Below, piece by piece: positions 1 through 64,000 of a stretch of 64,000 nt of DNA. The notes below the pieces were generated by a model. It did no database searches. It saw nothing but the letters and a program-made list of their open reading frames with translations, and was not told the origin of the DNA. Both the position numbers and the translations under genes were made by a program. How positions within the stretch are numbered: the stretch's first letter is position 1; each line of letters opens with the position of its first letter. This DNA comes from Isoetes taiwanensis (Eukaryota; Streptophyta; Lycopodiopsida; Isoetales; Isoetaceae), in NCBI GenBank assembly GCA_021234155.1, contig JAJEKV010000020.1:10594346-10658345 (forward strand). The letters run 5' to 3'.

Positions 1-170
1 CCGATTAATGACAGACCTGTTAATGGTCCCACTATTTTGCAACTGGCATTCTGCTCTACACTAATGTCAATGAACTTGTTGTTAGCTCCTCCACGTTGTA
101 AGAGGCCAACGTTTTTATTACGTAATGCCACACCCATCTCCCACTTATTGACTTAGCACAATGTTATGTT

Positions 171-346
171 TTGAGACATATTGAGGGTTGAAACATATTG
201 ACATTACGACTTAACATTTTCACTTATGCTAGCATTAATTGTGTTAGCATAATGTGACTGGGTTGAGACATATTGAGGGTTGAAACATATTGACATTATG
301 ACTTAACATTTGCACTTATGCTAGCATTAATTGTATTATCATAATG
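171..346. repeat. 92-bp tandem repeat, about 1.9 copies
   Basis: Two adjacent units begin at 171 and 263 with ttgagacatattgaggg and run through a shared stretch ending near gctagcattaattgt. They differ by only a few substitutions. No coding signal was seen in them. Confidence 0.85.
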
Positions 347-2046
347 ACCGAAGACAATAGAAATCTCTATAAATCTTATATCGAATGCAATGGTCTCATC
401 AAAAATGTCAAATGTGAAATGAATGCCAATTTTGCCCTTGTACAATTATGATTCCAACTATGTTTCATGAGGTGTGCGTTGTTGTCCTATTCAACAATCT
501 TGGGAGGTGTGCCTGAATTCTTCTTGTTGTCCTATTCGACAACCTTCCTTATTTTATTTTATAAAATTTTAAAAAACCAAGCCTAGTTGTGTTTATGTAG
601 CGGCAACCCCTTATATATTAACACAAATCTCACACAATAGTCACTTATAGTCTACCAATTTTTGCAAGCATCGTTCATGGTTCACACAATCTAGGATATA
701 AACTTAAGCATTATAAATCCCAACTTTCTTGAGGTGGTCTCTTCATGTAAAGCTAAACGTAGTCATCACTTGCAGCCAGTACAGATCACATGGGCAAAAT
801 TTGTTATCTTGATTGCATAAAGTACATCAACATTTATTGGAAACAAAAATGCAGAACAACATGAGCCTTAGTGGTGGAAGGCCCTTCAACTCCCCAACAT
901 TTTCATACCCCTTTAAGTAGCCATAGCATCTAAGAGGGTTAACAATTGGGCTAGATCTTAAATTTATCAGGTTTTTCTTATACCATAGCCACCAGAACAC
1001 TTAGCAGATGTTCTTTTTGCATACTTTATATTGCCCGCTGTCCTGCAAGTGACGTTTGCCTTTATTCCCTCTTCTTTTTAGTTTTCTTTTTTTTCTCCCT
1101 TATCAAAATACGTCCATGTCTAACATATTCTCTTGCTAAATTGTGCCATCTGTTTTGGCTTTAAGCATATTTAGTTTGAAATAGAGCATTTGTTTTCCTT
1201 GATCTGGGTTTTACCCAATACTGAACATAAGAATGGTCAGCTTACTTAATCTATTTGCACAATAACCAGCCTAATAACCAACAGTTGTTTTCAGTTATGT
1301 CTCCATCACCCGCTGTTTGAATGATTGCTTGAAGGAGGTAAATCCCACATCCTTTTTTCTTTTTGTTCTAAGATATCGAGAGCGAGAATATATTGGAGCT
1401 TACAACAAATTGAATCATCAATCACACCTAAGCTTTTAGAATATCTCATCAAGCATAAATTTGATAGAGTTGGGGAAAAGCATGAATTTCCAACGACAAG
1501 TAATAGCCCAATCTATGTAAATCAGTAGCATGATATGTGTCTTCCTCGAGAACACGAAGAGAACACGAGCTCGACCAAAAAGGGCTCCTCCATGTTCTAG
1601 TAACCAAACAATTGAATTTGAAAGTCTTTTTCATCTAACAAAGATTTGATGTACAAGGTGCTCCAAATTAACAACATAACATAACGAAATTTAAGTACTA
1701 AAAACTATACCTTCAAGCGAGAGGGTTCTTTGATGCCTATTCATAGCGTTTTGTGCCAAAGCGAGAATCCATGCAAGAACAAAGAGAGGAATAGACACCT
1801 AAGCGGTAATTCCATACAACCTTGGTGTTGCGGATCTTTACCATCCGCTACATACTCTGAGCTTTGAAGCATTTACTCTCGCTTCTCTATTTAAGATGTT
1901 TGTGGACAAATCTGATCAACCTAGCCATGCAAAGAGACAAAATTAAAACACAATATGCCATGTTTAAGACAGGCACATTCACAGTTAATGAGCATGAATT
2001 AAGACGAACATCTTAAAGGATAGAAATTTGACTGTGCTTACCTCAC
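347..2046. other. unassigned, AT-rich, no supportable gene
   Basis: I see no protein similarity, RNA gene or transposon terminus in this stretch. Short ORFs of 60-70 codons occur on both strands at the frequency expected by chance. Confidence 0.5.
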
Positions 2047-2197
2047 ACTCCAGCTTGGCGAAGAGTATTAGATAGATGTTCCTCTGCTTCAATGCGAAAA
2101 AGCAAAAAACCGAGAAATAAATCTATCTCAAGCTCGCTTGAAACATTATAAATTGTCTGTATTGTGCCAAGGAACTGGCTATCGTGAAATTTGGAAC
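2047..2197 (-). CDS. possible internal exon of an unidentified gene
   Basis: On the minus strand a polypyrimidine stretch ending TTGCAG lies next to 2197 and a GTGAGGTAAGC donor-like site follows 2047. The intervening 151 bases are open and give a leucine- and glutamate-rich, probably helical peptide (it contains FLGTIQTIYN and LFRIEAEEHL). I do not recognise the protein and found no convincing partner exon. It could be chance. Confidence 0.25.
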
Positions 2198-2899
2198 CTG
2201 CAAGCATACAAAAAACATTGAGCATACAGAAAAATACAGAAAGAGTGAATAGATGAGAAATGAAAGAAAAAGCACCTCGCGACATTACAGGGGCATGATC
2301 GGTATACTTGGAACCCCTATCACGCTAGCGACATCTAACTCTCAGACGGTTGCGGTCTGCGGATCGAAGATGCAAAGGCGGTTGGTTGCATATGCAATCG
2401 CCCTCTCGACTCAAATGGGGCGTGCCTCCTTGGCCGACCTCTGATTTGCCTTTGCCATGGTTTTGGATGGCTTCAAGCCTACTTCTGTGAAACACTTAGA
2501 TGTAACCAAATTTACTTCAATCGACCCTTTGTGATTCCACCATATCCCTGCCATCCAGCAACGCGAGATTAGCGTGCATGCCTTGCAAGCTTGACATGCT
2601 TTGCGGTGCCCGATTGATCCCCGAGAGCTGCAAACCTGGCCGCCGTCCTGAATTCATCTATCTGATGAGCATCATGGGCATCCATCGACATAAAACCGCT
2701 CGGGGTGCCGCCATAGCCATCATCGAACCGAAGATGAGATGCAAAAATCATACCGAGACCATACCGAAACCATACCGAGAGGAGATAGATGCAAAATCGA
2801 GGCTGTCAGAATTTTAAGGGAAAACATTCCGCCATAGCCAAGCTTGGCCGCAAAAAAAAACCCTAATTAGGTAACGATGCGGATGATGCCACGTGGCTT

Positions 2900-2973
2900 T
2901 CAGCGAAATCTCGGTAATTACCAATCTAGGAACCATTCAAAACAGACATACACTATAATTTTATAATATAGGA
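2900..2973 (-). mobile_element. Helitron-like 5' terminus (unit A)
   Basis: Read on the minus strand, a TC-initiated terminus (TCCTATATTATAAAATTATA) starts at 2973 and is preceded by A, as for Helitron insertion between A and T. The same kind of terminus recurs at 3942, 4933 and 10231. The other end of this unit, to the left, was not found, so only the terminal part is marked. Confidence 0.5.
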
Positions 2974-2977
2974 TATA

Positions 2978-3942
2978 CTAGGAACGATGCCCAGCGTTGC
3001 TGGGCATAAACTGTGTAAATGATACACTATACCAATGAGAGAATAATCCAAAAGTACATCATTGTTACACACGCCACTATTTTCTGTACCCTTTTCCATT
3101 TTCTCTATCTCGTTTTTACCCTTTTCCTTTTCCCCTTTCCTTATTTTTCTTACACCTTTTTTTTTTTCCTTCTTTTCCTTTTTCCTTTGTTCCACACATC
3201 CCCCCACAACCCCTCCTACCCCTTCCTTCCCTTTTCCCTTTCTTTTTTCTTTATGGACTTTTCTTTCTCCTTTCCTCCTTTTCCTCTTCCCTCATGACTT
3301 TTTCCTTCCTCCTTTCCTTTCCTTCCTTTCCTCTTCCCTTCCATTCCATTCCTTTTTCCCCTTTCCATTCCTTTTCCTTTCCTTTTCTCCTTTCTTTTCC
3401 TTTTCTTTTCTCTTTCCTTCTTCCATTCATTCCTTTCTTTCCTTTTCTTTTCCTTCCATTTTCCTTCCTTTTCCTTTCCCTTTCTTTTCTTCTTTGCCTG
3501 TTTTTCCATTCCTATGTTCCTTTCTCCCATCTTTCCAAATTCTTCCATCCCTCCTTCCATTCCCATACCTTTTCCTTTCCCCTTTCCCCCTTTCCATTTC
3601 CTTTTCCCACATTCCTTCTTCCCTTTTTTTCCTTTCCCCCTTTCCCCCTTTTCTATTCCTTTTCTTTTTCCCATGCCATTTACCTTCCTTTTCCAGTTCA
3701 TTGCCCTTTCTTCTTCCTCTTTTTCCATGCCCTTTTTATCTTTCCTTTTCTCCTCCTTTTTTTTTCCTTTTACTGTTGCTTTCTCCCCTTTCCTTTCCTT
3801 TTCCTTAAGAGATCAAATCATGATGAATCCGCGGTGGTGGAAGGTCATTAAATAAATCTTGCCTTCAAATTCAATGAGATGATCTTAGCCATTCAAATTA
3901 GGGCTTGATCCATTCAATCTGATATAACATTATAATATAAGA
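2978..3942 (-). mobile_element. non-autonomous Helitron-like element (unit B)
   Basis: On the minus strand the unit starts TCTTATATTATAATG at 3942. It ends with a perfect 7-bp stem, 3-base loop hairpin (GCCCAGC/GCTGGGC), a short spacer and CTAG at 2978-2981, with T as the next base. TC at the start, a hairpin about ten bases before CTRR, and an A/T target are Helitron hallmarks. It has no Rep/helicase. Most of its body is the strand-asymmetric tract at 3062-3806. Confidence 0.65.
3062..3806. repeat. long polypyrimidine (plus) / polypurine (minus) tract
   Basis: About 745 bases are almost purely C and T on the plus strand, built from irregular TTCC, TTTTCC and CCTTTCC units. Long open frames on both strands (Phe/Pro/Ser-rich on plus, Lys/Glu/Gly-rich on minus) come from this composition and are not genes. 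It forms the body of Helitron-like unit B. Confidence 0.9.
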
Positions 3943-4933
3943 CTAAGGATACTTGACATTCTTTGGGCATAATTGAAAATCTATTGATATATTGTAACAA
4001 TAAGAGAATAACCAAAAGAGCTCCACTATTAAAACATTCGGCGTCATTTCTAGATCCCTTATGCCATTTGCTCTATCTTGCTTTTATCCTTTTTCTTTTA
4101 CCTACACACTTCCATTTTTTTTTTAACCTTTTCTCTGTTTTCTTACATGCTTTCTTTTCTTCTTTTTCCCCTTTTTTTTCCCCCCCTTTTTTTCCTTCCC
4201 TATTCCTTTCCTTCCTATTTCCTTTCCTTTCCATTTCCTCTTTTCTCGACCCCTTCTTTTTTTCCCTTTCCTCTTCCTTTCCTTTCCATTTCCCTTTTCC
4301 ATGCCCTTTTCTCCATTTTTTCCCTTTTTCTTTCCTCTTTTCCTCTTTCTAAAGACCTTTTCTTGTCCTTTTCCTTTCCTTCCATTCTTTCCTTCCTTCC
4401 TTCCTTCCTTCCATTCCTTCCTTCTTCGTTCCTTTTCCATCCTTCCTTTCCATTCCATTCCTTCCTTTCTTTTTCCATCCTTTCCTTTTCCATTCCTTCC
4501 AAATCTGAACCTTCCATTCCTTCTTCTTTTAATTCCTTCCGACCATTTGCCTTCCTTCTTTTCATTTTCCATTTGCTTCCACCATCCTTTCCATTCCCCA
4601 CCTTCTTTCCCCTCTTTCCCTTTCTTTTTCCTGATTTTGTCTTTCTATTTGGTTATTTTTTTATTTTTTATTCCCCTTTTCCTTTTCTCCCTTTCCTTTG
4701 TCCTTTTCCCCCTCCCTTTTCCTTTTTCTTCATTTTCCTCTCTTTTCCCTTTTCCTTTCCCCCTTTTATCTTCTTCGCGGCCGGATTGAGTGAATCTATT
4801 GAAGCAACAATCAAGATGAAATTTTGGTTGAAGCCCGCGACATGTCATCTTCACCGTCGGTTCGATCAAATCCTCAACCATTCGATCTAGGGTCTTTATG
4901 GAAGACACACACTATATTTTTATAATATAAAGA
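3943..4933 (-). mobile_element. non-autonomous Helitron-like element (unit C), tandem with B
   Basis: The minus-strand 5' terminus TCTTTATATTATAAAAATAT begins at 4933 after an A. The 3' side aligns with that of unit B: TTATGCCCA is kept, the hairpin has decayed, and the end reads CCTTAG at 3943-3948, directly abutting the TC of unit B. Like B it is close to 1 kb and contains a polypyrimidine tract. The decayed hairpin makes its 3' end less certain. Confidence 0.5.
4075..4775. repeat. second polypyrimidine/polypurine tract
   Basis: About 700 bases almost free of purines on the plus strand, including a pure TTCC run near 4390-4415. It occupies the same place in unit C as the 3062-3806 tract does in unit B. 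The long open frames here are compositional. Confidence 0.9.
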
Positions 4934-4949
4934 TGAGTATAATCTCTGT

Positions 4950-7257
4950 TGCACTTTAAATGTTTTGTTGATGTATTCTTGCCCCACAACTATACCAACA
5001 AACGTAAACAATGCAAGAGAACAGAAAACTAACCATATAGCCATGAATCACTTGTGTATGCGATTTAGAGGCTGGGCTCGGGAACGACAACGCCAAGACC
5101 TTAGGGAAGAACAGACTCGCCCGCACCACCTCCAAAAGAAGGAACCTATTCAAGAAATGGAACCCATGACACCGAGGGAGGAGATATCCCGTGATGAGGA
5201 CGGACCTTGAGCGGATAAAGGCCTTGCTCTGCTACAAGCAGCAGAAGCGTGTTCGGTGGCAATGCTCCACCTCCACAAGCATCAGCTCTAAAACAGAAGG
5301 GACAAAAGAGGAGCGGAGAAGGAGATCCTCCAGCCTGATCTTCCCGACTCAAGCTCGATCCGACCAGACTCGAGGAAGACCCGAAGAGCAAACCTGTGAC
5401 CAAACAGATGCAAGGCAAAAGGAACCCTACGATGCAAGGCAGAGGGACACTATAGAAGGATCTACAAAGGGACACAGGGCCTCGACTACCGTAAGAAGGT
5501 AGATTCCACACCTGGCAATGTATGGAAGGCCTGGAACTCGGAACAGTTCTGGGGAGAACAGGTCAGGATTAGAAGCAGAGGCATGGCTGGACGAAATGAG
5601 TGAGTAATGAACGCTTTTATGGCATGAAGGATAAAGACAAAAGGTAGAGGGCAACAAACAACTTGAAGGAGCCGCGACGGATTTGGTGGAAGGGTTATGC
5701 AAAGGCACATGGCTTAAGCAGGATGCTTGTAAGTTCGGAAGTTTGCTAAAGCCTTCAAGCGCCATTACGATCTAAGGGAACATAAGTCCGCATGATGCGG
5801 CAGGTTCTATAGGCTCCAACGAGGGAAACAAATCAGTCGAGAAATATCTGAGGAGGAATTCATGAGGCTAAAGGCTATATGTGCCAAAGTTGGGAGAGAA
5901 GCATCTGATGAAAAGCTATATTGAGGGGCCCTAATGAGGAGATCCGCAAGCTTGTGAGAGCAATAAACCCTAGGACATTATCGAAGCGAGTCAAGGCTAA
6001 GCTGCGGGGGGGGACCGACCGAGAATAGCCGGCGAAGCAGCGGTATTTCGGGGATAAAGGCAAGGCGACAGGAAGCTATAGCCCTAGGGCAGCCAGTCGA
6101 GTCCAAATAGAGCCCCATATGGTGGCAACGGGGAAACGGCGGAGAAGAAGCGGTGTCCTTCAAGGACAAGCGGGAGGGGTCAAACTACTCCAAAGCGGTC
6201 ACGATCCTTTTGCGGCGTGCCCAGGAAAGAGAGAGGAGTGCATAGAAAAGCGGCTTTGCCGGGTGCTTCCACGGCCGAACCCGGGGACGTGCCGCCCCTA
6301 CGTCATGAGTGCGGCACTAGCGGAGTTGGGAGATTGGGACATCTGTCGGCGGCGGCGGCAGGAAGGCAGCGACTACATTCAGTGGTGAGTGTCATATCTT
6401 TGCCGCAATAGATGCGAGCAAGCAGAGCCAAGACAAAGTAATTTCCACGGTAGGGAAGGCCAAGACCAAGTCCTTCATAGTCTTGATAGACTTCGGGAAG
6501 TAGCCATAACTTTGCATCCCCCGAATGGTTCAAATGTTGAAGTTAAAAACCACTAAAGTCAAAGCCAAAACCCGTTGTCTTAGCAAGTGGAGCAATAAAG
6601 CGGGCGGCGAGCAAGAGAATCAACCGACATCGACTTGCCAGGGATTAATATCGGATGGGGCGAAGTAATGGGCATTGGCAAGTATGACTTGATCATAGGT
6701 ATGGAGTATCTTGACCAGCGAGGGCCATCATCGATTGGGAAGCGGAAGGTGACCTTCCCCAACACGGCGGCAAGATCATGAATCCGCGAGGTAAAGAAGT
6801 TGTTTCCATCATGCAATGCATGTCTTCTAGCGGTATTTCAAGTGCATCAAGAAGCGGCGGTGGCATACATCTTCAAGCTTGAGATGAGTGGCCGGAATCG
6901 GAAGGAAGCAAAAGACAAGGTGCTTCGACAAGTTGCGAAGCAAATAGCTAAAGGCGATCCGAGTTCCATGATCTCTTTCTAGATGAGATCAAGCGACTTC
7001 CTCCTTATAGGGGAGTCGAGTCTTGCGAGATAGCACTTTCGAGGCAGAACAAAGCCAGCAAACAAGGCTCCATATAGAATGACAATGCAGGAGTTGGCCG
7101 AGACTAAAGCGATTCGCGGGGAGGCACTTTCGACCTAGGTTTTATTAGACCCTAGTGTCTACGCCATTTGGAGGCTTTTCTCTTTGTAAAGAAGGATGGC
7201 AGTTTAAGGATGTGCATAGACTATAGGCAGCTGAACAAGCATACCATTAAGAACAAA
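4950..7257 (+). pseudogene. decayed Ty3/gypsy gag-pol (element C)
   Basis: Translating across many frameshifts gives pieces of the same gypsy family found at 41.8-62 kb. They are a gag segment with the LEAEAWLDEM motif near 5570-5600, a protease active-site region near 6475-6540 (LIDFGK where the family has LIDTGS, so the DTG triad is lost), a KYDLIIGMEYL segment near 6680-6715, and the start of reverse transcriptase ([17 protein letters not shown]) near 7190-7245. It breaks off at 7257, where a Helitron-like 3' end begins. No LTRs were seen. The N-terminal gag region (4950-5500) is only weakly supported. Confidence 0.8.
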
Positions 7258-10231
7258 CTAGTAATGGTGCCCAGCGTTGCTGGTATAAGTTGGAAAACCA
7301 TAATTTATAGCCCAACAATGCTTCCAACCCTACTTATCTTCTAAGAATTTTTCTTCAACTGTTTTTTTAAAGCTAAACAATTAGTATTTCTCAAAGGATG
7401 GAACTAATCAATCTTCATTTGGCATGGCCATTATAGAAAGATTGGTTTATTCATGTTTGGTTATTTAGTGCCCCCTCAATATGAGACAATTTTAAAGCAT
7501 AGCACTATTGGTTATTTAGTGCCCCAAGTGGACAAAGTTTGCTACCCTTAATATGAAACAATTTTAGAGCGTAACACTATAATTTTAAACTTGTGTGTAG
7601 ATCTTATTAAGGTTTGTGAAGAGGGAAGCATGATTGGAAAAACGAAGGGGGGATTATTCTTCTTGAAATCAAAGATCCCATAAACAAATGAATTATATGT
7701 TTTAACTGGTTTAAAGATGTTTTTATTCTCTTATTGTCTATTTTCTTATTGTCAAACGCACATCTTTGAAACACCAAAGGCGGTTGGTAAGCATATACTT
7801 TTTTTATTTCATTAGATAATTTTTGATGTTATCTCTTTGCCGCTTTAAGCATTATTGATGTTATCTCTTTAAGCATTATTGATGTTATCTCTTTACCGCT
7901 ATTTTTTTGATATATTTTTTAGAAGATTCAAGTCTTGGATGCATTTTTCCAGTATCTTATTCACGAACATTTGTCCATATCATCCATAGTAAATGCATAA
8001 CAATTTTAGAGAACCCCCGTGTCAAAATTATAATACCTCCAAATTGGGTAACAAATCCGAACTTAAATGTTGCATTTGTGCGTCATATATCTAAAGATAA
8101 ACTACATTCGGATAATAGTAGATGTGCAAGAACTACTGAAAAGCATTCACCAAAATGAATGCCTTCCTATGAAGCATGTTACAACACATTGAGTACAATT
8201 GCATAAATCATTTGTTGGATAAAGGGGTGTATCTTGAGAAATATAATAGTAGATGTCCGTAAGCTATTGAAAAACAGGAACACTTTCGGAACATGATATG
8301 TTATATTCAAAAATGAATGAATTTTTATGATAATGGATATGAACAATACATTGTCATACATCCTTTAAGATTTATGATGGCTATATAAAAACCTCATAGT
8401 AACAGAAAAGATTTTCTTCACATAAAGCTGTACACACTGTAACATCAAATGATTTTGAAAGATGCGCACAGTGAGGAATCGCACAACCAATCGCTCTAAG
8501 TTGATGGAGAGGTCTCAAACTTCAATCTGCAATCTACAATGGCAAGGGATACCACGGTCAATGTAAGATTGGATTATCATCGATCATGAACATATGAATC
8601 TTCAAACGCAAATATTTGGAAAGGAATTCCTTCGACTACTTTTGCAAACTACTTTCTTTCACGGTCATCTTCCCCACATCATGAGCAATGGAAATCTTGA
8701 GTGGCGCATGGGCTATAACTCCATGGAGACTCCGAAGCATAAATAACATCCTAAAGAATTTTGTTCATAATCGTTGAAATTTTCAGCACCATGAGGAAAG
8801 ATAGAATCTGAAGCGGATGTCCGTTGAAGCACGAAATCATAAGGTACCACTATTTATGATGCAACCAAGAGAAATTTCTAGCACCTCAGAACTTAATTAA
8901 ATGAGAAAAAAAATATTCCACACCTCTCTTTAAAGCTTGAAGAAGACTCCATAACCAACCTAACAGTTCACATCATGTGTTGAGCGGTCGCGAGAACTTA
9001 CTACGAACAAGCTACCGAGGCCATGTTGATCAAGATTGATGGTATCTTAAGGAGCTATCGTCTCTAACGATGCGGGGTCTTTTAACAATACTCAAAGACT
9101 TATCAAGAAGTTCCCATAAAATTTCAAAGATGGGAAACCCCTCGTGGATTTAAATATCTTGCTTCAAAAGATCAAATTAAGACGCAAGATACATACATGG
9201 CTACACCGCTCCAAATGGCTGCAGAATGAACTCAAACATGAATCCCTAAGTTTTAAACATGAACCCCAATCATCAAGCGACAAATAATATTACGTGAAGT
9301 CGCAAGAATTCGACTTGCAAAGCCAAAAATCTTATAAATTTCTATACTAACTCGATTGAGCCATTTGATCTAGCCGGTTTTCAACCTATTCATTCTCGTT
9401 TTGCATTTTTCAAAATCGGTTGGTTCACCGGGGATAATGTATCCAAGTCTCGATTCTCGAGTCCAGAAATGGGCTTTAAAGGCTGCGGTTTAGCATGCGG
9501 GACATTAATGCATTGGGTCTTCACCATATCTGCCTTTCTTACGATATCCTTGCATACCACGTATAGTGTTCCTAAATCGAATGATTATCTGACCTGCTAT
9601 GGCTTAAGAGAAGAGTGTTGCAGATCTTTCTAAGATTTCCCCATAGCTCACCATAGGATGCCATAGCCGAGCTCTATAGATTGTAGCTAATATGCTCACC
9701 GACAAAAGGTAGGTCTGGAGAGAAAGTATGGAGGGAGGCGATATCTTAAAACCTCGTTGTACGCCTATGGCCTCCAAAGCTCGAACAAAACTCCAACCGC
9801 TCCAACATCCTTAAGCTTAGCCTCCAGTAGAGCAATGAGGCGACAACCACGACTACGAGAGGTAACACAGCTAAATTACCAAGAAGAGTGCCGATTCCCC
9901 TTCCTCGCTGGTCATTTAGGTCCAATATACCTAATCACGATATGGAAAAGAACCACCGGGTGGAGTTTAGCCACTACTCCTAGGGAAGTAGTAGCAAGCG
10001 CTTCCCCACCGGTAGTCACCATGGCCGCTGATGCTTTCAGTATGGCCGAACCGAGGCGGATAAAAAGGAACCCACTCAACTCCGACGGATAGGGTTTGTA
10101 AGTGAAGAAGGACTCAACTTCACCGGATAGGGTTAGGGTTTTTCTGAATGATCACGAATCGCCTATTCAAAGAGTTAATGTGGGCCGCCCGATCTAGGGT
10201 GCGGTCCATTACACAACATTATAATATAAGA
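7258..10231 (-). mobile_element. Helitron-like segment (unit D)
   Basis: On the minus strand a TC terminus (TCTTATATTATAATGTTGTG) starts at 10231 after an A. An imperfect hairpin (CCAGC/GCTGG) followed by CTAG lies at 7258-7261, with T next. The 2,974 bases between have no Rep or helicase, so this would be non-autonomous, or a composite of two units. Its left flank is gypsy reverse transcriptase (plus strand) and its right flank is the H3-like element (minus strand). These were never contiguous in an intact element, so the simple one-insertion reading needs an additional rearrangement. Confidence 0.5.
7826..7902. repeat. short tandem repeat, about 30-bp unit, three copies
   Basis: The motif TGATGTTATCTCTTT, followed by AAGCATTAT, recurs three times within the Helitron-like segment. 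A looser duplication of a ggttatttagtgcccc segment lies just upstream, at about 7460-7580. Confidence 0.7.
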
Positions 10232-10321
10232 TACTAACTTGTGTTTCTTTCCTATTTTTAGCCAACCTAGCATGTTTATTTATAAAAAATTAACTTATTT
10301 GACTCTGAATTTATCCCGTTT

Positions 10322-10382
10322 TGTTACACCGCTAAAGGGGCTTTCGAGCCCCCCGGCGGCGGTTTGGCTTACGGTGTGACCG
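10322..10382 (-). other. inter-ORF hairpin, left copy (altered)
   Basis: Corresponds to the hairpins at 58,440 and 58,642. The outer arms (GTTACACCG and CGGTGTGAC) are kept, but the middle reads ggggctttcgagcccc and has lost the pseudoknot pairing. The changes fall at CG/CTG positions and may be sequencing errors. Confidence 0.6.
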
Positions 10383-10508
10383 AATTTTGACTTTTTGGCG
10401 CCGTTGACTTTATTAACTCCGATATTTATTAATTTTTAAAAGTAGTACAACCTCTATATAACACCCTGGAGTCAAAATTTACAAAATTTTTAGACAGTTA
10501 TATGCTAT

Positions 10509-11572
10509 TTAAAACTTTGCCCCTCTAATTCTTCTTGCCAAATGAATATCTTTAGGCATTACGGTAACCCTCTTGGCATGAATAGCACAGAGGTTACCTT
10601 CTTCAAATAATTGAACTAGCGCCTCAAAAAGCTTCTTGCAAAGCACCTTAACCATGAAAGGTGTAACCGATAACTGCCTTGAATTCCTGCAACATCTCCC
10701 TTAGCAAATCGCCAAGGGTGCCTTATGTTATAAGGAGATTTGTGCACCGTTGAAAGTGCCGAATCCCCTAAACGCACCGAGCGCCAGTTTGGGTTTGGGC
10801 CGGTGTTTCCTCTTGGGATCTCTCGGGTGTGTGGTGGGGTGGCTTCGCTGATTTTTCTTGGGTGCCCCTTCAATCGTCCTTGAAAATTTCGTTTGCGTAC
10901 CATTCGTTGTATAGGTACCATCTACAAAGTAAATTTTATATCTTGTACTTCTTTCTTTTTTTCAAATTGGGCCATGACTTAATTTGAACGCCTTTTTCGC
11001 CCCGCTTTTGTTTCTTTTTTGCTCTTTTGTGCCTTGGGCCATGTTGGGTATGGTGGTGGGGCATTAGGGGTCCGGGGGTTCGGCCTCTCCTCATCTTCGA
11101 CCACGGGGGTCTTCCTCCTCTTCTTCTTCGGCCCTCCTCCTCTTGTTCCTCTATTGGTTCTTCATCCCTAGGGGTTCTTGGATATTAATTGTCCCCCTAG
11201 GCCTATCCCCGCCTCCTCTTTCGTCCCTCTCTCTTGCCTTCTCAATTCCTCCTCCCTTTCTTTTCTCTTTCTTTCCCTTCTTCTAGAGGCCCATTCGGAT
11301 ACTTTTTCCTTGCCTTTCTTGCTTATGGGTCTCATACCTTTTTTAGCATTTGCTTCCCACTGTTGTGGGTCTAGTGATTGCTTCTTCTTGCCCGTTCTTC
11401 TTCTTCCTCCCTGTTCTTCACTTTGATTCTTCCTCTTCTTCCTCACTTGTTTAGTTCTCCTCTTCTTCAACTACTTCCTCTTCTCGAGGGGTGGGTGGGC
11501 GTTCTTTTGGCTGCTAAGTGAATTTTACGCATAGGGGCCACAAACTCTGGCAGTGGATTTGGTTCTGGCCAT
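10509..11572 (-). pseudogene. broken copy of the histone H3-like ORF
   Basis: Aligns with the intact ORF at 58,831-59,904 from the start codon (11,570-11,572) to the stop (10,509-10,511). Several one- and two-base indels break the frame. Recognisable in-frame pieces are the basic segment with [16 protein letters not shown] and parts of the histone fold. Most differences from the intact copy sit at CG or CTG sites, so part of the damage could be assembly error rather than mutation. The 5' leader and primer-binding site follow on the right, as in the intact copy. Confidence 0.85.
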
Positions 11573-12110
11573 GTTTTTTATCTCAGAAAACGGACGTTGA
11601 TTGGCTATAGAACTGCTTACTAAGAAAAAGGAACTTAAGAGGTTTTTTTAGGGTTCTTTTTCTTAATCTGAGTTTAAAAAGTAGTTAGTGGGGGATCATG
11701 GGGGAATATTCCTTTTTTCATTATGGTGGAATTTATTGAGCCCCCTTTCATTAATATCCCTCCCTAAATTTAATTTTTCGCATTTTCTTGGTTGGAAAAT
11801 TATGAACCTTCACCATTTTTCACTGGGATCTCAGAATTTAAAAATTCTTTGACCCTTTTTAGGTGGAATTTGATGTAGATGCATAATTTTCTCCCCAATC
11901 TTACTAGAATGTTCATTCGACTACATCTCTATTAGAATTTAATTTGACTCTAGGACCCTCCTATTGGGGAAAAAAAATTTCTCCCCACTTTTACTTAAGT
12001 CCAAGGTTGGAATTTTTCATTTCCTACCTTTTTCTAGGTCAATTAGTCTACTAAAAAAGGGATATGGTCACAAGTAGTTCTTGGTCAACCAAAACATGGC
12101 TCGATACCAT

Positions 12111-13704
12111 TGTGACGCCCCTCAAGACAATATACCTGGTAACCACCGCACACTCCATCGGAAAATCCCCCAACCAAGGTGTCGCTCAATCGGATGGGCC
12201 CTCCATCTATCCCGCCTCTAGGGATGGCTAGAACGGTAGGGACACGGAGGTGTCTCGTGAACCGGCCCCTATGGACTCCTAATAACAAATGAAGCATATA
12301 ACTAAATGTCGCATTAGCAACCAACAACAATAATAATAAGTCTACCCTCGAAGGGTAGCTCAATCTATCCATCCATAGAATCGCCGAAGGATCAATACAC
12401 CATAAAACAATAAAGCTTCTACCCAAGCTCACCGTGGGGAAAAGTATACTGGACGGGAATCTCAAGATAGATACGACGGAAGTATAAACAATGGCGGGCT
12501 GGCTATAAGACAATGACTAAGGGTTGACCACTCCATCCGCCCCTCCCGTAGCATACTTTGCAGATGGGCTAAAACGAAGCTATAGTATGATCAGAGCCCC
12601 CCGGATAATGCAATCTTTGATTCACCCTAAGAGACTACTCCGTGTTTCATCTCCTCGGTCCGATGAGGCAAGGTCGGGTTACATCTCCCCTTCCCGAAAT
12701 CGATTCGATGGGCGACTAGAGGATCGTGGCGACACACGCCCGCTTCGCCTTTAACCCCAAAAGCAAAGAACCAGGGCCGGCACCTCGCCTCTTTCAGATC
12801 GGGCTGCACCATTGATCCGTGAGGTGACGAACCCATGCCCGCCCACGCGAAGTGACCGACCATAGGTCTAGTGCTCCCCAAGTCCCCGAGAGCCGTTTCC
12901 GGCAGGGGGACTATTCCTCCATCTTGTCAATGATCCCAAGTATGTGGTGCTCGGTCATTTCCATAACTCCCTTAGTCCCAGGGGGCTCTATGCACGCCGC
13001 ATATAATAGGTATTATGGGTCTATCTAGAAGCATCATACATAAGACCTAGGTCTCTACCCCCTTCCCAATACATGAGGAGCATAACAAGAGATCAACCAT
13101 ATCATATCCATAACATATGAACAATAAGAATAAGATCTAACCTAATCACATGAATCTAACTACAGAGTTAGGGTTCGTTGATTCGGTTCATCAGTTGAAA
13201 TAGTGGTTCTAGGAAGGCTCTACTAGAATACATGACTCTACTACATCTCTATAGCTGAAATGCTTCAAAAATACCTCTGATGCATTTCCTCCTCGATCCT
13301 GGGTATCCATCGATTCTTCGATGTTTGAGATTACCGCATTGAATCCAACACGCCCACGCCGCCCTTTGTCGCTAAACCGTGCTATGCTGCAGCTTAGGAT
13401 CTTGATTACAACTCCTGTGACAATAGCCTCAAGAGGGAGGAGCAAAAATGTCTTGGTTTAGGGTTAGGTATTTATAGGCAAATTAGGGTTAGGGTTGACA
13501 CCTTGTCCAATGGGATCGCGAACACGGGGCGCCAACCCCAATCGTAGTGCCACGCGGATATATCCTTTCCTAAGGTTAATCAAGTTACATTTAATGTGAC
13601 TTGAACTTATGTAATTGTCATACAAATCTAAGTGATATCGATTTGTATGGTGGCGTGTTAAAATATAACGTTATACATACCGTATATTTTAGGGGAACGC
13701 GACA
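12111..13704 (-). mobile_element. LTR (5' LTR of the duplicated element copy)
   Basis: Begins TGTGACGC and ends GCGACA next to AGAAC (13,705-13,709). It aligns along its length with the LTRs at 41,756-43,345 and 60,442-62,058. A damaged primer-binding site (ggctcgatacca) lies just left of 12,111. A TATAAATA box is kept on the minus strand at 13,469-13,476, flanked by telo-box-like CCCTAA motifs. The two upstream G-boxes seen in the right-hand copy are altered here. Confidence 0.9.
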
Positions 13705-14640
13705 AGAACTATCCCGCTAAAATGAAAGTGGTTGCATCTAACATAGCAATTTTATGTGCAACTAACTCTAAAATGAGTAGCCGCTTTAGTGGATCTTTAT
13801 GGCGGGGTAATAACCCTGGTTATAACCGAAAATATTTGTTGCTATTCCTTGTCTCTAATGTTAATCTTAATCTAATCCAGTGCTTGTATGAGACATTGCC
13901 TTTCGAAAGTGGAAGAGCAAAATCTTTTTATCCCCGCTTACAACTATATAAGGTTTAGAGAAGCTACCAAAGAAAAAGAAAGGGTGAATCACCGAAGGAT
14001 CACCAATGTCATTGAAATAGTGAAATCGGGATTGTGGTAGCTAAATGCCATCATATCCTTGCACCTATCCTTGAGAATGAACATTTTGTGCTGGCTGTTT
14101 TACGCCGCACCATCCGATTCCAAGATCCCACCGCACTGTGAATTCACGCCTTGAATCCTCTTACCTGTTATCACGATAACGAGAAAGCAATCAAAGGGTA
14201 TGTAATACTTTTAAGGTTGTTGCTTTGCTTTTCTTCGCTAATTGGCCCCGCTAAATTTAAGTGATATGTAGGCTGCATACACAAATGTTAACCACATCGA
14301 TCGGTCCAAGTATCTAGAGGCGCCGATTTCATGAAGAGAAATAATGTTAATCGGATTCACAGTAGAGGTGCCATAGCAGCCCGATTTAACATCATGTGGG
14401 TTGTATGTGATGGGATTTATGCACAAATATGTTGAAGCTCTTGTCTCCGGTAGAGATATGGAAGTAAGTTGTATGCCTTCCCTTGTATGTGTTGCGTGAT
14501 CTCATGTTCCTTTTAAATATTTCTAACCTTATTTATGGATGTCACAGATTACATCTAAATGGTTCTCTCATGAATACCACATCCTTGGCGACAATTTCTA
14601 ATAGATGCTTTGGTCATGCATTGTGATGCCAATCCGAAAA
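13705..14640 (+). pseudogene. ULP1-like cysteine protease gene fragment (left copy)
   Basis: Duplicate of 62,059-63,060. The stretch near 14,030-14,100 reads openly in one frame and carries CHHILAPI followed by NEHFVLAVL, the catalytic-His block of ULP1/SENP (C48) peptidases. The catalytic-Cys block DLTSCGLYV lies around 14,380-14,405, followed by a GTAAGT donor. Small indels break other parts. Comparing the two copies shows which frame is meant, because each copy keeps parts the other has lost. Confidence 0.7.
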
Positions 14641-14939
14641 GAACGTATCGGCCAGCCCTCCCTCGATTTACGAGCCGATCATGAGTCCGAGTATCGATTT
14701 TGCAAGATGAACTATGTAACAGGCTTATATATATCTTTTGTTCACATTTGTGTTCACATTTCCTATCATAAGGAATGTGTAAATGACACTATGCTGAATA
14801 GTATACTACTGATAGTATACTTTTATGACTATGTAAGTTTTTTTTTTTGAAGAAAAAAGATTTCGATTTAAAGAAGCCTTGTACCCTTTTGGTCAATCAA
14901 AACAATTGATTTGATTTTTGATCGACATATTTTAGACCT

Positions 14940-15480
14940 TGTACCACACACGACACCCACAACACCACACCACAATCCACAACACACACCACCACACCCC
15001 CACCACACTCCACCACACCACATCATACCACCACACACCACTACACACACCACCACCACCAACTTCCCCACCACCACACCCCCACCACCACCACACACCA
15101 CACCACCACCCCACCACCACACTCCACCACCGCTCCACACCCACCATTTGGTGTATGGTGTATGGTGTGTGGTGAATGGTGTGGTGTGTGGTGGGATGTG
15201 CCTTGGTAGTGAATATGATAGTTGGTGTATGGTCTATGGTGTATGGTGTGTGGTGAATGGTGTGGTGTGTGTGTGTGTGGTGAATAATGGTGTGGTGTGT
15301 GGTGGGATGTGCTGCTCTGGTGAATATGATAGTTGGTGTATGGTCTATAGTGTATGGTGTGGTTAATGGTGTGGTGTGTGGTGGTGGGGTGTGTGGTGAA
15401 TGGTGTGGTGTGTGGTGGGATGTGCCTGCACGGTGAATATGATAGTGTGGGGCATGGTATGGTGCATGGTTTGGTGTGGT
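14940..15480. repeat. CA/TG-rich minisatellite with strand switch (left copy)
   Basis: The left third (14,940-15,138) is CCACAC-rich on the plus strand. The rest is GTGTGG-rich, so the halves are near-complementary and could fold back. The right part is a higher-order tandem repeat of about 110-120 bp, with units marked by gaatatgatagt followed by tggtgtatggt strings. Long ORFs on both strands are compositional. The same structure recurs at 63,310-63,855. Confidence 0.9.
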
Positions 15481-15632
15481 ATACACACCCTAACAGTTTT
15501 AGTGTTCATTTCATGAGATGGTATTGTTCAAGAGGTTTGGACCAACATCGAGAGAATTTTTGGCGAATGCTTTCAGATGCTTCAAGATGCATTTAAAGAA
15601 AAATACTACGAACATATTTTTCTTATTGGCCG

Positions 15633-16383
15633 CTTGTTACCATATTTTGTTAGTGTGCGATCATAAATTACTTAACCTTGAAATTCCTTTTGTTGGCTTT
15701 AATGTTTGTTTTGGTATACTATTTCAGTAATTGTACTTTTGCATTTTATAATTAATGACAAAAACCATCATTAACTTGAGTTGCACCAAAAACTTGAGTT
15801 GCAAACTAAGTACCAAACATGTTTCTTATATCTATACGAGAAAGGATAGAAATAGTTGGCTTAACTAAAAAGAACATGGAAACTCGTGAGAACAGTTAAA
15901 GCAAAAAAAATAGTCACAACAAATGTGAGAAGAGGGAGTTCTGTCATTAATGAAAAAGCTTTACAAAAAATGGAGTAGGACTATTGCAAAACAAGTTGAA
16001 TTAAAAGTTTTTACAAAGAATAGTCACAAGGACTATTACCAAAAAATTGAAACTAGGGATTACAAAAACAAGGCTTGATCTTCGTGCCATCTTTCACTCT
16101 ATATGAAGGTCGCCCCTCCATGGCATACATCTTCATTTCGAGGAGTCGCCTCGCCGAGGTAAGCCTCATGCACCCACTCGATCACCCCGAACGGCGTAGT
16201 TTACTGATGATCCATGATGAGCTTCCACCTCCGTGGAGTGAACTTCACCGATCAGAACCGGTGGCCTCCTGAGGAAGACACCCATTCTTCTGGAGGAAGA
16301 CACCATCCTCCTGAGGGGAAGAGGGGAGGACCGCCGGTGGGGGAGGAGCAGCACAATGGCCTGATAGTGTTCTTTGGAGTGTG
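15633..16383. other. no gene recognised
   Basis: AT-rich sequence, then a GC-richer stretch at about 16,080-16,370 with a short imperfect repeat (cctcctgaggaagacaccc and variants). I see no protein similarity. Confidence 0.4.
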
Positions 16384-16800
16384 CACTACAAGAGAATGCT
16401 AGTTTATCGTCAAAAAAATCGTCAAAAATTTCGTCAGAACCACATGATTTTCCAGACTGTAGTTCTGATGAATATTCTGATGTATATAATCTGACGAATT
16501 TTACGTCAAAATAATCGTCAAAATATGCGTCAGAATTACGTCAAAACATGCGTCAGAATTTCGTCAGAAAATTCGTCTGCCTATGCGTCAGAAGTTAATC
16601 GTCAAAATTTTCATCAAGATTTTCGTCAGATCATTCGTCACAATATCGTCGCCGATCATTCGGGTCACAATATCGTCGAGTTACATCGGGTTATTCGGTC
16701 GATTGTTCATCTGGTATGCATCAAAATTACGTCAAGTTATTCATCAAAAGTTTCGTCAATTTATTCGTCAGAATTTTCATCAAGTTTTTCATCGTATGCT
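16384..16800. mobile_element. terminus of a CACTA (En/Spm-type) transposon
   Basis: Starts CACTACAAGAGAA, a near-canonical CACTA terminal inverted repeat. It is followed to about 16,800 by roughly 18 copies of CGTCA (in CGTCAAAA or CGTCAGAA contexts), the dense subterminal repeats on which CACTA transposases assemble. No matching right terminus (ending TTGTAGTG) and no TNPD/TNPA-like ORF were found, so this looks like one end of a truncated or very long element. The ORFs through the repeats are not genes. Confidence 0.75.
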
Positions 16801-17523
16801 TCATTACCTTCTGGTATATTTTTGACAATATTCTCGTTCTTTCTGTTTGTCATTATGCAAGACCATTTTTATTTCTGTCTAGATTATTTCTACATACTCT
16901 TATATAACTTATAATGATGCGTGGATTATAGATGAAGAGATAACAATATATATAAAATAAAAATTTCTTTATTTAAATCTAATCATAGTTACATGTCGAG
17001 AATTGACAATCTTTACAATGCCAATCATGAGCCATGGCTCCATGAAACTACAGCCATTCATGAAATGGAAGAAATCGAAGACCTTCAAAGTACGTCTTCA
17101 ACTACAATCTTCAAGTAATAGCTTTCTCTCCTTCCCTCCATTGATGTCCTAAAAATCAAACAATCATCTCACCATTAGAACTGAAACCAGAACCTTATCA
17201 TTTTAAGTTAATGATCCATCTATAATTATATGCAATATCATGTATAGAGAAGAATATTTTTTAGACTCGTGTAGTCCTATTGTATTTCTTCAAAATTACT
17301 ACCCATGTGATTGAGAATGGATGCTTAGATAATCATATTCAAAAAGCGAGAATTACATGTTTATGTTGATTATAAACTTAACAAGAGTGCTTACCATCGT
17401 AATGGTGAGACAATTGCACAGTTCCAGTATATGTACATTCCACTTTTGTATTTAAAACCAGAAGGTTTTATCATGTGCAAAGACATAAGATTTCTACCAT
17501 AAATTGCAACCCGAAGTTTTGAG
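16801..17523. other. no gene recognised
   Basis: AT-rich sequence without coding signal or repeat structure that I can support. It may belong to the CACTA interior. Confidence 0.4.
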
Positions 17524-17960
17524 TTAACGCTTCAGAACAAACAGAAAGACAATGAATTGAAAGTTGGTTAGGAAAGCTGACCTTGACTGCTTGTAATGCC
17601 AATTATAGCCAATTTCATTGCACTCCTCTGATAATGCTCCAACAATTCTTGGAAGATCACAGCTCAAGTGTACTATTGCATGAACTGCCACAGCTATTGC
17701 AATAGCTGCTGCAACAGTTGCCAAAATCCAAGTTAGTGAAGATTTCTTATATAAACCTTCAAAGTGCTTAAATTTCCAGAAGAGACTTGCCTTTTAAAAG
17801 CAAATGTTGTTATCAAATGGGATTATTTTAACTTAAATAGAACGCAGACTTGTGATTATAATCCTGCAGATAGGTAATAAGATGAGTGCCATAAGAGATT
17901 CAAGGTCTCTGCAGCCCCTTTTGTTGTGCAAACACATAGCCCATGATGGAGAATAGCAAA
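17524..17960 (-). pseudogene. respiratory burst oxidase (RBOH, NADPH oxidase) fragment
   Basis: RBOH proteins are plasma-membrane NADPH oxidases that pass electrons through two hemes to make extracellular superoxide. Minus-strand translation gives CTTKGAAETLNL near 17,900-17,940, then MALILLPICR in another frame, then VHAIVHLSCDLPR near 17,630-17,690. These match the consecutive RBOH blocks KGAAETLKFN, MALILLPVCR and HAxxHLTCDFPR. The paired His residues of the last block, heme ligands in the family, are kept. A stop and frameshifts separate the blocks, and neither the EF-hand nor the FAD/NADPH part is present, so this is a remnant. A possible further exon at 18,130-18,230 could not be assigned. 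Confidence 0.75.
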
Positions 17961-18239
17961 GACTGAAGGGGTTCTTGACTTATCCGAAGGTTTTTGAACT
18001 CGGTCTTCAGCATGTGTAGGATAAGAAACTTGTGCTTGCTTGTCCGAATGACATGCACTCCAATGTGATACGCCTTCAACCATAGTAAATAAAAAATTGA
18101 GAGATTAAATAATGAAATCAAACAATTGCTTACCATTGGATAGCCTTTTGTGAATTGGCATGCAATGATGTACAACCAGCATGCCTGATGGTATATATCT
18201 TCAATCACCTGCTGCAACAAAAAATAAAATATTTACACT

Positions 18240-19350
18240 TGCCTCATAAATAAATATTTAGATAAAAATCATTACTCTTGCTTGGAGAGAAGCATCGACA
18301 ATCTACACATGTTAATATAGCAATCTAAGTAATCTACACATGTTAAAATAGCAGCCTAAGTATGTACATCGTTAAATACAGGACATATCCATTCACCAAT
18401 TCACTTTCACCATACATCATGCCTTCTATGCAAGGCAATACAAAAAATCGTCTCATGTAATCCAACTCAATTATATGAGGTTTTTATGGCATAAATACTT
18501 TCCATCACCATTTCACTTCGAGCAAGCAAAGTAAAGCAAAATGCTAACAATCTGGCAAACAGTCAAGATAGACAAAACCATTTCGAACTCAATGTGTATC
18601 CAGAGTGCTCAGATTCATGTGTTTGCTTGCTAAAAGATCTGGCCACATATGCTTGTGCACTAAAGTAAACTCTTACATAAACTAATGCAAGACTTTCCAT
18701 GTCTTACACCTTAACACATATCAACATTTTAGAGCATAGTAATACTTATATTTAGACATTTAACATCCTAATAGGCTCATATGAGAACCAGGCATGTATC
18801 AACAAATGTCACACTAAACAAAGTTTAAAATGAAACGCGACTAATTTGCTCAAAAACGCACTTCAAAAGGAATCTTTGAAAGATTCCCTAAAATCCCCCC
18901 AAAAATGTCCCTTTTTGTGGTATATTTGTGACAAGTGTGACAATTTAAAAATTTTAGGCATCATTTTGGAGGGGGGTGTGAACTTAGCTTCCATTCAAAA
19001 TTTTTGACATCCCTTTTGGCCCCCCTAGTTTGGGTTGCGAAATAGTAATATTTTCAAAAACTAAACAAAATAGACATTGAAAAAACAAAGCAAGCACAAA
19101 AAAGTGCCAAAAGGTATTTTATTCAAAGTTTTCCAAATCAATACAAAACTATGAACAAACCGTAAAAATGCAACACATTTTGACATTGCCTCATTGAAGG
19201 AAACATTTTCACATGAAAGTATGCCTCATCACTTTGAAGCTAAGTTGGAGTCGAAGACGCCGCTTCTTCGCCTTATATACTTGCTCTTATTTGCTCATCC
19301 GCCTTTGCTATAGACTTATGTATACCACGATGAACGCCTTCAAACTAAAT
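18240..19350. other. no gene recognised
   Basis: AT-rich, with no supported ORF, RNA gene or transposon end. Confidence 0.4.
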
Positions 19351-19354
19351 TGGT

Positions 19355-19770
19355 GGTATAGATTTATACCACAATAGGTAGTGCTTTGTATGGATATGAC
19401 ATGCCGAGTTCGTGATGGTATAAATTTAGCGCAGATAAATTTATACCGCTAGAGGACTCGAAATGCAGATAAATTTATATCACGAGAGTTTCTCGATTCA
19501 TCAGCGAGAGCTCTCACTATAAATTTATACCGTGGAGAGCTCCCTCGCTATACCATCAGAGCTTTCTGGTATAAATTTATACCGCGACAACTCTCTGGTG
19601 ATAAATTTATACCGCAGAAAACCTTCGTGACAACCAATTTATACACATATATATGTATATATATATATATATATATATACACATAATTACATATATATAT
19701 CCCACAAGAAAAGAGAACTCTTTATGGTATAAATCTATACGGAGAAATCCAGATAAATTTATACCGAATT
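19355..19770. repeat. cluster of palindromic GGTATAAATTTATACC motifs
   Basis: At least eight full or half copies of TAAATTTATACC(GC) occur here, often with GGTA in front. One is a perfect 16-base palindrome at 19,568-19,583. They are spaced irregularly and alternate with ctctc/gagag spacers. Such dense short palindromes can be subterminal binding sites of a DNA transposon, but no terminus was found. Confidence 0.7.
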
Positions 19771-19822
19771 GCATATATATATAAGACTTGTATATATATA
19801 TATGTAATATATATATGCAGTC
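19640..19822. repeat. AT dinucleotide microsatellite tracts
   Basis: Several (TA)n runs interrupted by cac, gta and cat. They carry no coding potential. Confidence 0.9.
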
Positions 19823-20972
19823 CAAAGAGATAAAGTATATATCGTGTAAAAATCTTTTTTAGGTCTTTTTCTTGCTCGCCAAAGGGTTTGGCAACCTAAA
19901 ACTACTAAAGTAACACACATAAGGGATAATTTTACACATAATCGCTCTTAGTTTTTAGTCTAAAAAGTTCTAAAACGGTTCTAAATTTTCTCGAGCTTGT
20001 AATGCAATGTTAGAGCATAAAGTAGTCGAATCATGTTGCTATTTCTACTTTTTCTCTACATACATGCTAACTTCACTCCGTGCAAAATAAAAAATTGCTA
20101 TTAAAGGCAAAGAACTCCAAAATATTATGGTGACACAGGTGTTTGACTAGAAGGAAACCACATGGTTTATCCAGAGGAGAGCGAGGAGTAGCAACCCCTC
20201 AGAAGTTTACCTATTTATTTACAAAATATATAGGAAAGGGTAAGGCGAATACTTCATTGCCAGAGAAATGTGCATGGTGCCCACTGCTACAGATGATGTA
20301 ATTGTGATGAATATCTAGCATAATAACAGGGGGTTTCCCTTGTATTTTTATACCTTTTTCCCTATGATTTTCATATGATTGTTTGTCGTATTTCATGGGA
20401 CATACTAATGCGTATATCTAGAGTGCGCAATCATACGCTCTAATAAATTTTCATCATATTTTTCAATGGTTAACCCCTTAAACATGCAATATTTTGATAT
20501 TTTAGGGTTCTCTACTTCTATATTCCTAATTCCTAAGAAACTATTATTTCTTTTACATGCATGGATCGAGGACCATAAGGCTAGGGTTTTTCGCTATCAC
20601 TTAAGAACCGGCCGCCCGTATGCAGACAATTCTTCATTCGACTTCCATAGTCTGGCGAATCCTTCAATGCTCCAACACAAATGTTCGATACGAGCATGTT
20701 TGTTGCAGTTGAGCATGCCATCCCTTTAGGCTTTTTACACCTTCCATTTAGTCTTCCTGTAATTGATGCAAAGTTACAATTTCGAAAACTGTCACACTTA
20801 GAAGACCTCAAACGAAAGACCCTCATTTGTATCCCGATGCAAAGTTGTCTTATTCTCGCTATTTCTTTTGGTGATTTTTGTTGTGGGTCTTCCACAAATC
20901 ATCATCTGGTTTTCATCCACCCGAAACTATCTTCACGGCCAATAATCGCCTCGTTTCTCTATTTTTGAGACC

Positions 20973-21452
20973 TTGAATTGTTTCGCAAATTTTTCCTTCT
21001 CCAGAGCAAAAATGTCTTCCCCGATCCGGATGACTAGTGGCGGGCCTGTGGCTTACCCCAAGATGACAAGTATGCAAGAGCGAAGTTCAGATTCCTTTGA
21101 GCATCTAACTAGCTGGGTTTCCATCTTATCAAGGTATGAGCCTTTCAAGCTTCAACAAGAGTGTGGAAAACGCTCCATTCTTTATTTCCCTCGCCATATG
21201 CCACACATCCGCCTCCCTCCTCCCATTACATCTCAAAATGTGCCATGCCATTCCCACTCAATCTACATTAAGGAAGTTATGCTAGGATCTAAGCTTGTTC
21301 TTCACAAGGTTCTAGATCATGATCAAACTTCTCGCTCTTGGGACCCCTCTTTAGAGCCCAACATTGAACCTCACCAACCCATACATTTGTTGCATGTGTT
21401 TATTGCTAATGGTAGCACAATTCTTCACCATATGAGCTTATTGATGGGCTAA
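20973..21452 (+). CDS. hypothetical ORF, 159 codons
   Basis: An open frame of 159 codons in otherwise stop-rich sequence, just upstream of the PPR remnant. The protein is His-, Ser- and Pro-rich, with no motif I recognise. It may be a decayed exon or chance. Confidence 0.2.
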   Translation: MNCFANFSFSRAKMSSPIRMTSGGPVAYPKMTSMQERSSDSFEHLTSWVSILSRYEPFKLQQECGKRSILYFPRHMPHIRLPPPITSQNVPCHSHSIYIKEVMLGSKLVLHKVLDHDQTSRSWDPSLEPNIEPHQPIHLLHVFIANGSTILHHMSLLMG

Positions 21453-21731
21453 ACGCCGTAGAAGATGAGGAGACTCCAAAGAAATGCTCTTAGATGGTGT
21501 GTTTGGCCTCCGGATTCTACGCCTACTGTGTGGAATTTTTGTGGAATTTTTTAAGAAGATTTTGCAAACGCTTTGTAGCTTCAATGTAGCTAGTTCAAGA
21601 TTGCTAAATGTTGGTGCTTTTTATCCGTGAAGTTATGATCTTGCCACCATGGGTGGCTCTTGCGGCTCATCCACGCCCGTGAGTGTGGGCGATGTGCACT
21701 TTTAATGAAGCAGGAATGGATGTGAGTTCTT

Positions 21732-22410
21732 ATGGAACAGGCTTATGTAAAACTTCCCGGCCCTTCAATTCGAGAGCCAAATGTGTACTCTTTTGGCACT
21801 TCATATCAGTTGATCTTTGAAGACCTCAAACGTAAAGACCAACATATTTACGTTTCTGCCCTAAAAGCATGCTCTTCAGCGTCATATCTTTGCCAGGGAA
21901 GACTTGTGCATAATCGATCATTTGCAGTTCAAGCATCTTAAAAAGCATGTGCCATTGAAAAAGAGGCGTGTACATTCATGAGTATGTGATGGGATCCAAG
22001 TTTCAAGTCATTGCTTTTTAGTTTCAAGTCCGCTTTTTTGTGGGTAGCACATTGGTGGACATGTATGCAAAGATGCGTAAGTCGTGGATAATGCCGCATT
22101 AGTATTTGCCATTTTGAAAGCATTCAGCAGGACTGGGGCCATGGATAGAGCAAGGTATATTCATGAGAAAATTATGAAGAAGGGTTTCCAGTTTGATGCG
22201 CCAAAGAGAGCAAATGCTCTTGTGGGACATGTATGCAAAACGTGGTTGCTTGAAGAGGCACATGAAGTCTTTCGACATTGCCACGCGGATGTTGGATTGT
22301 GGAATACAATCATTTCTGGGTATGTCCAGCATGGTGACACCTTCCATGCTTTAAAATGCATTGGGGAAATGCAGGACGAAAGATTGAGGCTAGATGCAAT
22401 GTCCCTTTAA
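21732..22410 (+). pseudogene. PLS-type pentatricopeptide repeat (PPR) protein remnant
   Basis: PPR proteins bind organellar RNA through tandem 35-residue helical repeats. Pieces in shifting frames give the block YVSALKACSS followed by GRLVH, and a degenerate GSTLVDMYAK-like segment near 22,045-22,075. From 22,084 to 22,410 an open stretch contains KAFSRTGAMDRAR, HEVFRHCHADVGLWNTIISG and YVQHGDTFHALK, typical of L/S and P motifs of plant PLS proteins. Stops and frameshifts near 21,940-22,080 make it a pseudogene, with no E or DYW domain following. Confidence 0.8.
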
Positions 22411-25400
22411 CTATTGAGTACTTTAACTATTTGGCATATTTTAAAATACTCCCTATAACTTGAGTATGTGATTTGGCAAATTCTAAAATATTTTTTATAA
22501 CTTCAAGACGTGGGTGCAAAGACTCCTCTTTTTTTCAATGCATGTATCTTGTTTTCTTTGTCTGATTTTGTTAGGGGCCCCGGCGGGCCCAATTTTTTTT
22601 TTTTTAACTACCAACATATAACTAACAGTAACATTATTAATACAAACCATTGCATCCAACACCTTTAAATGAAAATCCCCTTGAAACCCCCTTTGGTTTG
22701 GGTGCATATTCACACTAAGTTACGCAGGCAGCCCCCTAAAACTTACACATACATGTACAAAATTAACACCATTAAGTACATTCCCTCAAATCTTATAGTA
22801 TTTTTCAAACCTCAATATACAATATATAAAACTTGTACGCATACCCCACAAATGAGGATCTCTATATACGGTCCGTGATCAATATGCTCAACATTGCTAA
22901 GGAGGTTGACTATCTTTTGAGCATCACCATGTTGTAGATTGGTATGTATGCTCGTAATACATCTCCGAGAATAAAAAGGAGGGCATGTAATAACATGGCT
23001 TCATTACTTCAACTTTTGTATCCTCTGTATAAATTTATAATCATATCATCAACTAAAACTTCAAATTTAACTACAAGACATCGTGGATGTATTGGTATTT
23101 GTAATACTATGTGATGCAAAAACAATGGTTTGTCATTCAAGAAGTTTGTTCAATCAGCTCCCAATGTGTTTTAGGGTCCATTAGGATGTTCAGCCAAAAA
23201 TGGTTGTGAAATAACAAATTTCCCCTTCTAAAACAACTAATATAAAAACTTTCAAAGGACAAGGTACAAAAGCATCTAATTTCTTCATACCTAATTTGCC
23301 CCATAGTCAATCTTTTGAATTTCATTGTAGTTCTTTTCCCTCTACAATGGGATTTTTTTTTGTGTGTGTTTTTCCTTAATATTAAGTCTTCTTAAAAATG
23401 TCTGCTTTTCATGAAAGCGCTTTATAAATCTTTGGATTAACTGTAATAAAAGGGCCCTTTTAGAGGGATTTTAGAATTTTATAAATTTTCGTAAGGAATC
23501 TTCCAAACACACTTCTTAAATAAGTGCTTTCATTTTAAACCTTGTTACTAGCAAAACTAGTTCAAGATTAAATCATTCTATTTAGAGATTAATCCGCATG
23601 CCTTGGCATTTTAATAAACTATGGCAGCATAAAGAATCTTATATAAACTCTTCTTAGAAAACATAGTTAAGGCATTCAAGTTCTAACCTGATTGAGTGCA
23701 TTTTCCATGTTGCAATCCAAATTTTCCCTTTGAACTCCTTATGCCAAAGAATGACTTATGCTCCCCTTTGTGTTAAACACTCCATAACCACTGCCGCCAA
23801 ATGCACCTAGAATGGATTACAAGAAAAAACAACAAGTTACATCAACCGATAAACCTAATTCTGGCTATGGCACGTAATACTAAACCCGAGCATAAATTTA
23901 ACCGAAAAAATGTCTGGGCCAGAGCTTTAAAGCCAGTTTAGGCAATAAAAAACCTTCTCAATGCAAAACATGGATTCACACCCGCTTTTGCCATACATGG
24001 CATCAATCGCTTCTATGGATCCAATTCTTGCATTATACACATAGGCAAAAAGTTAACCTAAGTTTAAAAGCACAAAAAATCGGGCAACAACCCGATTTGA
24101 CATCAATGTTTTATCGTAAGGTGTTGGATACAAAGTTCCATTTCCGCTTTGGTCGAGAAAACCTCCAAACCGGCGCTAAACTCCATCCCATTTGGGGAAC
24201 CACGCCGCCGCTACCGCGCTCAGAATCGCAGCAGAAAACATGTGCAAGGGCGATCCCCGCTGATGCAAGTGGCATGTAGCCGCTATTCTGGCCGTGTCTC
24301 TAAATCGATTTTGAAAATGCCTAAATTGATCTTCACAAATACACCTTTAAAAAATATTTTAAAGGTCTAACATCCATATATTTTTAATATATTTTTAATT
24401 TATGTGCCATAGTTGTCATTTGGAAGGCTAAACAAATAGCCTATAATTTAAATTTTTAATGTGAAATGACTTGGCAAAAGATCAACATACCTTAGAGAAC
24501 TTGTAAGGCATGAGACTCACGTTCCATAAAGCTCATGAGTCCTTTTGTGAGAACAATAAGCCATAGCAAAGGTGACATGCAAAAGTTGCATGTTACACCA
24601 CCACATGTCTGACATGCATGTGGGAAAAATGCATGCATATGTTTTAACATAATATCCATAAGCCTAATCATTTTATTACATGTCAAAAAAAGTTATGACT
24701 AATCGGTTTCCCAAGCCATAGTTTAAATCATATTGTGCTCATGTTATAAAAGCGTAGCACCAAATGGTTCATGATAGCACATTTTCCTGTTACAATAGCA
24801 CCAACTACCTTCATGGTTTTTTCCTGCTTTGTTTCTTCATAGAACGTGAGCCCAACCTATGTATCGCATCTTTGGTTTTGTACAATGGCACAAATTTGTT
24901 ATCTTGAGCTGGAGAGCTTCCTATTATTCTAGGCTATATGAAAAAACAGCCCTCATACTGTACATCACTAGACAATTCATAGAGAGAGCTTTCTAACACA
25001 TCAAATTTCATCCAAAACTGACTCATGGATCAAAAGTTATGATTAAAACTGTAGTAATAAAAAATCCAACTCAACTTATGTAGCTTATAAGATTTGCTCA
25101 AAGTTCTGCCTAATAGACTTTCAACCTTTAACCCTTTTCTAACCTTTCTTTTGTAGAATTATGTTTCGATGATGTTTTTTCCTTCTTTGTTTGCTTAGGA
25201 TAAATATCCTAGACGGTTTGCCTTTTTTGTTTTGGTTGACAAGGTTCTATGGAAAGCTCTTTTTATACTTTGTTGGATTAACATTTTTCTTCTAAACGCA
25301 TTTCAGGCAGCTTACCATGCTATGTTGTGCCTAGGATAATATCCCCTTTTGTAACATTCTCCCTAATAGTAGTCGTTTTGTTTTTCCTCAATTTAGATTT

Positions 25401-25600
25401 ACTTCTCACCATCGTGCTTTGAAAAAGAACCTTTTGTGGTTGTGTTATGCTTGCATTTTTGTAGCTATGGTTGCTTATTTGTTCAGAATTGTTCTTTTTT
25501 GTATATCCAAGACGGGACGTTATTTTCCTTATATTCTATTTTCCCCGAGTGCGCATTATTTCCTTAAATTCTATTTTTCCTAAGCGCGCATTATTTATTC

Positions 25601-25631
<31 letters not shown>

Positions 25632-26369
25632 TTCATGTTTTTCCCCTTGCCTCTTGTTTTTTATTGTTGGGCTTGACCTTGAAACTACGGTGGATTTCTC
25701 TTTGAGCTTTGGAAAACGATGTTGAACCATACTGTATCAAAAACTTTTGTGCCTTTATAAATTTCCATGTGTGCCCATGGCAAAGCATCTTAGGCCCAAG
25801 GTTATTCCATATGTTCTCTTCCTTGTTCAAAACTAATCGTCTTTCTCTTTTGATGGGCTTTTGATATGCCAAATTCATGCCATCTAGATCCCCAAAAACC
25901 CCATCGCTTTCCTTCTTCCTCTCAAAGATCGAGGTCGTACTAGTCTTTTTATTCGCGTTATGTGATTTTCAATTGTCCCTAGCCACTTTTATTTGCTAGA
26001 CGCCTTTTTATATAGTGTGGTTCTTACCATTGCTGTTTGAGCTTTCTCTTTCAAGTCATGGACACTCCTAGAGAAACTCTTGGAGGAGAACTTTTAGAGC
26101 ATAAAGAAAATCATCTAATGCTTCTCAGCATAATCGCATATTTCAAATGAACTTGGCCACTACCCAATACATTTGATTAATCCTATCTTTCTCGGGGCTG
26201 CGTATGCTCAAATTTCATTTGCTTTGCTTTAACTTTTTTGCATCTAAAATGCTTTGTGCTTCTTTCCCTCTTATTCAATTTGATGTAGCTTGTTGTCTCA
26301 AAAAGGATTTAATTTTCATTCTCTTTCCCTTTTTTCTTTCTTGATGTTTGTTGACTTCTTTTTCTCATA
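22411..26369. other. no gene recognised
   Basis: About 4 kb without convincing coding sequence. It contains an (ATT)n microsatellite at about 25,598-25,631 and scattered polypurine/polypyrimidine runs. Short ORFs here have no recognisable motifs. Confidence 0.4.
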
Positions 26370-26463
26370 TTGTCTTGTCTTGCATCTCATCTTTTCTTTC
26401 TCACTAGATTTTCTTGCCATCTACCATTGCACCTAGGGTTTATGAGTGGAGTGTTCCTCTTCT

Positions 26464-28626
26464 TTCGGTCATATGTTGTTGTTGTTTTTGCAAGAAGAGT
26501 CTTCCCAAGAATGCAATGGTTCTATGGCAACATAGAACCATCATTCTTGGAGAAGACGGGCCTTTTTGAACGCCTATTTTTCCATCGATCTTTTTACGTG
26601 CTATATATCTCATCGCCTAGGTTTTCATCATCGGCCTTCCTCTTGAGCTGCTCCATCTTTTTGTGTTTTGTCTTCTACTTTCCCACCCTCCCATGCCCTT
26701 TTGCAATATACTTTGGAATGTGTGGTTTTTTTCCTCACTTCGCTTTGTTTATGTTTTCTTCATTTGTAATTTATGGGCTGATGTTCTTCCCTCGCTTTAG
26801 TTGCATTTGATATCTTTCGCTCTAGGCAGATGTTCTTCCCCGCCCCATCTTCCGAAGTTGAGTTGTTTGATCGGATGTTCTTCCCCGCGACTAGTTCGCA
26901 GATGTCATTCCCCGCTAGGCGGATGTTCTTCCTCGCCCCTTTGCTTATGCTCATTCTATATGGGTGGCTTGCTTAATTTTGCTTCATATTGAACTAAAAA
27001 TATTTTTTCGTATGCCCGCTTATGGATTTTGACTTGATTAATGGTTGCCTAACGTGTTTCAGGGCTTTCAAGTTCTTTGTTTTTATAGATCTATTCAAGT
27101 CGCATTTGAATTCGTTCGGCCATGGCTTCATGACGATGGACATCTTCAAACCGCATTTGAGGTGGAGTCATGGCTTCATAACTATGGATGAATTTTCGAT
27201 GGCTTCGCATTCTGTCAAGCTTTCATGGCCATTTGGAGTTTGCAATTGTTACGCGAAGATCGCAGATGCATGGGGATTATTGTCAATGATGGTTGGATGA
27301 TGCAATTTGCGTGACTCTTAGTCGATTATTTATCTTTATGGTTTTCTCAAAACCCGAAGGGCTGGTTTTATTCCAGGCCCTAAATCTCGACCGAGAGATT
27401 CATTGTGGCTTATCTCATTTCTTATTGAAACCCTCGTAATTGTCTACTTCCTCGGTTTATTTTGGTTTCTATCTTTCTAGCCAATCCCATCGATCCGGTG
27501 ACATCGGATCGCCATTCTAGAATGGGACGAAAGCATGCATATTGTTTTGCATGCATGCATGCGGCGCGATGCCCATTCCGTTGGGAGTTCGCTATTTTAG
27601 GCGCCGATTCTGCAGAACATCTCATCGGCGCTTCCTCTTCTCAGCAGTATCTTTATTCTTCAGGATTTGTTTCCCCTCAGTGGAGGGGCTTCTCCCCGCT
27701 TTGGTTTGGCTAATTTGGCGCTTTTTTTTTGTGTCCTTTTCCAACCTTTTTAGCCTTCGCCCCGTGGACCTTCGGCCCTCGATCCTAGTTTGTAAGGAAG
27801 TCCTTTTGGTATTCTGGGCGTTTTGTTGAGTTTCATGCGAGTCCCATTCTAGATCCCATCGATCCGGGATCGGATCGCTTATTCTAGAATGGGACGAAGC
27901 ATGCATGTTTTGCATGCATGCGGCGGCGCATGCCCATTCTCGTTGGGAGTTCGCTATTTTAGGGCGCTGATTAGCAGAAGAACATCTCATCGGCGCTTTT
28001 CTCTTCTCTCAGCATCTTTTATTCTCTCGTGGAACCCACCCTCCCCCTTCTTTGTTTTGTATTTTTATCGCGGCGGTACACGCCAGAATCAGCCCCCTCC
28101 ACTCGAGGTTTGTTTTGTCTTGTTGTTTTGTTGGTGATGTGCGTGTACAGTGAGCCGAAAGGCGCCCGCTTTCGACTTTTCCATTCGTGGGTTTTGGGAG
28201 CGCTTTTTTATGCCTTTGCGCTTGTCCAGGCTCCCTTGCCGGCTGGGCTAATCACTAGGGTTTTTCCTCGAAAACCCGGAAGGGCGGGGTTTTTTAATCC
28301 CGGTGATAAGCTTTCGGCAGGTACACTAGCCCAATCTCTATTAGCATTGTAATTTGTTGGGGTCCAAATGATATAATTGGATTTTCCCTTTATTTTTGTG
28401 GGTAGTTCGCATGTGTGCGCTACCCACTATCCACCATTGTAGAAAATCACCGAGATGAATGAGAAAGCAAGTCTAATCTAAGCGGTTTGTTGGTTTCATG
28501 CGAGTCCCATTCTAGAATTCCTTTTTACTACTATGCTATTGTACTCTGAACGCTCAATAAGAAAGCCACTTCACTTCCCGTCATATGTTGTTGTTGTTTT
28601 TGCAAGAAGAGTCTTCCCAAGAATAG
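26464..28626. repeat. set of dispersed direct repeats
   Basis: Three repeat families overlap here. A segment of about 47 bp (gtcatatgttgttgttgttt through cttcccaagaat) occurs at about 26,468 and 28,580. A segment of about 170 bp containing tctagaatgggacg, GCATGCATGC palindromes and cgttgggagttcgctatttt occurs at about 27,485-27,655 and 27,845-28,025. The string gatgttcttcccc, or near variants, recurs four times at 26,829-26,935. No protein was recognised. It could be a decayed tandemly duplicated gene or a complex transposon. Confidence 0.7.
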
Positions 28627-29006
28627 GTGGAAAAAAGTTTAAGGGCCTTTTCCTGAGCTAAAACCAAGCTCCCTATAGATAGATCTGACCTTTCTTATCA
28701 GATCCGGCCACTTATATCAGGCCACAATGCTTCAGCATCGAATTTCCCCTTTTAATCTCCTCGTGATGCCACATCGACCCCATAAAACAATGGTTAAATG
28801 GTTTTCTTAGGAGCCCCTTTATAATTTATTTAAATGACAATTTAGCATACGAAATAAATGCCATTCAAAAACCCATACGCCGCCCCTAGGAGGCAACTGA
28901 TTGGAACGTTCCCAGGCCACCTGGTGGCACTTCCAAGGCAGACTCCCAGTCCCAAGGCCTACAAGCGTGACTTGCCCTTGAACCATAACAATTTCCTCCG
29001 CTTCCC

Positions 29007-29720
29007 TTAGGACCTTGTAATTCTCGTACGATGGATGTTGTTATATGCAAACTCTAGGTAAGGCAAATACTCCTCCCAACGGGTTTGGCATTCATGGATA
29101 AAACTTCTCAACATATCCTCCAAGATCATGTTGATTCTCTCAGTTTGGCCATCCATTTGTGGATGGTTTCTACTACTCATTCTTAATCGTACCTTAAGAC
29201 CTTTCATAAGGTCCTTTCAAAAGTGACCTGTAAACTTGGTATCCCTATCACTTATGATAGACAAAGGCAAACCAAAAATAGGAAAAAATATCTCATATAT
29301 GTATTTGCTACATCTGGACCAGTAGCATCTTCCTTTAAGGCTACATATTTGGCGTATTTAGTTAGGCAATCAACAATCACCCATACCCGAATGTTATGGT
29401 TCTAGGCAAAGCGACTATAAAGTCCATACTTTTACACTCCCATCTTTGCAATGGTATAGGTATAGGTTGCAATAGTCCCGGGGTATGACCATGGTCAGCT
29501 TTAACAGCTTGACACGTCAAACAATGTGAAACCAAGTGCTGGACTTGTTCCTTCATGTCTGGCCAATAGTAGTGACGCTTTCAAGACTAACTCATAGATC
29601 TTCCATTCACCCCCGTGCCTAGCTTGCGGGGTCTCATGATGGTCATGCAATGTCAATTCTCAAAGATTAGCATGCAATGGAACATAAATCCTTGATTTAT
29701 AAAAGTACAACCCAACTTGT
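29007..29720 (-). pseudogene. Ty3/gypsy integrase fragment (element D)
   Basis: Minus-strand translation in several frames gives an integrase zinc-binding piece (CLTC-like region near 29,500), a VIVDCLTKYAKYVALKEDA segment near 29,340-29,390, and NHPQMDGQTERINMILEDM near 29,110-29,170 carrying the catalytic Glu. Order and motifs are those of a gypsy integrase, from a family distinct from the other elements here. Both ends are truncated, and the LTR of element B begins at 29,767. Confidence 0.8.
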
Positions 29721-29766
29721 TTAATTCACCAATCCCCAGATTTGGTTACTGCGGGTTGTTGCTTAT

Positions 29767-31274
29767 TGTAACGCTTCCAGAGTCTATACGATGCTCCAAT
29801 ACGAGAATTCCTCTCCCATGGCGACTACATCACCATGGTAAGGCCCTCTGTCGAACTCGGGCCACTTGGGATGGCCAAGTGTCCGGGCGAGGAACACGGA
29901 GGTGTCATTCGTCCACGTCCTCTATGGGAAATCTTATACAGTGGAAGCATACATATACGTTAGCATACAATAATCATGCAAAAATAATATACCACCACGA
30001 AGGGTGGCCCATCCATCATCATCACGGAAAAGACAATACATCCATAATAACACGAAATAACACCATGACAAGGCACTACCCTGGGCTTTGACTCTGAGGG
30101 ATCAACTGATGGTCAAGGCCTCAAGATATCAATAGACGGAGGTATAACATGGCGTTGGCTGGCATAAGACAATGGCTAGGGTAGTCCACTCCATCCGCCC
30201 CTCCTGTGCACACTTTGTAGATAGGCTGAATCATGCTATGACGTGCTTGTAGCCCTCCGGAGACGCAGTCCCAAGGAGTCACCCTTCGGGACTACTCCAG
30301 GTTACATCTCCCCAGTCCGATGAGGCAGGTCAGAGAGGCGTCTCCTCCCCGAGCATGACAGATCCCTGGGTGTGCTAGAGAACACGTGCCGCATTAGCGG
30401 CCCCCGCATCTGTACCCGACTTACTCCCCTAACCAGGGAGGCCATATAGTCTCCTCCCTCCGACCCAGAGAGTGTCAGACCCATACCCAGCCCACACACA
30501 GTGACCGACTATAAGCCCAGCACAGTATAGGAGTCCTGTAGATGCGCTAGGCAAGACCCCACCCCCCGATTCACCATCATACTCATTGTATGGTGCTGAA
30601 CCACATCATAGCATCCACAGCCAGGTTGGCTCTTGTGCACAGGCCGCAATTATTGGGTATTAAGGGATCTAGCTAGAGACATCTCTACTGCTAAGAGGCT
30701 TTTAGGTCTCTACCATTCCCTTAATTCCAATACATGGAAAAAGTGGAAAGAAAGAATATAACACCATCTAAGTATCCAGAGCAACATACAAAAGAGAATT
30801 TAATCATTCCATTTATTCAAAGAAGTGTCAGCAGAATAGAAGCTATCTAATGACTAACCAGTCTCTTAGCTAGAGCCGTTATCACGGAAGGCATCCATAG
30901 TTCGAGGCTGGTTGGTAGGTGTTGGCAAAAACGGGTGTAAGCTGGTGGCTACTGCTCCTCTTCACTTCCAATTCGAATTTGGGATGAATTGGGGGGTAGG
31001 ACCCCTATTCCATGACCCAAAATGGCAAGTCCCTCCTGGCCAATCGATTTGGGCCAGATGGCACCCCCTCATTGGTGACAATTAGTTAATTGGACCATAT
31101 TAGCATAATTAAGTTAATTATGCCACTAAAACCCATAATTATCCATTGGTTTTATTAGCATAGCTAATAAAATCTATTGTAGGCGAACCCCCACTTGGGC
31201 CCTTAGGCCTACTATGTACTGGTGACGTGTCATGGTATGTATACATATACCGTATAGATACCTGGAACGTCACA
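29767..31274 (-). mobile_element. 3' LTR of gypsy element B
   Basis: Starts TGTAACGCTTCC and ends GGAACGTCACA, the TG...CA borders shared by the element A LTRs (TGTGACG...CGTCACA). It is 1,508 bp and shares short blocks with the A LTRs (for example tgacc.actccatccgcccctcc), so the two are related families. It lies immediately downstream, in the minus sense, of a polypurine tract and the pol gene. Confidence 0.85.
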
Positions 31275-31288
31275 TTCTCCCCCCTTGG
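31275..31288 (-). promoter_or_regulatory. polypurine tract of element B
   Basis: The minus strand reads CCAAGGGGGGAGAA directly against the LTR. This is the plus-strand priming site for reverse transcription. Confidence 0.8.
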
Positions 31289-31786
31289 ATTAATGTTGTC
31301 CTCAGCATTAGAGTTAGTGGAGAGTAATTAGAGTAAAATAAGTTTGATTTATTGAAAATGGCAAAGGGTTACATATGGAGGTAGCAGGACAAGAAATCTT
31401 ATTCCAACATAAACAGTAAGAGATTACATTCAAAAGTACATTTCAAACACAAATTTTTTTCGAAAACACAAGTTGGCCTACGAAGTGGGGCCTTGATTCT
31501 TCTGCAGCTTATCAGTATGCTCTACTGGCCTGCAGAATCGAATACATTAGTGTTTAAGAATTAAGTTAAGTAGTGTGGTTGAAGGGACCACCCCCTTAAA
31601 TAAATGAAAATATGAATGCAAGGATCCTATCATGCCTAAGGCTTGCATATTGTCTCGGCGTAAGGAGTGGCAATATGCCCATTATAGCCGTAGACGAATG
31701 CGTACTAACATGAATGCCTATATGCCCAGTTTCCCATCTAAAATGCATGTAATCCAACCCCTAAAATGACCCCTGCCGGATCTCAC

Positions 31787-34700
31787 TCATATGACCCCTG
31801 TCGCACTAAAAGAACATTGCTTACCATCAGGGTTGGGGATGATTGCATCTTGAATGGTTCGGCCTTGGCATTCCTTCATAAAGTCTGGGTAAGTCTTATC
31901 CAAATCCGCTTTAAGGACCCATGTTGCGTCCTCTGTGGGCAAGTGTTTCCACTTAACCAAGTATTGCAAAATTTGAGTTCGACGGGTTTGCTTATAGGCA
32001 CGATCAAGGAGAGCTTCCGGAACAATCTCCAATTGATCCTCAGTCATCTCCAGAAGTGTTGGTGTGTCAAGAACCTCTTCTGGATCCGGATGATGCTTCT
32101 TGAGAAGACTTACATGGAAAACTTTATGGATCTTTAAATGCGCGGGTAGATCCAACCGGTAGCTATCCTTTCGATTATACGAAATGGTCCCGCCCATCTA
32201 GGTACAAGCTTCTTACAGTTGCCAATCTTAAGTTTGGCTTGCTTCACCTTGATCTTTAGCCAGACGGACTCACCGACCTGAAACTCCCGGGGAGTACGGT
32301 GTCGATCAGCTAGACTCTTTTGCCGAGCTCTTGCGGCTATCAAGTATGCTCGAACTTCCGCGACTAGCACTTGCATATCTGTAAGCAATTGCTGAGAAAC
32401 CTCCACCTTGGATACTGGATTATGCCACGTGTCTGGCGTGAGGCATTGATAGCCGTAATTATCATGAAAGGAGATATTCTTGAGGATTCCTGTCTAGTAC
32501 TGTTGTAGGCAAACTCCACCAAATGAATGTAGTCTGCCCATTGAGATTGTTTGTTCCAGACATAGTTACATAGCACATCCTCAATTATGCGATTGGTACG
32601 CTCTGTTTGACCATCTGTTTGCAGGTGATAAGCTGTGCTCATGGCAAGCTTAGTTTGCATAGTGCTGAAAAAATCTTTCCAGAATGCACTAACAAACTTA
32701 GGATCCCAATCTGATATAATTGTATGGGGCATCCCATGCAGACGAAATACCTCCCTCGTGAAGAGTAAGGCGGTATCCAATGCAGTGTCTGTGGTACGAC
32801 ATGGCAGGAAATGTGCCACTTTAGAAAGTTTGTCGACCACCATCATTAAGGCATCAAACCCTCTTAAGGTGCGCGGAAGCCCCACGATAAAATCCATGGT
32901 AATAACTTCCCATTTTGCATTGGGTACATCGAGGGGTTGCAATTCCCCTGGAATACGCAACTGCTCTGCCTTTGTTTGTTGACAGATCTGGCATTGCTTA
33001 ATGTACTTGACAATGTGCTTCTTCATCCTGGGCCAGAAATAGCTGGAGCGGATCTTGAAATATGTTTTCATAAATCCCGCATGCCCCACTATAGGACTGT
33101 TATGTGTTTCATGGAGGATGAGCTTACGAACTCCAGATGTCTCAGGAACACATAACTTATTCTTGTAATAAAGGAGTTCAGCTTTTTTCTTATAATGGCG
33201 GAAGGTATCCCTCTCCTTATCCGTTCTAGCTTCCTTAGATACACTTTGCCATATGTCTGGAATTCTGGGTCTATGGGCTGAATCTGTTTTCCAAACTCAC
33301 TAGAGAGTGTGGAGATAGCATTACAATGCATTTGGGTGACAAATAGATGTCTAAAAAGGGTGTCGGCAACAACATTATGCTTGCCCGGCTTATAAATGAC
33401 CTCGAAATCATATTCCTTAAGGAATTCCATCCACCGTCTTTGTCTAAAATTGAGATGGGGTTGTGTGAAGATGTATTGGAGGCTTTGATGATCAGTATCC
33501 AACTGGAATCGCCTTTCAAGTAAATAGTGCCTCCAAATGCGCAAGGCACGCACAACGGCGAGCAATTCTTGATCATGAGTGGGGTATCGCTACTCGGCGT
33601 CATTCATCTTTCGAGAGTCATAAGCGATAACCCGACCTTCTTGCATTAAGACTCCACCGGTGGCGATTTTGCTGGCATCTGTGGCAACCCACTTATCCTT
33701 CTGAGGATCTGGCATTGTAAGAACAGGAGCTGTTGTCAAAGCATCCTTTAATGCTTGAAATTCGGTCTGTACCTTGTCTTTCCAATGTGCCATCCAATCC
33801 CTAACCTTATCATGCTTGGTCAGGTCGGTTAAAGGTGCGGCGAGCTTGGCAAAGTCCTTGACAAATTTACGGTAATAACCGGCCAAGTCCAGAAAACTGT
33901 GGACCTCAGACACATTGGTTGGAATTGGCCATTCCTTGACTGCTTCAATCTTAGCGGGGTCGGTGGCTATTCCATCTGCAGACACAATATGTCCTAGGTA
34001 ATCAACATTGGTAGTGGCAAAGCAACACTTGGAGAACTTGGCATATAGTTGGTGGCACCTCAATTTCTGTAGGGCCAATCGAAGATGCCATTCATGATCC
34101 TCTAAGGTCTTACTGTAGATGAGGATATCATCGAAGAATATGATAACAAAATCGTCAAGGTACTCGCGGAAGGCATCATTCATAAGCCTCATGAAGGTAG
34201 CCGGAGCATTTGTCAGGCCAAATGGCATTACCTGAACTCGTAATGCCCATAACGCGTCCGAAAAGCGGACTTATGGATGTCATCCTCTTTAATCCTTATC
34301 TGGTGATACCCCGACCGAAGATCAATCTTCGTGAAATACTTCGCCCCTTGCAATTAATCCATAAGATCATCTGCTCGTGGCAAAGCATATCAATTCTTGG
34401 TAGTATGCTTGTCCAGCTAGAGGTAATCGATGCACATTCTCAAGGTGCCATCCTTCTTCTTAACAAAGAGTATCGAGGCTCCAAAAGATGAAACGCTAGG
34501 CCTAATGAAGCCTAATTTGAGAAGTAATTCTTGGTAGTATATGCTTGTCCAGCTAGCGGTAATCGATGCACATTCTCAAGGTGCCATCCTTCTTCTTAAC
34601 AAAGAGTATCGAGGCTCCAAAAGGTGAAATGCTAGGCCTAATGAAGCCTAATTTGAGAAGTTCCTGCAACTGCTTCTTGAGCTCAATCAATTCAGGAATA

Positions 34701-35430
34701 CTCATCTGATATGGGGCCTTACTGGTAGGCTTAGTGCCTGGTTCCAATGTGATTTCACATTCCACCCCTCTAAAAGGTGGCAACCGATGGATTTCATCAG
34801 GAAAAAGATCATGGTATTCTCGAAGCACTACGGCTATTGCCGGAGGCAAGGCATCAAGGACTTCATCCTGTTTGGACTTATCTTCCACTGAAGCAAGTCG
34901 AATCATGCCCGTGATCTCCGATTTCCTGAGAGCCCTATGCAACCGGCGTAACGAAATACATTGCATAATAGGAATAACGGGCTTACCTGCTATAGTGACT
35001 CAGGCTCCATTGGCTGCATTAAAGGTAACCTCCCGTTTCTCACAGTCAATGTTGGCCTTGGTAGCAGCCAGAAATTCCATTCCCACAATGAGATCATAAC
35101 GGCCAATATCCATTATTTTCACTCCTAGAGCAACAGGTGCTCCTGACAGCTGAATATTCAAATTGATACGGCGACCACGGGTGTGGCGTATGGCCCCACT
35201 TGCCAACGTAACTGGACGTGGCTTAGACTTCAAAAGAGTGATCTGTAAGGCCTCTGTCATTCTAGGAGATGCAAAGTTATGCATGCTACCAGTGTCCATA
35301 AGAATGATGAAGGGTTTACAACCTACTTGACCAACCATAGAGATGACAGATGGCTGGTGGTTGGCTTGACCTGTTTCAATGGCAGCATAAATATGTGACT
35401 CACCTGTTATATAGTTTGCTAGTTTGTGAA
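31787..35430 (-). pseudogene. pol of gypsy element B (protease to chromodomain), broken
   Basis: Read on the minus strand from the right, the order is a protease with LMDTGSMHNFAS near 35,285, an RT start with [14 protein letters not shown] near 34,560, an RT core with [12 protein letters not shown] near 34,120, and RNase H with [14 protein letters not shown] near 33,655. Integrase follows with CQICQQTKA near 32,960 and [13 protein letters not shown] near 32,595. Then come the GPY/F-type region and a chromodomain (LQYLVKWKHLPTEDATWVL near 31,930-31,990). Several frameshifts and a 137-bp internal tandem duplication break the frame. The integrase has ISDWDPKF where element A has ISDRDPKF. It is a chromovirus related to element A. 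No 5' LTR is in the window. Confidence 0.9.
34391..34664. repeat. 137-bp tandem duplication within RT of element B
   Basis: The segment beginning attcttggtagtat at about 34,391 repeats at about 34,528 with few differences. It duplicates the part of RT around the start of the domain and contributes to inactivation. Confidence 0.85.
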
Positions 35431-36117
35431 AGGGTATGTTTATAACATAAGATTGTAATGGTTATTGGGGTGTATTGTATGAAAAAGCGTACACCAATTG
35501 GGCGTAAGGGAATCTTTGCCATTTTCGACTGTTTTTCATATGGGGCGATTCAAAAGAATGGTCCGGTTCGCGGGATGTAGGGCTTATGTTTGAAGGCCAT
35601 GCTTGCCGCCCCGGCATCGCGGGGAGTGGATAAGATGGGCAAGCCGCCAATATGTCCGCACAAATCGTGAGCTTGGAGGCGGCTTCAGCAGGTGAGCTTC
35701 ATTCGCTTCTGTTATTTCTTCTTTTGTTTGTTTTCTTTCCATGAGGAGGGATGCTAGAAGAGCAGGCCTGCAAAAGTGTGAATGGGCAGCGAGAGTGCTC
35801 TTCCGCAGTCTCCGCTGGGAGGCATGCACAGATGGCCCTCGAGGATGAAGGCATAGGCCTCATAGACGCCAGTTACCCTCGGGTGTGGCGGTAAGGATGC
35901 ACCCCCTGAAGTTCTATGACATGCCGATTAAATTCCCGTGGAGGAGGACCAGGTGGCGTGTGCTGTTGTGGAGAGGGGAGTGATCTAGATCACCGCATTA
36001 CCACAGGTGTTTAGGCTAGCTCAAGTCCCCTAGAGTAGTCAATTTGGCCATGAAGCCGCAGGTTTGGGTGGGGGAGCTAAGAAGCCCTGGGGGTTGTCCT
36101 TGTGTGCAAGGCATTAA

Positions 36118-36732
36118 GAATACTGGCTCCATTGTTTTGAGGGGCTCATAGGGTATTGCATGAAGGATATGGGGAAGCCCCACTTCAAGCTGCACACAAA
36201 GAATGTTTCGGAGCGCCAATTGGAGATGGGGAAGGACCTGTACTTGCTGTATGGTGCAGGGGACATTAAGCATGTGGTAGTTCTGGATAACAGAAACCTG
36301 TTGGGAAGGGCTCTTCATTTTGTAAACTATCATGGTGGAAGGCAACTGAGCTCTAGTCTTGTATACACAATCACTAGGATGCTTAGAACCGGGAAATTTG
36401 TGTTGTCTACTAGCTGGATCCTTCCTTCTAATACTGCCTTTATCTCTGAGCATAGGGTCAAGGCCGCCTGGCACCTGCCACTGAACCCCAGAGTGGCCTT
36501 GCCAAGCGATGTTAGATGTGTGTTGTATGGGATCCCGGCTGGGATGGAGCCCATTCAGCGGATTGGGCAGGGTAGGAAAAGATACTGGGACGAGGCTGCC
36601 ACGCCTGGAGACATGGATGAGAATTTTGTGGAAGGGGAGGATGCTGAATTCAGACCCGAGGCTGTTGGGGACATGCCTGGCACTGACTTCATCCCTCTTG
36701 ACACAACAGATTACACAATGGCAATTGGGTGA
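36118..36732 (+). CDS. unidentified ORF, possibly a Rep-like (YxxK) protein fragment
   Basis: Open from 36,118, with the first Met codon at 36,160; about 205 residues. The motif IGYCMKDMGKPHF near the start has the YxxK form of the catalytic Tyr/Lys motif of HUH-type replication initiators, followed by a mixed alpha/beta-like sequence (KHVVVLDNRNLLGRALHFV) and an acidic tail. No HUH motif could be read upstream because frames break at 36,115, so the link is a resemblance only. A 299-codon ORF on the opposite strand is judged a shadow: its composition is less protein-like. It lies inside the insertion within gypsy B. Confidence 0.4.
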   Translation, partial: EYWLHCFEGLIGYCMKDMGKPHFKLHTKNVSERQLEMGKDLYLLYGAGDIKHVVVLDNRNLLGRALHFVNYHGGRQLSSSLVYTITRMLRTGKFVLSTSWILPSNTAFISEHRVKAAWHLPLNPRVALPSDVRCVLYGIPAGMEPIQRIGQGRKRYWDEAATPGDMDENFVEGEDAEFRPEAVGDMPGTDFIPLDTTDYTMAIG

Positions 36733-36807
36733 CTTGAGGGGGCTGCCTGCAACTTTTGTACATATGTCTTTGTTTGCTTTGATTTTGTATCTTTGTTTGC
36801 AGTTACT

Positions 36808-37256
36808 ATGCCTGGAATAGAGATGGATCGTGCTGGTATGGAGGTTGGGAATGGGGCTGCTGTTAGCGCCAGATCCCGCTACACTGCTGGGATGAGGCCA
36901 CCGGCGTGGCGTCATTAATATTGAAAGTGATGAGGAGGGCCCATCTTCCCCTCCGCACAGACCTGCTGCTCCCGGGCCAAGTGTCCATGATGTAATTCAC
37001 AATGCTGCCCCCTCTCCTGTTGTCTTCTCTCCGAACAGGGAGCGTGTGCAGGTGGCTCTGGATGTTGTGGCAAGTGTTGTTAACATTAACACGTCATGAG
37101 TCCGTGGCTGCTCTGTCGATTTTGTTTAGGATGCACGACTTGGGAGGCTCTTTGCAAAGATTGGAAGAGGTCGTGTCTCATATGGAATGGGAAGAGGTGG
37201 AGGTCACCACCGATGAACGGCAAAGATATCTTGGGCGATATGAACCTTTGCTTTAA
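36808..37256 (+). pseudogene. unidentified coding remnant after the Rep-like ORF
   Basis: A splice-acceptor-like TTTGCAG precedes an ATG at 36,808. Two frame switches then connect an acidic, Pro/Ser-rich part (IESDEEGPSSPPHRPA), a helical part (NRERVQVALDVVASVV) and the final open piece ending at 37,256 (LQRLEEVVSHMEWEEVEVT). It reads as one decayed protein. I do not recognise it. It probably belongs with the ORF upstream. Confidence 0.35.
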
Positions 37257-37608
37257 GGCTCTTCTTCTCGTGGAATTGCGCCAGATTGATGCTTTGGCCG
37301 ACGTCACAACGCCGTCCATGAACAACAACTAGAGTGTGTCATTTGCTTGGTCCGTTTTGCTTATCGCGGTTCTTTGTGTGTGGCGTGTCGTGAGGAATGA
37401 GAAAAGGGAAAAAAGTGGAAAACATGGAAAAAGGCTCTGCAAATGGACTGCAGGTCAGCCAAAAAATGCTTGTCTTTGCTTGGTAAAACCAGATTTGTCT
37501 GCTTATTTGGCTTCATGGCATTGAATGTCGAAAAGAAAAAACTGAAAAACTCAAAAAACTCATGAAAAAACATGGTGTGCTTGCATATGCATCTGCATGG
37601 GAATAGCC

Positions 37609-37627
37609 CCTGCCCTTTAAGGGCGGG
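37609..37627 (+). other. short hairpin directly upstream of the tRNA-like element
   Basis: CCTGCCCT and AGGGCGGG form an eight-pair stem (one G-T pair) around a TTA loop. It touches the first base of the tRNA-like cloverleaf. Confidence 0.5.
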
Positions 37628-37680
37628 CAGACTGCTTGGAGCTGCGCACTGCGCAGGGGGTTCGAATCCCCCAGTCTGTG
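37627..37680 (+). ncRNA. tRNA-like mini-cloverleaf, 54 nt (mascRNA-like shape)
   Basis: Four stems tile the sequence without gaps. They are a 7-pair acceptor stem (GCAGACT with AGTCTGT, first pair G-T), a 3-pair D-like arm (GCTTGGAGC), a 5-pair anticodon-like arm with a 3-base loop (TGCGCACTGCGCA), and a perfect T arm (GGGGG-TTCGAAT-CCCCC). A G follows as discriminator. The T arm contains a perfect Pol III B box (GGTTCGAATCC), but I see no A box. It is too short to be a translating tRNA. The shape is that of mascRNA-type tRNA-like RNAs cut out by RNase P/Z. Alternatives are a deleted tRNA or a SINE head. Confidence 0.5.
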
Positions 37681-38169
37681 TCCTCTTTCAGTTCTGCTTC
37701 AACCTCCTACAGACAGGTAGCTTTTCTTATACGCTTCTCTATTTTAAGAGCCAGGCTTATTTATGTGTGCTGCAATCATATGGTCCACAGGTTTTGTGGC
37801 TTAAGCCATTATGTTTTCGCTGGTGTAAGAAATTAGCTTGTGATTCTTCAAACATGTCAATGCACGCACTGGTTTTAAGGAATATTTCCAGGTGGTTTTG
37901 TTCTTAGTTCATTGTCTTCATTTCTGTGGCTTAACTTGCCAGACTTAAGTTGTCACTTGAGGTCTTCATATCAGGTAAACTCTTAATCTTTATTAACAGA
38001 ATTGGCCTGCAGTGTTACAGTGTTTCTTATTGTACAGTAGGGAGTTTTGGCTGCATTAGCTTGTGGCACAAGCCCCATTGGAGATGGTTTTAGAAGCTTC
38101 AGCCGTTCCTGCTTTAGTGGAGCCAGCAGGGCCAGTTGCTATCTTGGGGTCAAAATCACATTTAAATTA

Positions 38170-38460
38170 CTGCCAATGGATGTCAAGGGGCCCTTGAAAA
38201 TAGAGCCACATCAGCGTTTGACCCCATTGCGCAATGACGTGTACGCATGGGATCGCACTAGAGGGCATATACCTCAGAATATTCCCATATCTGACGGTGG
38301 CCAATTGACTAGAGCATCCATAGTCAGGCCCGTCATCCTCAGCAGCATTGTCCGGATGGTTTGGGTCCCCTGCGTCTTCCCAATCCATATCCGCCAGGGC
38401 AGCCTGCACTGTCTGTGTAATGTAAGGGCATTGGGTAGAAGCATGAAAGGGTGGGCAAAA
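38170..38460 (-). pseudogene. gag C-terminus of gypsy element B
   Basis: On the minus strand near 38,430 the frame gives GHASTQCPY-like zinc-knuckle residues, followed by VQAALADMDWE and an acidic linker (AEDDGPDYG). This matches the zinc-knuckle end and linker of element A ([18 protein letters not shown]) just before protease. It is the continuation of gypsy B, separated from its pol by the 35.4-38.2 kb insertion. Confidence 0.7.
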
Positions 38461-38599
38461 AAAGTGCCCGTATTTTACATTTACAAATTCAAAATGTAAG
38501 GAAATCCCTCCCCCCCAAGAAATTATTATTCTTGGAATGAATCATTAATAGGGCAAATAATTTTGAACTCTCCTCCCGCGCTCTGTTCAACCTTCCTCC

Positions 38600-38725
38600 C
38601 GCTCGAACCTCCATAGCCAAAAGCTTGACATCCATATTCGAACCTCCTCCATAGCCGAAAGCTTGACATCCATATTCGAACCTCCATAGCCAAGATCAGG
38701 ACCTCCATAGCCAAAAGCTTGCATT
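38600..38725. repeat. short tandem repeats (cctccatagcc...cttgacatccatattcgaa)
   Basis: Three to four units of roughly 30-45 bp sharing ccatagccaaaagctt and catccatattcgaacctcc lie just before the ULP1-like gene's first recognised exon. Confidence 0.75.
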
Positions 38726-38756
38726 TTTAGAGAGCTGAAGCACCAGGGAAGAGATC

Positions 38757-41750
38757 ATGACGAAACAGCTTGGAACAAAGACATCTCCAAGGAAATCTCC
38801 TTGCAACAAACCTGTAAAGCCCATGCCAAGGTCTCCCACTAGAACTGCCGCCCGAAAACTCAAGAGTGGGTCTTCTTTAGATCGGGAGGTCTTGCCGCCC
38901 GAGTTTGACAAGGTAAGCATCAGGCAGCTTAGGAGCAACAATTTTGATAGCATGTTTCCAGGGCTAGTGCAAATAGTGCAGGATGTTTGGGGTTCTGAAG
39001 CCCTTGCTGTTAGGGGTTATCAAGAGTGCGGGGATTAAGCCCGTTGGATGGCGATTTTTTTTCCGTAATATGAGCACGCGCTTTTTGTAGGAGGGACATT
39101 GCAAATCATCACATTCCATTGTATTTTGCCCGAGCATATGCACTTCATTACAAAGGAGTAAGCATTGATTGGGATGAGGTGAAAGCAAGTGCAAGTCTTC
39201 ATTCAAAAGGCTCTCAAAAAAGAATCCGACGGCAATTAGCTACAAATGAAAGTCTTCCAATGTTAAAGCTATTAAATGTATGCCCGGTAGAATTGGGGCA
39301 GCAGGTTGGAAATGATGAAAAGGTGGAGGGAAACAAGAGCATTAGATTCCGCCTCCATGCTTGATGAAATACGAACTTTAAAGAGAAAAGGAAAACAATG
39401 GAAATTGAACTATTGAAGCATGAGAGTGATAAGAGCTTCTTGACAAGACTTGTGCAGAGTAAAGATGCAAAAATATGTGAGCAGTTCAGCATTATGGCAG
39501 GTTTAAAAGCAAGCGGGAAGCCAACTGATGTGCAAATGGCTTTGGCATCCCATTTAGAGGAGGAGAAATCAAGTTATATTGTCGACTTAGATGCTCGAAT
39601 GATTCCCATTGATTGTTTAAAGGCTGATTTGTAAGAATTAGAAGTCGCCATTGAAAAAATCAGCAAGGATTTGGAAGTTAATTCCAACCGTGAGAATAGA
39701 ATAAAGGAGATGACTAAGCGTTTGGAAAGATCAGACCCGATAGGCCTGCAGCCCATCTCCCATACTCGCACAAGGCGGGAGCTTCATTCTCACATATAAG
39801 CAATACTTGCAGCAGCTGCAATGATTGCCTTGACTCGACCATGGTAATATCTCCACTTTGTGGTCATACATATTGTCTATTTTGTCTTATATTCAGGGTT
39901 TCAACGACGAATACATGTGTACATGATTGTTCATGGTCCGAGGACTGCGACATTGCTTTAGGAATCCCTTCCTCCGAAGGTACATCTATTTCTATTTTGA
40001 TTACATAATTAGTTTGAGTGTACTTAGATGTAGTTAGTTTCCATCATGTACATAATCGTATTAACATTTGATTTGGCGTGGTTTTGTCTTTCTTGTAAAG
40101 AGGAAATATATTTGTTTACGTTTTACATTTACATGTGCCATGAAGTGCTTTTCCGGAATTCCTTTACGGGGTGTATTAATAGGGTGTATTGCATTGATTG
40201 TACTTTGCATTTACATGTGATCGAAATGCATATGAATTTGGTATTTGACTTTCCTTTACATTCAATCTTGAATGATGTATTTGATAGGGTGTATTGATAA
40301 AATATTTTATTCTCAAATACATTTGAATTTAGTATTTGGTTTTCCTTTACATTGTGATAGCTATGTACACTAATGTACTTCTATTTTGTCGTTACATTAT
40401 CGGTGAAATTTTGCCCATAGTAAAACCTACTTGCATGTAATTAACATTTGTTCTACATTTTGATTTGCATCGATTGTTTTTTTCTTGATTTTTGCTTCTA
40501 TCTACTCTACATCTCCCTTGATTCTGAATCAAGTGTTTACATTTCTTATTGACACCCAATTGTGTCAATGCGCACATGGGTAGTATCAAGAAAGGAAGAA
40601 GTAAACCGCGGGTAAACTAAACAATTCATATTTAGTGCACTATGCTTAAGTTCGAATATAGCAAAATTTCATGTTGTAGGTGAAAAGAAGAATGTTATTG
40701 AGAAGGGGTTGCATTTACCATTCTCGACATCCCAATTGATGAACCTGGCACAAAAAAGATGCCGATGCTATCGATGTTGGAAGTCCATCCACATCTACAT
40801 CACCTTTGAGAATTGCAACAACTCATAAGCAATCGGTCAGGATTTGGAGACAGGGGGTATGTGGAAGGTAGGGTGATTACATTCTGATTACATTAAGATT
40901 GCATCTGTTGTAGTTAGGAGTTCACTAATGTTCAATATTTTGCAGCAGGGTTGTTTTCCGAGAAAGAGATCCCACCGTGAAGGCGAAATGCTATTATTGA
41001 AGCAAACTAGTCGAAAGCCCGGAAAGTAATTCTCTCTCCTTTTCGAAGTTTCTTTTTTTTTTTTGTATTTTGAAACTTAGTTGACGTGGTTTTCGTGATA
41101 AAAATTACCTCAAGATGTTGGTGACGACATTGAAAAACAAATCCTGGCTTTCACAAGTTTTTCAAGTTGAGGAAAAGGCTTGTTCTTTGGCGGTACGTGT
41201 TTCTTTTTTTGTCTTGCTTTCAAAACATTAGAATGAAGCACTTTCTTTGTCTTCGAGACTTACACGATTCAAAGGAGCTAGATGATGTTGAAGAAGCCTT
41301 GGAGATTGCAGCCAAGGCAACGACTAAATTTATGGTCAAAGCCGATGCCAAAACAAATTGAAAAAAGAGTGCAAACCGAAAGCGGGGACATCCGCTGCAA
41401 AATCCGGTAATTGCTAGCTTACATTGACTTACTTATACTTCCGGTAGCTTATTATATTTTACTCGTTTTGCGGTCTAAACCACTTTGGAAACGAGATTGG
41501 AAGGTATCAATTTATGCTTTATTGTCATGGATCAATTGTTAATATGACACTAACATTGACTTACTTATACTTTAGTAGCTTATTATATTCTACTCGCTTT
41601 GCAGGTCTAAACCATCGAAACAGATTGAAGGTATCAATTTATGCTTTATTGTCATGGATCAATTGTTAGTATGACACTAACATCTTGGATCTGACAACAG
41701 AAATGATGACAAGGATAAACTTATGGAATTCACGCCATTCACGCCATTCA
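38757..41750 (+). pseudogene. 5' part of a ULP1-like gene (coiled-coil/basic exons)
   Basis: A series of open exon-like pieces lies in the same sense as the ULP1 catalytic part at 62 kb. The first (38,757-39,038) is basic at its N-terminus (MTKQLGTKTSPRKSP). Pieces at 39,090-39,364 and 39,398-39,640 are helical and charged. Later pieces near 40,970-41,030, 41,110-41,195 and 41,280-41,360 end in GT donors. The last piece (41,701-41,755) runs straight into the retrotransposon target site. Frames break between several pieces. Assignment to the protease gene rests on continuity across the insertion site, not on similarity. Confidence 0.45.
41412..41685. repeat. tandem duplication of an intron/mini-exon unit
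   Basis: A unit of about 135 bp occurs twice. Each holds an intron-like part (acattgacttacttatact), a pyrimidine-rich acceptor, a mini-exon of about 26 bases beginning GTCTAAACCA, and a GTATCAATT donor side. The acceptor AG is kept in the second copy (tttgcag) but altered in the first (ttttgcg), so the second would be the usable one. Confidence 0.7.
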
Positions 41751-41755
41751 AGAAC
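41751..41755. other. target-site duplication AGAAC (left)
   Basis: Five bases identical to 62,059-62,063, directly outside the LTR borders of element A. Five bp is the usual duplication size for Ty3/gypsy integrases. Confidence 0.9.
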
Positions 41756-43345
41756 TGTGACGCTCCCCACCGTACACTCCACGGAAAATCCCCCAACCAG
41801 TGTCGTCTACTAGATGGGCCCTCCATCTATCCCGCTTCTAGGGATGGCTAGAACGGTAAGGGACACACCTGAGGTGTCTCTCGAAAATCCGTCCCCCTAT
41901 GGACTCCTAATAACAAATGAAGCATATAACTAAATATCAGTACTAGCAACTAACAACAATAATAATAAGTCTACCTCAAAGGGTAGCTCAATCTATCCAT
42001 TCATAGAATCGTCAGAAGGATCAATACACCATAAAACAATAAAGCTTCTACCCAAGCTCTGACTCGTGGGGAAAAGTATATCTTCGCCAGGTCTCAAGAT
42101 AGATACTGCACGGAAGTATAAACAATGGCCGGGCTGGCTATAAGACAATGGCTAAGGGTTGACCACTCCATCCGCCCCTCCAGGCATACTTTGCAGATGG
42201 GCTAAAACGAAATATAGTATGACCAGCCACCCTGATACGCAATCTCTTGATTCACCCTAAGAGACTACTCCGTGTTTCATCTCCCCGTCCGATGAGGCAA
42301 GGTCGGTTACATCTCCCCCTTCCTAAATCGGTGATTCATGGGCTTAATTAGAGGATCATGGCGACACGCCCCCGCTCACGCCTTTAACCCCCAAAAGCAA
42401 GAACCAGGCCAAGACTGCGGGATCGAGGCGGCACCATTGATCCAGGGGGGTGACGACCCATGCCCTACGACGCCGGTTACCTAACATAGGCCTAGTGCCC
42501 CCAAGTCCCCAAAGAGCCGCTTCGGCCAGGACTATTCCTCCATCTCGTCAGCGATCCCGCTATGTGGTGCTTTCGGTCATTCCATAACTCCCCTTAGTCC
42601 TGGGCTCTATGCACAGTGTGATATAATAGGTATTATGGGTCTATCTAGAAGCATCATACATAAGGTCACGCTGGGTCTCTACCCCTTCCCAATACATGAG
42701 GAGCATAACAAGAGATCAACCATATCATATCCATAATATGTGAACAATAAGAATAAGATCTAACCTAATCACATGAATCTAACTACAGAGTTAGGGTTCG
42801 TTGATTCGGTTCATCAGTTGAAATAGTGGTTCTAGGAAGGCTCTACTAGAATACATGACTCTACTACATCTCTATAGCTGAAACTGCTTCAAAATACCTG
42901 CTCCTGACGCATTTCCTCCTGATCCTGGGGTATCCATCGATTCTTCGATGTTTGAGATTAATGCCATGAATCCAACACGTCCCACGCCGCTTGGAGTAAG
43001 CTAAACCGCGCTATCTGCTGCGCTTACGGATCTTGATTAGAACTCCGGTTGTGACAATAGCCTCAAGAGTGGGAGGAGCAAAAATGTCTTCTGGTTTAGG
43101 GTTAGGTATTTATAGGCAAATTAGGGTTAGGGTTGACACCTTGTCCAATGGGATGCGAACACGTGGCCTAACCCAATCGAGTAGTGCCAATGGATATATC
43201 CTTTCTAAGGTTAATCAAGTTACATTTTAATGTGACTTGAACTTATGTAATTGTCATACAAATCCCAAGTTATCTTGGTTTGATTTGTATAGTGACGTGG
43301 CCCCAAAATATACGATACATACCGATATTTTTTGGGAACGCTACA
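41756..43345 (-). mobile_element. 3' LTR of element A
   Basis: Starts TGTGACGCTCCCC and ends GGGAACGCTACA. It aligns with the 5' LTR over its full length. The TATAAATA box on the minus strand (43,107-43,114) and the telo-box-like repeats are kept. Differences from the 5' LTR are mostly small changes near CTG/CG. Confidence 0.95.
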
Positions 43346-43356
43346 TTCTCCCTTAG
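43346..43356 (-). promoter_or_regulatory. polypurine tract of element A
   Basis: The minus strand reads CTAAGGGAGAA directly against the 3' LTR. It is the same type and position as the tract of element B. Confidence 0.85.
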
Positions 43357-44104
43357 AATAATGTTGTCCGCAAAGATTAAAGTAAGGTTTTTCTAACCTG
43401 CATAACTTATATACTTAATTATAATTAGATTGCATTTGTATATACATATAAAAAGAAACGATAACTTCCGATATATATGTTTCTACAACAGTAGCTTGGA
43501 AGAATATCCTTGCAAGCTTATACATAAGTATTTTCAAGTTTATTTATAACAAAACATTATGAATTGGACACATCAATTCATAATTTAAGTTTAAGAGTTT
43601 AAGTTATCTACAAAATTCTTAACTCCTAACTTCTCGTAATTCGCTCCCTCGTATTTGCTTGAATTCACTTCCCTGCAATGAGTAGTGCATTACGTTAGTT
43701 TAATTATAAATTGTGGTTTTAAGGGGACCACCCCTCTATTTATTTAGTATACCTTTTTCTAACTGCATACGATCATGGTCATACGGTTTAAGCTAAGAAT
43801 CATTTAAGATGATTCTATCATTGCCCATGATGGTAGCTACCTTGTGCATGATCTCCCCCCGTTGATCATGCACCCCACTGTGCTTCATGGTTTCTGGTTT
43901 AAGCTTAGGAACATGCAGTTGTATCCTTCATTGCCCATGATCACCTTTATTTTACATGACCCCCCTATGGTCATGTACACTTGCAGTGCGTAATGGCATA
44001 GAGAACGTCTTATGGATGATCTACTCTTTTCTAGACTTATCTAGAACACAATAATCTATACATTGTAATTATCATTGCTAACTACAAAGTATTCCCTCAC
44101 TTAT

Positions 44105-44689
44105 TTAATATATCACAGATTTTAACAATGGCAGACCTATATGTTCGATGTTGGCCATTTCAGAGATGACTTGGCCGTCGAATTGGTTCATAAATTCTGG
44201 GTATTGTCTTTCTAAATCTTGTTTCAATACCCAAGTTGCGTCTTCTACTGGCACGGGTGAAAGCATGCTAGGGTGTACCATCTAAAGTTCTTTTTAGGGA
44301 GTGCAAAACTACCCAGAAAAGTACCCAGCACTGGGTACTGGGAACTTGCATAAATGTCTCAATAAACAATAAGTTTGAGAGTTGATTCATTCATTTTAAT
44401 CTCTAATAGTATTGTGATCCTCTAATACTATAGATTAACATGTTACTGACCTTCAATTCAAAATTTTTGAATTGATTTTAATGTAAAGAAAAAACAGAAA
44501 GTACCAGTTTTAAAAGTACCCAGTATAGGTACTTTTGAGGGTTCCAAAAGTGGTACACCGTAGCATGCTTTCGCCCGCACGTGCTTCCATTTGACTAAGT
44601 ACTGAAGAAATTCCGATCTTCGTGTTTTCTTGAGTGCTTTGTCAAGGATAGTTTCAGGAACAATTTCAACATGCTCCTCTCTGTCATTT
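44105..44689 (-). pseudogene. chromodomain end of element A pol, split by a MITE
   Basis: Minus-strand translation from 44,689 gives EEHVEIVPETILDKALKKTR and FLQYLVKWKH, then after the MITE (44,576-44,255) VEDATWVLKQDLERQYPEF and a stop at 44,105. This is a C-terminal chromodomain, with the YLVKWKH...WVL aromatic framework of chromoviruses that bind methylated H3. Removing the MITE with one target copy restores the frame, and removing the L1 joins it to the pol ORF ending at 51,751. The ancestral polyprotein was therefore open through here. Confidence 0.85.
44255..44576. mobile_element. 322-bp MITE inside the chromodomain
   Basis: Terminal inverted repeats of 26 bp match at 24 positions (outer ends GGGTGAAAGCATGCTA and, inverted, GGGCGAAAGCATGCTA). 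They are flanked by the 4-bp direct repeat GCAC at 44,251-44,254 and 44,577-44,580. The interior has further inverted copies of AAAGTACC. There is no coding capacity. The 4-bp duplication and GGG start do not match hAT, Mutator, CACTA or Tc1/mariner; the superfamily is left open. Confidence 0.85.
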
Positions 44690-44929
44690 TTTTTTTTTTT
44701 TTTTTTGAGGGAAAGGAAGGATTATATTAATCATAACTTAAGTACATACAAAATAAGGCTCAAAGCCCATATCAGAGAAAATTAAATATAAACAAAATAA
44801 CCAATTGTCCATTGGCAACGAGAAAAGTCCGTCAAAACAGGGATCATCTTCCTGACCATATGCCGGATGGGGGAGACAGAGTTTTGGGAAACCGGTAGGG
44901 GATGTGGAAACACAGGGTAGGGGATAAGT

Positions 44930-46021
44930 TCAAGAGAGAATCCGGGATAGTGGGAAGATCGGGAAAAGAGTGTGTAGCATTAAGGGGGCATTGAAAAGCA
45001 AGGGGGCCATCCAATTAATCTCGGCCCGAGGGGGGTCAGCAGCCAAATAACTCTTCAATGGGTACACCGATAATATCCAATAACACACCAGTGCAGCCTC
45101 ACATCTGCCTTTATGGTAGTAATACATAGACCTTAAGCAAAGAACGCCTTTCGATAAAAGCGGTTGTTGGCTCCAATGAACTTGTGGAGAATGTGTGCAT
45201 TGTATGCTTCCTTCAAAGAAGAATTTAAGCCAAACGTAGCTCGACGGCGACGAGGCGCCCCGAATGGTGGGTAGGAACATCATCCCAGGGATTGATCCCT
45301 GAATACGAACCACACTTGTTCAAAAAGGCTGCAATCCACAAAGGCATTCAAGTCAATCGGAGAGTCGGAATGAATAGTAAAGAAAGTAGACTTGAAGGAG
45401 CCCCAATTCAACCAATCCGTATCAAACTTCTCCAATTTAAGGGCTTTATGAGCCATAGCACATCTAATAAGTTCAAATTGGAAATTGAGCTTCATCCAAT
45501 TAAGGTCACACTTCACGTTTTGCGAGCCACATTATTCCTATGTTTCCAAACAATCCGAGGGCTAGTTGTAGGACTGTACAATTGACACTTTGGAATCGAG
45601 CTGAAAGAATTGAGAAATATCGGTTATGGAATCGAAATCGAGGATTTTCAGGCCCCATCGAGTCAACCATCTCCAAAAGTCCTCGGATCCTTTGGCAAGT
45701 GAAAATGTGTAGCATGCATTCATCATGATTGTTCTGAGCTGGCAGAGGGCACTATGGGCAGGTCTTAAAGTTTCTCTTGATCATGTTAGTGTTACTTAGG
45801 ATAGCACTTTGTGGGGATGAGCCAAGAGAACACTTTTATCTTAGGGCAAGCATAGGATTTCGGCTAGATCGAGAATTTTCTTGAAATTCTTGGAAGATAA
45901 GCCACGAGAGAGGCATGCTTTTCGCTTTTACGGGAAGGCATGCATGGTAAATCTTAGATACTTTGTAGCTCCTTTTAACCTTGAAAAACCAATTAGGGGG
46001 GAGTGACTCTCCCCTTGCCAT
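44930..46021 (-). pseudogene. LINE ORF2 C-terminal region (zf-RVT-like)
   Basis: Pieces in several frames resemble the reverse-transcriptase zinc-binding tail of plant LINEs: KVSKIYHACLPVKAKS-like basic text near 45,920-45,960 and MLHIFTCQRIRGLLEM near 45,670-45,715. All frames are broken. Assignment relies on position between RT and the poly-A tail. Confidence 0.5.
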
Positions 46022-46363
46022 CTTTGCCTAAGAAAGGGGAGTAGGTGAGCACCACTTTCTTATAAATCGATCTGTGGTAGCACCCCTCCAACTTTCTTCT
46101 TAATCATTTCCCAAGGAATCAATTTTCCTCATCATCAATGAGGTCTTTGACATGCAAAATATTAGCAGAGTGCCATTTTTGTAACATGTAGGGTGACAGA
46201 TAGCCATAGCAGAGTAGGAGGGAGGGGCCATCACAGGGGACCCGAATATGGAAGTATCTCTCACTGAATTGGACAATTTGTCATGAGTAAAGTTAGCGAC
46301 CACTTTCTCCCATGCTTTAAAAGATACTTCTAAGGAGAGGAGAAGTATTAGCTGCATTTGAAC

Positions 46364-47990
46364 TCATAGAAAGCGAATGGAGCTGGTGCTTAGGGAGGGA
46401 CTTCCTAAGGGTTTACTTTTATTAATCCGGGAACCTAATAAAATCCATAGCGGAGATTGGAAACCGAGAGATGGCTTTCCACACATTTTATTTAAGCACT
46501 TGGGCTTGGAGAAATAAGGATTTACATCCCAAACCCCCGACTTTTTACTATGAGTCACCGATCCCAAGCGAAAGATGTGTACCTTGCCAAATATACTCTT
46601 TAATACATTGCTCAATTTTGTTATAGAAGCCTTGTCGACAATCAAAGCGAGAAGAGAAATAGACATGGCTACTAGCAAGGACGAGTTGGCAATCAAAATC
46701 ATCCCAACCCGAGACAAAAGAACCTTTAAGGAGGATAAGCTTTTTCCTGATCCTATTAATGTCGAGGTCGCCAAGCAATCTTATGGGACATGTGAACGCA
46801 AGGGGAGGCCTAAAAAGAGTCGGTATTGGCCATTAGGAACAAATTTGATGCCATGTGTATTAAAGTTGCGGATACGAGCCATCAACTAGGATGGAACATT
46901 TGGCAAAATTCGGTGGATCCCGAGGCAAACACTAAATTTAGAGATGCATCCATAAAATTCTTCATATTGTCGTTATCATTTCACGAGCATGGTAAAGGTA
47001 TCATCGATATTGAAGAATGGAAAGGCTGTTATTGAATTCGGGGCATTTGAAGGCCATGGAGCACACCCTTATCTTGGTAAGAGAGGGACCATTTTAGTAA
47101 AATTTCAGCAGCAATTATAAAGAGGTAGGGGAGCCGGGGGGCAGCCTTGTCTCACCCCTCTTTGAATGTGGAAAAACCAAAGAGGAGTCCCATTGACAAT
47201 AACACATGAAGTGGCTTTTGGTTTAATCCCATAATGAGCTTAGTGAGGGCAGGATGAATGCCAATATGGACCATGGCTTTCTCTAAGAATTTCCAAGAAA
47301 TGATCATAGGCCCTTAGAAGTCCGGCTTGGGGAGGATACCGGTTTTGTTTGGTCAATCTATTCCAGTCTGAGCCTCATTTGCAGCTATATAGTTATCCAA
47401 AATAGATCTGGCTGGAAGAAATGCATTGACAGGCATTCACTTTTCATGGAGGTGAACCAAAATTCTACCATTATAATCTTAGCTACAAGCTTGTATAAAG
47501 TTGTAGTCAAGGAGATGGGGCGCCATTCATTGGTTTTTAGAAGGGATTCAGTCTTAGGGATGAGGAGATAACTCCAACATTGAAGGTTGGATAAATAGTG
47601 CTTTAGCTCTCAAACCCCCGAACAAATTGGATGATGTCCTCCTTCATAATAGGCCAAAATTCCATAAAGAATTCGGGTTGAAAACCATCTATACCGGACT
47701 CTTTCCATGCTTCATTTTCTTAAGAGTTTCAAAGATTTCAGGAAGTTCAGGGACTTCAGTCAATCATCATCCATCATATCATTAGGAGGACCAATGATAT
47801 CAAAAGACTTCTGGATTTTACGATCTTCTATCAATTAAGTCTTTAAAAGATTAGTGTAAAATCAAGGAAGGCCGAGGCGATTTCCTTCTCATCGTAAGAG
47901 TGGAACCTTGTTGGATTCAATTTGGGTAATGGAGTTATTAACCAACTTGTTTCTAGCAATTCTAAGAAACATTTTAGAGCTCTCATGATC
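46364..47990 (-). pseudogene. LINE reverse transcriptase, broken
   Basis: On the minus strand near 47,140-47,160 the translation contains GVRQGCPP, the L1 RT block GVRQGCPLSP. Near 46,995-47,010 FNIDDT replaces the FADDT catalytic block (only the Asp pair is kept). Near 46,620-46,770 are thumb-like segments with GSFVSGWDD and IEQCIKEYIWQG. Frameshifts and stops occur throughout. Confidence 0.8.
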
Positions 47991-48006
47991 CAATTGATTG
48001 TACATC

Positions 48007-48615
48007 TTAATTTTTACTCCTAAGGGCCATCCCTTTAACACGGTGTTCTTCAAGAGCTTTGATCTGAATTTCTAATTGTTCCTCTCTCAAATGAAGAGAG
48101 TCATCCCTAGGATTGCCTTCAAGATCAGATCTAATATTCTTGATTTGTTCCAACAGTGGGACATTATAGCTTTCCTTTTCTCGAGCAAGGTCTTTTCCCC
48201 ATTGTTTCACCCAGGTCTTTGACTTTCTTCATTTTATCATTGAAGCACTTCATGGATTGGTGTTAGCCAATCTTGGGCAGAGAGGTAGAAAGAGGTGAAC
48301 TCTTGACAAAAAGACTTCATTTGGAGCAGAGGTGTTAAACTTGAAAGGGGTGTTCTTGCTCCTAGGGCCAATTTTCAGATCTTTAGTGTCAAGGAAGTGT
48401 GGTTGGTGATCTGAGATGGTGCTAGCTATATCTCCGGTAACAATACAGTTGTCTAACCAGCTAGCGTAATTATGGATATAAAATCGTCTCGCATCGCGAA
48501 GAATCTCGATCACCCTTTCTCTTGTTGCTCGGAGAATTTTAGTGTTAGAAGATGGGACATAGATAAGGTCTTGGTTGGACATCAATTGTCCCGAATATCT
48601 TTCATTAATGGACAT
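48007..48615 (-). pseudogene. LINE endonuclease, C-terminal part
   Basis: Minus-strand translation of 48,250-48,615 has WLDNCIVTGDIASTISDHQP. The SDHxP block is the conserved end of the apurinic-type endonuclease of L1 elements. The adjacent 48,007-48,210 piece (MKQWGKDLAREKESYN, LREEQLEIQIKALEE) is the helical linker between endonuclease and RT typical of plant L1. Confidence 0.8.
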
Positions 48616-51600
48616 GTTAATTTTGTTTTACCCAAGCTTCATATCCTTATGGGGGGCATTATTGAAGTCCCGGTAACCACCCGGTTCTCAATATCTTTGT
48701 GGCCGCTCATCCATTGTTGATTTCAAGCCACATGGGCTCTCTTTCATGGGGGTCAGTTGAGGCATAAATATTAATGAAGGCAACTTGGCGGTCCTTAATT
48801 TGGAGGGTGACGGTAAAGCCATTTGGAAGAGTGATGGTGTTGATTAACTACGGTTGACAATCCTGGTTGTCCCAATCGGTGCCATCAGGCTGGGATATAC
48901 CGAGGGAAAGCCATCCCGGATCGAATCCATTCACCCATTTGGAGTCAAATTTGGGGGAGTCTATGTTCTTGAATCATAATGATATCTGCTCCTTAGAAAT
49001 CTCTCCCAAGGCAATAAACCTTCTCCTTTTAGTGGGGCCTTTGATACCCCTCAAGTTCGGGTTAAGATCTCATGAGGGTAGGAGAAAAAGAACCAGAGGA
49101 GCCAGCAATAAGACTTAAAGACCATGAGGTGAGGCCTTGCCAGTATTATAAGTGTGAAGGTTCGGTGCTCCCGGGGACTTAGTTATGAAACCCGCCTTTC
49201 ATTTTCCTTTTTAAAGATCTAAGAGATGTATTGGTGATATCATGTAAGGGCGCTACTCATATCTTCCCTCTCCCAATCGGTACAATTAGATGCTGGTTGA
49301 CTCGGTCAAGGTTGTCCAAGGTGTCAAGGTTCAATTGCGAGCTTGCAGGCCATATTCAATACTCTCTTTCACCGGTTATGGTAGGTGGATTGGACAAAAT
49401 CACGGTCGGCAGAAAGGTAGGACTATCTTGTGTTGGGGATAAAGTCCTTTGTTGGTCTTGTGTTTGACTTGCTATCGGGAGTCAAGCCGTGTGCTCGCAA
49501 ACAAGGGAGTGATCACTTACCCGATTCGCTCCATCTCCTTATCTTCAATCGGCGCTTTGTCAAAAGACACTTTTCATCCACGGCTTGAGACAATCACTCA
49601 TCAGGGTCCACAAAGTGACTTTCCATACTTTTATAGAGTTCGAGGCAAAGGGGTATGGTGAGAAGGGGAGTGAGTTGACCAATGCAGAATGTGGTATGAT
49701 TGAGGGATCTACCGAGAGATCAACAAGATAGACCACGGAGGGAGGTGGGAGAGGTGGGAGAGGTGGGGGTAACCGTGTATGAGAGGTTGAAGAAAGTGAT
49801 CCCGTTCCTGGATGTGCAGATTGGTATTTGAGCCAACTTTGTATGTATCCATCCTTTCCTTGTGGTGTGAAGAGATCATTGAACTCCTCACCAAGATCAG
49901 TTGAAGAACCCCTCGTAGAATTTTGAATCTGTTACAAAAAGGAGAGGGGCGATGTCCCCTTATCGGTGAAGTTGACCGGTCTCCGCAGGCGCAGACCTGC
50001 TCAAGCAAATTGTGTTGCATATCTTCAGAGCATCATTGACCATGTGTTCCTTATCGGCCCGGTGTGTAGGTTGAGAAGAAGATGGAACTTCATCTTGTAT
50101 ACCACCATCCTCGGCTGATTATTGTGACTTTATCATATTGCACCTGTTGCGAGGTTTGTGCTATCAAAGGTTTAACCATGGTGGGGGGTTGAATGAAACA
50201 CCTTTAATGGTGACCCCTTTGTTTAAAACCTTCACAACCTTTAGCGGGAAAAAGAATTCAAATCATGGGGATTTGAGAGTCTCTTCAAGTTCCTTATTGG
50301 CTAAGGCAATCTTCTCATACAATGATTTGTCTCCTTGGGTGCCTAGCACTACCAAGTTAATGTTACCCCGCATTGCGATCGGTGCCGTGTTTCTCTGATT
50401 AGGGTAGCTTTGCTCCCGTCAGTGGTTGGGCGGGCATCGGGGAAGCACTTTCACCTCCCTCCATGCAAACGTTTCTGCGGATCGGACAAGCAGGAGGCAA
50501 CCCATTCCATCTTAAAAGCAAGGATTGGTCAGTCCCAAACGCATATCCCGGAAAGTCAATTCAAAGAAGGATAGGTTTGAGAAGATCCAATTGTATGAAT
50601 ACAGTGTAGAGGCCCTGGTCAGTGCAAGTTACATGTTGATATGAAGGAGCCAATAGGAGAAAAGATAGTTTTTAAGCATTGGGGCTCCCAAAAGAAATTT
50701 GGATTAAGATCATGCAGGTTAACATATCTTTGTGTGCATGAGAGTTGATGGCTTTAGAGGGTTAAAATGATAGGACCATTTCGAATTTAATTCTAAAGCC
50801 AAGATGAGTAAGGGTGCCCCCATCTTTAAGATGTGCTCAGCCCGACTTTGTTCAATGAGCATCTCGATCATGAAATATGGGAAACGAGTCCAATAGATGG
50901 CGCGTAGATTTGGATCGATTTAGATAAAGCACAAATTTGCTTGGACACATTCCCTAAAACAATACCTTCCTTTTTAGGCCCGACAAATGGCGGCATGCGA
51001 AAGAGAGAAATTCAAACCTTGAATGACAAAAGCTTCGGATTCAATTCCGCACCTCTGGGTGGCGGTAAGTCGGGTGGATTGTGCTTCTTCATGGTCGAGA
51101 ATGTCTTGTTTAATATCTTGTCTTCCTTAAAAGGTTGAGCTCTCGCATGAAAGTGTTGCTTGAACCGGCATTACGATTGGAGCATAGCAGTCGAGAAAGG
51201 TCTATCCCCGAAGGAAGATGGAAGAGCATTCTTTAGCGCCATCGGTTTAGCAACGAAGGTTGTGAATTCACCAAATTGAATCGGAACTATGTCTCCTTTG
51301 AAAGCAACAGTTGTTGGGCTAGAATTTCTTTACGTTCTTCAAAGATTTAAGGAGGAGAAGGTATTTAAGATGGAGCCCATCGGGGGAGATAATCCCGGGC
51401 CCGCTAGATCCGGTGGGACCATGATAACGAGAAAGATGCGAGGGAGTCTCAAAAAGCCGTGGAGAATTAAGATGATTGGAAGTGGAGAAAGGGGAAAGTT
51501 GGCAAAAGGCGGAGGGTACAAAGCGAATTATCTTGAGGAGATGAAAATGACTTCCCCGAGGGGCGATGGGACCCAAAAATCCTAGATCTAAAAGATGTAA

Positions 51601-51750
51601 TGTAGATTACCTTACCGCTTACCTCGATTTACCTCGATTCTGAAGTCGATCCGCGATCGAACCCTAGTTAGGGTTAAGCATGACCATGGTAGCGCTCCAG
51701 CCTCCTTTCGATGTAGAAAAACCTATCGGACAAAGCGCTCCCTTGCATAT

Positions 51751-54700
51751 TCTGTCATTTCCAATAAAGTTGGAGTCTCCAAAATCTCTTCCGGATTTGG
51801 GGTATGCCTCTTAAGCAGACTAACGTGGAAGACTTTATGAACCTTTAGATGAGCGGGTAAGTCTAATCTGTAGGATTGATTTCCAACTCTCTCAATAATT
51901 TTAAATGGTCCTGCCCATCTTGGTGCCAATTTCTTGCAATTTCCAATTCTGAGCTTGGCTTGCTTAACTTTGATCTTTAGCCATACGCTATCTCCAACTT
52001 GAAATTCTCTCACTGTTCTATGCTTATCTGCTAAGCTCTTTTGACGGCTTCTAGCTGCTATCAAATATTCTCGAACTTCTTGCACTAGCTCTTGCATATC
52101 TTCTAGCATTTGTTGAGAGACTTCAACTTTTGACACCGGATTATGCCACGTGTCAGGTGTGAGACATTGGTATCCATAATTAATCATGAACGGGGACATC
52201 TGTGATGATTCTTGCTTGGTACTATTGTATGCAAATTCTACCAAGTATATGTAGTCCTCCCATTTCGTCTGTTTGTTCCACACGTAATGTCTCAACATAT
52301 CTTCCAAAATTCTGTTTGTTCTTTCTGTTTGACCATCTGTTTGAGGATGATAAGTTGTACTCATACAAAGCTTTGTTCCGATGGTTCCAAAGAAGTCCTT
52401 CCAAAATGCACTTATAAATTTCGGATCTCTATCCGATATTATTCCTCTAGGCATACCATGAAGTCTGAAAATTTCTTTAGTGAAGAGCAAGGCTGTATCT
52501 AGGGCAGTGTCTGTTGTTTTACATGGCAAGAAATGTGCCATCTTTGAAAGTTTATCGACTACTACCATGAGTGCGTCATGCCCCCTTGCTGTTCTTGGGA
52601 GGCCCGTGATGAAATCCATACTCACTATTTCCCACTTGGCATCTGGAACTGCCAATGGCTCTAGGGCTCCAGGAATGCGAAGTTGTTTGGCCTTGGTTTG
52701 TTGACATAATTGACATTGCCGAATGTAATTGGCAATGTCCTTCTTCATACCTGGCCAGAAGTAACTACTTCTTATTTTAAAGTAAGTTTTCATAAAGCCT
52801 GCATGACCTGCGATTGGGCCATTGTGAGTATCATTGAGAATCAATTTTCTCACTCCTGATGCTTCTGGGACACACAATTTGTCCTTATGATAAAGAAGCT
52901 TGCCTTCCTTCTTATAATTCTTAAAAAGTTCCCTTTCCTTGTTTGTCCTTGCATCCTTGCAAAGGCTTGCCCAAACCTGTTGGAACTCCACACTAGAGGG
53001 TATTGCCTCCTCAATTTTCCTGCCGAATTCACTTGACAAAGTTGATATGGCATTGCAGTGTGTTCTTGTGACTATTGGTCTGCGAGAGAGAGCATCAGCA
53101 ACTACATTCAATTTGCCGGGCTTATAGACTATATCAAAGTCATATTCTTCTAAAAACTCCATCCACCTTCTTTGTCTCAAATTTAGAAGTGGTTGTGTGA
53201 ATATGTATTGCAAACTCTGATGATCTGTGTCTAATTGGAACTTCTTTCCTAACAAGTAATGTCTCCAAATGCGTAGTGCCCTCACTACTGCCAATAGTTC
53301 TTGATCATGAGTCGGATATCGTTGTTCTGCTTCATTCATCTTCTTTGAATCATATGCAACTACCCTTCCTTCCTGCATAAGTACCCCGCCTGTGGCAATC
53401 ATGCTTGCATCAGTTGCTACAAGTTTATCTTTTTCTGGGTCAGGTAAGGTTAGAACTGGAGCTATTGTCAAGGCTTCTTTGAGCTTATCAAAAGAAACTT
53501 GTACTTCTTGCATCCAATTGTCCATCCAGTTCTTTACCTTCTGTTTCTTTGTGAGGTCTGTCAAAGGAGTTGCCCACTTAGCAAAGTCCTTTACAAATTT
53601 TCTGTAGTATCCTGCAAGACCCAGGAAACTTCTTACTTCAGGGACGTTTCTTGGTGCTGGCCAATCTATGATGGCTTCTATTTTTGCTGGATCTGTTGCA
53701 ATGCCTTCTGCTGATACAATATGCCCCAAGTAATCAACTTTGGGGGTGGCAAAGTGACACTTGGAAAATTTGGCAAATAGCTTATGCCTTCTTAGCTTCT
53801 GTAATGCTTTTCTCAGGTGGTGATCATGTTCTTCGATTGACTTACTATAAATGAGGATGTCGTCGAAGAATACTATTACAAAATCATCCAAGAACTCTCT
53901 GAAAATTTCATTCATCAACCTCATGAACGTTGCTGGTGCATTTGATAGGCCAAAGGGCATAACTGTAAATTCATAATGACCATAGCGTGTTCTGAAAGCT
54001 GTTTTATGAACATCTTCTTTTTTTATTCTTATTTGGTGGTACCCTGACCTTAAGTCTATTTTGGAGAATATCTTTGCCCCTTGAAGTTGATCCATTAGAT
54101 CATCTGCCCTTGGTAATGCGTATTTATTCTTTACCGTTTGTTTATTTAGTTGTCGGTAATCTATACACATTCTTAGACTTCCATCTTTCTTCTTCACGAA
54201 GAGAATAGGTGCCCCAAAGGGTGATACACTTGGTCTTATAAAACCAATTTCCAACAACTCCTTCAACTGTTTCTTGAGCTCTCCCAGTTCCGGTGTGCTC
54301 ATCCTGTAGGGAGCCTTGCTAGTAGGCTTAGCATCTGGTGCTAGAGTAACCTCACATTCCACACCTCTATAGGGTGGTAGCTCTCGGATATCATCCGAAA
54401 AAACATCATAGAATTCTCTTATGATTTTAGCAATAGGCTTAGGCAATTTTTCTATGCTTTCCTCCTGTGTTATTTTCTCACTATCAGGTTGAATTGCTTC
54501 TAGCCTAAGGATATATTCGATCTCCTTCTTTAAATTGCATTTATTCAACTGGCTTAAAGTTATACACTGCATTACTGAAGGAATTTCCTTACCTCTGACC
54601 ACTATTCGTTTGCCATCTGGTGCGGTGATTGCTATTTCTTTATTGTCGCAGTCAATGATTGCCTTAGCTGGTTTGAGGAATTCCATTCCAACTATCAAGT

Positions 54701-55103
54701 CATATTTGCCAATATCCATTACCTCAGCTCCCATGGTGAACTTAATTCCGGTCAATCCGACGTCGAAATTAACTCTTCTTCCCTTTGTATGTCGAATTGC
54801 CCCATTTGCCATGCTGACTGGTCTGGGTTTAGATTTCAGGGTCTTTGACTTCAATAATGCTGCCAGTCTAGGAGATGCAAAATTGTGTGAACTACCTGTG
54901 TCTATTAGAATTACATATGGTTTATCATCTATTATAGCATCAGTTGAGATGACCGTGGACTGACTTGCAACATTATCAGTCTCAATAGCTGCACAAATCT
55001 TACACTCACCATCTATGTAATCTTGGGCTTCCTCCTGATCATCATCTTCATCTTGTTCAGTAGGTGATTCCCATCCATCTAGCTCTGCTAAGGTTGCCTG
55101 CAT
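51751..55103 (-). CDS. pol polyprotein of element A: protease, RT, RNase H, integrase
   Basis: An open frame of about 1,120 codons before the L1 insertion. The first Met (55,103) is not a true start: the frame continues from gag. Residues counted from it: protease [12 protein letters not shown] at 66-77; RT about 290-455 with FFDDIL at 412-417; RNase H about 560-680 with TDAS and TDHQS. Integrase has its zinc-binding residues at H760, H767, C797 and C800 and the catalytic triad at D830, D891 and E927. A GPY/F-type region lies near 1,070. All catalytic residues are present. The L1 replaces the end, giving a short unrelated tail; the chromodomain lies beyond, at 44.1-44.7 kb. The intact frame suggests recent insertion. 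Confidence 0.95.
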
Positions 55104-56395
55104 GACGAAAGGACATGTATGTGTTCTGTGGCCCAGTTGGAAACATTTGAAACAGAGTTGTTTCTTGATGCATTCATCCCCCTTTTCTCTTGGAATACTG
55201 TCTAGGAAGCTTTTGATTGACCTGCCAGATGAAGACCCTTGAGCTGCCTGATTTCTATATGGTCCTTTCCTTTCATTCTTCCCTTGAAACTGTTGGTTAG
55301 CAGGTTGATTTCCCTGCTGCCTTGGAGTGTATGGAGCTATTGACTTGTCCTTTGAATAGTTGCTTTTTTTGGCCCGTGTGTTTGTGGAGTTTCTTCCAAA
55401 CTTAAGGCTTTATCCTCGGCTTTCCCCTAACCGTTTTTGGGTTTATGGCCCGCACAAGTCTCTTGATGTTGGGGTTTAGTCCTTCAATGTAACCATCTAC
55501 GGCTTGCCTTTCTGTTATTGTTGGCACATTTAATCGTAGCCTCATGAACTCTTCTGTATATTTGGCTACGGTTAAGTTTCTTTGATCCAACCTATAAAAT
55601 TGTTGAATCTGCCTGCTTGTATGTGATCGAGGTACATAGTGCTTGCGAAATGCTTTACTGAAAGTTTTGAACTTACAATTGTTTCTTTTCAGTCTATTAG
55701 ATTTTGCATATCCCTTCCACCATATTCGGCTGGACCATTCAAATTTGTTTACGTTGCTACCTTTCCTATGTCCTTATCCTTCATCCCATAGGAGTTGCCA
55801 AATTCTTCCATCTCATCAAGCCATGCTTCTGCTTCCATGCCGGATCTGTCCTTTCCAGAGAACTGCCCCAGTTTCCTTGTTTTCCAGACATTGCTCATAG
55901 CAATATCTATTTTCTTCTGGTAATCCTCCGCTCGACGTACCGTTCCTCCTCTTCGATGTCTGTTCCTATCATTAGAACTACCGGACTTCGGTCGAAAGTC
56001 TATTGTCACTAGTCGCACTGATGTGGTGTTGTCTGCACTTGAGCTTGAAGGAGTTACACTTCTCCTATGTCTTTTCTTTCTCTTTTTCTCCTTTGGAGCC
56101 TCCGGTGGTGGATTCTGCCCTTGGTGAACTTGTTGATCAACTCCTGGGACTTGTTGTGGTAGGGGTGGACACTCCTGGTTTTGCATCAATGGTGTTGCCC
56201 AGTTGACTATTCGTGTCATTTGATTTCTCATGCGCACTAATCGTCGGTTTATAGCTTCGGATGACATGTCATCCTCGACTGCTTCATCATTGTCATGGCC
56301 AAATAAGTTCCTTGGCAACCAGTTTCGTTGTCGGTTTTGAAATTCTTGTTCCTGAGGTGGTAAGCCGAATGTTCCAGCTGCAAGATTTTATCATA
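55104..56395 (-). pseudogene. gag of element A
   Basis: The minus-strand frame opens near 56,395 just after a splice-acceptor-like ATCTTGCAG. It gives FGLPPQEQEF, a basic linker (KEKKRKKRHRRS), then the gag core with GMEAEAWLDEMEEF near 55,800. A frameshift near 55,750 leads into the remaining core (NLTVAKYTEEFMRLR, near 55,540-55,580). After further frameshifts, a CCHC zinc knuckle ([14 protein letters not shown]) lies just upstream of pol at 55,110-55,150. The knuckle is intact. Two or three frameshifts separate it from the core; they may be mutations or sequencing errors. Confidence 0.85.
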
Positions 56396-56619
56396 TACAT
56401 TGTTTATGCAATATTCCTTGGTGTTATGATATTGTTATCTTACTTCAAATAAACCATAAAGATTTTTAAAATAGAAGATGATTTATATACTCATAAGATA
56501 ACTTTTCTATTCAAAACACGAGTACATAAAATTATAATATTATCTTTAAAAAGTAAATACTTGGCATAATTTTAAGAAAAGCTAAACATGAAATTGCTAA
56601 TCTATTCCTTGGAGCTGGA
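56396..56619 (-). other. AT-rich spacer between ORF2 and gag, possible intron end
   Basis: About 220 AT-rich bases without ORF, ending in a good acceptor (pyrimidine-poor but with TTGCAG) at the start of the gag frame. It may be the 3' part of an intron that removes the upstream ORFs from a gag-pol mRNA. Confidence 0.35.
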
Positions 56620-58137
56620 TCATGTCTTGGATTTGAAGAAATCCTTGATGTGCTTGAGTCTAAGGCCTTTGCCCGCATTTCTCAGGATATTTCGTGCCGA
56701 TCCTCCTTCTAGGGCTTGCTGCATCTGTGGTGCTGGGAGTTCCGGTGCCGTAGCTGCTACAACTGTCAGTGGTCCATCTCGCATGTGGCCCCGGGCGAAG
56801 TCTAGACTATAGAGAGCTACCGATCTTTTAATGAAAATGATATGATCGATATTTTCTCTTATTTTGGCATGTTGCCCGAAACCTGTGAGTGCCATGAGCA
56901 ATGCTACTGCTTCTTCCCCTCTGGGGCTAAATTCTTTGTGAAAAACTAATATTTGGCCTTGACACAGGGCTGGGAGATAGTATCTCAAGGCCTTGCCTTT
57001 TTGATGCCCCTTTGGTGCCTTTCCTTTGCCTGTTCCTTTTCTTGCTGCTGCTGATCCCACTATATCAAGTGCTAAGAGATCATCATGGTCTCTCATCATT
57101 GTCGCCGCGTTTTCAAGATTGATGGTGTTTCTCTCCCTGACACTTGATGATCTCTTGGGTTGACTCGCGCTAGGTCCCCTGCCTGGTTTATACAAGGTGC
57201 TTTGAATTGCTTGGAATTCTTCTTCTGATATAACGGGTTCATTTTGCTTATAGTAGTCCCTTATGTATTGATAGGCCTCAATATCGGACATTGTTTCACC
57301 CGTATAAGAGTGATACTCTGCTACTTCACGAGGAATCTTCTGATAAGAATAGTCAATGAGGTCATGCTGCTGTCCTTCTGAGATTATACCTAGGAGTTCA
57401 TCAATCCTCATGCCTTGTTCCAATGAATAAGGTAGATGCAATATGTCATTTGCAAGGAGATATTCTTCTCCTTCGACAATGATTGGAGACAAGGCAGTGA
57501 TACCTATTGGTGGCGGGTTTGATTTTAGCACCCGTTCCTCGTTCATAGTGATTTGCCTTTCCCATTTTTCGGCGTATCTCGCTTCCTCTTCTTCATCTAG
57601 CTCACTAGTTTCTTCATAATCTTCCTGCAGTTTGAGTATTCCATGTGATGTGCCTTGGGTCACGTACTCGGTCGTGTCGAGTTCGAGGATGTCATCTTGA
57701 TTTACCCTTGTATTCAAGGGTGCAAGGTCTAGGGGCTGAACTGAAGGTTCCCCTACCTGATTGATGGCGTTAAATTGCATAAAAATTGCAAGTGTTGCTT
57801 GCGCTAAAACATGCCTATGCTTTTGAGCTGTACATCTCATATAATCTGGCATGTTGCTTGTTCTTTCCCATATTTGTTTCTTGATTTTTGATGTATTGCC
57901 CAATACTCTGGAGAGTACTTCCAATGAAACCCACTTTCCTGCTCTGGGTGGAATGTCAACTTCCCATGACAATATCTGTTGATCATACTGGATCATTATC
58001 TCTGTGTAGAATGGTGTTCTTGTTAGTGTTGCATACAGATCAAATGTATGATTGAACACCTCAAAGGCCTGCTGTATGGGTACTTCTCCCTTGTGGTCGG
58101 AGCTATTATACCATTCGATGAAGTTGGTGGGCGCCAT
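56620..58137 (-). CDS. element A ORF2, unknown protein of about 505 residues
   Basis: The open frame runs from 58,179, but the Met at 58,137 (MAPTNFIEWYNSSD) is the better start because the 14 codons before it look like untranslated sequence. Visible features are an N-terminal alpha-helical globular part (about residues 10-150), a very acidic middle (EETSELDEEEEARYAEKWE, about 190-210), and a basic Lys/Gly stretch (KGTGKGKAPKGHQKGKA, about 380-400). A second globular part with hydrophobic strands follows, ending in a basic tail (HIKDFFKSKT). I see no catalytic motif, no signal peptide and no zinc finger. I do not recognise the family. Its intact length and position between the H3-like ORF and gag suggest a functional accessory protein of the element. 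Confidence 0.7.
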   Translation of the reverse strand: MAPTNFIEWYNSSDHKGEVPIQQAFEVFNHTFDLYATLTRTPFYTEIMIQYDQQILSWEVDIPPRAGKWVSLEVLSRVLGNTSKIKKQIWERTSNMPDYMRCTAQKHRHVLAQATLAIFMQFNAINQVGEPSVQPLDLAPLNTRVNQDDILELDTTEYVTQGTSHGILKLQEDYEETSELDEEEEARYAEKWERQITMNEERVLKSNPPPIGITALSPIIVEGEEYLLANDILHLPYSLEQGMRIDELLGIISEGQQHDLIDYSYQKIPREVAEYHSYTGETMSDIEAYQYIRDYYKQNEPVISEEEFQAIQSTLYKPGRGPSASQPKRSSSVRERNTINLENAATMMRDHDDLLALDIVGSAAARKGTGKGKAPKGHQKGKALRYYLPALCQGQILVFHKEFSPRGEEAVALLMALTGFGQHAKIRENIDHIIFIKRSVALYSLDFARGHMRDGPLTVVAATAPELPAPQMQQALEGGSARNILRNAGKGLRLKHIKDFFKSKT

Positions 58138-58439
58138 TAGAGCAAGGTAGATGTAAAAGACGGTTTGATAAAATAGCAAAAGGCCTGAAAAATCGCCTAA
58201 AGGGGTAGGAGCTATCTTTGAGAGGAAAAAAAATAGAAAATGACCCTCCTTTTATAGAGGTTAGGGTTTCTAGTTTTTCGTGCCAATCATAATTGTTTAG
58301 AAAAATCTAAGTTTCATGAGCTAGAACTTACCAATCTAAGAGATATGAAATGCTAACATAGTTAGAATAAGGCAGAAAACATACTAATTTATTTTATTTC
58401 AGTTAATTTGGGCATCTTTTTGATCAACTCGGGCTATTT

Positions 58440-58502
58440 CGGTTACACCGCGCGAAAGGGGTTTCTAAGCCCCTTAGAAGGCGGTTTGGCGCGGTGTGAC
58501 CG
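58440..58502 (-). other. inter-ORF hairpin with pseudoknot-capable core, copy 1
   Basis: Outer arms CGGTTACACCGCGC and GCGCGGTGTGACCG pair over 14 positions with one mismatch. In the core, GGGG (58,458-58,461) can pair with CCCC (58,470-58,473), and TTCTAA inside that loop can pair with TTAGAA (58,474-58,479) just outside it, which is an H-type pseudoknot layout. It lies between the H3-like ORF and ORF2. Confidence 0.7.
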
Positions 58503-58641
58503 AATTTGGGTCAACTTTATTTCCATAATGACGATTTTTATAATAAAACATACTAACTTGTGTTTCTTTCCTATTTTTAGCCAACCTAGCATGTTTATTT
58601 ATAAAAAAATTAACTTATTTGACTCTGAATTTATCCTGTTT

Positions 58642-58704
58642 CGGTTACACCGCGCGAAAGGGGTTTCTGAGCCCCTCAGAAGGCGGTTTGGCGCGGTGTG
58701 ACCG
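58642..58704 (-). other. inter-ORF hairpin with pseudoknot-capable core, copy 2
   Basis: Direct repeat of copy 1, 202 bp away, with identical outer arms and GGGG/CCCC. The second stem is TTCTGA (58,665-58,670) with TCAGAA (58,676-58,681): one A-T pair of copy 1 has become G-C on both sides, a compensatory change. Confidence 0.75.
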
Positions 58705-58830
58705 AATTTTGACTTTTTGGCGCCGTTGACTTTATTAACTCCGATATTTATTAATTTTAAAAAGTAGTACAACCTCTATATAACACCCTGGAGTCAAAAT
58801 TTACAAAATTTTTAGACAATTATATGCTAT

Positions 58831-59904
58831 TTAAAACTTTGCCCCTCTAATTCTTCTTGCCAAATGAATATCTTTAGGCATTACGGTAACCCTCTTGGCA
58901 TGAATAGCACAGAGGTTACCTTCTTCAAATAATTGAACTAGCTCTGCCTCAAAAGCTTCTTGCAAAGCACGAACCATGAAAGGTGTAACCCGATAATCTG
59001 TCTTGAATTCCTGCAACACCTCCCTTAGCAACCGCTCGAAGGGTGCCTTGCGTATAAGGAGATTTGTGCACTGTTGAAAGTGCCGAATCTCCCTAAACGC
59101 ACGGGAGCGCTTCGAGTTTGGGCCGTGGTGTTTCCTCTTGGGCTCTCTGGGGTGTGGTGGGGGTGGCTTCGGCTGATTTTTCTTGGGTCTGCCCCCCTTC
59201 ACCGTCCTTGGAAAATTCTGTTTGCAGTACCATTCATTGTATAGGTACCATCGGCGAAAGTAAATTTTATATGCCGCCTTCTTTCTTTCAAATTGGGCGT
59301 CATGACTTAATTTGAACGCCCTTTCGCCCGGCTTTTGTTTCTTTTTGCTCTTTTGTGCCTTGGGCCATGTTGGGTATGGTGGTGGGGCATTAGGGTCGGA
59401 GGGTTCGGCCTCATCTCCTGATCTTTCGACCACGGGGTCTTCCTCCTCTTCTTCTTCAACGTCCTCCTCTTGTTCCTCTATTGGTTCTTCATCCCTAGGG
59501 GGTTCTTGGATATTAATTGTCCCCCTAGGCCTATCCTGCCTCCTCTTCGTCCTCCTCTCTTGCCTTCTCAATTCCTCCTCCCTTTCTTTTCTCTTTCTTT
59601 CCCTTCTTTCTGAGGCCCATTCGGATACTTTTTCCTTGCCTTTCTTGCTTATGGGTCTCATACCTTTTGGCAGCTGCTTCCCACCTGTTGTGGGTCTAGT
59701 GATTGCTTCTTCTTCGGCCCGTTCTTCTTCGACCTCCTGTTCTTCACTTGATTCTTCCTCTTCTTCCTCACTTGTTTCGTTCTCCTCTTCTTCAACTACT
59801 TCCTCTTCTCGAGGGGGTGGGTGGGCAGCTGCTGCTTGAGCGGCTAAGTGAATTTGTTCTGCATAGGGGCCACAAACTCTGGCAGTGGATTTGGTTCTGG
59901 CCAT
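58831..59904 (-). CDS. histone H3-like protein with long N-terminal insertion (element A ORF1)
   Basis: 357 residues, against about 136 for canonical H3. Residues 270-357 are an H3 histone fold, with [33 protein letters not shown] and [20 protein letters not shown] lining up without gaps with alphaN to alphaC of H3. The loop-1 length is that of H3, not centromeric CENH3. The N-terminus MARTKSTAR matches H3 residues 1-9 except Q5S; K9 and S10 are then replaced (V, C). A Glu-rich block follows (about 33-67), then TTGGKQLPK (72-80, like STGGKAPRK of H3), a basic helix (90-122), a second acidic block (138-168), and an aromatic/basic region (200-262). It lies 540 bp inside the 5' LTR, in the element's sense. 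The likely role is a nucleosome- or capsid-associated chromatin mimic (inference). Confidence 0.9.
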
Positions 59905-60427
59905 GTTTTTTATCTCAGAAAACGGACGTTGATTGGCTATAGAACTGCTTACTAAGAAAAAGGAACTTAAGAGGTTTTTTTAGGGTTCTTTTTCTTAATC
60001 TGAGTTTAAAAAGTAGTTAGTGGGGGATCATGGGGGAATATTCCTTTTTTCATTATGGTGGAATTTATTGAGCCCCCTTTCATTAATATCCCTCCCTAAA
60101 TTTAATTTTTCGCATTTTCTTGGTTGGAAAATTATGAACCTTCGCCATTTTTCACTGGGATCTCAGAATTTAAAAATTCTTTGACCCTTTTTAGGTGGAA
60201 TTTGATGTAGATGCATAATTTTCTCCCCAATCTTACTAGAATGTTCATTCGACTACATCTCTATTAGAATTTAATTTGACTCTAGGACCCTCCTATTGGG
60301 GAAAAAAATTTCTCCCCACTTTACGAAGTCCAAGGTTGGAATTTTTCATTTCCTACCTTTTTCTAGGTCAATTAGTCTACTAAAACAGGGATATGGTCAG
60401 TGCTAGTTCTTGGTCAACCAAGAACAT

Positions 60428-60440
60428 GGCTCTGATACCA
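60428..60440 (-). promoter_or_regulatory. primer-binding site (initiator-Met tRNA)
   Basis: The minus strand reads TGGTATCAGAGCC one base after the 5' LTR end, complementary to the 3' end of plant initiator-Met tRNA, the usual primer of plant Ty3/gypsy elements. Confidence 0.95.
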
Positions 60441-60441
60441 T

Positions 60442-62058
60442 TGTGACGCTCCCCGCACAATATACGGTAACCACCGTACACTCCACGGAAAATCCCCCAA
60501 CCAGTGTCGTCTACTGGATGGGCCCTCCATCTATCCCGTTCTAGGGATGGCTAGAACGGTAAGGGACACGGAGGTGTCTCGTAAATCCGTCCCCTATGGA
60601 CTCCTAATAACAGCGGAAGCATATAACTAAATGTCAGTACTAGCAACCAACAACAATAATAATAAGTCTACCTCGAAGGGTAGCTCAATCTATCCATCCA
60701 TAGAATCGTCAGAAGGATCAATACACCATAAAACAATAAAGCTTCTACCCAAGCTCTGACTCGTGGGGAAAAGTATACTGACGGCTAGGTCTCAAGATAG
60801 ATACAGACGGAAGTATAAACAATGGCGGGGCTGGCTATAAGACAATGGCTAAGGGTTGACCACTCCATCCGCCCCTCCTGTGCATACTTTGCAGATGGGC
60901 TAAAACGAGCTATAGTATGACTGTAGCCCCCGGATACGCAATCTCTTGGATTCACCCTAAGAGACTACTCCAGGTTTCATCTCCCTGGTCCGATGAGGCA
61001 AGGTCGGGTTACATCTCCCCTTCCCGGAAATCAGTGATTCGATGGGCGACTAGAGGATCGTGGCGACACACGTCCGTTCACGTCTTTAACCCCCCAAAAG
61101 CAAAGAACCAGGCTGGCACCTGCAGCTCTTCAGGATCAGGGCGGCACCATTGATCCAGGAGGTGACGAACCCATGCCTGGCCCACGCGAAGTGACCGACC
61201 ATAGGCCTAGTGCGCCCCAAGTCCCCAGTAGCCGCGCTCAGCAGGGACTATTCCTCCATCTTGTCACTGATCCCGTTATGTGGTGCTCAGTCATTCCATA
61301 ACTCCCTTAGTCCGGTGGGCTCTATGCACAGGCCGCATATAATAGGTATTATGGGTCTATCTAGAAGCATCATACATAAGACTGCTAGGTCTCTACCCCC
61401 CCTTCCCAATACATGAGGAGCATAACAAGAGATCAACCATATCATATCCATAACATATGAACAATAAGAATAAGATCTAACCTAATCACATGAATCTAAC
61501 TACAGAGTTAGGGTTCGTTGATTCGGTTCATCAGTTGAAATAGTGGTTCTAGGAAGGCTCTACTAGAATACATGACTCTACTACATCTCTATAGCTGAAA
61601 CTGCTTCAAAATATCTGCTCCTGATGCATTTCCTCCTGATCCTGGGGTATCCATCGATTCTTCGATGTTTGAGATTATTGCTACTGAATCCAACACGTCC
61701 ACGCTGCTTGGGTCGCTAAACCGCTATGTCTGCAGCTTTCCGATCTTGATTCTCGAACTCCCATGACAATAGCCTCAAGAGTGGGAGGAGCAAAAATGTG
61801 TTCTGGTTTAGGGTTAGGTATTTATAGGCAAATTAGGGTTAGGGTTGACACCTTGTCCAATGGGATGCGAACACGTGGCCAGTTACCCCAATCAGGTAGT
61901 GCCACGTGGATATATCCTTTCCTAAGGTTAATCAAGTTACATTTTAATGTGACTTGAACTTATGTAATTGTCATACAAATCTAAGTGATACTGGATTTGT
62001 ATGGTGACGTGGCCCAAAATATACGTATACATACCGTATATTTTAGGGGAACGTCACA
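60442..62058 (-). mobile_element. 5' LTR of element A
   Basis: 1,617 bp between TGTGACGCTCCCC and GGGGAACGTCACA. With the TATA box at 61,819-61,826, U3 is only about 260 bp and R plus U5 about 1.35 kb, unusually long. It is followed inward by the primer-binding site and outward by the AGAAC target duplication. Confidence 0.95.
61790..61910 (-). promoter_or_regulatory. LTR core promoter: G-boxes, TATA box, telo-box-like motifs
   Basis: On the minus strand there are two CACGTG G-boxes (61,903-61,908 and 61,872-61,877), a CCATTGGAC CAAT-like site, CCCTAACCCTAA at about 61,834-61,845, the TATA box TATAAATA at 61,819-61,826, and CCTAACCCTAAA just downstream. Order and spacing suit a plant Pol II promoter with transcription starting near 61,790. 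The TATA and telo-box-like motifs are kept in all three LTR copies. Confidence 0.7.
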
Positions 62059-63060
62059 AGAACTGTCCGCCGGCTAAAATGAAAGTGGTTGCATCTAACA
62101 TAGCAATTTTATGTGCAACTAACTCTAAAATGAGTAGCCGCTTAGTGGATCTTTATGGCAGGTAATAACCTGGTTGTAACCGAGCTGTATTTGTTGCTAT
62201 TCCTTGTCTCTAATGTTAATCTTAATCTAATCCAGGTGCTTGTATGAGACATTGCCTTTCGAGTGGAAGAGCAAAATCTTTTTTATCCCCCCATACAACT
62301 ATATAAGGTTTAGAGAAGCTACCAAAGAAAGAAAAGAAAGGGTGAATCAAATTTGAGGATCACCGAATGTCATTGAAATAGTGAAATCGTGGGATGAAGG
62401 GGATTGTGGTAGCTAAATGCCATCATATCCTTGCACCTATCCTGAGAATGAACATTTTGTCTTGGTCGTTTTACGCCGCACCATCTCGATTCCAAGATCC
62501 TACCCCGCACTGAATTCACGCCTTGAATCCTCTTATGGTGTTATCGACGAACCAGAAAGCAATCAAAGGGTATGTAATACTTTTAAGTTGTTGCTTTGCT
62601 TTTCTTCGCTAATTGGCCCCAAGCTAAATTTCTCGGATATGTAGGCTGATACAAAAAATGTTAACCACATCGATCGGTCAAGTATCTAGAGGCGTCGATT
62701 TCATGAAGAGAAATAATGTTAATCGGATTCAGCAAGTAGAGGTGCCACAGCAGCCCGATTTAACATCATGTGGGTTGTATGTGATGGGATTTATGCACAA
62801 ATATGTTGAAGCTCTTGTCTCTGGTAGAGATATGGAAGTAAGTTGTATGCCTTCCCTTGTATGTACTGCATCTCATGTTCCTTTAAATATTTCTAACCTT
62901 ATTTATGGATGTCACAGATTACATCTAAATGGTTCTCTCATGAATACGCCCTGTCACGACGACAATTTCTAATAGATGCTTTGGTCATGCATTGTGATGC
63001 CAATCCGAAAGAACGTATCAGCCAGCAGTCCTCTGATTTCTGAGCTGATCATGAGTCTGA
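62059..63060 (+). pseudogene. ULP1-like (C48) cysteine protease gene, catalytic part
   Basis: ULP1/SENP peptidases process SUMO or related tags. The first exon piece (to 62,161) ends LVDLYGR at a GT donor. The next (from 62,236 after AATCCAG) continues in phase with CLYETLPFEWKSK. The His block (ENEHFVLVVL) is near 62,446-62,470. The Cys block QQPDLTSCGLYVMGF has its Cys codon at 62,769-62,771. A donor at 62,838 and an acceptor ending at 62,917 lead to ITSKWFSHEYA and then FLIDALVMHCDANP. Small indels break the frame between the first and second blocks. With the exons at 38.7-41.75 kb it forms one gene interrupted by element A. It may itself be transposon-borne, since ULP1 domains are common in plant MULEs. 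Confidence 0.7.
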
Positions 63061-63309
63061 GTATCTGATTTTGCAAGATGAACTATGTAACAGTCTTATA
63101 TATATCTTTTGTTCACATTTGTGTTCACATTTCCTATCATAAGGAATGTGTAAATGACACTATGTTGAATAGTATACTACTGATTGTATACTTTATGACT
63201 ATGTAAGTTTTTTTTTTTTTGAAGAAAAAAGATTTCTGATTTAAAGAAGCCTTGTACCCCTTATGGTCAATCAAAACAAAGTACTTGATTGTTTCGACTG
63301 ATATATTTT

Positions 63310-63855
63310 GTGACCTTGTACCACACCAAGACCTCACAACACCACACCCACAATCACAACACCACACCACCACACCCCACCACACTCCACCACACCACAT
63401 CATACCACCACACACACTACACACACACCACCACACCCCCACCACCACACCCCACCACCACCACACCACCACACCACCACACCCCACCACCACACTCCAC
63501 CACCGCCCACACTCCACCATTTGGTGTATGGTGTATGGTGTGGTGAATGGGTGGTGTGTGGTGGGATGTGCTCGTTCCGTGAATATGATAGTTGGTGTAT
63601 GGTCTATGGTGTATGGTGTGTGGTGAATGGTGGTGTGTGGTGGGGTGTGGGTGAATGGTGTGGTGTGTGGTGGATGTGCTACGCTTCGTGAATATGATAG
63701 TTGGTGTATGGTCTATAGTGTATGGTGTGTGGTGAATGGTGTGGTGTGTGGTGGGGTGTGTGGTGAATGGTGTGGTGTGTGGTGGGATGTGCTGGATTAC
63801 GGTGAATATGATAGTGTGGGGCATGGTATGGTGCATGGTTTGGTGTGGTATACAC
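63310..63855. repeat. CA/TG-rich minisatellite with strand switch (right copy)
   Basis: CCACAC-rich to about 63,515, then GTGTGG-rich with repeat units of about 110 bp marked by gaatatgatagt at about 63,580, 63,690 and 63,803. It is the counterpart of 14,940-15,480, with a different number and spacing of units. Confidence 0.9.
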
Positions 63856-64000
63856 ACCCCAAACAGCTTTAGTGTTCATTTCATGCGCATGGTATTGTTC
63901 AAGAGGTTTCGGACCAACATCCGTAAATTTTGGCGTAGATGCTTCCGGATGCTTCAAGATGCATTTAAAGAAAAATACCGAACATATTTTCTTATTGGTC

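Follow-up and report, generated by a model that had tools for sequence, protein, structure and literature searches.

A histone H3-like protein encoded by Ty3/gypsy retrotransposons in the genome of Isoetes taiwanensis

A 64,000-nucleotide stretch of the Isoetes taiwanensis genome (hereafter the window) contains an open reading frame (ORF) for a histone H3-like protein that lies inside an LTR retrotransposon. This location raises the question of whether the ORF is a host histone fragment carried along by chance or a gene of the element and, if the latter, what a retrotransposon could gain from a histone of its own. The initial annotation of the window attributed the ORF to the capture of H3 by a Ty3/gypsy element. 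This proposal is supported because the ORF is found at the same position in other copies, evolves in a non-neutral manner and significantly matches an H3 profile; the product is almost certainly an element-encoded H3 variant maintained by selection.

The H3-like ORF and the element that carries it

The 357-codon frame reported originally was recovered on the minus strand, from ATG to stop. The C-terminal part of its product is a core histone domain (Pfam PF00125, residues 241-353) with a highly significant profile match (E 1.3e-30), and H3 chains from the PDB match it with E-values down to 5.1e-33 (best stretch 246-356); as proposed, the fold aligns to H3 without gaps, and the similarity is specific to H3. 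The resemblance of the first nine residues to the H3 tail was found as well, with eight of the nine identical (MARTKSTAR compared to MARTKQTAR in H3). Acidic, basic and proline-rich sequence of about 250 residues separates the tail start from the fold. More generally, the element-encoded H3-like proteins are 355-412 aa long, that is, about 220-280 residues longer than H3 (~136 residues), owing to this charged and proline-rich sequence. The H3 tail is recognizable only over the first 5-10 residues rather than over its full extent with K4, K9, K14, K18, K23, K27 and K36, and, except for the tail start, the 265-320 residues that precede the fold are orphan sequence.

No relative spanning the N-terminal region of the ORF was found among the best 120 of 2495 protein-database matches, and the six matches examined whole (P0001, P0002, P0003, P0013, P0028 and P0042) are H3 repeats, in one case with H2A. 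Neither ORF2, the next gene of the element, nor the N-terminal part of the family C proteins described below has a protein-database match at E<=0.001; transposable element proteins are under-represented in such databases, so that these missing matches are weak evidence. A full-ORF alignment with the repeat proteins was judged misleading and set aside before folding. The structure model of the H3-like protein reached a pLDDT of 49.5 from the single sequence and 56.9 with 34 H3-repeat proteins aligned, and the Foldseek matches of the model are H3 chains with TM 0.33-0.49 and rmsd >10 (best 50 rows); being poor, this model adds little and is no proof of the fold.

The H3-like ORF is the first gene of an element with the order LTR-PBS-H3-ORF2-gag-pol. 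The features of the window are as follows:

41756..62058, minus strand: whole LTR retrotransposon, a Ty3/gypsy chromovirus of family A with a nested insertion (LTR pair, target-site duplication, Pfam domains)
62059..62063, no strand: target-site duplication AGAAC, outside the 5' LTR (sequence)
60442..62058, minus strand: 5' LTR, TGTGACG...CGTCACA as read on the plus strand (LTR comparison)
60429..60440, minus strand: primer-binding site (PBS) TGGTATCAGAGC, directly inside the 5' LTR (position 7936 of copy L009 = window 60440)
58831..59904, minus strand (59904 to 58831, ATG to stop): H3-like ORF, 357 aa
58637..58704, minus strand: conserved hairpin 1, between the H3 ORF and ORF2 (z -5.1)
58441..58508, minus strand: conserved hairpin 2, near-identical to hairpin 1 and ~200 bp further on (z -5.9)
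56620..58134, minus strand: ORF2 ('ORF505'), 504 aa, orphan, between the H3-like ORF and gag (families A and B, distant relative in C)
55104..56382, minus strand: gag region, frame broken in the window copy (in copy L013, a single frame from gag to the protease part of pol)
51723..55103, minus strand: pol, 1126-aa frame with protease, reverse transcriptase, RNase H and integrase (Pfam; end lost to the nested insertion)
about 44690..51750, no strand: nested insertion of ~7 kb in the chromodomain end of pol (comparison with L027, L011 and L010)
44577..44689, minus strand: displaced piece of the integrase chromodomain, past the insertion (copy comparison)
41756..43345, minus strand: 3' LTR (LTR comparison)
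41751..41755, no strand: target-site duplication AGAAC, outside the 3' LTR (sequence)
10509..11572, minus strand: second copy of the H3-like ORF, with many small indels (in the duplicated block 10219-15629)

The LTR pair (K2P 0.10) and the AGAAC repeats on both sides bear out the matched LTRs and the 5-bp target-site duplication described originally; the three other LTR pairs measured are younger (K2P over LTR parts of 0.014 in L027, across 724 bases, 0.043 in L011 and 0.051 in L025). The PBS, of the initiator-Met tRNA type, lies directly inward of the 5' LTR; the reported placement of the H3-like ORF between PBS and gag has to be amended, given that the 504-aa ORF2 intervenes before gag. The description of pol as near-complete is accurate for the protease, reverse transcriptase, RNase H and integrase (RVP_2 40-162, RVT_1 303-463, RT_RNaseH 555-654, Integrase_H2C2 751-805 and rve 825-920 of the pol frame, with the rve match slightly below its cut-off) and not for the end of the gene, which is missing because the ~7 kb insertion splits the chromodomain. 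The uninterrupted pol end of copy L027 contains a chromodomain (PF00385 Chromo, 2.8e-10), which identifies the element as a chromovirus; by eye, the same holds for L011. A further pol, broken and from a related element, is present in the window (32039-35416, minus strand), with a protein ~76% identical over the main part.

No Pfam match was detected in the broken gag piece of the window, by which alone family A gag was represented; in a family C copy (L049), the gag capsid is recognizable (Ty3_capsid 1.1e-16, Retrotrans_gag 5.4e-16), with a zinc knuckle under the cut-off. As judged by eye, the gag frame (56382, minus strand) has no nearby ATG at its start and begins just past a TTGCAG that resembles a splice acceptor and is preceded by an AT-rich stretch, so that gag-pol may be expressed by splicing.

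One role that could be envisaged for the H3-like protein, basic and acidic as it is, is the packaging of RNA or cDNA in virus-like particles, and its position as the first ORF of the genomic RNA as well as its highly charged insert are compatible with this possibility. However, the normal gag capsid is retained in the family C copy, and the DNA-contact and H3-H3' residues of the histone fold are conserved (see below), so we consider a particle protein very unlikely.

Copies, families and gene order across the genome

The genome search covered 1,658,258,908 bases in 1110 contigs. The ORF query yielded at least 114 matches, comprising, among the matches listed, 24 with at least 78% identity and 90 with 59-71%; 77 of the 114 listed matches lack an internal stop and 37 contain one. 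A canonical H3 query retrieved 15 host H3 genes (96-98% identity) and at least 135 further H3-like loci, of which, among the matches listed, 129 of 135 have no stop in the match, 49 of these 129 with open frames of at least 400 aa. The 135 loci and the 114 ORF matches do not overlap, and none are within 5 kb of each other. The 28474 and 9022 first-look candidates (ORF and canonical H3 queries, respectively) are not copy counts. Six host H3 genes (L052-L057) encode glutamate at position 77, where nine distinct H3 folds of other organisms have aspartate.

The copies read, a minority of the loci, were assigned to families A, B, C and D. Family A is that of the window, and family B is ~60-70% identical to it. 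Family C consists of five full frames from the canonical H3 search, with a fold 86-88% identical to that of host H3 (two compared). Type D is represented by one copy (L017, minus strand, ~1208-2482), an open frame of 425 codons that starts with MMARTKQTTRK and lies ~0.65 kb inside the PBS of another element; its fold shares 52 of 92 residues with host H3 and has some CENH3-like residues.

Other copies display the same gene order. Among 10-kb stretches at 20 family A loci, chosen by their H3 match, the H3-like ORF is followed by ORF2 in 18, by gag in 15 and by pol in 15, and an LTR match is located on the expected side in 17. Selection free of H3, with ORF2 as the query, produced 86 rows, including 17 family-A-like loci (76-100% identity), 16 of which have a listed H3 match 0.5-1.3 kb upstream; this comparison used 42 of the 114 H3 rows. 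In the exceptional locus, the contig of which is absent from all 114 rows, the ORF2 match starts only at residue 100. The presence of the ORF at the same position in other copies, a check that the initial annotation had proposed, thus holds for the 20 family A loci and for 16 of the 17 loci chosen through ORF2. Family-B-like ORF2 sequences account for 68 of the 86 rows, and the 15 compared all have H3 upstream, which is no rate because these rows were chosen for sharing contigs with listed H3 rows.

Both flanked family C loci (L049 and L050) possess the PBS, the H3-like ORF and ORF2, along with gag in L049 and pol in L050. The one flanked family B locus (L051, a locus also listed as L032 and treated as one) includes an LTR-like sequence, H3, ORF2 and gag; an exact PBS match was not found at this locus. 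The ORF2 proteins of families A and C show a distant relationship (25% identity, E 2e-14 in pairwise BLASTP). The order shared by diverged families indicates that the 5' module of H3 and ORF2 is an old property of the lineage.

The second H3-like ORF of the window belongs to a 5.4-kb block (10219-15629) that is 91% identical to 58538-63998 and encompasses the H3 ORF, the LTR and the host flank, with clustered small indels. An independent insertion was ruled out at this site given that the flank past the LTR is duplicated too, and the block is either a segmental duplication or a duplicated, poor-quality assembly. The clustered small indels that separate copies resemble long-read errors, and some 'broken' copies may therefore be intact; the genome paper describes, in the excerpted text, an assembly of nanopore origin (PMC8566536).

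The two hairpins between the H3 ORF and ORF2, ~66-70 nt each and stable, are both present in 18 of the 20 family A loci, one with a partial second copy; of the exceptions, L025 has one hairpin and L017 a fragment. Across 22 rows from 11 loci, 96% of the cells pair, compared to 24-45% when slid. Double-sided changes affect nine cells (a value matched by 0 of 500 shuffles), at three pairs (reached in 38 of 500 shuffles), and pair types are no more numerous than in shuffles (385/500); with such mixed statistics, the case for compensatory changes is moderate. The hairpins may serve in RNA packaging, keep the H3 transcript apart from the downstream ones, or act as a DNA element.

Selection on the H3-like ORF

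The many broken copies, with a stop in 37 of the 114 listed matches and small indels in most of the 19 other family A loci, could suggest that the ORF is a transduced host H3 fragment that hitch-hikes passively, without a role for the element. The dN/dS ratios of the whole ORF (NG86 counts, intact frames) are 0.143 in family A (6 copies, 15 pairs), 0.130 in family B (16 copies, 120 pairs) and 0.121 in family C (5 copies, 10 pairs), and those of the fold alone are 0.057, 0.074 and 0.031, respectively; the sample (6 of the 20 A loci, 16 of the 20 B ORF loci and all 5 C loci) consists of intact frames ranked by protein similarity, a choice that lowers dN and biases these values toward constraint. 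When the 19 other family A loci are compared to the window ORF with the broken ones included, the mismatches at codon positions 1, 2 and 3 number 211, 243 and 995. The neutral evolution considered in the initial annotation is not what is observed. Between families and against host H3, the synonymous sites are saturated (pS 0.83-0.92), with fold dN of 0.12-0.35.

The low dN/dS, the excess at third positions, the same place in diverged families and the saturated synonymous sites between families all argue against passive hitch-hiking, which appears extremely improbable and, for the lineage as a whole, can be regarded as already refuted by the present sequence comparisons. The copies read clearly evolved under strong purifying selection, and such selection combined with genome-wide recurrence implies that the ORF is not a chance occurrence.

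Changes found in two or more copies were classed as shared and taken to represent a spreading lineage. The synonymous to nonsynonymous counts are 33:3 for shared and 51:29 for singleton changes in family A (ratios of 0.024 vs 0.151), and 73:7 vs 7:11 in family B (0.027 vs 0.441). This tighter constraint on shared changes in families A and B is what selection on transmitted elements, with relaxation once they have inserted, would be expected to produce. No such contrast is seen in family C (0.078 for shared vs 0.056 for singleton changes).

Possible roles and comparison with known systems

Residues were compared with host H3 in 27 intact copies (6 A, 16 B and 5 C). R63, R69, R72, K115, R116, T118 and K122 on the DNA side and H113, A114, D123, L126, R129 and I130 on the H3-H3' side are identical to the host in all 27, and R49, R83 and C110 in 26 each; the assignment of these positions to DNA contact and the H3-H3' interface follows the general organization of the nucleosome. 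In families A and B, K56 is replaced by Q or M, and residues 86-90, which distinguish H3 variants and bear on chaperones (see also PMC9145170), are altered, so that host chaperones may not load the protein. The start MA[R/S/I/N]TK is present in 25 of the 27 copies, two of the 16 B copies having no H3-like start, and K4 is the sole tail lysine common to these 25. K9 is found in those 14 B copies that start like H3 and is lost in A and C, and the K14-K36 segment of the H3 tail is replaced in the element proteins.

Phenylalanine at position 54 in all three families (Y54 in the host) and proline at position 135 in B and C (F in A, A135 in the host) hint at a common capture. The fold phylogeny with the host H3 genes that the initial annotation called for was built, and it is compatible with one or two captures (key node 56.7/76).

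The explanation that we favour on balance, judging from these sequence features, is that the captured H3 acts with host H4 for the benefit of the element, perhaps in resisting silencing, a purpose that we infer. Under this explanation, a histone H3 gene, once captured by a chromodomain Ty3/gypsy lineage, has remained its first gene, between the PBS and ORF2. The H3-like protein would pair with host H4 to form tetrasomes or nucleosomes on the element's behalf, possibly on newly made cDNA, on the newly integrated copy or on other host chromatin, and the remodelled tail could make such chromatin hard to silence. Assembly with H4 into chromatin seems likely, and the conserved DNA side, H3' side and first tail residues fit a protein that still works as the H3 partner of H4. 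A function of the protein in resisting silencing or in marking the DNA of the element itself is a tentative suggestion motivated by the tail, with K4 kept in all families, the K14-K36 segment replaced and K9 lost in A and C; K9 in the 14 B copies speaks against the simple idea that the element cannot be silenced at K9. The large orphan region before the fold could dominate the role of the protein. It is conceivable, if doubtful, that the H3 variant with its rebuilt tail is the element's own nucleosome component, marking element DNA as its own chromatin in a long host-element co-evolution; such chromatin might, with equal doubt, be resistant to silencing or be recognized by the group II chromodomain integrase of the element.

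The main rivals to the favoured chromatin assembly are a decoy and integration targeting. A decoy would titrate H4 or histone chaperones, or else the proteins that read and write the H3 tail, causing derepression of elements without entering chromatin. The tail mimicry and large insert, the altered residues 86-90 and the multicopy source are compatible with this role, but a decoy would not need the DNA-contact residues R63, R69, R72, R83, K115, R116 and K122, which are conserved, making it unlikely.

Integration targeting implies that the deposited or tethered H3 variant is a ligand of the integrase chromodomain, so that the element would create its own landing sites. The lineage is a chromovirus, the H3-like protein retains the start of the H3 tail, and the chromodomain, compared by eye with HP1, appears to lack the first and third aromatic cage residues, as in group II. 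However, the chromodomain integrases of other elements work without an element-encoded H3, and we regard this role as quite unlikely. According to PMC6317226 and PMC12786077, group II chromodomains have no known partner. The H3-like protein is a candidate for this part.

Histones are among the most conserved proteins, and a histone as a retrotransposon accessory protein places a genomic parasite directly inside nucleosome biology. Selection has kept the H3 gene of the element working, and the element probably uses it to shape the surrounding chromatin. A testable question is whether an element can alter its own silencing via a histone variant instead of blocking an enzyme. The series of diverged H3 proteins additionally separates retained residues, required for chromatin, from lost ones, which perhaps serve host regulation.

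In line with the novelty initially claimed for this ORF among plant retroelement accessory genes, no histone-encoding LTR retrotransposon was found in a search of titles and abstract starts of the open-licence literature, and the word 'histone' is absent from the main text of the Isoetes taiwanensis genome paper (PMC8566536). The Isoetes element resembles plant chromoviruses in its LTRs, PBS, the order protease-RT-RNase H-integrase, the chromodomain and, judging from the family C capsid, gag; unlike them, it has the H3-like ORF, the orphan ORF2 and the paired hairpins upstream of gag. Like CENH3, the element proteins are diverged forms of H3 with a different N-terminal tail, and families A and B have a small number of residues in common with it (IRHFQ, NLLI). 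In contrast to CENH3, the folds of families A-C align with host H3 without gaps and lack the longer loop 1, which in Arabidopsis CENH3 contains two extra residues compared to H3.

Single H3 proteins of viruses (Xenomavirus, DSLPV1 and others) are similar in that the selfish genome contributes just one core histone, highly similar in fold, which would depend on host partners, and the H4 of bracoviruses, whose tail is extended, is incorporated into host nucleosomes, as described in PMC9145170; these carriers, however, are DNA viruses and a wasp polydnavirus, and no retroelement is found among them, the term 'retro' having no match in that paper.

The closest precedents found are AlkB in orchid gypsy elements and H3 in fungal hAT transposons. 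In Phalaenopsis, a plant Ty3/gypsy lineage likewise captured a host-type epigenetic gene that became fixed as an additional ORF, but this gene encodes an m6A RNA demethylase rather than a histone; that study screened 121 angiosperm genomes, and its main text contains the word 'histone' twice, neither time as a found domain (PMC9289625). The hAT DNA transposons of Dothideomycete fungi carry H3 (H3L in Pyrenophora tritici-repentis, and also in Pseudocercospora fijiensis), so that here, too, H3 was captured by a mobile element and amplified to tens or hundreds of copies (PMC3538342, PMC6710886, in part). Those elements are DNA transposons with terminal inverted repeats (TIRs) and, in P. fijiensis, an 8-bp target-site duplication, and their copies either are of recent origin and closely alike or have been inactivated by RIP. 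Identity with these transposons was rejected for the Isoetes element, which has reverse transcriptase, integrase and LTRs instead of TIRs and a hAT transposase. The Isoetes element further differs from the fungal hAT-H3 transposons in its diverged families, saturated synonymous sites and purifying selection, and in a protein that exceeds H3 by ~220-280 aa.
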